From contig JADFXV010000023.1 in the NCBI GenBank assembly GCA_015233395.1, forward strand, positions 1 through 39,856: DNA of 39,856 nt, written 5' to 3'. A model generated the notes under the pieces. That model was given only the letters and a program-made list of their open reading frames with translations, made no database searches and was not told where the DNA came from. A program made the translations under genes and the position numbers. Every line of letters starts with the position of its first letter. Positions within the stretch are counted from its first letter, which is position 1. Positions 1 through 39,856 of the stretch are shown here, piece after piece. Origin of the DNA: Desulfovibrionaceae bacterium. GTDB lineage: Bacteria > Desulfobacterota > Desulfovibrionia > Desulfovibrionales > Desulfovibrionaceae.

Positions 1-2
1 AG

Positions 3-518
3 TGTGTTGAAAATAAATGTATTTGTATCAATATCGAAGAGGATAGGGGTGACAAGCTAAACCGCGATATCGCCACCCAACTGGCTTCGACGTTCATCAC
101 TCCCTTAGACAGAGAAGACATCCACGAAATCAATCGCGCGCAGGAGGACATCCTCAATATCATTCAGGCCATCGCAACGCGATTGAGTGTGTATGATTTC
201 GAGCGCATCCGTTTTCCCTTTTGCCTGGTCGTCAAACATTTTGTCGAGATGCTTGAGGATATCCAGGTTATGCTTGGTCATTTGAGTGAAAAGAAGCTTG
301 TGACCGCCAACATCAAGAGTCTTAAAGAGCATAAGACGGATTGCCAGATGATCCTGTCAGTTGCGCTAGCTGAAAATTTCGATGTCGATCCCGACAATCC
401 CCGCACGCTTCTTGATGTGATCAAGTGGACACACGTTTACGACCGGTTGGAGCAGGCAGTTGAAAGAGCAGACGATCTGGCGGACATCATTGAAGGGATA
501 GTGATCAAAAATGCCTGA
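3..518 (+). CDS. DUF47/PhoU-like phosphate transport accessory protein, 5' end outside window
   Basis: The reading frame is open from the left edge (first full codon at position 3) and ends at the TGA at 516-518, so only the C-terminal ~171 residues are visible and the start lies upstream. The segment around FITPLDREDIHEIN (about 93-137) is the hallmark of the DUF47/PhoU-related family (PF01865), a helical protein usually paired with PiT phosphate permeases and thought to modulate their activity. The stop overlaps the ATG of the PiT gene by 8 bases, so the two are almost certainly co-translated. An internal ATG-free start at 183 would miss the conserved motif and is not the real start. The base composition is visibly less GC-rich than that of the kinase genes downstream. 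The family call is from sequence; the regulatory role is from the family and the neighbour. Confidence 0.88.
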   Translation, partial: CVENKCICINIEEDRGDKLNRDIATQLASTFITPLDREDIHEINRAQEDILNIIQAIATRLSVYDFERIRFPFCLVVKHFVEMLEDIQVMLGHLSEKKLVTANIKSLKEHKTDCQMILSVALAENFDVDPDNPRTLLDVIKWTHVYDRLEQAVERADDLADIIEGIVIKNA

Positions 519-1521
519 TTTCAGCGCGCTGCTGCTGGCGATCATCGCCATCGCACTGATCTTCGACTTCACGAACGGAGCCCACGATTCGGCCAATGCC
601 ATCGCCACTGTAGTCTCGACCAAGGTGCTATCGCCCAAGGTGGCGGTGGCCATGGCTGCGGTTCTCAATCTGGGGGGGGCGTTTTTGGGGACCGAGGTGG
701 CCCAGACCATCGGCAAGGGCATCGTGAACACCGATGTGGTGACGGGCTGTCCACCATTGGTTCTTGCTGCGTTGCTCGGGGCTATCGCCTGGAATCTGAT
801 CACTTGGTATTATGGAATTCCTTCGTCTTCGTCACACGCGCTGATCGGCGGGCTCATCGGCTCGGCCCTGGCGTTCAAGGGGATCGGGACGCTCAATTTC
901 GCCGGGATATTCGACAAGGTGATTCTGCCATTGCTCATTTCGCCTCTGGCCGGCTTCCTGGCCGGATATATGCTTATGCTGGGGTTGACCTGGATGTTTT
1001 TGCGTTCAAACCCAAGGAAAGTGACAGCCGCCTTTTCCAAATTACAGATAGTATCTTCGGCCTTCATGGCCACGAGCCACGGATTGAACGACGCTCAGAA
1101 GACCATGGGCATCATCACGCTGGCCTTGTTTATTTCGCACCAGATACCCGAGATCGAGGTGCCGTTTTGGGTCAAGATCGCGTGCGCCCTGGCCATGGCT
1201 CTGGGAACCTCGGTGGGTGGTTGGAAGATCGTCAAGACCATGGGCCACAAGATATTCAAGCTTGAGCCAATTCACGGGTTCGCCGCCGAGACGGCGGCCG
1301 CGTTGGTGATCACCGGCGCGTCGATTCTGGGCGCGCCCATCAGCACTACCCATACCATCTCAACCACTGTGATCGGTGTCGGCGCGTCCAAACGTTTTTC
1401 AGCCGTACGCTGGGGTGTAGCCACCAATCTGGCCATTGCCTGGATCATCACGATCCCCTCGGCGGCCTGTATCAGTTGGTTGGCTTTTGAAGGATTTGTC
1501 TTCAGCGGACTGATCAAATGA
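511..1521 (+). CDS. pit: PiT-family inorganic phosphate transporter
   Basis: A 336-residue polytopic inner-membrane protein. Near the N-terminus it has the PiT signature NGAHDSANAIATVVSTK (residues ~22-38), and the second PiT repeat appears around ATSHGLNDAQKTMG (~187-200) and GAPISTTHTISTTVIG. These duplicated GxxD/N-rich motifs belong to the low-affinity, cation-coupled phosphate permeases. The size fits bacterial PiT proteins of the shorter class, with about ten hydrophobic segments. The ATG at 511 overlaps the stop of the upstream DUF47 gene, which fixes the start and indicates a transporter/accessory operon. No convincing intrinsic terminator follows; a small hairpin at 1572-1586 lacks a T-run. 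The substrate is inferred from the family; some PiT members prefer other oxyanions such as sulfate. Confidence 0.93.
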   Translation: MPDFSALLLAIIAIALIFDFTNGAHDSANAIATVVSTKVLSPKVAVAMAAVLNLGGAFLGTEVAQTIGKGIVNTDVVTGCPPLVLAALLGAIAWNLITWYYGIPSSSSHALIGGLIGSALAFKGIGTLNFAGIFDKVILPLLISPLAGFLAGYMLMLGLTWMFLRSNPRKVTAAFSKLQIVSSAFMATSHGLNDAQKTMGIITLALFISHQIPEIEVPFWVKIACALAMALGTSVGGWKIVKTMGHKIFKLEPIHGFAAETAAALVITGASILGAPISTTHTISTTVIGVGASKRFSAVRWGVATNLAIAWIITIPSAACISWLAFEGFVFSGLIK

Positions 1522-1851
1522 CCGGCGGCATGACAACAACTTGTTAGATCCTAGCGATGATGTTGCTTTATTCTGCAGTCGGCAGACTTGAACTTATTCA
1601 ACGGGTGGTAGTTTTTTACAGACAATAACAGAGCACGCATTGATAGTAGCCATTTGGATTCCATGCGACATCCTCGCGGGATTGGTTGCCTTGCTTTCCC
1701 TGTTCATCAGACGCAATCATTAACTCAAGGATTATCAATTCCCTTCACCACCGTCCCCACCGCTCCTGAAAAATCGGTCCAGGCGCTTCCGGAAATCGGC
1801 CGTCAGGCGCAGCCGGATTTCGGAACAACTCCGCGCCGGCTCTCCTTCTAA
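1522..1851. other. gene-poor spacer after the phosphate operon
   Basis: No convincing gene is visible. A 65-codon frame at 1654-1851 has no recognisable domain or ribosome binding site. The first 150 bases are AT-richer than the rest of the window and hold a short inverted repeat (TCTGC at 1572-1576 with GCAGA at 1582-1586) and a T6 run at 1612-1617, which are not placed as a normal terminator. The segment probably carries the 3' untranslated end of the pit transcript and the lost upstream part of the PEP-CTERM relic that follows. Confidence 0.4.
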
Positions 1852-2142
1852 CGAAGGATTGACGATGCCGCCGGTATCGCCTGGAATCCCTCCAGCGTCA
1901 GTTTCATAGGCTTGCCCCTCGGATTTATCGCGACACTTGGTCCTGAATATAATGCCAACGGGGCGGTGATTGAAGAAGGACTGACGGTTTCTCAGGCCCC
2001 CGAGCCCGCCAGCATGCTCCTTGTGGGCATCGGCGTCGCCGGCAAACGCGGGCGGATGGCCACTTGCCAGCCCCTATCCTCTAACGCCTCAGGCCGGGAG
2101 TCCCGCGGATTCCCGGCCTTCTATTTTTTGAAGGGCGCTTGA
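1852..2142 (+). pseudogene. relic of a PEP-CTERM-tailed exported protein
   Basis: The open frame after the TAA at 1849 encodes a short tail in which APEPASMLLVGIGVAG (about 1999-2046) is a clear PEP-CTERM sorting signal, preceded by sequence of the type PSSVSFIGLPLGFIATLG that is common in the C-terminal part of such proteins. The signal normally has a hydrophobic span of about 18-20 residues and then a basic tail. Here the hydrophobic span is only about 11 residues before KRGR, and the frame then runs on without similarity to TGA at 2140. There is no signal peptide, no proper start and no protein body upstream. I read this as the decayed 3' end of a gene for an exosortase substrate, whose terminator survives. 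A short expressed peptide cannot be excluded. Confidence 0.55.
2091..2129 (+). terminator. intrinsic terminator behind the PEP-CTERM relic
   Basis: A perfect 9-bp stem, AGGCCGGGA (2091-2099) with TCCCGGCCT (2111-2119), has an 11-base loop and is followed by TCTATTTTTT (2120-2129). This is a textbook plus-strand Rho-independent terminator. The tail lies on the plus side only, so it would not serve the convergent kinase gene that ends at 2276. Confidence 0.8.
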
Positions 2143-2275
2143 GGACGCCGCTTGGCCCCGCTCCCGGCGGGCGCATCCTTTCAAGCGGACATGCGAAGGC
2201 GAGCCGCTTTGGGCGTCATGCTCATTTCATTGGGGAACGCAGCGTCAGCCCATCCCGGCGCGGCGCCCGGCCGGG

Positions 2276-5179
2276 TCACCGTCCGGGGCCGGGGTTCGCG
2301 TCGTCGCGGGCCAAAGCCTGGGCGATCGCGAGGATAAGCCCGTCCGGGTCCACGGGTTTGGCGATGTAGCCGTCCATGCCGGAAGCCAGGAAGCGCTCGC
2401 GGTCTCCCCGGAGCGCATGCGCCGTCATGGCCACGATGGGTATGCGCGGATCAAACGCCCCGGACGTCGAGGCTCTGATCGCCCGGGTGGCCTCGTCGCC
2501 GTCCATTTCCGGCATGGAAATATCCATCAGGACGATGTCGTAGGGGGCGTCCGCCAACATCTCGATCGCCTGCCGGCCGTTTGCGGCGATAGCCACCGAG
2601 TGGCCCGCGTCGGTCAGGACGGAATGCGCGAAGATCTGGTTCATGCGGTCGTCTTCGGCCACGAGGATGCAAAGCGGCCCGGCGGGAGAGCGGGCCAAAG
2701 CGCGGTCGCGCGCGACGGGCTTACGCTCCGGTTCGCGGCGGCTCAAGACGGCGGTGAAATAGAACGTCGACCCCTTGTCCGGGACGCTTTCGACCCAGAT
2801 CCTGCCGCCCATTATGTCCGTCAGCTTCCTGGAAATGGCCAGTCCCAGACCGGTGCCGCCGAAGCGTTTGGTGGTCGAGGAGTCGGCCTGGGTGAAGCTG
2901 TCGAAGATGACGCCGGTCTTGTCCGGGGCGATGCCGATGCCGGTGTCGCTGACCGCGAACAACACCCCGGCCGGGCCTTCGGCCGCGCCGGCCTCGGGCA
3001 TGTTCCGCGGCCCCGGGCTCACGAAGACGGCCACCTCTCCCTCCTGAGTGAACTTCAGGGCGTTGGAAATCAGGTTGACGAGCACCTGCCTGATTTTGCC
3101 CTGGTCGCCCACGAGCGAGTCCGGGGTGTCTTCCCGCACCCGCACGTTGAAATCCAATCCTTTTTTCCGGGCGATCGGCGCGAAGGTCTTGATGAGCTTG
3201 TCAAGCAGCGCCCGCAGCTCGAACGTCTCGCATTCCAGGTTGAGGCGTCCGGCCTCGATTTTGGAGAAATCCAGGATGTCGTTGATGATCTGGAGCAAAG
3301 ACGAGCCCGCCTCCATGGCGCCTTCCAGCAGTTCGCGCTGCTCGCCCCCCACCGCGCGTTTGAGGGCCAGATGGGCGAGACCCAGCATGGCGTTCATGGG
3401 CGTGCGCACCTCGTGGCTCATGTTGGCCAGAAATTCGCTTTTCGCCCGGCTGGCGCTTTCGGCTTTCTCCTTGGCCGCGCGCAACTCCTTTTCCAGGCGC
3501 TTGCGTTCGGTGATGTCGGCGATCAGCCCGTCGTACACGACCACGAGTCCGGCCTCGTCGCGCCGGACGACCGGAGTGTTCGAGATCCAACGCACGCTGC
3601 CGTCCTTATGGACGATGCGGTGTTCGAGCGCCGGGGCCTCGCCTCCGGCCGTGGCGCGCCGGGCCTGCTCCAGCACGGCCTCGCGGTCGCCATTGTGGAC
3701 CATCGTAAGCCACAGGTCGGGATCGCGGGCGTAGTCTTCCGAATCGTAGCCGGTCACGGCGGCGCAGCCGGGACCGTGATGGGTGGAAACGGCCTTGCCG
3801 TTTTCCACCGTGACCGTGTAAATGTAGCTGGTCACCGACCCCAACATGCGGCGATAGCGTTCCTTGCTCTTGCCGAGCGCCTGCTCGACCCATTTGCGCT
3901 CGGTGATGTCGCTGCCGTAAACGAAGATCGAGTCGTCGACGCTGGACTTGGCTGCGGTGAAGGCGAACCATTTATCGGAAAGCCCGAGTTCCAGGTGCAA
4001 CGGATCCCCCGGTTCGATGTCCCCTAAACGCACCCCCCCCAGATCGGGTAGGATCTCGCACACCGGCGTCCCCACCGGGTCGCGTCCCAGAATGTCTTGC
4101 GCCGCCGGATTGATGCGCAGGATGCGCCCATCCGGAGCAATTTGAAAAACCGGGGCGGGATTGTGCCGGACGAACTCGGCCATTTCGCGCAGCTCTTCCG
4201 CGGCGCGTTTGCGCTGCGTGATGTCGCTGATGAATCCCTCGTAGCGCTGGACTTTTCCCGCCTCGTCCCGGACGGCCCGCATGTTCAGGTCCGCCCACAT
4301 GACCGAGCCGTCCTTGCGGCGCAGCCGGACCTCCTTGCGGATGACCGCCCGGCGCTCCAAAGTCTTGAGAATCTCGACGCGATCGTTCGGATCGACGTAG
4401 TGTTGCGCGCCGACGTCCTGCATGCTGTCCCTGAAGTCCCGGGCCGAAGCGTAGCCGCTCATTGCGGCCAGCCGTACATTCGCCGACAGGCAGCGCCCTT
4501 CGGGCGTGGACTGGAAAATGCCGATGGGCGAGAGTTCGACCAGTTCCTGGTAGCTGCGCTCAAGCGCGCGCATCGCCTCCTGCGCCCGCTTGCCCTCGAC
4601 GATGTCCCAGGCCATGTCCGCCAGCAGGGAGACGGCTTCGACGTCGGCGTCGGCGTAAGCGGCCGGTTTGTTGCCCACGCCGAGAATGGCCACGATCTTG
4701 TCCTGCCGGAACACCGGCGCCGCCACATCGCGAACGATGGACGCGTGTCCCGGCGGCAGGCCCTTTTTGTGGGGCAACGCGGCGTAGTCGTTGTGGACGA
4801 CCGCGCGGCGCTCATGGATGCAATCCACCCAGACGCCGGCTTTGGCCACGTCGTAATGCAGGCCCCGGCCCTCGGCCCGGCACATCTCTTTGGAGGTTCG
4901 CGTCGACCAGGCTTGCAGCTCGATGGTTTTCTGGTCGGCAGCGAGAAAATGATAAAATCCCACCCGGCTGTCCGTGAGCCTTTCGGCTTCATCGACCGTG
5001 GCGATCAACAGCTCTTCCATGGAAGCGGCGATGGATAGCTGCATCAGGCGCAGCCGCGCCTGCAATATCCGTTCGGCCCGCCCGCGCTCGATTTCGCAGG
5101 CTTCAAGCCCGGCGATCCTGCGGCGCGCGGCTTCAAGCTCGGCGATGAGCCGGTCTCTGGTTTTCTTTGAGTCCGCCAT
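2276..5179 (-). CDS. hybrid sensor histidine kinase (GAF, three PAS, HisKA, HATPase, REC)
   Basis: A 967-residue soluble kinase with no membrane segment. Order: N-terminal coiled coil (1-45), GAF domain of the GAF_2 type (~50-195), PAS/PAC (~205-325), PAS (~330-428), PAS/PAC (~440-560, ending ADITERKR), HisKA with phospho-acceptor His589 in NMSHEVRTP, HATPase with N706, DTGIGI (745-750) and GTGLGL (775-780), and a C-terminal receiver with acidic pocket AEDD (841-844), phospho-acceptor Asp886 and Lys941. It can pass phosphate from its own His to its own receiver, presumably on to an HPt protein elsewhere; none is fused here. The ATG at 5179 is 42 bases after the stop of the next kinase upstream on the same strand, so both may be co-transcribed. 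The first 25 residues closely match the start of that neighbour, which suggests duplication. The signal is unknown. Confidence 0.93.
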   Translation of the reverse strand: MADSKKTRDRLIAELEAARRRIAGLEACEIERGRAERILQARLRLMQLSIAASMEELLIATVDEAERLTDSRVGFYHFLAADQKTIELQAWSTRTSKEMCRAEGRGLHYDVAKAGVWVDCIHERRAVVHNDYAALPHKKGLPPGHASIVRDVAAPVFRQDKIVAILGVGNKPAAYADADVEAVSLLADMAWDIVEGKRAQEAMRALERSYQELVELSPIGIFQSTPEGRCLSANVRLAAMSGYASARDFRDSMQDVGAQHYVDPNDRVEILKTLERRAVIRKEVRLRRKDGSVMWADLNMRAVRDEAGKVQRYEGFISDITQRKRAAEELREMAEFVRHNPAPVFQIAPDGRILRINPAAQDILGRDPVGTPVCEILPDLGGVRLGDIEPGDPLHLELGLSDKWFAFTAAKSSVDDSIFVYGSDITERKWVEQALGKSKERYRRMLGSVTSYIYTVTVENGKAVSTHHGPGCAAVTGYDSEDYARDPDLWLTMVHNGDREAVLEQARRATAGGEAPALEHRIVHKDGSVRWISNTPVVRRDEAGLVVVYDGLIADITERKRLEKELRAAKEKAESASRAKSEFLANMSHEVRTPMNAMLGLAHLALKRAVGGEQRELLEGAMEAGSSLLQIINDILDFSKIEAGRLNLECETFELRALLDKLIKTFAPIARKKGLDFNVRVREDTPDSLVGDQGKIRQVLVNLISNALKFTQEGEVAVFVSPGPRNMPEAGAAEGPAGVLFAVSDTGIGIAPDKTGVIFDSFTQADSSTTKRFGGTGLGLAISRKLTDIMGGRIWVESVPDKGSTFYFTAVLSRREPERKPVARDRALARSPAGPLCILVAEDDRMNQIFAHSVLTDAGHSVAIAANGRQAIEMLADAPYDIVLMDISMPEMDGDEATRAIRASTSGAFDPRIPIVAMTAHALRGDRERFLASGMDGYIAKPVDPDGLILAIAQALARDDANPGPGR

Positions 5180-5221
5180 GGCTTCCCCGGTCTTGCTCGG
5201 CTCCTTGCATCGCTTGGAGCG

Positions 5222-7414
5222 TTAGCCAACTCGCTGCTTGTCCAGCATCGCCCGCAAAATTTTCCCGAGTTCTTCCATCTCCACCGGCTTGGAAAGATAG
5301 CCGTCCATTCCCGCGGCCAAAAATTTCTCCTTGTCTCCGGACATGGCGTAGGCCGTCATGGCGACGATCGGGATTCCCGCCCGGGGCGAGCCCGACGCCC
5401 TGATCCGTTTGGTCGCCTCCACGCCGTCCAGCACGGGCATCTGGACGTCCATGAGAATCAGATCGAACTCCTGCCCGGCGAAACGCTCCAGGGCCTCCTG
5501 GCCGTTCACGGCGGTGACCACGAAGTATCCCGACTTTTCGAGCATCCGTTTTCCCGCCAGCAGGCTCACCGTGTCGTCGTCGGCGAAGAGAATCCGCCGG
5601 CGCGCGTCCGCAGGCGCGGGCGCGGGCGCGGCGACCGGCCCAGGTTGGCCGGAGCGCGCGTCGGAGAGCTTGAAGGGCAGGGAAAGATACACCGTGGTTC
5701 CTTCTCCGGCGGCGCTGTCGATCGAAAGATCGCCCCCCATCAGTTTCACCAGCCGGCGCACGATCGACAGCCCCAGGCCCGCCCCTTGAAAACGGCGCGT
5801 ATACGACCCTTCGGCCTGGACGAACGGTTCGAAGATGTCGCCAAGGCGCTCCTCGGGGATGCCGACCCCGGTGTCCTTCACCGTGAAAAGCACCCGCAGG
5901 CAGTTGTCGCAGGGAGCGTCCAAGCGGGAAACGTCGACCCGCACGCCGCCTTTTTCGGTGAACTTGATCGCGTTGCCGACCAGATTGAAGATGATTTGCC
6001 GCAGGCGCGCCTTGTCCCCGATCAATGCGGGCGGCACTTGCCCGTCGACGAAGAAATCCAGGCCGACGCCCTTCTGCGCAGCGATCGCCGAAAACACCTC
6101 CAGCACGGATTGCCGCTGGTTCGCCATCTCGAACTCGGTTTCTTCGAGCGCGAGCCGGCCGGCCTCGATCCTGGACAGGTCGAGGATGTCGGACAAGAGC
6201 CGGGTCAGGCGCTTGGAGGATTTGATGGCCGCGAGGATGTACTCCTTCTGCTCGCCGTCGAGGGAGGTCATATCCAGGAGTTGGAGCATGCCGAGGATGC
6301 CGTTCATCGGCGTCCTGATTTCATGGCTCATGTTGGCCAGGAACTCGGATTTCGCCTTGCTGGCGGCTTCGGCCTGCCGCATGGCGGACTGGATGAAGTC
6401 TTCGTCTCGCTTGCGCCCGGAGATGTCGCGCAATATCCCGGTGAAATGCCTGCCCTCGCCGGACTCCCACATGGCCACGGACAGTTCCAGCGGAAATTCG
6501 CTCCCATCCCGTTTCAGGCCCGTGCGTTCCACCAGTTTTCCGATGCTGGTCGACCGGCCCGTGTCGACAAACCGCTTCAAGGCCTCGCTGTGAGCCTGGC
6601 GAAAGCGCTCGGGCATCAGATCGGCGACCGCCATGCCAAGCGCCTCTTCGGGCCGGTAGCCGAACATAAAGACCGCCGCTTCATTGAAAAACGTGATCAA
6701 CCCCTTGTCGTCGATGGTGACGATGGCGTCGGTCGCGGTCTGCGCCACGGACCGAAAGCGCGCCTCGCTGGTCTTCAGGGATTCAAGGAGCCTGCTGTTG
6801 AGCAAGGCGATGGCCGCCAGTTCGCCGAAAGAGTTCGCCAGGCGGGCGTCCCGGTCGTCGAAGCCCCCGGTCTTGTTCGCCAGGCCGATGACCCCGACGG
6901 CTTTGCCCTCGATCAAGAGCGGCGCGAACAGGACGTTCTCAAGCGCGACGTGCCCCGGCGGCATATACCGCGCCCAGGCGCTGCCGGGGAAGTTGTTCTC
7001 GTAGACTGCGGTGGTCCGCTTGTAGGCTTCGTTGCGAAGCCCCCGGATGGGCATGGGCAGCGACGGGTCGACCGTGCACGGGAGGCCGCCGGCGAACAGG
7101 AAGAGCACTTCGTTTTCGGAGCCGTCCGCGCTCATGAGCGCCACATACCCGGACTTGGCGCCGATCAATCTGCGGCAGGCATGAAAAATATGGCGCGCGG
7201 CCTCGGGAAACTCCCGGGTGGACAGGATAATCCTGGAGGCCTGCTGCAGGGCTTCGATTTCGGCCTGTTTTTGCTTAAGCCGCTCCAGGGACCGTTGCAG
7301 CTCCTCGCCGCCCGGCCCGCCAGCCGCCTCGCGGGCCTTATACCCGGCGATGAGCCGGCGGGCCTCGTCCAATTCGGCGATGAGCCGGTCTTTGGTCTTC
7401 AGGGAATCCGGCAT
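5222..7414 (-). CDS. hybrid sensor histidine kinase (GAF, PAS, HisKA, HATPase, REC)
   Basis: A 730-residue soluble hybrid kinase. I chose the ATG at 7414 because GGAGAAGG sits directly upstream and because the resulting start (MPDSLKTKDRLIAEL) matches that of the next kinase (MADSKKTRDRLIAEL). A longer in-frame extension to 7720 would overlap the upstream kinase gene and has no domain content. Domains: coiled coil (1-60), GAF (~65-205), PAS/PAC (~215-335), HisKA with His364 in NMSHEIRTP, HATPase (N481, DTGVGI 514-519, GAGLGL 544-549), and a receiver with ADDD (611-614), Asp656 and Lys709. The kinase core and receiver resemble those of the kinase at 18121-19839 very closely (shared VDG-VPPAL and [11 protein letters not shown] motifs), pointing to recent duplication. 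A possible promoter lies at 7450-7478. Confidence 0.93.
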   Translation of the reverse strand: MPDSLKTKDRLIAELDEARRLIAGYKAREAAGGPGGEELQRSLERLKQKQAEIEALQQASRIILSTREFPEAARHIFHACRRLIGAKSGYVALMSADGSENEVLFLFAGGLPCTVDPSLPMPIRGLRNEAYKRTTAVYENNFPGSAWARYMPPGHVALENVLFAPLLIEGKAVGVIGLANKTGGFDDRDARLANSFGELAAIALLNSRLLESLKTSEARFRSVAQTATDAIVTIDDKGLITFFNEAAVFMFGYRPEEALGMAVADLMPERFRQAHSEALKRFVDTGRSTSIGKLVERTGLKRDGSEFPLELSVAMWESGEGRHFTGILRDISGRKRDEDFIQSAMRQAEAASKAKSEFLANMSHEIRTPMNGILGMLQLLDMTSLDGEQKEYILAAIKSSKRLTRLLSDILDLSRIEAGRLALEETEFEMANQRQSVLEVFSAIAAQKGVGLDFFVDGQVPPALIGDKARLRQIIFNLVGNAIKFTEKGGVRVDVSRLDAPCDNCLRVLFTVKDTGVGIPEERLGDIFEPFVQAEGSYTRRFQGAGLGLSIVRRLVKLMGGDLSIDSAAGEGTTVYLSLPFKLSDARSGQPGPVAAPAPAPADARRRILFADDDTVSLLAGKRMLEKSGYFVVTAVNGQEALERFAGQEFDLILMDVQMPVLDGVEATKRIRASGSPRAGIPIVAMTAYAMSGDKEKFLAAGMDGYLSKPVEMEELGKILRAMLDKQRVG

Positions 7415-7449
7415 ACCTTCTCCGGGACGGCCGACATGCTTGGCGCCGC

Positions 7450-7478
7450 ATTCTAGCGCGATATTGCCGCCATTGGAA
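7450..7478 (-). promoter_or_regulatory. possible sigma70-type promoter for the 7414 kinase
   Basis: Read on the minus strand, TTCCAA (7478-7473) and TAGAAT (7455-7450) are separated by exactly 17 bases and lie about 36 bases upstream of the ATG at 7414. The -10 box matches the consensus at five of six positions; the -35 box is weak. This is a sequence match only. Confidence 0.3.
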
Positions 7479-7518
7479 GAGCTCCGGGAATACTTGCGAA
7501 AAGATAAAGACTTCCGCT

Positions 7519-9861
7519 TTATTCCTCCGGAGCTTTCTCCCCGGCCTCGCGGGCGGGCTCGTTTTCCGGCAAGGGCAGGCAGACGGTGAAGATCGATCCG
7601 CCCTCCGGAGCATTGCGCACGCCCAGGCTTCCTCCCAGCAGCTCGAGCGCTTTGAGCGCCGTGGTCAGGCCAAGGCCCAGGCCCCGGTAGCGTTTCGTCA
7701 AGGGCGTGTCCGCCTGGCACAGGCCCGACATGATCTGTTCGATCTTATCGGCCTCGACGCCGATTCCGGTATCGCGGACCGTAAAGCAGAGTTCGGCCGA
7801 TCCGTCATTGTCCCGCCTGGACGCGACCTGGATGTCCACGCCCCCCGTCGCGGTGAACTTGACGGCGTTTTCCCCTATTTTCACGAGCGTCAGGCGGGCC
7901 AGGTTCAGGTCCGTCACGACGGACCCCGGCGTTTGCGGGTCGATTGTCCCGGTAAGCGCAAGCCCTTTGTCCCGGGCGCCGGGCGCGAGTTCGCCCAGAA
8001 GCAGGTCCAGCAGGGTTCTCGCGCCGACCGTTGCGGCCTGCGGCCGGTAGCTGTCCAGGCCGGTCAATTCGATCAGGCTCTCGATCATGCCGAGCAATTT
8101 TTGGGCCGCCTTGCTGACTTCCTCGAGCTCTTCGCGTTGCTCCACGGTCAGGTCCGACTCCAGGACCAGGCCGGTGAAGGCGATGATCGGATTGAGTGGA
8201 GTCTTGAATTCGTGGCTCACGTTGGCCAGAAAATTCGCCTTCATGCGGCCGGCCGATTCGGCCTGTTCCTTGGCCCGGCGCAGCTCTTCGACGTTTTGGT
8301 TGAGCTGCCTGGTTCTTTCTTGCACGCGCTGCTCCAGCGCGTCGTGGGCCTGCTTGAGACGCTCCTGGGCCAGCTTGATGTGGCTCACGTCCAGGTGGGC
8401 CACCACCACACCGCCCCGGATGTGGTGTTGCAGCCGCCGCGCGTACAGGGTGAACCAGCGCCGCTGCCCGGGGGAATGGCCGGCGTAGTCCATGACGAAG
8501 CTCTGCGACTCCGCGCGCAGCAGGGCGGCAAGCCCGGTTTTTACGGCGCCCGCCGCGTCCGCGTCCGGGCCGTGGGCGGCCGCTTCGCAAATCGCCAGGT
8601 AATTGCGGGGGCTTGACCAGTAATCCCCGGCCAATCCGTTTTCGCGCCCAAAGCGCGTCCAGGCCTCGTTCTGGGCCACGATGCCGCCGGCGTTGTCGAG
8701 AATGGCCACATGCATCGGCAGCGAGTCGAGGATGTCGTGGACAAAGGCTTCGCGTTCGCGCAGCCCTTCCTCGGCATGCTTGCGTTCGGCCACGAGCAGG
8801 TTGAAATTGACGAGCAGTTGCCCAAGCTCGTCATGGCCGGACACCGGCAAGGCCGTAAATTCCCGCTTCCCGGTGGACATCTCTCCGACCCGGGCGCTGG
8901 CCATGCTCAGCGGGGCGAGCAGGCGCCGGACGACCAGCCAGAGAACAAGGGAGCACAAAAGCGAGAGGGTGGCCGCGAGCGAGTAGGCGCCGAGGCGCAT
9001 CTCGCGGATGGGGGCGAAGGCCTCGCTCGTGGGCAATACGAGCTGGACGATCCAGCCCGCGACCGGGACCTGCTTGCCGGAGGTCAGCGTCTCCACGCCT
9101 TTTGAATTGACCGTGACCCCCGAACCCTCGTACCCGGCGACAAACTTGTCGAGCATCGCGTTCTCGCCGGGCGCGGCCATCGGCTGCAAGATGCGGGACG
9201 GATCGCTCGCGGTCGCGATCAGGCCGTACTCCGGAACGTCGATGACGATATAGCCGGTCTTTCCCAGCCTCGTGTCCTGGGCCTGGCCCAGAAAGCTCGG
9301 CTCATCCAGATGGGCGAATCCCTCCAGCGCGCCGATCATTTGGCCCGAAGCGTCCTTGATCGGAGCAGCGACGACAACCCCTGGCTTGCCGCTGAACCGG
9401 CTTGCGCGCGGCTTGCCGATGACCGGTTTGCCCGTGGCCGCGACCTTGCGGAAACTGTCCTGATCGTCGAAAGACGCCCCGGCCCGGCCCGCGACGACGG
9501 GGTAATCGGCAATGCCTTGCCCATCCTTGGAGACCACGACCAGGCCGTTCTTGAACAAAAATTGCAAACCAAGAAGGGAACTCAAAATCTCTCTGGCTTT
9601 CCGCGGATCGGCGAGGATTTCCGGGGTGAAGCGCGCGGCGTTTCTTTCGAGCAATTCGATGCGCAGGCGCAGCTTGCCCTCGACATCCGAGGCGATATAC
9701 GTCGCCGCGGAAAACTGCTGATTCTCCAAGAGCGTGGTCATTTTCCCGGCCAATCGTTCGCCGGCGACATACACCGACAGCCACGAACCGGCGAGAAACA
9801 GCAAAAGCACCGTGGAGCAGATTTTCGTCTTCAGGCTCAACGACCTGGGCATAGCGGACAT
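7519..9861 (-). CDS. membrane sensor histidine kinase with double-Cache-like sensor, HAMP and PAS, no receiver
   Basis: A 780-residue inner-membrane kinase. The ATG at 9861 is chosen because AGGA lies 7 bases upstream and a membrane segment follows at once; the frame stays open to 10023, but that extension is arginine-rich and unlike protein. Membrane segment 1 is at ~14-33, followed by a periplasmic Cache-type ligand domain (~35-280; motif YPVVAGRAG...DRD-like FDDQDSFRKV, then GKTGYIVIDVPEYGLIA), membrane segment 2 (~291-311), HAMP (~312-365), a PAS-like domain (~370-500), a coiled coil, HisKA with His550 in NVSHEFKTP, and HATPase (N665, DTGIG 697-701, GLGLGL 727-732). The usual DLSRIEAG after the HisKA second helix is replaced by ELTGLDSY. 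It lacks its own receiver; the divergent single-domain receiver at 10099 is an obvious candidate partner. Cache domains usually bind small metabolites. Confidence 0.92.
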   Translation of the reverse strand: MSAMPRSLSLKTKICSTVLLLFLAGSWLSVYVAGERLAGKMTTLLENQQFSAATYIASDVEGKLRLRIELLERNAARFTPEILADPRKAREILSSLLGLQFLFKNGLVVVSKDGQGIADYPVVAGRAGASFDDQDSFRKVAATGKPVIGKPRASRFSGKPGVVVAAPIKDASGQMIGALEGFAHLDEPSFLGQAQDTRLGKTGYIVIDVPEYGLIATASDPSRILQPMAAPGENAMLDKFVAGYEGSGVTVNSKGVETLTSGKQVPVAGWIVQLVLPTSEAFAPIREMRLGAYSLAATLSLLCSLVLWLVVRRLLAPLSMASARVGEMSTGKREFTALPVSGHDELGQLLVNFNLLVAERKHAEEGLREREAFVHDILDSLPMHVAILDNAGGIVAQNEAWTRFGRENGLAGDYWSSPRNYLAICEAAAHGPDADAAGAVKTGLAALLRAESQSFVMDYAGHSPGQRRWFTLYARRLQHHIRGGVVVAHLDVSHIKLAQERLKQAHDALEQRVQERTRQLNQNVEELRRAKEQAESAGRMKANFLANVSHEFKTPLNPIIAFTGLVLESDLTVEQREELEEVSKAAQKLLGMIESLIELTGLDSYRPQAATVGARTLLDLLLGELAPGARDKGLALTGTIDPQTPGSVVTDLNLARLTLVKIGENAVKFTATGGVDIQVASRRDNDGSAELCFTVRDTGIGVEADKIEQIMSGLCQADTPLTKRYRGLGLGLTTALKALELLGGSLGVRNAPEGGSIFTVCLPLPENEPAREAGEKAPEE

Positions 9862-9940
9862 CGGCCCGTCCTTGTTCGCACTTGGCCCGGTATGGCCCCG
9901 CAAAAAGCCGGGCCGGGCGGCGGGCGCCGCCGGAAGCATA

Positions 9941-10008
9941 CGGCGAGAACTTTTACGCTCCCGGCGAGAAACCGGTTGTGCTCGTTTTTTCTCACCGTTA
10001 CCGGCGAG
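9941..10008. promoter_or_regulatory. three phased CGGCGAG repeats between divergent kinase and receiver genes
   Basis: CGGCGAG occurs at 9941-9947, 9962-9968 and 10002-10008. The start-to-start spacings of 21 and 40 bases place all copies on nearly one face of the helix. The last copy forms an imperfect inverted repeat with CTCACCG at 9991-9997. The repeats lie in the 237-bp divergent intergenic region and end just before a perfect -35 hexamer at 10017. This suggests an operator, but no regulator is identified. Confidence 0.35.
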
Positions 10009-10016
10009 CCGGAAAT

Positions 10017-10045
10017 TTGACAAGGCTCGGGCGCGCGCCTAGGAA
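10017..10045 (+). promoter_or_regulatory. possible promoter for the receiver gene
   Basis: A perfect TTGACA (10017-10022) is followed after 17 bases by TAGGAA (10040-10045), which matches the -10 consensus at three of six positions. A transcript from here would begin near 10052, which favours the ATG at 10099 over the upstream ATGs at 10048 and 10057. Sequence match only. Confidence 0.35.
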
Positions 10046-10098
10046 GGATGCGGGCAATGGGGCCTCTTGGCCGTTGCAACGAATTTCGGGCGGGCGCC

Positions 10099-10494
10099 AT
10101 GGAAATCGACCGAAGCATACCCATCCTCATCGTGGACGACAATCAGGCCATGCGCCGGTTGCTGGCCGACATCGTGCGCAACGCGGGATTTAAAAATCTG
10201 GTCTTTGCCGAAGACGGGATGATCGCTTTGCAAAAACTCGGCGAGGCTTCGTTTTCTCTTGTGTTCCTGGATTGGGACATGCCGCGCAAAAACGGCCTGG
10301 AAGTGCTTGAGGCCATGCGCGCCTCGGAAGCTCTCGCCCACGTTCCGGTCATCATGGTCACGGCCAAGGCCGAGCAGGACAAGGTCATGGCCGCCATCGC
10401 CGGCGGGGTCAGCAATTACGTGGTCAAGCCCTACACGCCCAACTCGATTTACAAAAAAATGCAGGCGGTCCTGTGCGCCAAGGACGCGGTCTAA
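10099..10494 (+). CDS. single-domain response regulator (CheY-like)
   Basis: A 131-residue receiver with no output domain. It has the acidic pair Asp13-Asp14 (IVDD), phospho-acceptor Asp58 in FLDWDMP, the switch Thr in VTAK (~88) and Lys110 in VVKPY. The start at 10099 gives an N-terminus (MEIDRSIPILIVDD) that aligns with the usual start of CheY proteins. Upstream in-frame ATGs at 10057 (with GGAAGG 9 bases before it) and 10048 would add 14 or 17 residues and remain possible. It sits divergently from the receiver-less Cache kinase (7519-9861), so it may take phosphate from that kinase. Its stop overlaps the stop of the convergent kinase gene by three bases (10491-10494). Confidence 0.9.
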   Translation: MEIDRSIPILIVDDNQAMRRLLADIVRNAGFKNLVFAEDGMIALQKLGEASFSLVFLDWDMPRKNGLEVLEAMRASEALAHVPVIMVTAKAEQDKVMAAIAGGVSNYVVKPYTPNSIYKKMQAVLCAKDAV

Positions 10495-11552
10495 ACCGGC
10501 AGGGTCACGCTCACCGTGGTCTGGCCGGACTCTGCGGCGCTTAGAGAGATCGCGCCCCCCTGGACCTCGGCGTTGAGCCTGGCCGAATAGGTTCCGATGC
10601 CCGTGCCGCCGCGCTTGCCGCTGGTGGCGTATTTCTCGAAAAACCGCTCCCGCATGTCCTCGGGCACGCTCCCGAAATTGTGAATCCCGATGCGCGCCGC
10701 TTCTCCCGAGGTCATGGCCACCGTGACCGCGCCGCCCTCCGGCGACGCCTGGACCGCGTTGCGTATGAGATTGGAGAGCATCGAGTAGCAGAGCATCTCT
10801 TCGCCCCGGACCATGAAAACACGCTGCCCGCCAAGCAAGGCGCCGTCCACGGTCGCGATGAGCTTGACCCCGTGCGTTTGCGCCAGCTCCTCGAAATCCC
10901 GGAATATCCGCAGAACCAGTCCGGCCACGTCCACGTCCTCGGGACACAGCCGGTACACGCCGCGTTCGATCTTAAACAGGTCGAGGGTGGCGTTGATCAT
11001 CGCCAGCATGGCCTGGCCGGCCTCCTCGATGCGCCTGAGCATATCCTTTTGCTCCGGCGTCAGGTTGCCGGCCATGGACAGCAGCATGGGCAGGCTCATC
11101 ACGGCGCTCAGGGGATTTTTGAGGTCGTGGTGCATGATGCGCTCGACGTCCTCGCGCAGTTTCGCCGCCGTGCGCAGTTCGATGTGGTTTTTGACCCTGG
11201 CCTTGACCAGGGCCGGATTAAACGGCTTGGTGAGGTAGTCGATGGCCCCCACGGCGAGCCCTTTGGCTTCGTCCTCGGGCTGGCTCAAGGCGGTGACGAA
11301 GATGACCGGTATTTCGGCGGTCTGGGGGTCTGCCTTGAGCCGTGAGCAGACCTCATAGCCGTCCATGCCGGGCATCATGACGTCCAAGAGGATGATGTCG
11401 GGTTGCTTGTTGCCGCTGGCCAGTTCGATTGCTTTGGGACCGTTGGTGGCGGCCATGACGGCGTAGTCGTTCTTCAGAGACTCCAAGAGCACCCGGATGT
11501 TGTCCGGGGTGTCGTCGACGATGAGCACGGTCGCCTTTTCCAAATCACTCAT
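10491..11552 (-). CDS. receiver-histidine kinase (REC-HisKA-HATPase)
   Basis: A 353-residue soluble protein with an N-terminal receiver (IVDD 11-14, Asp57 in LLDVMMP, Lys109 in YLTKPF) joined to a short kinase core. The phospho-acceptor is His142 in the MHHDLKNP motif, as in HisKA kinases that follow a receiver. The HATPase has N267 of the N box (SNLIRNAVQAS) and a G box near GGTGIGTYSARL (~317-328). The receiver would gate the kinase, so it probably relays a signal from another kinase. It lies 49 bases downstream of the bacteriohemerythrin gene on the same strand, and an oxygen- or redox-linked function is likely from that context. The end is convergent with the receiver gene at 10099. Confidence 0.92.
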   Translation of the reverse strand: MSDLEKATVLIVDDTPDNIRVLLESLKNDYAVMAATNGPKAIELASGNKQPDIILLDVMMPGMDGYEVCSRLKADPQTAEIPVIFVTALSQPEDEAKGLAVGAIDYLTKPFNPALVKARVKNHIELRTAAKLREDVERIMHHDLKNPLSAVMSLPMLLSMAGNLTPEQKDMLRRIEEAGQAMLAMINATLDLFKIERGVYRLCPEDVDVAGLVLRIFRDFEELAQTHGVKLIATVDGALLGGQRVFMVRGEEMLCYSMLSNLIRNAVQASPEGGAVTVAMTSGEAARIGIHNFGSVPEDMRERFFEKYATSGKRGGTGIGTYSARLNAEVQGGAISLSAAESGQTTVSVTLPV

Positions 11553-11601
11553 GATCCCGCTCCCTCATGTTCCGGGCTTGTTGAGGACCTCCGTCATCAG
11601 C

Positions 11602-12009
11602 TTAAGATATGCCGCGGGCGATCAAAAGAGGGCCGTATGCCTTGTCGGTCTCCAAAATGTGTTTGGTAATCCATGTGCGCAAGAAGTTCCAAACCTCACT
11701 CGGGGTGATCTTGCCTCCGGACTCAAGGGTGTCGACCGCGTCGAGCACATGCTCGATGAAGGCGTCATGTTCTTGCTTGTGCGGGGAGAGCTTGGGGTAG
11801 TCTGTCGCGGTCATGGCGTCTTCCTCGGTCTTAAAATGATACACCGAATATTTCTTCATCTCCTCCACGATGCCCATGATGGCGTCCTTCCCCTGGTTCT
11901 CCTCAATGGCTTTGCCCAGACTATTTAACAGCATCACGAGGCGCTTGTGCTGTTCATCGATGGTCTTGATCCCAACTTCGAAATCGGAATTCCATATGAC
12001 TGTTTCCAT
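11602..12009 (-). CDS. bacteriohemerythrin
   Basis: A 135-residue four-helix-bundle protein with all seven canonical di-iron ligands in place: His21 (DEQHKRL), His58 and Glu62 (YHFKTEE), His77 and His81 (HKQEHD), His117 and Asp122 (KHILETDK). It binds oxygen reversibly at a non-haem di-iron site and acts in the cytoplasm as an oxygen carrier, scavenger or sensor. The length is typical for single-domain bacterial members. AGGGG lies five bases before the ATG at 12009. It is upstream of, and probably co-transcribed with, the receiver-kinase at 10491, so it may supply the oxygen or redox input to that pathway (inference). Codon use is less GC-rich than in the neighbouring kinases, as in the cyclase gene upstream. 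Confidence 0.95.
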   Translation of the reverse strand: METVIWNSDFEVGIKTIDEQHKRLVMLLNSLGKAIEENQGKDAIMGIVEEMKKYSVYHFKTEEDAMTATDYPKLSPHKQEHDAFIEHVLDAVDTLESGGKITPSEVWNFLRTWITKHILETDKAYGPLLIARGIS

Positions 12010-12071
12010 TTGTTCCCCTATTTACAAAACATCACTAGCCACGGCGCGAGCGAACATCGCTCCTTGGCCAC

Positions 12072-12089
12072 GGAAACATGTACGTTTCC
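12072..12089. repeat. short inverted repeat upstream of the hemerythrin gene
   Basis: GGAAAC (12072-12077) and GTTTCC (12084-12089) are exact inverted arms around a 6-base centre, in the 143-bp space between the cyclase stop and the hemerythrin start. It could be an operator or a weak attenuator. No T-run follows on either strand. Confidence 0.3.
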
Positions 12090-12152
12090 CGCAAGGCAAG
12101 CGGCTCGGCTCAAGCGGTCATCTGCATGCTAATCCTCTAAATTCTTTTGCGG

Positions 12153-13367
12153 TCAGACGGAGGATTCCTCACGCAGACGCGCCAAGAGTTGCTCCATGGT
12201 CTCGACAATGGCCGTCTTGTCCTCTGGGCGGATGGTTTCTAAGTCCGCGATGATCCGCAGGCCCTTGAATTCCACGCGAACCAGGTCCGGGTGGCCAAGC
12301 TCTTCATCGTAAATATTGGTAATGGCGTAGGGACGTATCTCGCGCTCGATACCCTTGACATGAAGTGGAGGCCTTTGCTCTGCTTCCACGATGTCCTGCA
12401 CCAGGGAATAGGTTTCGGGAGAAATGAGGATGCCGTCCACATCGGCCTGCCCCTCCAGACGCGCGGCTAGGTTTACCTCGGCTCCGATTATGGTGTAATC
12501 CATGCGATCTTCGCTGCCGAAATTGCCAACGTTGCAGAACCCCGTGCTGATGCCAATTCGCATGTGGAAGGGCTCCTGGTAGCCTCGGAATCTCCATGTT
12601 TTCTGGAGTTTTTGCATGCGCCGCTGCATGGCCGTGGCCATGCGCACACACGCTTCAGCGTCCTGCTTGATGCCCTTGCTTTCGGGATCTCCGAAAAACA
12701 TGAGCATCGCATCGCCGATAAACTTGTCGATTGTGGCGCCGTAATGCATGGCGATCTTGGACATCTCAGTGAAGTAGCTGTTCAGGAGATAAGAGAGGTC
12801 CTCGGGCTGCATATTCTCGGTTGTTCGGGTGAAATCCTTAATGTCGCTAAAGAAAACGGTAAGTTTCTTGCGCTGGGTGACCAGGTCCGTTCGCTTCTCT
12901 CCGGTCAGGAGCGATCGGACAATCTGGGGGGAGAGATACTTTGATAGATTTCCCGAAAGCGCCTTCAGGTTGTCCCGATGGCGTTTGAGCTCCAGTTGGT
13001 TGCGCACTCGGGATTTGACGAGTTTTGGCATAAAGGGCTTGACGATATAATCCACGGCCCCCAAGTCAAGCCCCTTGGCCTCATCTTCTGTTTCGCCCAT
13101 GGCTGTGACGAAAATGACCGGTATATCATGGGTGCTCAGATCGTCTTTAAGCCGGGCGCAGACCTCGTAGCCGCTTAGGCCGGGCATTTCGATGTCAAGA
13201 AGGATCAGATCCGGCATGGGGTCGGCCCCGGCCAGCTTCAGAGCGCGCTCGCCGCTTGTGGCGGCCACAATAGTGCAATCGTCCTTGAGCGCCTCCATGA
13301 GCACCTTGATGTTCTCCGGAGAGTCGTCAACGATCAGGATCTTCTGCTTTAACGGCGTATCGTTCAC
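12153..13367 (-). CDS. response regulator with class III adenylate cyclase output
   Basis: A 404-residue protein with a receiver (IVDD 12-15, Asp58 in LLDIEMP, Lys110 in IVKPF), a coiled linker containing LSKYLSPQIVRSLL (~141-154), and a class III nucleotidyl cyclase domain (~165-350). Metal-binding Asp175 (FFSDIKDFT) and Asp219 (KFIGDAM) are present, as are the transition-state residues Asn299 and Arg303 (EVNLAARLE). Lys215 and Asp290 are the adenine-selecting pair, so the product should be cAMP rather than cGMP. Its ATG is one base beyond the stop of the large hybrid kinase at 13369, so the two are surely one operon. Phosphotransfer from the HPt domain of that kinase to Asp58 is the natural reading. 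Confidence 0.94.
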   Translation of the reverse strand: MNDTPLKQKILIVDDSPENIKVLMEALKDDCTIVAATSGERALKLAGADPMPDLILLDIEMPGLSGYEVCARLKDDLSTHDIPVIFVTAMGETEDEAKGLDLGAVDYIVKPFMPKLVKSRVRNQLELKRHRDNLKALSGNLSKYLSPQIVRSLLTGEKRTDLVTQRKKLTVFFSDIKDFTRTTENMQPEDLSYLLNSYFTEMSKIAMHYGATIDKFIGDAMLMFFGDPESKGIKQDAEACVRMATAMQRRMQKLQKTWRFRGYQEPFHMRIGISTGFCNVGNFGSEDRMDYTIIGAEVNLAARLEGQADVDGILISPETYSLVQDIVEAEQRPPLHVKGIEREIRPYAITNIYDEELGHPDLVRVEFKGLRIIADLETIRPEDKTAIVETMEQLLARLREESSV

Positions 13368-13368
13368 A

Positions 13369-16300
13369 CTATTTCCTCTCCGCGGCCGAATTGCAGAAAC
13401 CGGCGATGATTTTGACGACGCTCAGAGCTCTGTCCGTGTCGAAGGCGTCGAGAGCATCCTCAAGTTGCGCGAACGCAGCCTGGGCGGTGGTTGTTTTCAG
13501 CTGCTCTCGCAGTTTTTCCATGACAAGCGAAGCCTGGGCCAAGTCTGTTTCAATGCATCCCTCCAACTCGGCCAGCAATGGGAGGACCAAAAGCGCGGTG
13601 GGTGAACCTATCGGACCGGAGGATGAACTGGCTGCCTGATGCGGACGCAAGCGATCCTCGATGCCCTGAATGGAGCCGACGGCCTGGTTCAGGAGCGAGG
13701 CGAAGGTCGCCAGCCCGGCTTGGGTCGCCCGCGCGTCTCTGGCCTTGACGGCCTGTTCCAATTCTCCGGCAGCCTTTGAAAGCTCTTCGGCTCCGATATT
13801 GCCGGCCACGCTTTTGATGGTATGGGCCAGCCTGGCGGCCGTCTGATCATCCCCGGCGTCCAGTGCGTCTTGAATCTGTTTCGCGGTTTGCGCGCCCCCG
13901 TCGGCGAACTGCAACAAGAGCTTCTTGTAAAGCGCGCGGTTGCCTCCAAGGCGCGACAAGCCGTTTTTGACGGAGATTCCCGGCAAGCCCTCCGGGGGCA
14001 GGTCGCCGGCGTCGGCATCGCCTGGCGCACGCGCTTCCAGGACAGTAGGCGGGACCTGCCGCTTGCCGGGCTTGATCCATTTGACCAGCGTGGCGAAAAA
14101 GGCGTCCGGGTCGATGGGCTTGGTGACGTGGTCGTTCATGCCCCCGCCCAGGCTCTTGTCCCGGTCGCCCGCCATGGCGTGGGCGGTCATGGCTATGATA
14201 GGCTTCTCGGCGAATTTCGGGTCGGCGCGCAGTTCCGCCGTGGCCTGGAAGCCGTCCATCTCGGGCATCTGGATGTCCATGAGAATGACATCGTGGTCAT
14301 TGACGCGGGCCAATTCCACGCACTCCCGGCCGTTTGCCGCGATGTCCACAACCAGTCCCATGCTCTCCATGAGTTCGCGGGCCACCTGCTGGTTGATTTC
14401 GTTGTCTTCAGCCAGGAGCACTCGCGCCCCCCGAATAGCGGACATGGCCTCGGCCCGGTCCTGGCTGGGTTTAAACGGCCGCGCCTTCTTGTCCACGTTG
14501 CGGCCGAACACGTCCATGATGGTGTTCAAAAGCACGGATTGATTCACGGGCTTGATGAGGAAACCTTCCAACCCGGCTTCCCGGGCCTGCCGCATGATCT
14601 CCTCGCGTCCGTAAGCCGTGACCATGATGACCATGGGAATCTTGGAGAGTTTGTCGTCGCGCTTGATGCGCGCGGATGTTTCGATACCGTCCAGGCCGGG
14701 CATCTTCCAGTCCATGAGCACGAGATCGTAAGGCGTTCCTTCCCGCGTCGCCCTTTCCAGCTCGCCGATGGCCTCCTCCCCGGACGGGGATTGTCCGGCC
14801 AGAAACGTCATGGCCGTGAGGGCCTCGACCAGAATTTCGCGGCTCGTGGCCGAGTCGTCCACCACGAGCACGCGCAGGCCGCGCAGATCGCCGACGCTTG
14901 CCGCCCGGCGCTCCCGAGCCTCTTTTTGTAGGCCGAACTCGGCAGTGAAAATAAACGTGCTGCCTTTGCCGGGCTCGCTTTCAACCCAGATCGTCCCGCC
15001 CATCATCTCCACCAGACGCTTGCTGATGGACAGGCCAAGGCCGGTGCCGCCGAACTTACGGGTGGTGGAGGAGTCGGCCTGGGTAAAGGCCTGAAAGAGC
15101 TTCGCCGCCTGTTCGGAGGTCATGCCGATGCCGGTGTCGCTCACACTAAAGCGCAAGGTGACGTTGTCCTCGAGCTTCTCCACCAATTGAGCGCGCACCA
15201 GGATTTCGCCTTGGCTGGTGAACTTGATGGAATTGCCCGCCAGATTGATCAAGATCTGACCCAGGCGCAACGGGTCGCCCACCAAAGATTGAGGCACGTC
15301 GGGGTCGGTGCGCAGCAAAATCTCCAATCCCTTTTCTTCGGCCTTGACGGTGACGATGTTCGCCAGGTTGTCCAGCACCTCCTCCAGGTTGAACTCGACC
15401 TGCTCCATGTCCATGCGCCCGGCCTCGATCTTGGAGAAGTCGAGGATGTCGTTCAAAATGCGCAGCAGCGCCTTGGCCGAACCGTCGATCTTGCCCAGGT
15501 AATCGCGCTGCTTGGGGGTCAGTTCGGTTTGCAGGGCCAGGTGGGTCATGCCGATGACCGCGTTCATGGGCGTGCGTATCTCGTGGCTCATGTTGGCCAG
15601 GAAATCGCTCTTGGCGCGGGTCGCCTCCTCGGCCGCATTCTTTGCCGCCGCCAAAGCCTTCTCGGTCTCCTTGATCTTGCTCACATCCACATACCAGCCG
15701 AGTATCCCGGGATGCCCCTCGAACTCCGTGTTCAGATAGGTGACGAGAAGGTTGCCGATCTTTCGGTCCGGCCCGTACATCTCCAGTTCGTAATCGCGGA
15801 CTATCCCTTTTTCCCGCAGTTCGTTGACCAGATGATCGCGGTCTTCCGGATGCACGTAGGCCTTTATGGAAGTTTCCCCAATACGCTGACCGGTGAGCTC
15901 GGCTATGCGCGGATTGGCGAAGCGAATAATCCCCTCGGTGGAGATGGCCACGCCGATTGGGCTGGTGTCAAGAATGCCTTGGAGACGCTCGCGCTCCAGA
16001 CGCACGGCGTCCTCCATGCGCTTGCGTTCGGTGATGTCCGAGAAAGTGATGACCCCGCCGGTGAAGATCCCGGCGCGAAACATAGGCGCGCCGGAATAAG
16101 ACACGTCGAAGCTGGTTCCGTCCTTGCGCCAGAATACTTCCGTGGCGCAGGAGACAACCTCGCGGTGTTTCAATGCTTGCCTGAGGACGCATGTTTCGGC
16201 CGGATAGGGCGAGCCGTCGGCGTGGGAATGGTGCATGAGTTCGTGGTTGTTGCGGCCGAGCATTTCCGCCGGGCCGTCGTAACCAAGCAGGCGTGCGGCG

Positions 16301-17766
16301 GCCGGGTTGGCGAAGGTGATGCTCCCGTCCGCGTCCACGCCGTAGATGCCCTCGGTGGCGGATTCGAGCAGCATGCGGCTGCGCTCCTCGGCCTCCTGCA
16401 ACTCGTCCTTGCGGGCCGTGAGTTGCATTTCCGAGACCGCCAGGCTTTCCGCCTGGGCCTGGGTCTTGGCGAGCAGCCGCCTGGTTTCGATGTTCTTGTC
16501 GAGAATTTCGAGACTCACCCCTGCCATCGGCAACACGGCGTCGAGCAGTCCGCGCTGGCTCGAAATTAGGGGCAAGGCAGTCGCCAGTTCGACGACGGCA
16601 GTGACGCGGCCCTGGTGGAGAACCGGAAGAATCGTCAGCCTGTGGGGGGCGACGGGACCCACGGCCGTGGCGAGCGTGAACTCGCCCGGCGACAGCTCCG
16701 CCTCAATGGGCCGCCCCTCCAAAGCGCACTGTCCCGCGAGCCCCTCGCCCAGGGCGAACGAACGCACCTCGCCGGTATCCGCCAGGGCGAAGCCAGCCGC
16801 CAGCTCGAAGCGTGAATTCCCAGGCTCGGAAAGATAGACCGCCCCACGCAGTATTTCCATTGTCTGGGCCAGGCGCGACAGCAGGCTGGCGGCGAAGCCG
16901 GAATGGTCCTCGGCTATTTGTAACATTTCGGCCGTCTGAGCCGTTTCCGCCTTGATCCAGGATTGGATTTCTCGTTCGCGGGCCACCTGTTGTAAGGCAT
17001 GCAAGGCGCGGCTGATCTCGCCGAACTCGTTGGTCCGGTCCTGGTAGGGAACCGGAGTCATCATGCTGCCCTCGGCGATGCCCGTGATGCTGTCGCGAAG
17101 CGACAAAATCACGCGAACCACCTCGCGCCTGGCGATAAACAGCGCCAGCGACAACGACAAGACGAGGCCAATGATCGCCCCGCCCCAGGTTACCGAGATG
17201 GTGCGGTGCGTTAGTTCCGAGGCTGCGCCAGCCTCTTTCTCCAGGGTTGCCCTCATCTGGTCGGTAAGACTGCTTGTCGCGGTTCTGGCAATGCCGAATA
17301 GAGGATTGACCCGGCTACGCATCAAAACAAGGGCGTCGGCGTCGGCGTTGAGCATTGCCTTGGCCCGAACCGCTTTGGTCTCGGCGAAGAATTGGTTGAA
17401 ATGCTGAACCAGATCCTCAATGCGGCCTTTGTCTCCAGGGCTGAAACGCTGCGCCTCTTCGACGAATTTCAGGTAGTCCTCGGCGGTGGCGTCCATGGCG
17501 CTGGAGATGCGGCTGAGCTGGTCCAGATCTCTTTCGGCGATCAGTTCGTACAGTTTCTGCTCGACGAGGATCAGCCGCTGGTTGGAGCGCGCCAGGCTGA
17601 CGAGCGCCCTGGTCTTGTTGTCGATCAGGTCGCGGTAGCGCGCGTCGATGCGCTCCATATCCCGGGAGGCGAACAGTAGGGCGAAGACCACCATGATCCC
17701 GAGCGGGGCCATGGCCAAAAGCAGCTTCGTGCGGATGGCGAGATTGGACAGCCAGGAAAAGGACAT
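13369..17766 (-). CDS. large membrane hybrid histidine kinase (HAMP, GAF, two PAS, HisKA, HATPase, REC, REC, HPt)
   Basis: A 1465-residue BarA/TorS-like kinase. The ATG at 17766 has GGAGG 5 bases upstream and directly precedes a membrane segment; the frame extends to 17901 without domain content. Order: membrane segment (~15-34), periplasmic helical sensor (~35-190), membrane segment (~193-212), HAMP (~213-265), GAF-like (~285-420), PAS/PAC (~460-582), PAS/PAC (~590-700), HisKA with His728 (NMSHEIRTP), HATPase (N845, DTGIGM 877-882, GTGLGL 907-912), receiver 1 (VVDD 968-971, Asp1019), receiver 2 (AEDN 1119-1122, Asp1164, Lys1217), and an HPt domain with His1315 (AHTIKSVAG). This is a complete internal phosphorelay. 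The final phosphate would go to the receiver-cyclase encoded one base downstream. A C-terminal helical extension of about 90 residues follows the HPt domain and is unassigned. Confidence 0.94.
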
Positions 17767-18120
17767 CGCTCCCTCCGTCTCGTTCGCCGCGCCCGGCGAA
17801 TGTCCGCGTTGTTTCGATGCAAACAAAAGAATGCGCCTCGCCGGTCCCGCGGCGCCGGACGCCGGAGGCGATACAGGGCCATTACCGGATTGTCCGCCCA
17901 AGGAAAAGGGGCGCCCCGCCCTTGCCGGCCGGCAATGCCCGCGTTTTCTCCGCAGCGGCCGCAGCCGGACGCCGGCCGTTTGGACTTGGCGGTCCAGGCC
18001 GCCCGGGGCTTGGGATCAATCGCCCTCAACTCTCCCGCCGCGCTCCGATTTGAAAGACCGCTTTCCTTCGCCCGCCTCCCCTGCTATCGTTTTCAAAATC
18101 GTTTTCCGGCAGGTTGCCTT
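17767..18120. other. 354-bp divergent intergenic region between two hybrid kinases
   Basis: No gene is supported; the open frames here are N-terminal over-extensions of the two flanking kinases. It holds a perfect 14-bp palindrome, TTGCCGGCCGGCAA, at 17922-17935, and a direct repeat of ATCGTTTTC at 18086-18094 and 18098-18106, just upstream of the 18121 gene. Promoters for both genes must lie here, but I see no strong -35/-10 pair. Confidence 0.5.
17922..17935. repeat. perfect 14-bp palindrome
   Basis: TTGCCGGCCGGCAA is fully self-complementary and lies 156 bases upstream of the start of the 13369-17766 kinase and 186 bases upstream of the 18121 gene. It could be an operator for a dimeric regulator. 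In such GC-rich sequence a chance palindrome is also possible. Confidence 0.25.
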
Positions 18121-19839
18121 ATGCCCGAAAAAACCGGCGAATCAGCCCGGACAAAAGACTTGCGCGACAGGGCGGAAAGCATTCTCGCCGCGGCGCGCGA
18201 CGAGGCTTTGTCTTGCGAACCCGGCCTCGACGCGCGTCTGCTCCACGAACTCCAGGTCCACAAGATCGAGCTTGAGCTTCAAAACGAAGCCTTGCGCCAG
18301 TCCCGCGACGAGCTTGAGGCGTCGCTCGCGCAATATGCCGACCTGTTCGACTTCTCCCCGGTGAGCTGTTTTGTCCTGGACGGCCACGGGAAAATCGCGC
18401 GGACCAATTTCGCCGGCGCCCACCTGCTCGGGCTTGAGCGCTCCCGCGCGCTCGACAGTTATTTCAGGCAGTTCGTCGCCACCGGCGACCGGAAATTCTG
18501 GGACGATTTTTTCAGGCAGATGCTTGCCTCCCCGGCCCGGATGACGCGCGAAATATCCCTTCAGACGCCCCAGGGGCTGCAACACGCGCTGGTCCAGGGC
18601 GCCGGGGACCCGGGCGCGGGCGGCTGCCGCCTGTCCCTTACCGACATCACCGACCGCAAGCGGATCGAGGAGGCGCTGCGACTGGCCACGAAAAAGGCGC
18701 AGGCCGCCACCGAGGCGAAAAACGAATTTCTCGCCAACATGAGCCACGAGATACGCACGCCGCTCAACGGCGTCCTGGGCATGCTCCAGCTTCTGGAGAT
18801 GACGGCCCTGGACGACGAGCAGAAGGAGCTGATCTGCTCGGCCGAACGGTCGTCGAAACGCTTAAATCAACTGCTCGCCGACATACTCGACCTCTCCCGG
18901 ATCGAAACCGGCAATTTCTTTCTTTGCGAATCGGAATTTCGCCTTGAGGACGTGCTCACGTCGCTCGCCGACCTGCTCGGCGCGCCGGCCCGGGAAAAAG
19001 GCCTCGACCTGGATTGCATCGTCGACGGCGCGGTCCCGCCGGCGCTCGTGGGCGACGATCACCGCCTGCTCCAGATTCTTTTGAACCTCGCGGGCAACGC
19101 CGTAAAATTCACCGCGCAAGGCGGCGTCCGCGTCGAGGCCGCGGCCTTGCCCGGCGACGGCAAGGCCGGCGTCCTGATCTTGTTCACCGTGACCGACACG
19201 GGCATCGGGATCGCCGACCACAAGGTCCACGAAATTTTCGAACCCTTTGTCCAGGGCGAGCCGTGCGGCACGAAACGCTATCAGGGCGCGGGCCTGGGCC
19301 TTTCCATCGTGCGCAAGCTGGTCACGCTGATGGGAGGCTCGCTGTCGCTGTCCAGCGCCGAGACTGAAGGGACGGCCATATACTTCTCCCTGCCCTTCCG
19401 GCTCCCGGATCGTCTTCGGGAGACCACGCCGCGCGACCTGACGGCGGCGGCCGTCAGGCGCTTGCGCGTGCTCGTCGTCGAGGACGACGAGGTCAGCCTG
19501 CAGGTGGGCAAACTGATGCTCGAGGCTTTCGGCCACACCGTGATCCACGTTTCCGACGGCCGGGACGCCTTGCGGCTGCTTGCCGAGCAAGCCTTCGACC
19601 TGGTCCTTATGGACGTGCAACTGCGGGAGATGGACGGCGTGACGGCGACGAAGCTGATACGCAAATCCGGGACGCGCTTCGCCGGCGTCCCGATCATCGC
19701 CGTGACGGCCTACGCCATGGCAGGCGACAGGGAAAAGTTCCTCGCCGCCGGAATGGACGGCTACATCGCCAAGCCGGTGAAGATGCAGGAACTCGACGCG
19801 GCCATCCGCGAGGTTCTGAGCGCAAAAGCCGCCGGCTAG
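18121..19839 (+). CDS. hybrid sensor histidine kinase (PAS, HisKA, HATPase, REC)
   Basis: A 572-residue soluble kinase. The start at 18121 is preceded by CAGG 7 bases upstream and opens directly into a helical N-terminus; the frame runs back to 17800 without protein-like content. Domains: N-terminal coiled coil (~10-75, with the [19 protein letters not shown] segment common before PAS domains), PAS (~75-178), HisKA with His209 in NMSHEIRTP, HATPase (N326, DTGIGI 359-364, GAGLGL 390-395), and a receiver (VEDD 453-456, Asp498, Lys551). The receiver has VQLREMDG where most relatives have VQMPEMDG, so the usual Met-Pro after the phospho-Asp is changed. The core and receiver are closely related to the 5222-7414 kinase on the other strand. 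A CheB-CheR fusion follows 31 bases downstream, so the pair may form one signalling unit. Confidence 0.93.
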
Positions 19840-19870
19840 CCGGGAACGGCGGCAAGGAGACGCGCACGCC

Positions 19871-22834
19871 ATGAAAAAATCCGCCCAGGAAAAAGACGCG
19901 CCCGCCAAGGCCGACCGTGCGGCGCCCCGCCGTCTTGAAGGCTTTCCCGTCATCGGCATCGGCGCCTCGGCCGGAGGCCTGGAGGCGCTCGAACTCTTCC
20001 TCAAGAGCGTTCCCGAAGGCAGCGGCCTGGCCTTCGTCGTGGTCCAGCACCTGGACCCGACCCAGAAAGGAGTCATGCCCGAACTGCTGCAACGAATGAC
20101 CACGATGCCCGTGGCCCAGGTCAAGGACCGGGCGCAGGTCGAACCGGACCATGTCTACGTGATTCCGCCGAACAAGAACATCAGCATGAGCCACGGCAGA
20201 TTGCACCTGTTCGCGCCGGTCGAGGCCAGGGGCCTGCGCCTGCCGATCGATTTCTTCTTCCGTTCCCTCGCCGACGATCAGCAGCAATTCGCCGTCGGCG
20301 TCATCCTCTCGGGCATGGGATCCGACGGCATGCTCGGGCTCCGGGCCATCAAGGAAAAAGGCGGCGCGGGCTTCGCGCAGGACCCGGCCACGGCGAAATT
20401 CGACGGCATGCCGCGCAGTTCGGTCGAGGCCGGGCTGGCCGACGTGGTCGCTCCGGCAGGCCAACTGCCCGAGAAGATCCTGGCCTTCCTCAAGCACCCC
20501 CGCCTTCCGGCCGAGGCGAACGTGATCCTGGACACCAAGGCCCAAAGCTCCCTGGAAAAGGTGTTCATCCTGCTTCGGACCAAGACCGGCCAGGATTTCT
20601 CCCTGTATAAAAAAAGCACCATCTACCGCCGCATCGAGCGGCGCATGGGGCTGCACCGGATCGACAAGATCGCCACCTACGTGCGCTACCTGCAGGAAAC
20701 CCCCCAGGAAGCGGAGCTTCTGTTCAGGGAACTGCTCATCGGCGTGACCCAATTCTTCCGCGATCCCGCGACCTGGGAGCAACTCAAGACGCAGTGCCTC
20801 CCGCTTCTCTTTGCGGCCTACCCCGCGGGCGGGACGCTCCGGGCCTGGACGGCCGGCTGCTCCACCGGCGAAGAGGCGTACACCCTGGCCATGGTCTTCA
20901 GGGAGGCGCTCGACCGGCTTACGCCGTCCGCGCACTATTCCCTGCAGATTTTCGCCACCGACCTGGATGCGGACGCCATCGCCAAGGCGCGAAGCGGCCG
21001 GTACCCGCCCAACATCGCCGCCGACGTTTCAGCCGAGCGCCTGAACCGGTTCTTCATGCAGGAAGAGGACGGCTACCGGGTCTGCAAGGAAATCCGCGAC
21101 TGCGTGGTCTTCGCTCCCCAGAACGTCATCATGGAGCCGCCCTTCACCAAGCTCGACATCCTGATCTGCCGCAACCTGCTGATCTATCTCGAGCCGGCGC
21201 TGCAAAAAAAGCTCTTTCCGCTTTTCCATTACGCCTTGAAACCGGACGGCATCCTGTTTTTGGGCGGCTCCGAGACCATCGGGGCATTCACCGATCTGTT
21301 CGCCCCGGCGGGCGGCAAAACCCGCCTCTACCGGCGGCTGGACGCCGGCAAGCGGACCGAGCGGCTCGAATTCTCCTCGGCGCTCGGCATCGCCGCGGCG
21401 CGGGCGCCAGGCGGCGGCGACGAACGCGGCAACGCCGCGATCCCGGGCCTGAGCCTGCAAGCGATGATGGACCAGACCCTGCTGCAGCACTATTGCCCGG
21501 CGGCGGTTTTGGCCACCAGGGAAGGCGACTTGCTCTACATCAGCGGGCGCACGGGCAAATATCTCGAACCGGCGGCCGGCAAGGCCAATCTGAACGTCTT
21601 CGCGATGGCCCGCGAAGGCCTGCGCTCCGAACTCCCCGGCGCGTTCCAGGCAGCCCTGCTCCAGGACGGCCCGGTCAACCTGACCGGCGTGCGCGTGGGC
21701 GTGAACGGCAAGACGCAGATGGTCGACGTGGCCGTCAGGGCGCTTGGGCGGTTCGCTTCCCAGGAAAACGTCGTCCTGGTCGTCTTCAAGGAGGCAACCG
21801 CGCTCGCCGAGGACAAACACTCCAAGGAAACGTCACCGGCCAAGGCCGGCCGGCATGAAATCGCCAAGCTGGAAAAGGAACTGCAAGCCGCCCGCGAGGA
21901 AATCCAACTCTCCCGCGAAGAAATGCACGCCTCCCAGGAAGAGCTCAAATCGACCAATGAGGAACTCCAGTCCACCAACGAGGAGCTCCAGTCCACCAAC
22001 GAGGAGCTCATGACTTCCAAGGAAGAGCTCCAATCCATGAACGAGGAGTTGCAGACCGTCAACATCGAGATGCAATCAAAGCTGGACGAACTGTCGCGCT
22101 CCAACAACGATTTGAAAAACCTGCTCAACAGCACCGACATCGCCACCCTGTTCCTCGACGACGCCCTCAACGTGCGACGCTTCACCCCCCAGACCGCGAA
22201 GATCATCAAGCTCATCGCCGGCGACGTGGGCCGGCCGATCACCGACATCACCACCGAGCTGGACTATCCGGAAATGGTTTCCGACGCGCAAAAGGTGCTG
22301 CGGACCCTGGTTTTCTCCGAAAAGCCGATCGCCACCCACGGCGGCCGCTGGTTTCTCGTGCGCATCATGCCCTACCGCACCATCGACAACCGCATCGACG
22401 GCCTGGTCGTGACCTTCGCGGACATCAGCGCGGCCAAGCAACTCGAAGAGTCGCTGCGCCAAAGCGAGCGGCACATGCTCGATCTCATCGCGGACATGCC
22501 CGGCGCCTTCGCGCTGCTTGAGCCGGTCACAAGCGGCGCGGGCGGGCTCGCCGACTGCCGGTTCGTCTTCGTCAACAAGGCCTTCGAGCGCCTCGCCGGC
22601 GCGGGCGAGGGCGAGGTCCTGGGACGGACCGTGCTGGAGAGATTTCCCGAGGCCGACAAGTCCCTGCTGGGCGCCCTGGAGCGGACGCTTGCGACCGGGA
22701 AAGAACAAAGATTCACCTCGCGCTTTGATCCCGCGGGCAAGCCGGTCTTGCTGCGAAGCTACCGCCCCGGCGACAACCCGAACCGCCTTTGCCTGCTCGG
22801 CGACGTGCGGGGACACGATGAGCAAACAGGCTGA
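19871..22834 (+). CDS. CheB-CheR fusion with coiled coil and PAS domains
   Basis: A 987-residue soluble protein. The N-terminal CheB-type methylesterase domain (~24-205) keeps the catalytic triad Ser33 (GASAGG), His60 (QHLDP) and Asp152 (GSDGM), without the usual receiver. A CheR-type methyltransferase follows (~220-480), with the SAM-binding motif AWTAGCSTGEEAYTLAM (~325-341) and LLIGVTQFFRD upstream. Next come a PAS-like segment (~500-650), a long coiled coil (~650-750) built partly from 7-residue repeats, and two PAS domains (~750-855 and ~860-980). It ends without the histidine kinase domain often found in longer members. Such fusions methylate and demethylate receptor-type glutamates, but no chemoreceptor gene is in the window. 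The start is fixed by AAGGAG 11 bases upstream. It probably shares a transcript with the kinase at 18121. Confidence 0.93.
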   Translation: MKKSAQEKDAPAKADRAAPRRLEGFPVIGIGASAGGLEALELFLKSVPEGSGLAFVVVQHLDPTQKGVMPELLQRMTTMPVAQVKDRAQVEPDHVYVIPPNKNISMSHGRLHLFAPVEARGLRLPIDFFFRSLADDQQQFAVGVILSGMGSDGMLGLRAIKEKGGAGFAQDPATAKFDGMPRSSVEAGLADVVAPAGQLPEKILAFLKHPRLPAEANVILDTKAQSSLEKVFILLRTKTGQDFSLYKKSTIYRRIERRMGLHRIDKIATYVRYLQETPQEAELLFRELLIGVTQFFRDPATWEQLKTQCLPLLFAAYPAGGTLRAWTAGCSTGEEAYTLAMVFREALDRLTPSAHYSLQIFATDLDADAIAKARSGRYPPNIAADVSAERLNRFFMQEEDGYRVCKEIRDCVVFAPQNVIMEPPFTKLDILICRNLLIYLEPALQKKLFPLFHYALKPDGILFLGGSETIGAFTDLFAPAGGKTRLYRRLDAGKRTERLEFSSALGIAAARAPGGGDERGNAAIPGLSLQAMMDQTLLQHYCPAAVLATREGDLLYISGRTGKYLEPAAGKANLNVFAMAREGLRSELPGAFQAALLQDGPVNLTGVRVGVNGKTQMVDVAVRALGRFASQENVVLVVFKEATALAEDKHSKETSPAKAGRHEIAKLEKELQAAREEIQLSREEMHASQEELKSTNEELQSTNEELQSTNEELMTSKEELQSMNEELQTVNIEMQSKLDELSRSNNDLKNLLNSTDIATLFLDDALNVRRFTPQTAKIIKLIAGDVGRPITDITTELDYPEMVSDAQKVLRTLVFSEKPIATHGGRWFLVRIMPYRTIDNRIDGLVVTFADISAAKQLEESLRQSERHMLDLIADMPGAFALLEPVTSGAGGLADCRFVFVNKAFERLAGAGEGEVLGRTVLERFPEADKSLLGALERTLATGKEQRFTSRFDPAGKPVLLRSYRPGDNPNRLCLLGDVRGHDEQTG
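21938..22063 (+). repeat. six tandem 21-bp units inside the CheB-CheR coiled coil
   Basis: Six consecutive 21-base units begin at 21938, 21959, 21980, 22001, 22022 and 22043, each encoding a heptad of the form EELxSTN or close to it (residues ~690-731). Units two and three are nearly identical in DNA. The array lengthens the coiled coil without shifting the frame and is prone to copy-number change by slippage. Confidence 0.8.
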
Positions 22835-22900
22835 AAATGGACGCCGGGCGGCGTTTGCCTTTTGTCGCGAAGGCGCGTCCTGGATCGTGCGGGAAAAAAC

Positions 22901-22929
22901 CGAAAACGTTCGCCGTGACGGCGTTTTCG
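22901..22929 (+). terminator. hairpin in the leader of the DsrE-like gene
   Basis: CGCCG (22911-22915) pairs with CGGCG (22919-22923) around TGA, and the stem extends through CGAAAA (22901-22906) pairing with TTTTCG (22924-22929), with CGTT bulged out. The T4 run follows the GC stem directly. It lies between the CheB-CheR stop (22834) and the ATG at 22946, and could terminate the upstream transcript or attenuate the downstream gene. Confidence 0.4.
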
Positions 22930-22945
22930 ACAAAGCGGAGGGTCC

Positions 22946-23302
22946 ATGGCCAAGTTTCTTTTCGTCCTGTCCCGGGGTCCGGAGGACGCGACGCGCGCCG
23001 TTCGCGCGCTCTTTCTGGCGAAAGTCGCCGCGAACAAGGGGCACGAGGTGACGGTGTTCCTGCTCGACGACGCCGTCTATTGGACCAATCTCGGCCTGGC
23101 CGAAAAGGTCCGCATCCCAACCGGCGACGCGATGCTCGACCAGATCAGGGAGCTTCAGGCCAAAGGCGCGCGTTTTCTGGTTTGCAAACCGTGCGCCGAC
23201 GCGCGCCTGATCAGCGGCGACGACCTTGCGCCGGGCTTTGAAATCGGCGTCGCCGGCGCGCTGATCGATTTGGCCGTGGAATCGAAGGTGTTCAGCTTCT
23301 AA
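22946..23302 (+). CDS. DsrE-family protein
   Basis: A 118-residue protein of the DsrE/YchN fold: MAKFLFVLSRGPEDATRAVRAL at the N-terminus, a V-x-VFLLDDAVYW strand-turn (~36-46), and a conserved cysteine pair in VCKPCADAR (Cys80 and Cys83). DsrE-like proteins bind sulfur as persulfide on such a cysteine or act in sulfur trafficking; many stand-alone members remain uncharacterised. GGAGGG lies three bases before the ATG. No dsrF, dsrH, tusA or rhodanese gene is adjacent, so the call is to family only. A 16-bp GC hairpin follows the stop. Confidence 0.85.
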   Translation: MAKFLFVLSRGPEDATRAVRALFLAKVAANKGHEVTVFLLDDAVYWTNLGLAEKVRIPTGDAMLDQIRELQAKGARFLVCKPCADARLISGDDLAPGFEIGVAGALIDLAVESKVFSF

Positions 23303-23308
23303 TTTTCC

Positions 23309-23348
23309 GCCCCCCGGGGCCGCGCCTGGCCGCGCGGCCCCGGGGGGC
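23309..23348. terminator. very strong GC hairpin after the DsrE-like gene
   Basis: A perfect 16-bp stem, 23309-23324 paired with 23333-23348, encloses an 8-base loop and begins 7 bases after the DsrE stop. Every base pair is G-C. No T-run follows on either strand, so it is not a canonical intrinsic terminator. It may still block RNA polymerase or 3' exonucleases, and it lies between two convergent genes (DsrE plus, small Lys-rich protein minus). Confidence 0.5.
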
Positions 23349-23374
23349 TTGGGAAAGCCCCGGAGAACCCGGCG

Positions 23375-23518
23375 TCACTCCTGCGTCTGCGGGTCCTGGC
23401 CGTCTTCGGCGGGCGCGCCTTTCTTCTCCAGCTTGCGCTGTTTCTTCTCTTCCTTCTTTTTGTCTTTGGCAGCCTCTTTGGCCCGCTTTTCAAACGAATA
23501 ATTAGGTTTTTTCGCCAC
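23375..23518 (-). CDS. small Lys/Glu-rich conserved hypothetical protein (47 aa)
   Basis: Read on the minus strand, a GTG at 23518 with AGGA about 7 bases upstream opens a 47-residue frame ending at TGA (23377-23375). It starts MAKKPNYSFEKRAKEAAK, then a run of Lys/Glu/Arg, and ends in an acidic, Gln-rich tail. The pattern of an aromatic YSFEKR motif followed by a charged single helix resembles short conserved hypothetical proteins I recall from many proteobacteria; I could not check this. It is too short for a usual ORF cutoff and overlaps a spurious longer frame. It is likely cytoplasmic and may bind nucleic acid because of its charge, but the function is unknown. Confidence 0.7.
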   Translation of the reverse strand: MAKKPNYSFEKRAKEAAKDKKKEEKKQRKLEKKGAPAEDGQDPQTQE

Positions 23519-23741
23519 GGATCATCCTCGTGCTGGGGTGTTTGGAAGTGAGCGTCCTCGCCGCGCGGCGGTTTATCCGCGTCCGGCAGGCGCTAGTATG
23601 AAGCAATGATTGACGCTTATCAAGAGATTATCCACTCCCGGGCAAAGACGGGGCGCGCGCTCGCCTTTTGCTTGCGTTCCCGCCCGCCTTGCGCGACACC
23701 AGTGCAAATCCGGCGCTTGCGCGCCTCGCCAGGAGAACGGC

Positions 23742-24824
23742 ATAACAGGCAAAACCATCCAGGACCGCGCCCGGGGAGCCCTCATGGGGGCGTTCGTCGG
23801 AGACGCGCTCGGGCTGGGCCCGCACTGGTATTACAATCTGGACGAACTGCGCCGGGACTACGGCGCCTGGATCGACGGCTATACCGAGCCCAAGCCCGGC
23901 CGGTACCACGAGGGGCTCAAGGCGGGCGAACTCTCCCAGGCGGGCTTCATCCTCAAGCTGACGCTCGCCTCGCTCGTCGAGCGCGGCGGCTACGACGAGG
24001 CGGATTTCTGCCGCCGCATGGACGAGGAGCTCTTCACCCGGCTTGACGGCTCGCCCGTGAGCGGACCGGGCCGGTACTCCAGCCAATCGATCCGCGAGGC
24101 CTGGCGCCGCCGCGTCGAGCAAAAATTGCCCTGGGGACAAACCGGCGGCCACGCCGACACCACCGAAGCGATCGAACGCACCCTCGCCCTGGCCGTGCGC
24201 TATGCCCTCAAGCCCGCGCAACTCGCGGCCTTCGTCGCCGCCAACACCGTCCTGACCCAGGCCGACGAGCTGGTGGTCTCGCTGACCGTGGCCTTCTGCG
24301 CCGTGCTCGGCCAGCTTGTGAAAGGCGACACGCTGGACGCGCAACTTTCGGCCAAGCTCATGGAGCTGGTGAAAACCGGGGATTTGCCCTTCCACGCCGT
24401 AACGCGCGACAACCTCGCGCCGCCGCGCCCGGGCGACCCGGACCCGCCGCGCGCCGGCCGGTTCGCCTCGCCGGACGCCCTGCTTTCCCCCTCGTACATG
24501 GCCGAAGCCGCCGCCGATCCGCTGGTGCGCATCGAACCCGCCTGGAAGGTCTCGCTCGTCTACGGCATGCCCTGCGCCATTTACCATCAGCTCCCGGCCG
24601 CCTACTATCTCGCCGCCAGGTTTCACGACGACTTCGAAGCGGCGGTGCTGCACGCGGTCAACGGCGGCGGACAAAACCAGGCGCGCGCCATCTTAACCGG
24701 CGCGCTCGCCGGGGCGCAGACGGGCATTACCGGCATACCGCAACGCTTCATCGACGGTCTCAAGGAAGCGGAAACGCTCATGGATCTGGCGGCGCGGCTG
24801 GCCTTAAGGATTACGGGCGAGTAA
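23742..24824 (+). CDS. ADP-ribosylglycohydrolase-family protein with altered metal site
   Basis: The body matches the ADP-ribosylglycohydrolase (DraG-like) family: RARGALMGAFVGDALGLGPHW at the N-terminus, HADTTEAIERTLAL in the middle, and NGGGQNQARAILTGALAGA near the C-terminus. Classical members bind two Mg ions through an acidic GGDTDT-type motif at that last site. Here the acidic residues are replaced by Gln-Asn-Gln, so classical hydrolysis of ADP-ribose bonds is doubtful. The start is unclear: the ATG at 23784 would cut off the conserved first helix, and the TTG at 23610 has no ribosome binding site. AGGAG at 23731-23735 lies 6 bases before an ATA codon at 23742, which I take as the most likely start. 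The gene stands alone on the plus strand. Confidence 0.8.
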   Translation: MTGKTIQDRARGALMGAFVGDALGLGPHWYYNLDELRRDYGAWIDGYTEPKPGRYHEGLKAGELSQAGFILKLTLASLVERGGYDEADFCRRMDEELFTRLDGSPVSGPGRYSSQSIREAWRRRVEQKLPWGQTGGHADTTEAIERTLALAVRYALKPAQLAAFVAANTVLTQADELVVSLTVAFCAVLGQLVKGDTLDAQLSAKLMELVKTGDLPFHAVTRDNLAPPRPGDPDPPRAGRFASPDALLSPSYMAEAAADPLVRIEPAWKVSLVYGMPCAIYHQLPAAYYLAARFHDDFEAAVLHAVNGGGQNQARAILTGALAGAQTGITGIPQRFIDGLKEAETLMDLAARLALRITGE

Positions 24825-24848
24825 GGACGCGGCAGGCCCGCCGGTCGC

Positions 24849-25643
24849 CTACGACAACGGCTCTCCCTTGCGCAAAAGCGCCCTCACCCGCGTCGTCTCG
24901 CGTTCCATTTCCGACAGGCGGGCCAGGATATCGCGCTCTTCGCCGGTGCGGACCACGGTCATGCGCACCGCGCCGTGCTCGAAAACCAGCCGCCTGTCGG
25001 CCGACAGGGCCAGCACCGGGTCGTGGGTGGCGATGACCACGATCTTGTCGCTGGCGAGCAGGAGGTCGAGCGCCCGGCGCTTGTCCACGCCCGCGTTCTC
25101 GATCTCGTCGATGAGCAGCGCCGGGGACCAGCTGAGCAGCGCCGTGTCCGCGATCATCAGCGCCCGCGACTGGCCGCCGGAGAGCTGCGTGAGCTGCACC
25201 CCGGGATCAAACGGCTCCCCGGCCAGGGAGTTGGCCGCCGCGATCACCCGCCGCGCCGCTTCCTGCGGGTCGGGAGCCTCCCGGCTGAGCGCGTGGGTCA
25301 AAACGAAGTCGCGCACGCTCAAGTCGAGCACGAAATTCATGTTCTGGGTCAGCTGGGCCACCAGCCTGCCCTGGAGCTCGAAGCGCTCGTCCGCGTCCGG
25401 TGAGCGGCCGTCAAGCAGAAGCCTGCGGCCGGTGGGCGTGTCCCCGCAGGCCAGGGATTCGATGTCCGACAAAAAGCGGCTCTTGCCGGACCCGGTGGGT
25501 CCGAGCAGCGCCGTGATCTCGCCCGGGCGCAGGACGACGTCGCCGGCTTCGGGCCGGCCGGACTTGTCGCGTCCGGCGGTCAGGGTCAGGCTGGCGGGCG
25601 CCCACGCCCGGGCCTTCGCGCCCGCGTCCGCGCCGTCAGCCAT
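24849..25643 (-). CDS. ABC-type ATPase of a permease-less three-gene unit
   Basis: A 264-residue nucleotide-binding protein with a full ABC motif set: Walker A GPTGSGKS (48-55), Q-loop region QLTQN (97-101), signature LSGGQ (154-158), Walker B LLIDEIE with Asp179-Glu180, and switch His207 (ATHD). It should bind and hydrolyse ATP as a dimer. A C-terminal helical tail (~235-264) is not typical of import ATPases. The ATG at 25643 overlaps the stop of the GTPase gene by 8 bases, so the two are coupled. No permease gene lies in the locus, so a role in transport is unproven; soluble ABC ATPases also serve in cofactor assembly and repair. What it powers is unknown. Confidence 0.88.
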   Translation of the reverse strand: MADGADAGAKARAWAPASLTLTAGRDKSGRPEAGDVVLRPGEITALLGPTGSGKSRFLSDIESLACGDTPTGRRLLLDGRSPDADERFELQGRLVAQLTQNMNFVLDLSVRDFVLTHALSREAPDPQEAARRVIAAANSLAGEPFDPGVQLTQLSGGQSRALMIADTALLSWSPALLIDEIENAGVDKRRALDLLLASDKIVVIATHDPVLALSADRRLVFEHGAVRMTVVRTGEERDILARLSEMERETTRVRALLRKGEPLS

Positions 25644-26337
25644 CGCTTACTCCGGCGAACCGGGCCTTTTTCACATTGCCTTTCTGGTAGCGCGAGCCGA
25701 TGCGGGTTTCGCTCAGGCAGTACGAGCACACGGCGGCGGGCATGGAGAAGCGCAGTTTCATGTCCGTGACGGTTTTTATGTCCGGAGCCTGAGCCAGGAT
25801 CGCGGCCAGGTCGGCGCAGCCCTGGCCGGTGAGCCCGTTGACGTGGCGGATCACGGCCCGGCCGTTCATCTGGCGGATGCGGTAGCGGTACACCTCGCGT
25901 TCGGCCTGGGAGACCAGGTCCCCCTTGGTGACGATGACGATGTCGGCCAGGCGCAGCATGGGGCCGATCTTTTCCGGGGCGTCGATGCCCATGAGGTTGT
26001 CGATGACGCAGATCCCAAGCGCCCCCCGGATATGCGGCGAGCAGCGGTTGCACAGTCCGGCGGTCTCGATGATCCCCGTCTCGGCGCCGGTCCCGGCCGC
26101 CCAGGCGAAGGCCTCCTCCAGGTTGGTGGCGAAAAAGTGGTCCGGGCACAGTCCGCCCGAGAAGACCACGGACACCGCAATCCCCGCCTCGCGGTAGATT
26201 TCGCCGTCGCGGCTTTGCAGGCAGTCGAACTTGACCACCGCGCAGGAACGGCCAAGCTCGCGCAGCGCCCCGCAGGCTTTGGCCACCACCGACGTCTTGC
26301 CGCAGGAAGGCGGCCCGGCCACGGTGACGAGTCTCAT
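25636..26337 (-). CDS. UreG/HypB-like P-loop GTPase with Cys/His metal motifs
   Basis: A 233-residue SIMIBI-class GTPase. Walker A is GPPSCGKTS (8-16), followed by a switch region KFDCLQSRDGEIYRE (36-50), a Walker B-like IIETAGLC (89-96), and the guanine-specificity motif TKGD (137-140). Candidate metal ligands are GGLCPDH (Cys64, His67), which recalls the CPH motif of the urease nickel chaperone UreG, then LCNRCSPH (Cys96, Cys99) and CSYC (Cys204-Cys207) near the C-terminus. The ATG at 26337 overlaps the upstream stop as ATGA; the frame extends to 26535, but that extension lies inside the upstream gene. The family inserts metals (Ni, Co, Zn) or works with metallochaperones. The metal and target here are unknown. 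Confidence 0.87.
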   Translation of the reverse strand: MRLVTVAGPPSCGKTSVVAKACGALRELGRSCAVVKFDCLQSRDGEIYREAGIAVSVVFSGGLCPDHFFATNLEEAFAWAAGTGAETGIIETAGLCNRCSPHIRGALGICVIDNLMGIDAPEKIGPMLRLADIVIVTKGDLVSQAEREVYRYRIRQMNGRAVIRHVNGLTGQGCADLAAILAQAPDIKTVTDMKLRFSMPAAVCSYCLSETRIGSRYQKGNVKKARFAGVSDG

Positions 26338-27365
26338 GATTTTTTGCGCGCCATCGAGCGGAACAGGACGTTCACCTTGTCGCGCAGTTCGCTGATGTCG
26401 TTGTCGCGGATAAAATCCCAGCCCACCCATTTCAGCGTTGCTTCCGCGGGCAGCCTGGAGGCGACGGCCCCGTCCATGGGCGCGAACCAGGCCGCGCTGT
26501 CGATGGCGGCGAAACCGCCCGCGAAAAAATCGCACAGCGCGGACAAACGCGCCCGCTCGCTCTTTTTCGCCAGAAAATAGAGCGGGCTGGCCGCCGCCCC
26601 GTCGCGGGGCCAGACGACCTCGACGTGCTCGGGCTGGCGCACGCTCTCGGCGAAAAAGGCCGGGATCACGTACACCGCGCCCGCGTCCGCGTCGCGCGAG
26701 CCGGCGGATTTCACCATGGCCGAGGAATGCATGAGTCCCTTGCAGTTGGCGGCCAGGGCCTCAAGGCCGGCCAGGCCGCAATCCTTGTACAGGTTCAGGG
26801 CCACGGCGTCGGCCATGTCGTCGCCGTCGCCGCACATGACCACTTCCCCGGCGTAGCGCGGGTGCAGGAGATCCTCCCAGGCGCGCGGAACGGGCAAACC
26901 GCCCAGGCGGCGGGTGTCGGCCAGGAACACGTACGGGGTGGCGCCGTACACGGTGTAGACCCCGTCCGGATCGATCAGCCCGGCCTTCTCGTGCAAGGGA
27001 TTGACGGTCTTCGGCGGCGCGGCCTCGAACACTCCGGCGCGCACGTGCGCGTTAACGAAATCCTTGCGCCAGAAGTCGCCGAAGCCGATGGAGGCGATGA
27101 TTCCGGGGAGCTTTTCGGGGTCGGTCTGGCGATAGACGGGATCAAAGGGATCGACGGACGTGCAGCCCATGGGGATATGGACGCAGAGCTCGCGGCCCGG
27201 CGACGCCCGGCTCGCGACGATCGCCTCCACGGCGTCCTTCATGGCCAGCTTCACCGGGCACGGGGCGTACAAAAGTAAATCCACGGGAATATCGGGAAAC
27301 GCCGGGGCTTGCCCCGGCTCGCCCATGCTCCGGATGGAGCCCATCAGCTCGTCGAGCGCTTTCAT
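26334..27365 (-). CDS. substrate-binding-like protein lacking a signal peptide
   Basis: A 343-residue protein that resembles periplasmic iron/molybdate-type solute-binding proteins in its middle and end (GVYTVYGATPYVFLADTRRLGGLPVPRAWEDLLHPRYAGEV-type segment ~165-205 and a following GDGDDMADAVALNLYKDCG). The chosen ATG at 27365 has AAGGA about 6 bases upstream and opens with MKALDELMGSIRSMGE, which is neither a signal peptide nor a lipobox, so it should be cytoplasmic. Conserved-looking cysteines are Cys36 (YAPCPVK), Cys61 and Cys68 (ELCVHIPMGCTSVDPFDP). It heads a tightly coupled unit with a metal-type GTPase and an ABC ATPase. A cytoplasmic ligand- or metal-delivering protein is a reasonable inference. 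The frame extends to 27671 without domain content. Confidence 0.82.
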   Translation of the reverse strand: MKALDELMGSIRSMGEPGQAPAFPDIPVDLLLYAPCPVKLAMKDAVEAIVASRASPGRELCVHIPMGCTSVDPFDPVYRQTDPEKLPGIIASIGFGDFWRKDFVNAHVRAGVFEAAPPKTVNPLHEKAGLIDPDGVYTVYGATPYVFLADTRRLGGLPVPRAWEDLLHPRYAGEVVMCGDGDDMADAVALNLYKDCGLAGLEALAANCKGLMHSSAMVKSAGSRDADAGAVYVIPAFFAESVRQPEHVEVVWPRDGAAASPLYFLAKKSERARLSALCDFFAGGFAAIDSAAWFAPMDGAVASRLPAEATLKWVGWDFIRDNDISELRDKVNVLFRSMARKKS

Positions 27366-27535
27366 ATGTTTCCTTTTCGCGGCGGCGGCACGGGAAAGAG
27401 CGCGGCGGACAGGCGTTACGTTACATACGTTCCAAGGGATTGCGGGAGGCGGGCGCGAGGACGGGGACCGAGCCGGTCCTGCCCGGGCGGCGTTTTGAAG
27501 CGCTCCCGCAGCCGGGCGGTCGTATTGCCGGTCGA

Positions 27536-28309
27536 TCAGTCCGTAGCGCTTTTGTCTTCTTTTACATCCTCGCCCGACATCTTGTCGACTATCTTCAACA
27601 ATTTCCCGGCCTCGGTGAAGCCCGGATTGATTTCCAGGGCTTTGACCAGGCTTTCGCGGGCCTTTTCGCAATTTTTCAGTTCAAAAAAAATGCGCGCCAC
27701 GTTGAAATGCAGATGATCGTCGTTTTCGTTGAGCTTGATCGCCTTGTTATAATACTCGGCGGCCTTGTCCAGCATGCCCGCCTTGCGCATCTTGATGCCG
27801 AATTCGTTGAACAGGTGGGTGTGTTCTTCGTCGAAGGCCAGATTCAGCGCCATGATGTCGTTGAATACGCCGCCGGCGTCTTCGAGCTTTCCGCCGTTGA
27901 GATAGGCGATGCCCAGGCCGAAGATGGCTTTCACGTTCTCGGAGTTGACGGCCAGGGCTTTTTTGAAGCTGGCTTCGGCCTTGTCCGGATTGTTGTTTTT
28001 GAGGTGCGCCTCGCCCTTGTCGAGGTTGTGCTGCAACTCGTCCATGGCCGGTTTGACCTTGTTGAAATACACAAGCGGTTCGGGCTTGTAGCGTTCGACG
28101 AATTTCTCAGGCTCCACGGGCGTTTTTTCCCCGGCCGGCACGAAATTGCCGTTGAGCGCCTGGACGTACAGCGCGCCGTCCTCGGCCTGTTCCGCATAGT
28201 AATAGACCAGGCGTTCGGCGGTCTTGCTGGTCCCGCCCATGCCCAGTTTGGATTGCTCCCGGTCGATGACGGCGACCTGAAATCCCCCGGCTTTGGTCTT
28301 GCTCTCCAT
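27536..28309 (-). CDS. tetratricopeptide-repeat protein
   Basis: A 257-residue soluble protein. The N-terminal ~75 residues (VAVIDREQSKLGMGGTSKTAERL and following) are not a known domain to me. From ~100 on it is helical with at least four TPR-like repeats, clearest at DKAEASFKKALAVNSENVKA, DKAAEYYNKAIKLNENDDH and EKARESLVKALEINPGF. TPR proteins are scaffolds for complexes. The ATG at 28309 has AGGAG 9 bases upstream and is preferred over an in-frame TTG three codons earlier. It lies upstream of the permease-less ABC/GTPase unit on the same strand with a 170-base gap, so a shared transcript is possible but not shown. Confidence 0.85.
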   Translation of the reverse strand: MESKTKAGGFQVAVIDREQSKLGMGGTSKTAERLVYYYAEQAEDGALYVQALNGNFVPAGEKTPVEPEKFVERYKPEPLVYFNKVKPAMDELQHNLDKGEAHLKNNNPDKAEASFKKALAVNSENVKAIFGLGIAYLNGGKLEDAGGVFNDIMALNLAFDEEHTHLFNEFGIKMRKAGMLDKAAEYYNKAIKLNENDDHLHFNVARIFFELKNCEKARESLVKALEINPGFTEAGKLLKIVDKMSGEDVKEDKSATD

Positions 28310-28371
28310 GGCGCGCAACTCCTGACGTGATCTGCCGGCAATCTACTCCCGGCCCGGCCGCCTGTCGAGGG

Positions 28372-28403
28372 GCTGAAAAAATGCGCGCCGGCCGGGTTTC
28401 AGC
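28372..28403 (-). terminator. possible terminator overlapping the hemerythrin-domain stop
   Basis: GCTGAAA (28372-28378) and TTTCAGC (28397-28403) are exact inverted arms around a GC-rich centre. On the minus strand the 3' arm contains a T6 run (28376-28381). The element spans the stop codon of the gene at 28399. It is suggestive only. Confidence 0.4.
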
Positions 28404-28944
28404 GGGAAGCGGCCCCTTCGCGGCTCTCTGCCACGGCAGCGTACTTTTCCCGGAAAACACGCGTCTCGACGGCGTCGAAGGCGAGAAGCATCGCCTCCAT
28501 CTCGTCTTTGGCGAAATGGCGCATGACGGGATGGAAGAAGCGCTTGTCCTCTTTTTCGATGTGGGTCCGGTAAAATCCGGACAGCTCCCGCATCAGGCGG
28601 ACCAGGGGCGCGCCCCGGGAAGGATCGCCGGGAACGGCCCGGCCGTTGGCGTCGTGGATGGCCAGGACGAGGGCGCGGCCGCGAACGTGCTCCGCGACGA
28701 GTTCCCCGAGTATGCGGCGTTCTTCGTCCGAAAGCGGTTTTTGAGCCAAGGCGGCGAACAGGATCTCCTCTTCCTTGCCGTGGTGGCAGCGGTCGGCGTA
28801 ATAGCGGAAAAAGTCCACCGCCTCGTCGATCAAGCGGCTGTCCGGGCTTGCTCCGGCCTCGATGCGCCCGGCCTCGGCCTCCATCAGGACGATCAGGCGT
28901 TCGATGAGGCGGTGTTCGTGCATGAGCGGTCCGATCGGTTGCAT
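28399..28944 (-). CDS. hemerythrin HHE-domain protein
   Basis: A 181-residue cytoplasmic protein of the hemerythrin/HHE family. Likely di-iron ligands are in LMHEHRLIE (His9, His11), DRCHHGKEEEILF (His54/55, Glu58), EHVRGR (His86), THIEKED (His128) and FFHPVM (His138). The spacing is that of the longer HHE proteins rather than of the classical hemerythrin at 11602. AGGAGG stands 6 bases before the ATG at 28944, a near-ideal ribosome binding site; the frame's extension to 29028 is unlike protein. Such proteins sense or scavenge oxygen or NO, or take part in iron-sulfur repair (family knowledge). Its neighbours are a TPR protein downstream and a sensor kinase upstream on the same strand. Confidence 0.9.
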   Translation of the reverse strand: MQPIGPLMHEHRLIERLIVLMEAEAGRIEAGASPDSRLIDEAVDFFRYYADRCHHGKEEEILFAALAQKPLSDEERRILGELVAEHVRGRALVLAIHDANGRAVPGDPSRGAPLVRLMRELSGFYRTHIEKEDKRFFHPVMRHFAKDEMEAMLLAFDAVETRVFREKYAAVAESREGAASR

Positions 28945-29037
28945 GCGTATCCTCCTTGCGCTCCCGGTGTTTCCAGCGGGAGCCGGGCATGATTCCCGGT
29001 CAGTACACCCGGTTGCGATGCGCCGCAATCCTTGGCG

Positions 29038-29068
29038 GCGAAAAAAGCGCCCGCCGTCGCTTTTTCGC
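29038..29068. terminator. hairpin between the HAMP kinase and the hemerythrin-domain gene
   Basis: GCGAAAAAAGCG (29038-29049) pairs with CGCTTTTTCGC (29058-29068) with one unpaired A and an 8-base loop. It lies 18 bases after the stop of the minus-strand kinase, where the 3' arm supplies T6 on the minus strand. This is a plausible intrinsic terminator for the kinase gene. Confidence 0.5.
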
Positions 29069-29085
29069 GGGACGCCCGGGCCGGA

Positions 29086-30531
29086 TCAGATCGCCTGGCC
29101 GCCCGGCTCCTGGCTGAGTTCGGCCTTGGGCAAAAACACCGAAAAACAGGCGCCCTGGCCCGGCGCGCTGTCCACCTCGATGCGCCCGCCGTGGCGTTTG
29201 ACGATGGAATACGTGACCGAAAGGCCAAGGCCGGTGCCCTTGCCGACCTCCTTGGTGGTGAAAAAGGGCTCGAAGATGTGCGAGAGATTTTCCGGCGATA
29301 TGCCCGGGCCCAAGTCGCGCACGCTCAGGCGGACAAAATCGCCCGCATCCGCGCCCGCGACAGTGATGACGCCCCCGGGCGGGCTGACGTGCACGGCGTT
29401 CTGCATCAGATTCAAAAACACCTGCTGCAACAGGCGCAGGTTGCCCGCCACCGCGTCCAGGCCGTGCGGGACGTTCACGTCGATGGTCAGCCCGGAAATC
29501 ATGATCTGGTTGCGCAGCAGGGCCAGCGAACTTTGCACCACCGTCTCCGGGGAGAGCGGGCTGAATTTGGCTTTCTCCGTGCGCGAAAAATCGAGCAGGT
29601 TGCGCACGATCTCGCCGGCGCGTTCGGCCTGGGACAGGATGTCCCGGGTGATGTCCCGGCCCTCTTCGCCGAGCTCGTCGCCGTGGACTTCCAGCACGGT
29701 TTCGGCCGAGAGCATGATGTTGTTCAGGGGATTGTTGAGTTCGTGGGCGATTCCGGCGGTCAGGGTGCCAAGCGCCGCGATCTTGCGGGCCTGAAGCAGG
29801 TCCTCCTGGTTGGCCGTCAATTCCAGCGCCATGCGGTTTAAGGCGTCGAGCAGCCCGGCCACCTCCTCGATGTGGTGCCCCCCGGCCGCCACCGGGCTGA
29901 AATCGCCCTTGGCCACCCGGGCGGTGATCTGGCGGATCAGGCCGAGAGGTTTGAGCAGGCTCGCGGCGATGACCTTGATGAGTACGGCCATGAGCACCAA
30001 AAAAACCCCCACGTAGGCGAAAGGCAAAAGCGACACCTCGAAGATGGTCTTGTGGATTTGCGCGCGCTTGGTGCGGATCAGCTCTTGGGCCGTGTCCACC
30101 AGGAGTTTGCCCGTGGCCCGGATGCTTTCTCCGGTCGCGTCCCGGCCGTCGCCCAGGCCGATGAAATCCTGGCGGTAGAGGACCAGGGCGTCGCGCAGGG
30201 CGGCGAGCCCTCCGGCGCCGGCCACGAGGACGACGTCGGGGCTCAACTCCACCAGCACCTCGTCGGCCTGGTCCAGATAGGAGAGGCCCTCTCGCAGATT
30301 CTCCTCCCCGCCGTAGATGAGCTGGTTTTTTTCGTAGCGCCGCGCTTCGAGGATAAAATGGCGCAGATCGTCGTAGCGTTCGCTCAGATTCAGCCGGCCG
30401 CGCACGGTCGCAAGCGTCCAGACGTTGAGCGCGGTCAGGCCGCAGGCCACCAGAAAGGCCACCAGGAACAGAGTGAAAATCTTGCCCTTGATCGAGTTGA
30501 AGAAGATCTTGAGCCGGAAAGAATCGGTCAC
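29086..30531 (-). CDS. membrane sensor histidine kinase with HAMP domain
   Basis: A 481-residue kinase. I chose the GTG at 30531 because AGGAGG lies 7 bases upstream; an in-frame GTG at 30558 has no such site. Membrane segment 1 is at ~19-40, followed by a periplasmic helical sensor (~45-165), membrane segment 2 (~169-190), HAMP (~191-245), HisKA with His263 in AHELNNPLNN, and HATPase with N378, DLGPGIS (406-412) and GTGLGL (432-437). It is of the NtrB/ZraS-like class, without a PAS domain or receiver. It is divergent from the transporter/PEP-synthase-like operon and appears to share a promoter region with it. The only stand-alone receiver on that side, at 35131, is the likely partner. Confidence 0.93.
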   Translation of the reverse strand: MTDSFRLKIFFNSIKGKIFTLFLVAFLVACGLTALNVWTLATVRGRLNLSERYDDLRHFILEARRYEKNQLIYGGEENLREGLSYLDQADEVLVELSPDVVLVAGAGGLAALRDALVLYRQDFIGLGDGRDATGESIRATGKLLVDTAQELIRTKRAQIHKTIFEVSLLPFAYVGVFLVLMAVLIKVIAASLLKPLGLIRQITARVAKGDFSPVAAGGHHIEEVAGLLDALNRMALELTANQEDLLQARKIAALGTLTAGIAHELNNPLNNIMLSAETVLEVHGDELGEEGRDITRDILSQAERAGEIVRNLLDFSRTEKAKFSPLSPETVVQSSLALLRNQIMISGLTIDVNVPHGLDAVAGNLRLLQQVFLNLMQNAVHVSPPGGVITVAGADAGDFVRLSVRDLGPGISPENLSHIFEPFFTTKEVGKGTGLGLSVTYSIVKRHGGRIEVDSAPGQGACFSVFLPKAELSQEPGGQAI

Positions 30532-30640
30532 ATCCGCTCCTCCTTGGGCGCCTGTCACGACAGAGTCCGGAAGGCGCGACCCGGCGCCCCGGCGAAAAGC
30601 GAAATCTGTTCCCGGAACGCTCCGCTGCCGGCGGCAACCG

Positions 30641-30669
30641 TTGCATTATACGACATGTTCCAATATGAT
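30641..30669 (+). promoter_or_regulatory. sigma70-type promoter toward the transporter/PEP-synthase-like operon
   Basis: TTGCAT (30641-30646) and TATGAT (30664-30669) are 17 bases apart. Both boxes match the consensus well (four and five of six). Transcription would start near 30676, giving a leader of about 180 bases before the ATG at 30859. The boxes overlap those of a minus-strand promoter. Confidence 0.55.
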
Positions 30670-30673
30670 ACAA
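30645..30673 (-). promoter_or_regulatory. sigma70-type promoter toward the HAMP kinase gene
   Basis: On the minus strand, TTGTAT (30673-30668) and a perfect TATAAT (30650-30645) are 17 bases apart. Transcription would start near 30638, about 107 bases before the GTG at 30531. Its -10 box overlaps the -35 box of the plus-strand promoter and the reverse, so only one polymerase can bind at a time. Confidence 0.55.
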
Positions 30674-30858
30674 GACGCCGGGGCGAATCGCGCCGGACCG
30701 TAACGGCCGCGATCCTCCCCGGCCGTTCTTTTGCGATGTGATTTGCAAAACTATTTCAGAGTCTTGTCCAATTTCCCGCGCCGGATTCCGGGCTTTTTCA
30801 AGCCGGGCCGGGCCGCGTGAAACAACGGAACCACGTAACAGCGCACAAAGGAAGGACC

Positions 30859-31806
30859 ATGAGCATACCCATTGAGCTCTACCTGCCCATCGCGGGCAAC
30901 AGCGTGAACATCGCCGCCGTGTTCGGCCTGGGCGGGGCGGTGGGCCTGCTTTCGGGCATCTTCGGCGTGGGCGGCGGCTTTCTGATGACCCCGCTGCTCA
31001 TCATGATGGGCATTCCGCCCACCGTGGCCGCGGCCTCGGACTCCAACCAGATCGTCGGCGCGTCCACCTCCGGCACCCTGGCCCACCTGCGCCTGGGCAA
31101 CGTGGACGTCAAGATGGGCGTCCTTTTGCTGGTCGGCGGCGTGCTCGGCGGCACGGTGGGGGTCGAGATCATCAAGATCCTGCGCCAGATGGGCAACGCG
31201 GACTTCCTGATCAACATCACCTACGTTTTGATGCTCGGGCTGGTGGGCGGCTACATGTTCGTGGAAAGCCTGCAATCCATGAAAAAGGCCAAGGCCGAGG
31301 CCAAGGCCCCGAGTACGCAGGAAAAACACGTCAAATCGAGCGCCTTCGGCCGGTTTTCGGCCAGCCTGCCCTGGCAGATGGAATTTAAGCGCTCCGGCGT
31401 GCGCATGTCGCCGCTTCTGCCGCTCTTCCTCGGCGGACTGGTGGGCGTTTTGTCGGCCATCATGGGCGTCGGCGGCGGCTTCATCATGGTCCCGGTGATG
31501 GTCTACCTCCTGCGCATGCCCATGCACGTGGTGGTGGGCACGAGCCTGTTCCAGATTCTCTTCACCTGCATCAACGTCACGGTGATGCAGTCGATTTTCA
31601 ACCACACCGTGGACTTCGTCCTGGCCCTGATCCTGTTGATCGGCTCGGCGCTCGGCGCCCAGATCGGCGCCAAGATCGGCAAGAAGCTGCACGGCGATCA
31701 GCTCAAGATCCTCCTGGCCACGCTGGTCCTGGTGGTGATGTTCAAGATACTCTACGAACTGCTGGCCACGCCGAACGTGCTGCTGGCCTATGTGGGAGGC
31801 CACTAG
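30859..31806 (+). CDS. TauE/SafE (TSUP) family membrane transporter
   Basis: A 315-residue inner-membrane protein made of two homologous halves, each with the family glycine motif (LLSGIFGVGGGFLMTPLL ~30-47 and LSAIMGVGGGFIMVPVMV ~198-215), separated by a charged cytoplasmic loop (~140-180). About eight membrane segments are visible. The family exports or imports small anions such as sulfite, sulfoacetate or other organosulfur and carboxylate compounds. The ATG at 30859 has GGAAGG three bases upstream; an earlier ATG-less extension to 30817 is rejected. It is first in a long operon and followed with one base spacing by a TIGR02186-like gene, a partnership known from proteobacteria. The substrate is not determined by the sequence. 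Confidence 0.92.
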   Translation: MSIPIELYLPIAGNSVNIAAVFGLGGAVGLLSGIFGVGGGFLMTPLLIMMGIPPTVAAASDSNQIVGASTSGTLAHLRLGNVDVKMGVLLLVGGVLGGTVGVEIIKILRQMGNADFLINITYVLMLGLVGGYMFVESLQSMKKAKAEAKAPSTQEKHVKSSAFGRFSASLPWQMEFKRSGVRMSPLLPLFLGGLVGVLSAIMGVGGGFIMVPVMVYLLRMPMHVVVGTSLFQILFTCINVTVMQSIFNHTVDFVLALILLIGSALGAQIGAKIGKKLHGDQLKILLATLVLVVMFKILYELLATPNVLLAYVGGH

Positions 31807-31807
31807 C

Positions 31808-32554
31808 ATGAAACGAGCCGCACTGTTTATCGTCCTGCTCCTCGCCTTGCCCGCCTCGGCCCTGGCCGAGGACGTCATGGCCCAGGTCAGCCCGGAGGCC
31901 ATCGACATCGGCGCCCTGTACAACGGGACCTCGATCGCCGTGTCCGGCCTGGTTCCGGAAGGCTCCCAAGTGGCCTTGCGCTTCACCGGCGCGCCCGAAG
32001 AAGTGCGCATGAAGCAAAAGGGCAAGTTCTTGGGACTGCTCTGGATGAACATGAACACCCTGCATTTCAGCGGCGTGCCCAAGGTCTGCCTGGTGGAATC
32101 GACCGCGCCGCTTGGCGAAATGGGTGAGGCCGGCGGCAAGCTGAGCCTGACCGGCATGGCGCAGTCCATCGGCATCGAGCCAGCCGGGGCCGACAGGGGC
32201 ATGCTCCTGCCCGAACTGCTCAAGCTCAAGCGCGGCGAAGGGCTGTACCGCGAAAGCTCGGGGGCGATCGTCCTCGGGGCCGCCCGGGGCGCGGCGCGCG
32301 AGTTTTCCGCCAACGTGTCCATCCCCTCGCGCCTGTCGCCGGGCAGCTACGTGGTCGAGATCTTCGCCGTCAAGGACGGCCGGGTCGTGGCCCAGGGCGT
32401 CAAGAACATCGAGGCCAAACTGGTGGGAATACCTGCGCAGTTGGCCGATCTGGCCTTCAACCACGGGGCGTTGTACGGCATCTTCGCCTCGATCATCGCG
32501 ATTTTGGCCGGCCTGGCCATCGGCATCGTCTTCCAGAGCAAGGAGGCGCATTAG
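31808..32554 (+). CDS. TIGR02186-like exported protein with C-terminal membrane anchor
   Basis: A 248-residue protein with a signal peptide (MKRAALFIVLLLALPASALA, cleavage after ALA), a periplasmic domain beginning with VSPEAIDIGALYNGTSIAVSG, a typical opening of the TIGR02186/Alph_Pro_TM family, and one C-terminal membrane helix (~219-240) followed by a short positive tail. It would face the periplasm. GGGAGG lies 8 bases before the ATG, inside the end of the transporter gene. Members are commonly encoded next to TauE/SafE transporters, as here; a role as accessory or substrate-presenting subunit is inferred. The function of the family has not been established to my knowledge. Confidence 0.85.
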   Translation: MKRAALFIVLLLALPASALAEDVMAQVSPEAIDIGALYNGTSIAVSGLVPEGSQVALRFTGAPEEVRMKQKGKFLGLLWMNMNTLHFSGVPKVCLVESTAPLGEMGEAGGKLSLTGMAQSIGIEPAGADRGMLLPELLKLKRGEGLYRESSGAIVLGAARGAAREFSANVSIPSRLSPGSYVVEIFAVKDGRVVAQGVKNIEAKLVGIPAQLADLAFNHGALYGIFASIIAILAGLAIGIVFQSKEAH

Positions 32555-32560
32555 CCGATC

Positions 32561-35134
32561 ATGGAACTGCCGAGCCTCACGGATTTCTTCGCCCGGTGGC
32601 GCGCCAAGCCGCCCGTGCCCTTTTCCGTGCTCTTCAAGAAATTCAAGAGCATCCTTGAGCGCAACAACGCGATTTTGGGGCTGATCGGCGATATGGGCGA
32701 CAAGCTCGGCGGCGACTACATCTTCGATCGCCAGTACATCCTTGATTCCTGCGAAAAACTCGGCGACCAAGTCTTCAAGCTGGTTTCGGACTTAAGCCTC
32801 CTGTGTCAGCGCAAGAACGTCGGCCTGTTCACCGCCTTCGAGCGCATCTCGCACCAGATCCGCGAGGAATTGGCCGGCCGCCGGGTTCTCACCCGCACCG
32901 ACCACATCCTGCCGCTGTGCGATCTGACCCACGACCTGGCCGACGAGGGCGGCAACAAGATGGCCAACGTCGGCGACATCCGCAACATCCTGGGCTTCAC
33001 CGTGCCCGACGGCTTCGTCGTCACCGCCGGCGCCTATTTCGAAGCCATGGAGCGCGCCGGGCTGCGCGCGCGCGCAGGCGCGCTCTGCGACCGGTTCGAG
33101 CGCGGCGACTCGGCCAATTGGGCCGGTTTGGCGGAAGCGGCGGCCCAGCTCCAAAAAGACATCCTGGCCATGCCCCTGCCCAAGGGCCTGGCGAAAAGCG
33201 TGAAGCTCGCGGCCAAACGCCTGGCGGCCGAGGGCGGCCAGTTTTTGGCGGTGCGCTCCAGCGCCTGGGGCGAGGACGGCGAATCGAGCTTCGCGGGCAT
33301 GTACGAGAGCGTGCTCGGGGTGGCGGCGGAAAACATCCTGACCGCCTACCGCACGGTGCTGGCCAGCCTTTTTTGCGAGCAGGCCCTGCGCTACCGCCTG
33401 CATCGCGGCCTGTCCAAAGAAGAACCAGCCATGGCCGTGGGCGTCATGCGCATGGTCGACGCCCGGGTCAGCGGCGGGCTCTACACCTACGTGCCCCTGC
33501 TCGAGCACGACCAGCCCATGGTGGTCAGCGCCGCCTGGGGCCTGGGCAAGCCCATCGTGGAAGGCACGGCCGAAACCGACACCTTTTTGCTCGGCCGCGA
33601 ACCGCCCCACGAGCTTTTGTCCTCGGAAATCGGCCTCAAAACCACCCGGCTCGCGCGCGACGCCGCCGGCGGCACCCGCACCGAAGACGTCCCGGCGGAC
33701 CTGGCCGCTTCCCCGTGCCTGGATAAGGACCAGCTCGTCTTGCTTGCGAAAACGGCCATGAGCCTGGAGCGCTTCTTCAAGCGGCCGCTGGACGTGGAAT
33801 GGGCCTTCACCTCCGAGGGCGAACTGATCGTCCTGCAAGCCCGCCCGCTGTCGATCAAACCCAAAATCTGCACTCCGGGCCCGGACGTGGCCGAGGCCAC
33901 CAAGGACGTCCCGGTCCTGATCTCGGGCAAAGGCGTCCCGGCCATGGGAGGCGTGTCGGCCGGCCCGGTCCACATCGTCGTCGAGGGCGCGGACCTGGCG
34001 GATTTTCCCTACGGCGCCATCCTGGTCACCCACCATTCCTCGCCGCGTTTCGCGCGGATCATGCCCAAATGCCGGGGCATCATCACCGAAATGGGCTCGG
34101 CCACCGGGCACATGGCCACCATCGCCCGGGAACTGCGCGTGCCCACCCTGGTGGGTGTGAGCGACGCCACGCGGATCCTGCGCGAAGGCCAGGAGATCAC
34201 CCTCGACGCCGACCACATCGTGATCTACGAGGGCGTGGTCGAGGCCCTATGCCGCTACGAACTGGGCAAGGAGGACGTGTTCGAGGAATCCTGGGAATAC
34301 CGGACGCTCAAGCGCGTGCTGCGGCACATCAGCCCGCTCACCCTGCTCGATCCGGACGCCGACTCCTTTTCTCCCGAAAAATGCAAGACCTTCCACGACA
34401 TCGCCAGGTACGTCCACCAACGCGCCGTGGACAAGCTCATCAACCTCTCGGAGGAGCACCGGGAAATCAAGGAAAGCGCGCCGCACCGGCTGGTCACCAA
34501 GCTGCCGCTCGGGCTGACGGTCATCGACGTGGAGGGCGGGCTGCGCCGCGGGGCGCCGGGCGAGATACGCGAAGAGGACGTCCTGTGCCGGCCGCTGCGC
34601 GCCCTGCTCGAAGGCGTGAACGCGAGCGGCATGTGGGAAACCTGCGCCGTGGCCGTGGACATGGGCAGTTTCATGTCGAGCGTCACCCGGACCATGACCG
34701 CCAGCCAGTCCCATCCGACGACCCTGGGCCGCAATCTGGCGGTCATTTCCGAAGAATACTTGAATCTGCACCTGCGCCTGGGGTATCATTTCACCGTGGT
34801 GGACGCCTACCTGGGCGAATCCGTGAACGACAACGCCGTCTTGTTCCGGTTCATGGGCGGAGTGACCGACTTCACCCGCCGCTCCCGCCGGGCCGGGCTG
34901 ATCGCCGCCATCCTGGAGCGCTACGATTTCGTGGTGAAAATAACCGGGGACATGGTCACGGGCCGGGCCAAAAAACACCCGGAGGCGGACATGCTCGACA
35001 AAATGTACATGCTCGGCGGTCTGATCGGCTACACCCGCCAGCTCGACGCCCGGCTCGGCAGCGACGACGACGGCCGGCGTCATTTCGAGGAGTTCGTGCA
35101 ACGCATCAACGCCTTGAGGGAGGCCAGACAATGA
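32561..35134 (+). CDS. PEP/pyruvate-binding (PEP-synthase-like) protein, paralogue 1
   Basis: An 857-residue soluble protein. It has an N-terminal helical domain (~20-135; FKSILERNNAILGLIGDMGD), then a PPDK_N/ATP-grasp domain (~140-430) with VRSSAWGEDGESSFAGMYES (231-250, Arg232), SGGLYTYVP (304-312) and DVEWAF...LQARPL (411-429). A phosphohistidine swivel domain (~455-560) follows with His517 in MGSATGHMATIARE. The last ~280 residues (from ~580) form a domain I cannot name. PEP synthase and PPDK move phosphate from ATP through the swivel His to pyruvate; the C-terminal PEP/pyruvate-binding TIM barrel is absent here, so the acceptor must be different or supplied by another protein. The stop overlaps the receiver gene as ATGA. 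Confidence 0.88.
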   Translation: MELPSLTDFFARWRAKPPVPFSVLFKKFKSILERNNAILGLIGDMGDKLGGDYIFDRQYILDSCEKLGDQVFKLVSDLSLLCQRKNVGLFTAFERISHQIREELAGRRVLTRTDHILPLCDLTHDLADEGGNKMANVGDIRNILGFTVPDGFVVTAGAYFEAMERAGLRARAGALCDRFERGDSANWAGLAEAAAQLQKDILAMPLPKGLAKSVKLAAKRLAAEGGQFLAVRSSAWGEDGESSFAGMYESVLGVAAENILTAYRTVLASLFCEQALRYRLHRGLSKEEPAMAVGVMRMVDARVSGGLYTYVPLLEHDQPMVVSAAWGLGKPIVEGTAETDTFLLGREPPHELLSSEIGLKTTRLARDAAGGTRTEDVPADLAASPCLDKDQLVLLAKTAMSLERFFKRPLDVEWAFTSEGELIVLQARPLSIKPKICTPGPDVAEATKDVPVLISGKGVPAMGGVSAGPVHIVVEGADLADFPYGAILVTHHSSPRFARIMPKCRGIITEMGSATGHMATIARELRVPTLVGVSDATRILREGQEITLDADHIVIYEGVVEALCRYELGKEDVFEESWEYRTLKRVLRHISPLTLLDPDADSFSPEKCKTFHDIARYVHQRAVDKLINLSEEHREIKESAPHRLVTKLPLGLTVIDVEGGLRRGAPGEIREEDVLCRPLRALLEGVNASGMWETCAVAVDMGSFMSSVTRTMTASQSHPTTLGRNLAVISEEYLNLHLRLGYHFTVVDAYLGESVNDNAVLFRFMGGVTDFTRRSRRAGLIAAILERYDFVVKITGDMVTGRAKKHPEADMLDKMYMLGGLIGYTRQLDARLGSDDDGRRHFEEFVQRINALREARQ

Positions 35135-35550
35135 CAAACGAACCGATTGCGCCGGACGCCCCGGCGGGCAAGGCCAGGACCAGCATCCTGGTGCTCGACG
35201 ACGAAGCCATCGTCTGCAAGCGCCTCAAGCCGTTTTTCCAGAAAGCGGGCTACGAGGTCGAGACCTTCGGCGATTCGGGCGAAGCCCTCGCCCGCGTGCG
35301 GGAACGCCGTTTCGACGTGGTCATCACCGACCTCAAAATGGAAGGCTTAGACGGCCTGGCCTTTTTGGGCAAGGTCAAGGAACTGCACAAGGATACGGAC
35401 GTCATCGTCATCACCGGTTTCGCCACCCTGGAAACCTCGCGCGAATCGTTCCGCAAGGGGGTCTTCGATTTCGTGGCCAAACCCTTCAAGCTGGCCGAGA
35501 TCCTGGACGTGGTCCGGCGCGTCGAAAAGGAGCGGGGGCTTACCCCCTAG
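35131..35550 (+). CDS. single-domain response regulator
   Basis: A 139-residue receiver with Asp23-Asp24 (VLDDE), phospho-acceptor Asp67 in ITDLKMEG, the switch Thr in VITGFAT (~95) and Lys117 in VAKPF. Met-Pro after the phospho-Asp is replaced by Met-Glu. There is no output domain. The ATG at 35131 overlaps the stop of PEP-synthase-like paralogue 1 as ATGA, with GGGAGG 7 bases upstream, and the next paralogue begins 7 bases after its stop. It is therefore made together with the two enzymes-like proteins and may regulate them by direct binding. The divergent HAMP kinase is the likely phosphodonor (inference). Confidence 0.92.
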   Translation: MTNEPIAPDAPAGKARTSILVLDDEAIVCKRLKPFFQKAGYEVETFGDSGEALARVRERRFDVVITDLKMEGLDGLAFLGKVKELHKDTDVIVITGFATLETSRESFRKGVFDFVAKPFKLAEILDVVRRVEKERGLTP

Positions 35551-35557
35551 GCCGCCC

Positions 35558-37891
35558 ATGAAGGCCGCGCGGGACGATCCGCCGGACGGCGGCATGGGAC
35601 CGGGCGGCGCGAAGTTTCTCTTCCGCTCGTTTCAGCGCATCCTCACGCTCAACACCGCCGTCCTGGAGCGCATGGCCCAGATGGACCGGGCGCTCGGCGG
35701 CGAATACGTCTTCGACAAGGCGTTTCTGGAGAGCGCCGTGCGCGACGTGTGCTCCCTGACCCACCGCGTGGCCTACCAGCTCAACGGCATGGCCGGCGAA
35801 GGCTACGTCGCGCTCTACGACGCCTATCTCGCGGTCAAGGACGCCCTGGAAGACGTGCTCTCCGGCGGCATGGGGCCTTTGTCCGCGCGCCGAACCCTCG
35901 CCTTCGACGAAATCGGCTGGGAAATGGAGCCCCTGGCCGGCCTGGCCAGCGTCGGCCTGGCGGTGCTCGGCCGCAAGATGCGCCTGCCCGCTCCGGACGG
36001 CCTGGCGGTCACGGTCACGGGCATGCGCGCTCTGGCCGGCCAGGACCGCGGCGCCGCCAAAGCCGCCCTGGCCGAAATCAAGGACGCGGTCGCCGCCCTC
36101 TATTTCCGCCTGGGCGGCGCGCGCACTCTTGAGCTGAGCCTGATCGCCGCCGGGACGGACAAGCCGGGGCAAATTTTGGCGTCGAGCCTGGCGGACTCGC
36201 CCGAGCAAGCCGCCGCCGCCGTCCAGGCGTTCGCCGCGAGCTCCCCGGCAGACGCACGCCTGGCCGTGTGCCTGCGCCCGAAAATCAAAGGCCCGGTCGA
36301 GGGCTCGCTTGCGACCCTGGCCCAGAGCCCGGGCCTGCCCCCGGCCATGCTGGTCCATGCGTCCCCCCCGGAAGGTCCGCCCACGGGCAGCCGCTTTTTC
36401 ATTTCGCGCATCGCCCCGTACGAACTCGTGAGCGACGGGCGCGACGGCCCCTGGCCGGTGCCGCGCACGGCGGCCCGTTTGGCCGAACTGGGCCTGGCCG
36501 CCGAACGCGCGCTTGGCGGGCCGTGCCTGCTCTCCTTCGCGCTCGATCCGGGCGGCTCGCCGTGGCTTACCGGCGTGGAGCCGCTCGTCTCGCCGTTTAC
36601 GGACTCGGGCGAGGACGACCCAGGCCAGCCCGGCGAGCCGGAACAGGCGCTGCTCGCCGGCGGACAGATCGCCTGCGCAGGCGTGGCCGCCGGGCCGGTG
36701 GTCCTGCTCGGCGCAGACACCGCGCCCGCTTCGGTGCCCCCGGGCTCGGTCGGGGTGGCCAAAACCTCCGTGCCCGCGCTCGCGACCATCGTGCCGCGCC
36801 TTGCGGCGCTGCTCACCGAAATCGGCACGGCGGCGAGCCATCTGGCCACCGTGGCCCGGGAAAACCGCGTTCCGGCCGTATTCGGCCTCAAGGGAGCGAC
36901 GTCCCTTGCGCCCGGAACCATGGTCACCGTGGACGCGGACGAACCGGCCGTGTACCCGGGGGTGTCCGCTTCGAGACTGCGCCAGGCGGCCAGCCAGGAA
37001 AACCAGCTGCGCGACGAACCCGAATACCAGACTCTGCGCCGCCTTTTGCGCCACGTCCGGCCTCTGAACCTGATCGATCCGCAGGCGAGCGATTTTACTC
37101 CCGAGCGTTGCCGCACCTGCCACGACATCATCCATTTCGCCCACGAAAAGGCCGTGGAGCTGCTCTTGTCCATCGACGCGGCCAAGGGCGCCGGGCGCAA
37201 CGGGGCCGGTTCTCCCCGCCGCCTGCGCGAAGACGCCCCGTTCGTCCTGAGCATCCTCGACATGGGCGGCGGGCTGGCCGCGCCTTCCGGCGCTTGCGGG
37301 AAAAACCGGGACGTCGGCCTGGCCGAGGTGACCAGCCGGCCCCTGAAGGCCTTTCTGGACGGGCTTCTGCTCCCGGCGGCCCGCCGCCAGGAACCGGGCC
37401 GGCTCTCGCTCGGGGACGTATTTGGCGGCCTTGGCCGCACCAACGCGGCCATGTCCGGGCCGGCCGGCCTGGCCGGGTTGAACCTGGCGCTGGCGGCCTC
37501 GGACTACGCCAACATCACCATGCGCCTGGGGTATCACTTCAGCGTGGTGGACGCCGTGGTCAGCGACCGGCCCGAACACACCTTCATCTATTTCCGCTTC
37601 GCCGGAGGCTTCGCGGACGGCGACCGCCGCGCCAGGCGCGCGAAGCTGATCCTGGCCATCCTCGACCGGCTGGGCTTTTCCGCCACGCTCAAGGGGGATC
37701 TGGTGGTGGGCAAACGCAAGCTCATGGAGGCAGGCGAAGCCCTGACGGTCCTGCGCATCCTCGGAGCCCTCTCGGCCTACACCCGCCAGCTCGACATCGA
37801 ACTCGGCAGCGACGCCGCGGCCGAGCGCCTGGCCGGGGAATTTCTCGCCGCAAGCGGCCTTGACGGCCAAAGCCCGCAGGCGGCCTCATGA
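35558..37891 (+). CDS. PEP-synthase-like paralogue 2 with degenerate ATP-binding domain
   Basis: A 777-residue protein that keeps the N-terminal helical domain (FQRILTLNTAVLERMAQMD ~24-42), the swivel domain with His428 (EIGTAASHLATVARE) and the unassigned C-terminal domain (~489-777; EYQTLRRLLRHVRPLNLIDP, YHFSVVDAVV). The PPDK_N part is eroded: the VRSSA...ED...SFAG motif is missing and the region ~160-340 is shorter and Ala/Leu-rich, though a remnant of the LQARPL strand remains (WLTGVEPLV ~336-344). It probably cannot bind ATP as the first paralogue does but could still accept phosphate on His428. Its own stop overlaps the ATG of paralogue 3 as ATGA. The start is the first ATG after the receiver stop; no clear ribosome binding site is seen. 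Confidence 0.85.
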   Translation: MKAARDDPPDGGMGPGGAKFLFRSFQRILTLNTAVLERMAQMDRALGGEYVFDKAFLESAVRDVCSLTHRVAYQLNGMAGEGYVALYDAYLAVKDALEDVLSGGMGPLSARRTLAFDEIGWEMEPLAGLASVGLAVLGRKMRLPAPDGLAVTVTGMRALAGQDRGAAKAALAEIKDAVAALYFRLGGARTLELSLIAAGTDKPGQILASSLADSPEQAAAAVQAFAASSPADARLAVCLRPKIKGPVEGSLATLAQSPGLPPAMLVHASPPEGPPTGSRFFISRIAPYELVSDGRDGPWPVPRTAARLAELGLAAERALGGPCLLSFALDPGGSPWLTGVEPLVSPFTDSGEDDPGQPGEPEQALLAGGQIACAGVAAGPVVLLGADTAPASVPPGSVGVAKTSVPALATIVPRLAALLTEIGTAASHLATVARENRVPAVFGLKGATSLAPGTMVTVDADEPAVYPGVSASRLRQAASQENQLRDEPEYQTLRRLLRHVRPLNLIDPQASDFTPERCRTCHDIIHFAHEKAVELLLSIDAAKGAGRNGAGSPRRLREDAPFVLSILDMGGGLAAPSGACGKNRDVGLAEVTSRPLKAFLDGLLLPAARRQEPGRLSLGDVFGGLGRTNAAMSGPAGLAGLNLALAASDYANITMRLGYHFSVVDAVVSDRPEHTFIYFRFAGGFADGDRRARRAKLILAILDRLGFSATLKGDLVVGKRKLMEAGEALTVLRILGALSAYTRQLDIELGSDAAAERLAGEFLAASGLDGQSPQAAS

Positions 37892-39856
37892 CGCCCGTCT
37901 GGCGTTCCTGGATGTCCGCTCTGGCGGGTCTGTCCGGGCTTCTGGGCTCAAAAAGCCGTCGCCGCAAAAACGCCGCCCTGCTTGCGATCAAGGCCCGCTA
38001 TCACATCTTCCGCGTGCTTTTGACCTATAACGAGCGCGCCCTGGAAGCCCTGGCCGAACTCGACCGGCTGCTGCGCGAAAACGAAACCTCGCGGGTCGCG
38101 GCCACGGCCGCCGCCCTTTGCGAAACCGCGCTGGAAATGGCCGACGGCTTAAACCGCCTGACCGGCAACGGCCAGCCCGGCCTGTATCCCCTGATCGAAA
38201 GACTGCGCCGCGAACTGGAAGAGGCGCTCGCGCGCTACCGGACCACTCCGGCCGGCCTGTGGCTGCCGCTTGCGCAGATCACCCCGGACAAGCGGGAGCA
38301 GGCCGGAGGCAAGGCCGAACCGCTGGGCAGGCTCACGCGGGCCGGGCTGCCGGTCCCGGACGGCCTGGCCGTTACAAGCCTGGCCTGCCGGGAATATCTG
38401 CGCCAGGCCCATCTGGAGGACCGTCTGCGGTCGATCCTGCGCGCGGCGGGCGAAAAAGACGCGGATCTGGCCGCCCTGGCCGCCGCAGCCAAGGACATGA
38501 TCCTGGCTTCCTGCGCTTCCGAGGCCTTTGCGCTGGAACTGCGCGCCGCCTGGGACTTTCTCGCCCAGGGCCGGCCCCTGCGCATTTCCGTGCGCAGCAG
38601 CGCCGCCAGCGAAGACGGCCGCGAGCGTTCCTTTGCCGGACAGTTCGACAGCGTGCTCGGGGTGAACTCTCCGGACGCCTTCCTGCCGGCCTTCAAGACG
38701 GTCCTGGCCAGCGGCTTTTCGGAGCGGGCCCTGGCCTACCGGGCCGGGAGCGCGCCCGGCGAGGCGCTGGACATGGCCGTGCTCTGCCAGCGCATGGTCG
38801 AGGCCACGGCTGCGGGCGTGATGTTCACGGTGGATCCGATGCGCCCGGAGAGCGGGCGCATGCTCATCACCGCCGTGCCGGGGCTTGGCACCCAGGCGGT
38901 GTCCGGGCTCGCCCCGGCGGACGTCTACCGGCCCGGGCGCGGACTCGACGCGCTGGAGGCGGCCGGCTGCCCGTCCGAAATCGCGGAAAAGACCCTGCGC
39001 GAAGTGGCCGCGCCGGGCGGCGGGCTGCGGCTGGAAGAAGTGACCGGAGAGCAGCGCACGCTGCCGCTGCTTTCGCTGGCGGAAATCGAAACGCTGCGCG
39101 GCCTGGGATTGCGCATCGAGGCCCTGTCCGGCGAAGCGTGCGATATCGAATGGGCCAGGGACGCGTCCGGAGCGATGTGGATCCTCCAGGCTAGGCCGGC
39201 CCACTTGGCCAGACCGGCTAAATCGGCCAAACCGGTAAACGGGACGCATCGGGCCGATGCGGCGCCAGGCGGCGGCGTCGGCAAAACGCTTTTGGAGGGA
39301 GGCGCCGGGGCCTCCCCGGGCAAGGCCGCCGGACGCGTGGCGCTGGTCCGCTCCCGGGGGGAACTTGCGGCCGCCGTTCGCGAGGCGACCGGCGAGACGA
39401 CCGGCGAGACGGGTGAACCGGTGGCGCTCGTCCTGCATCAGAGCCTGGTCGAGGCCGCCTCGCTGGTTCCGCACGCGGCCGCGCTCCTGGTGGACTTGGG
39501 CAATCCCCTGGACCACCTCGCCTGCCTGGCCAGGGAACTGGACATCCCCATGATCACCGGCCTTGGCGCGGCCACGACCGCGCTTGCCCCGGGCCAGTGG
39601 GTGCTGGCGGACGCGGACCGGGGCCTGGTATTGGCCACGGACCCACGGCTGTGGCGCAACGCCGGTATATTCGACGGGACGGCAAACCTGCTGCGCGCGC
39701 GGTTCATCGTGGCCACGCCTTCCACGCTTAAGAATAATATTTTCCTTAAGAGCATTGCTTCAATCAGAGCCGACGGCATCCTGGCCCATGAGCGCGCTCA
39801 TGAGGGCGGAGCGGATGAATTGAACGCGTATTTGGCCGAGGCTGATGCCCTGATGG
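37888..39856 (+). CDS. PEP-synthase-like paralogue 3, 3' end outside window
   Basis: The frame opens at ATG 37888, overlapping the previous stop, and stays open to the right edge (656 codons). The N-terminal helical part (~25-125) differs from that of paralogues 1 and 2. The PPDK_N domain is intact in motif: SVRSSAASEDGRERSFAGQF (~234-253), GVMFTVDPM (~311-319), a GLGTQAVSG segment, and CDIEWARD...ILQARP (~413-432). The swivel domain carries His543 in LDHLACLARELDIP. A repetitive linker (39200-39240) rich in Lys/Pro/Ala joins the two. From about 39720 the codons become AT-rich. Whether the unassigned C-terminal domain of the first two follows is beyond the window. Confidence 0.85.
   Translation, partial: MTPVWRSWMSALAGLSGLLGSKSRRRKNAALLAIKARYHIFRVLLTYNERALEALAELDRLLRENETSRVAATAAALCETALEMADGLNRLTGNGQPGLYPLIERLRRELEEALARYRTTPAGLWLPLAQITPDKREQAGGKAEPLGRLTRAGLPVPDGLAVTSLACREYLRQAHLEDRLRSILRAAGEKDADLAALAAAAKDMILASCASEAFALELRAAWDFLAQGRPLRISVRSSAASEDGRERSFAGQFDSVLGVNSPDAFLPAFKTVLASGFSERALAYRAGSAPGEALDMAVLCQRMVEATAAGVMFTVDPMRPESGRMLITAVPGLGTQAVSGLAPADVYRPGRGLDALEAAGCPSEIAEKTLREVAAPGGGLRLEEVTGEQRTLPLLSLAEIETLRGLGLRIEALSGEACDIEWARDASGAMWILQARPAHLARPAKSAKPVNGTHRADAAPGGGVGKTLLEGGAGASPGKAAGRVALVRSRGELAAAVREATGETTGETGEPVALVLHQSLVEAASLVPHAAALLVDLGNPLDHLACLARELDIPMITGLGAATTALAPGQWVLADADRGLVLATDPRLWRNAGIFDGTANLLRARFIVATPSTLKNNIFLKSIASIRADGILAHERAHEGGADELNAYLAEADALM
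39199..39240 (+). repeat. short degenerate repeat in the paralogue-3 linker
   Basis: Near-identical 12-15 base units of the form CGGCCAAACCGG or close variants recur between 39199 and 39240, encoding the HLARPAKSAKPV linker. A second 12-base repeat (ACCGGCGAGACG twice) occurs at about 39389-39412. These look like slippage-expanded, flexible linkers that keep the frame. Confidence 0.45.

Follow-up and report, generated by a model that had tools for sequence, protein, structure and literature searches.

Sulfate-reducing bacteria carry a conserved set of genes for a membrane anion transporter, a single-domain response regulator and up to three (at least one) dikinase-like proteins that resemble half of a PEP-making enzyme, a kind of system barely described before that looks like a little-known way of controlling ion uptake by histidine phosphorylation. 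The example studied here lies at the end of a stretch of 39,856 nucleotides from a member of the Desulfovibrionaceae (the window, in what follows). Domain and family profiles recovered every gene named in the initial annotation, i.e., a HAMP kinase (HK) divergent from a TSUP transporter, a PF09608/TIGR02186-like protein, the dikinase-like P1, a stand-alone receiver, P2 and P3, in this order, with P3 incomplete because the contig ends at 39856. The gene set is present in the window as first described:

29086..30558, minus strand: membrane histidine kinase with HAMP, HisKA and HATPase_c domains, phospho-acceptor His272 (codon 29743-29745)
30720..30734, plus strand: possible weak sigma54 -24/-12 element with one mismatch, a single match not being unusual by chance
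30859..31806, plus strand: TSUP (TauE/SafE) transporter, 315 aa (PF01925, E=1.6e-49)
31808..32554, plus strand: PF09608/TIGR02186-like protein (PF09608, E=2e-41)
32561..35134, plus strand: P1, PEP-synthase-like (PF01326, E=6e-69; PF00391, E=7e-21; no PF02896)
34109..34111, plus strand: codon of the P1 swivel His517, a His in 43/43 P1 sequences
34244..35131, plus strand: C-domain of P1, 296 aa, without Pfam match, predicted model without barrel
35131..35550, plus strand: stand-alone receiver, phospho-acceptor Asp67 (PF00072, E=3.5e-27)
35558..37891, plus strand: P2, degenerate ATP-grasp region, C-domain kept; PF00391 only, swivel His428 (36839-36841)
37888..39856, plus strand: P3, intact ATP-grasp, swivel His543 (39514-39516), truncated at the 3' side by the end of the contig

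The plus-strand genes are as tightly packed as had been described, with all junctions within 8 bases, but the ATGA overlaps then ascribed to most of them occur at two of the five (P1/receiver and P2/P3). The HAMP domain of the kinase scored 24.3 bits, slightly below Pfam's 25. The protein next to the TauE gene (its start at 31808 was picked from alignment A2) matches PF09608 with 142.7 bits against a Pfam cut-off of 24.5; TIGR02186 itself gave 55.8 bits, below its cut-off of 255.25. It has a mostly beta body between hydrophobic N-terminal and C-terminal helices, and the best rows of a Foldseek search were mainly beta-sandwich chains with a low TM-score.

Conservation of the locus

PF09608 was present in 61 of 297 genomes of the class. 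In all of them the P1 C-domain was encoded 1.6–2.0 kb downstream in the same orientation, and the best P1 matches come from precisely this set of 61 genomes. Over the phylum, among the matches listed, the PF09608-P1 pair was found in 42 of the 51 genomes with PF09608 and no P1 was found beside PF09608 in the remaining nine, G428 being a contig-end case. Searching for co-occurrence across genomes, as had been suggested, we found transporter, PF09608 protein, P1 and receiver kept together across the class and in part of the wider phylum, and the recurrence of the gene order in dozens of loci places it above chance. The idea of a conserved unit in which barrel-less swivel-His proteins are associated with a TSUP transporter and a co-translated receiver was borne out, and neither of the two findings named beforehand as speaking against it turned up. 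Judging from these comparisons, however, the core is TSUP-PF09608-P1-receiver rather than the set of three paralogues, because wider relatives carry two universal-stress-protein-like genes or others in place of P2-P3. One contig had nine duplicate records, which were removed before counting, and non-homologue genes were called with a simple home-made caller.

The transporter is the best-conserved protein of the module (72–92% identity over 40 loci). A link to the TSUP “clade B” (DVU2958), considered from the available parts of PMC5840216 and PMC7531388, was dropped; the best TSUP match in genome G035, examined for this link, was only 32% identical. Kinase homologues with 35–75% identity were found in 39 non-duplicate module loci. 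The receiver followed P1 in all 48 evaluable loci, and each of these receivers retains the acid pair, the Asp, the Thr and the Lys. For this order 55 rows were examined and seven were not counted: contigs ending in P1 (L017, L083) or with the locus at their edge (L031), contigs with no TSUP/PF09608 (L059, L084) and loci in which the PF09608 gene is not followed by a P1 (L087, L090). A back-translation pattern of the receiver had no match across the genome.

In many relatives a probable sigma54 layer precedes the transporter. The exact motif TGGCN7TTGC was located 0.43–0.62 kb upstream of TSUP in 26 of the 41 loci compared, a set that includes the window, vs about 3.5 expected, and many relatives have a gene of ~141 aa before TSUP (USP-like in the one tested). 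This layer seems to have been lost from the window genome, unless it lies in an assembly gap, because the window, outside the 26, has a one-mismatch site possible by chance and no room for the ~141 aa gene, and the genome's best match to the sigma54 regulator of L018 is 45% identical.

P1-family genes outside this locus often have similar company. We took 40 paralogue loci down the list of best matches in the phylum, skipping matches near contig ends and loci already sampled. Among these best matches, a stand-alone receiver (< 200 aa) appeared in the fetched stretch in 25/40 loci vs 0/20 random regions, a kinase in 26/40 vs 4/20 and TSUP in 17/40 vs 0/20. The corresponding Fisher values (8e-7, 1e-3 and 2e-4, respectively) overstate independence because several loci share one genome or lineage. 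Raising the limit to 210 aa gave 25/40 vs 1/20 for the receivers (control L135 has a receiver protein of 205 aa), and counting any receiver domain 27/40 vs 3/20. Locus L107 contains a TSUP-PF09608 pair.

Dikinase-like proteins without the barrel

P1 consists of a helical-looking N-terminal region followed by an ATP-grasp domain, a swivel domain and an unnamed C-domain. The PPDK_N ATP-grasp domain is clear in P1 (E=6e-69) and P3 (E=3e-65), and none was detected in P2 with the Pfam profile, while the PF00391 swivel domain is present in all three. The swivel His was kept in 43/43 P1, 20/20 P2 and 20/20 P3 sequences, and five ATP-grasp residues in 43/43 P1 and 20/20 P3; all of them are also found in 49/49 paralogues. 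Of the same five residues P2 sequences retain none in 16/20 cases and one or two in the other four; judged by these residues, the ATP site of P2 is lost. The pyruvate barrel (PF02896), which would make these proteins ordinary PEP synthases, was missing from P1 and P2, as the initial annotation had proposed, and also from two full-length relatives of P3 (L018 and L010); in six relatives the P3 open frame has 856–905 aa. Against the PEP synthase model TIGR01418, P1 reached 279.8 bits (cut-off 739.75), whereas the same tests found PF02896 in L001, a complete PEP synthase elsewhere in the same genome (1166 bits). Sequence comparison thus indicates that P1-P3 are not PEP synthases. The best PDB matches of P1 were nevertheless PEP synthases, covering residues 98–565, and PHROGs matched the swivel region only. 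The truncated P3 of the window was excluded from the tree.

In each of P1-P3 (for P3, from full-length relatives) the C-domain occupies the place of the PEP-binding barrel. It was detected in 234 of the 297 genomes sampled in the class, and a search of plasmids gave no match. We rejected the possibility of a diverged barrel: the PDB yielded a single sequence match, to an aldolase (E=0.062), and repeated beta-alpha units are missing from the predicted secondary structure. Fold searches with the model (pLDDT 73, 23 sequences) gave partial matches only, several of them ferredoxin-like (best Foldseek E=0.03; with VIA all Z < 6, the best being Z 5.7 over 136 residues at 5.0 A). Several H, D, R and Y residues of the C-domain are invariant or nearly so across P1, P2 and P3, and some residues are variable in wider sets.

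Possible function of the unit

Starting from the observed gene content, order and conservation, the catalytic residues, the loss of the ATP site in P2 and the absence of the barrel, we infer each of the phosphate transfers and the effect on the transporter. Our preferred reading, to which we give a little under an even chance, is that the locus encodes a phosphotransfer unit of receiver and dikinase by which the activity of the TSUP anion transporter is set. The stand-alone receiver would obtain its phosphate from the membrane kinase or from a different donor and, co-translated with P1, would bind P1 and switch the phosphorylation of the P1 swivel histidine by ATP. Once phosphorylated, the swivel would act via the C-domain, at the place of the barrel in PEP synthase, on the transporter or its regulator, ions flowing only while the unit is active. 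P2, unable to use ATP, might be given phosphate by P1 or P3, or might keep the complex assembled, while P3 would be a second ATP-using copy and the PF09608 protein might be the exoplasmic partner of the transporter.

An analogy that may support this reading is the Desulfovibrio “nitrate cluster” (Dde_0597-0605 / DVU0251-0245), containing TauE, a kinase, a stand-alone receiver and a PPDK-like protein. According to the available part of the published genetics (PMC4001038), its transporter, receiver and dikinase-like protein have one common phenotype, insertions in each of the genes leading to nitrate resistance. In D. vulgaris, isolated insertion mutants in DVU0251 (TauE), DVU0250, DVU0247 (receiver) and DVU0246 (PPDK-like) grew equally with and without 100 mM nitrate, which inhibited the control and the DVU0245 mutants, and pooled D. 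alaskensis mutants in Dde_0597-0605, as given in Table 3 of that paper, had high fitness in nitrate; for DVU0245 and DVU0250 the results conflict between strains or assays. The PPDK-like gene is downstream of TauE, and therefore the phenotype of its mutant is not due to a polar effect on TauE. Since the cluster kinase DVU0248 is listed as a pseudogene in D. vulgaris, yet the receiver mutant shows the phenotype, the kinase step is dispensable there. The authors proposed a leaky thiosulfate transporter, citing unpublished observations that the mutants are mildly sick on thiosulfate.

Some observations count against the transport-unit reading. The kinase adjoins a protein of the size of a sigma54 regulator in 36/40 loci, and this neighbor is its more obvious partner. 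The receiver was adjacent and on the same strand in only 11/40 paralogue loci, and the polar conserved residues of the C-domain would also fit a small-molecule active site. P1-P3 could be small-molecule dikinases, in which the C-domain binds a compound, perhaps imported by TSUP, and the swivel His phosphorylates it as a way of trapping or activating it, under regulation by receiver and kinase. The barrel-less ATP-grasp/swivel enzymes RPH, HpeHI and PpsAB do so, as described in the available part of PMC12167813, and the near-invariant H, D, R and Y residues shared by the three paralogues are in agreement. We nonetheless consider this explanation unlikely: in the nitrate cluster, loss of the dikinase-like gene mimics loss of the transporter and phosphorylation of nitrate is not expected (PMC4001038, available part), no catabolic enzyme is a constant neighbor in the homology-labelled maps (most other neighbors lacking labels), P2 retains the C-domain despite having no ATP site, and some C-domain residues vary in wider sets.

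It is rather improbable, in our opinion, that the dikinase-like proteins serve as a phosphate source for two-component signalling, with the swivel phospho-His passing phosphate to the receiver Asp in parallel to the HisKA kinase. This would account for the constant pairing and co-translation of P1 and the receiver, for the association of receivers with many P1 paralogues, for the resemblance of P2 to a phosphotransfer protein without kinase site and, from the available account in PMC4001038, for a receiver that matters in D. vulgaris although the cluster kinase is a pseudogene. However, HisKA kinases near most module loci and in 26/40 of the paralogue loci (best matches listed) mean that the receivers mostly have a donor. 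We know of no case in which a swivel His of the PEP-synthase type passes phosphate to a receiver. Finally, ordinary copies of PEP synthase or PPDK with incidental neighbors would explain the clear PPDK_N and swivel domains of P1 and P3 and the PDB matches of P1, but this is refuted on sequence (no barrel, 279.8 vs 739.75 bits, the true enzyme L001 elsewhere) and at odds with the conservation of the gene order throughout the class and in some of the phylum.

Extending the transport-unit reading, it is conceivable, although doubtful, that a large unnamed family of ATP-grasp/swivel-histidine proteins, spread through the Desulfobacterota, consists of signalling phosphotransferases from which receivers draw phosphate or which they control, that the family gates TSUP anion transporters and that P2 lives on passed phosphate. 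It would then constitute a phosphohistidine pathway distinct from both classical histidine kinases and the sugar PTS. If the function proposed for the unit is true, proteins of sulfate reducers that score as PEP synthase-like are ion transport control devices. This would offer a mechanism by which Desulfovibrio mutants become nitrate-resistant, so far unexplained and with a bearing on oil-field souring control, as well as an added kind of target for single-domain response regulators and a name for a domain found in 234/297 class genomes.

Comparison with known systems

The initial statement that no system of such composition had been described is too strong, as the nitrate cluster is similar. 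Within the open-licence PMC literature found, PMC4001038, from its available part, is the only paper with TauE, receiver and dikinase together, and none was found on the PF09608-P1-receiver set. Both systems join a TauE-type transporter, a membrane kinase, a stand-alone receiver and a P1-family protein in one cluster. Layout and gene type are the basis of this match, because DVU0246 (2235 bp) is known from the paper only; two loci with the nitrate-cluster layout, L176 and L180, have full-length P1 homologues of 820 and 845 aa with N-region, ATP-grasp, swivel His and C-domain. However, the nitrate-cluster genes are paralogues, not orthologues, of those in the window. The published cluster, as far as the available part lists it, has a single dikinase-like gene and no PF09608, and adds a hypothetical protein, a DSP phosphatase and a periplasmic protein resembling PtxB (PF12974 in L176 and L180). 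The PtxB-like protein and the phosphatase, both found in L176 and L180, were absent among the window genes scanned (up to the contig end in P3), and the TSUP of these two loci is much diverged (HMM E=1e-19 and 4e-21).

With PEP synthase and PPDK the window proteins share the PPDK_N ATP-grasp and swivel His domains in identical order, but they have no PEP-binding barrel (and P2 no ATP site) and add a ~115 aa N-terminal region and the unnamed C-domain. RPH, PpsAB and HpeHI (PMC12167813, available part) likewise join a PEP-synthase-type ATP-grasp and swivel to another substrate domain, some as two proteins. In RPH, however, the His is near the C-terminus after the substrate domain, whereas in P1 it is residue 517 of 857 and the C-domain follows; compared by domain layout, P1 and P3 differ from PpsAB/HpeHI in having ATP-grasp and swivel on one chain, and that source describes no receiver or TSUP partner for the three enzymes.

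The frame seen in the relatives of the window, with a kinase and sigma54 regulator divergent from a USP-transporter-USP operon, resembles DVU0542-0545, a sigma54-controlled operon of USPs and a PSE transporter with DVU0539 as regulator (PMC3333781, PMC10102598); there the transporter is PSE, not TSUP, and the available parts of these papers describe no dikinase-like gene or stand-alone receiver. In three of three alphaproteobacterial plasmid regions the TIGR02186 gene comes directly after the transporter gene, as in the window, but these regions have no dikinase-like gene or receiver. The occurrence of TauE-TIGR02186 alone on these plasmids, together with the nine genomes of the phylum in which no P1 was found beside PF09608 (one of them the contig-end case), indicates that the transporter pair can exist without the dikinase, which counts against the transport-unit reading.

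Conservation and layout of the gene set

In its final 11 kb the window, which is a complete contig of 39,856 bases, carries a membrane kinase gene and, divergent from it, a closely packed plus-strand operon with the order TauE/SafE transporter (TSUP), PF09608 protein, P1, stand-alone receiver, P2 and P3. P1, P2 and P3 are PEP-synthase-like paralogues with local identities of 22–36%, and P3 is cut because the contig ends at the window edge. Among named records, the closest relatives of P1 include entries from Fundidesulfovibrio, Humidesulfovibrio, Solidesulfovibrio and Desulfocurvus. PF09608 was found in 61 of the 297 genomes sampled for the class, exactly those with the best P1 matches, and in all 61 the C-domain of P1 lay 1.6–2.0 kb downstream on the same strand. 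In the phylum sample (also 297 genomes), 51 genomes contained PF09608 and 42 of them the pair with P1 (42/59 when counted by PF09608 matches). The receiver was the next gene downstream of P1 in all 48 evaluable loci, and each of these 48 receivers had all five phosphorylation residues. By median identity TSUP was the most conserved member (78%), followed by the receiver (68%), the kinase (52%) and P1 (49%). The genes after the receiver vary: the group of the window and others have P2-P3, many loci have two USP-like genes, and a few have a DUF599 gene. L016, a stretch from a Desulfobulbus MAG, has none of them after its receiver.

L016 carries kinase, TSUP, PF09608, P1 and receiver on one strand, without P2-P3 or the sigma54 regulator. 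Its identities of 65% (P1) and 81% (TSUP) are high for a Desulfobulbus-labelled genome and may reflect lateral transfer or a binning error. At L037, L042, L043 and L044 a DUF599-type membrane protein gene (assigned by Pfam in L037 and by similarity in the other three) replaces P2-P3 after the receiver. Some Desulfobacterota (L072–L078 and L087) have TSUP-PF09608 pairs without P1 directly downstream, and receivers, kinases or sigma54-regulator-like genes are nearby in part of these loci.

A sigma54-regulator-sized protein was found beside the kinase in 36 of 40 loci (counted by protein size, with the domain confirmed in L018), and the exact -24/-12 sequence upstream of TSUP in 26/41. Neither was found in the window. 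Other features of the window were:

28399-29028, minus strand: hemerythrin-domain gene, in the slot of the relatives' sigma54 response regulator beside the kinase
2276-17901, minus strand, and 19871-22834, plus strand: dense two-component island, with receiver-containing kinases of 967, 832, 353 and 1510 aa (the 1510-aa kinase has two receivers plus an Hpt domain) and a CheB-CheR-PAS protein
12153-13367: receiver-cyclase protein of this island

Domains and descent of the dikinase-like proteins

An ATP-grasp domain (PPDK_N) is present in both P1 and P3, together with the swivel PEP-utilizers domain; for P2 the domain scan detected the swivel alone and not PPDK_N. The PEP-binding barrel was not found in P1, P2, P3 or two full-length P3 relatives, and the same test detected it in the true PEP synthase of this genome (TIGR01418, 1166 bits). 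At its position stands the C-domain, of about 290 aa, for which searches gave no Pfam match, no significant PDB sequence match and no clear fold match. Across 23 aligned P1, P2 and P3 sequences, 38 columns of this domain are invariant; in wider sets several of these residues hold and some do not. The N-terminal stretch of about 115 aa likewise has no domain assignment and gave a single match, PF16073 (E=0.088), at 12.8 bits far below the family cut-off of 22.8.

All 43 P1, 20 P2 and 20 P3 sequences compared have the swivel His. Every P1 and P3 of this set, and 49/49 paralogues, also retain five ATP-grasp residues; of the 20 P2 sequences, 16 have none of the five, three have one and one has two. 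Since the closest outside relative of P2, a gene of L102, still has these residues, the loss probably occurred on the P2 line. L102 contains a P2-like gene, its ATP-grasp residues intact, next to a P3-like gene (L102:4611 and L102:7096); the transporter module is on a different contig (L085) and has USP genes in their place.

In a tree built from the swivel and C-domain part of 134 sequences, P2 (20/20, support 0.99) and P1 (43/43, 0.98) each grouped together, each with one outside paralogue, and joined at 1.0. P3 (19/19, 0.41) lay apart on a long branch, next to the nitrate-cluster proteins described below (0.91), possibly by long-branch attraction.

The C-domain occurs in 234/297 class and 108/297 phylum genomes, frequently in multiple copies. 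Around 40 P1-family genes outside the module, taken from the best matches listed and not independent, the fetched stretches (517 kb) contained a stand-alone receiver in 25, a kinase in 26 and TSUP in 17, versus 0, 4 and 0 in 20 stretches drawn at random from those genomes (263 kb), among which a control receiver of 205 aa narrowly exceeds the size limit. The receiver was adjacent on the same strand in 11/40. The direction is clear: P1-family genes associate with two-component proteins and TSUP transporters. L089, L090 and L091 have at least two P1-family genes beside receivers and kinases.

Proposed mechanism and comparison with known systems

A published system of similar composition is the Desulfovibrio "nitrate cluster" of TauE, hypothetical, PtxB-like, kinase, receiver (360 bp), PPDK-like and phosphatase genes (Korte et al., 2014; PMC4001038). 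As reported there, D. vulgaris strains with an insertion in the TauE, hypothetical, receiver or PPDK-like gene grew equally with and without 100 mM nitrate, and pooled D. alaskensis mutants of the cluster had high nitrate fitness; a leaky thiosulfate transporter was the authors' guess. The layout is also present at L176 and L180, whose PPDK-like proteins align to P1 over the full length, so the module has a cousin with genetics; C-domain identity to P1 is 29–33%, including L182. DVU0246 as published is, however, shorter than these PPDK-like homologues. In the reported data transporter, receiver and dikinase-like protein of the cousin act alike genetically, although these data are not clean throughout, with conflicting results between strains or assays for DVU0245 and DVU0250.

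We favour a control in which the receiver, with the kinase as its usual though not sole phosphate donor, would act on P1, and the swivel phosphohistidine of P1 on the transporter; P2 and P3 would be specialised copies. A small molecule as the phosphorylation target of P1 is a real rival, because RPH, PpsAB and HpeHI are reported to use this pair of domains to phosphorylate small molecules (PMC12167813). Boldest among the rivals is a transfer of phosphate from the swivel His to the receiver, for which the kinase of the nitrate cluster, a pseudogene in D. vulgaris (PMC4001038), leaves room.

For D. vulgaris, nine operons that encode TSUP or PSE transporters and are under sigma54 control have been reported (PMC4641369); DVU0539/DVU0946 control USP-PSE-USP genes (PMC3333781), which affect molybdate fitness (PMC10102598). 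The available parts of these reports describe no dikinase-like protein in these operons. In the open-licence PMC literature we found no paper treating the PF09608-P1-receiver set. This gene set is real, conserved and under-described; it is not categorically new, because its cousin cluster has already been published.
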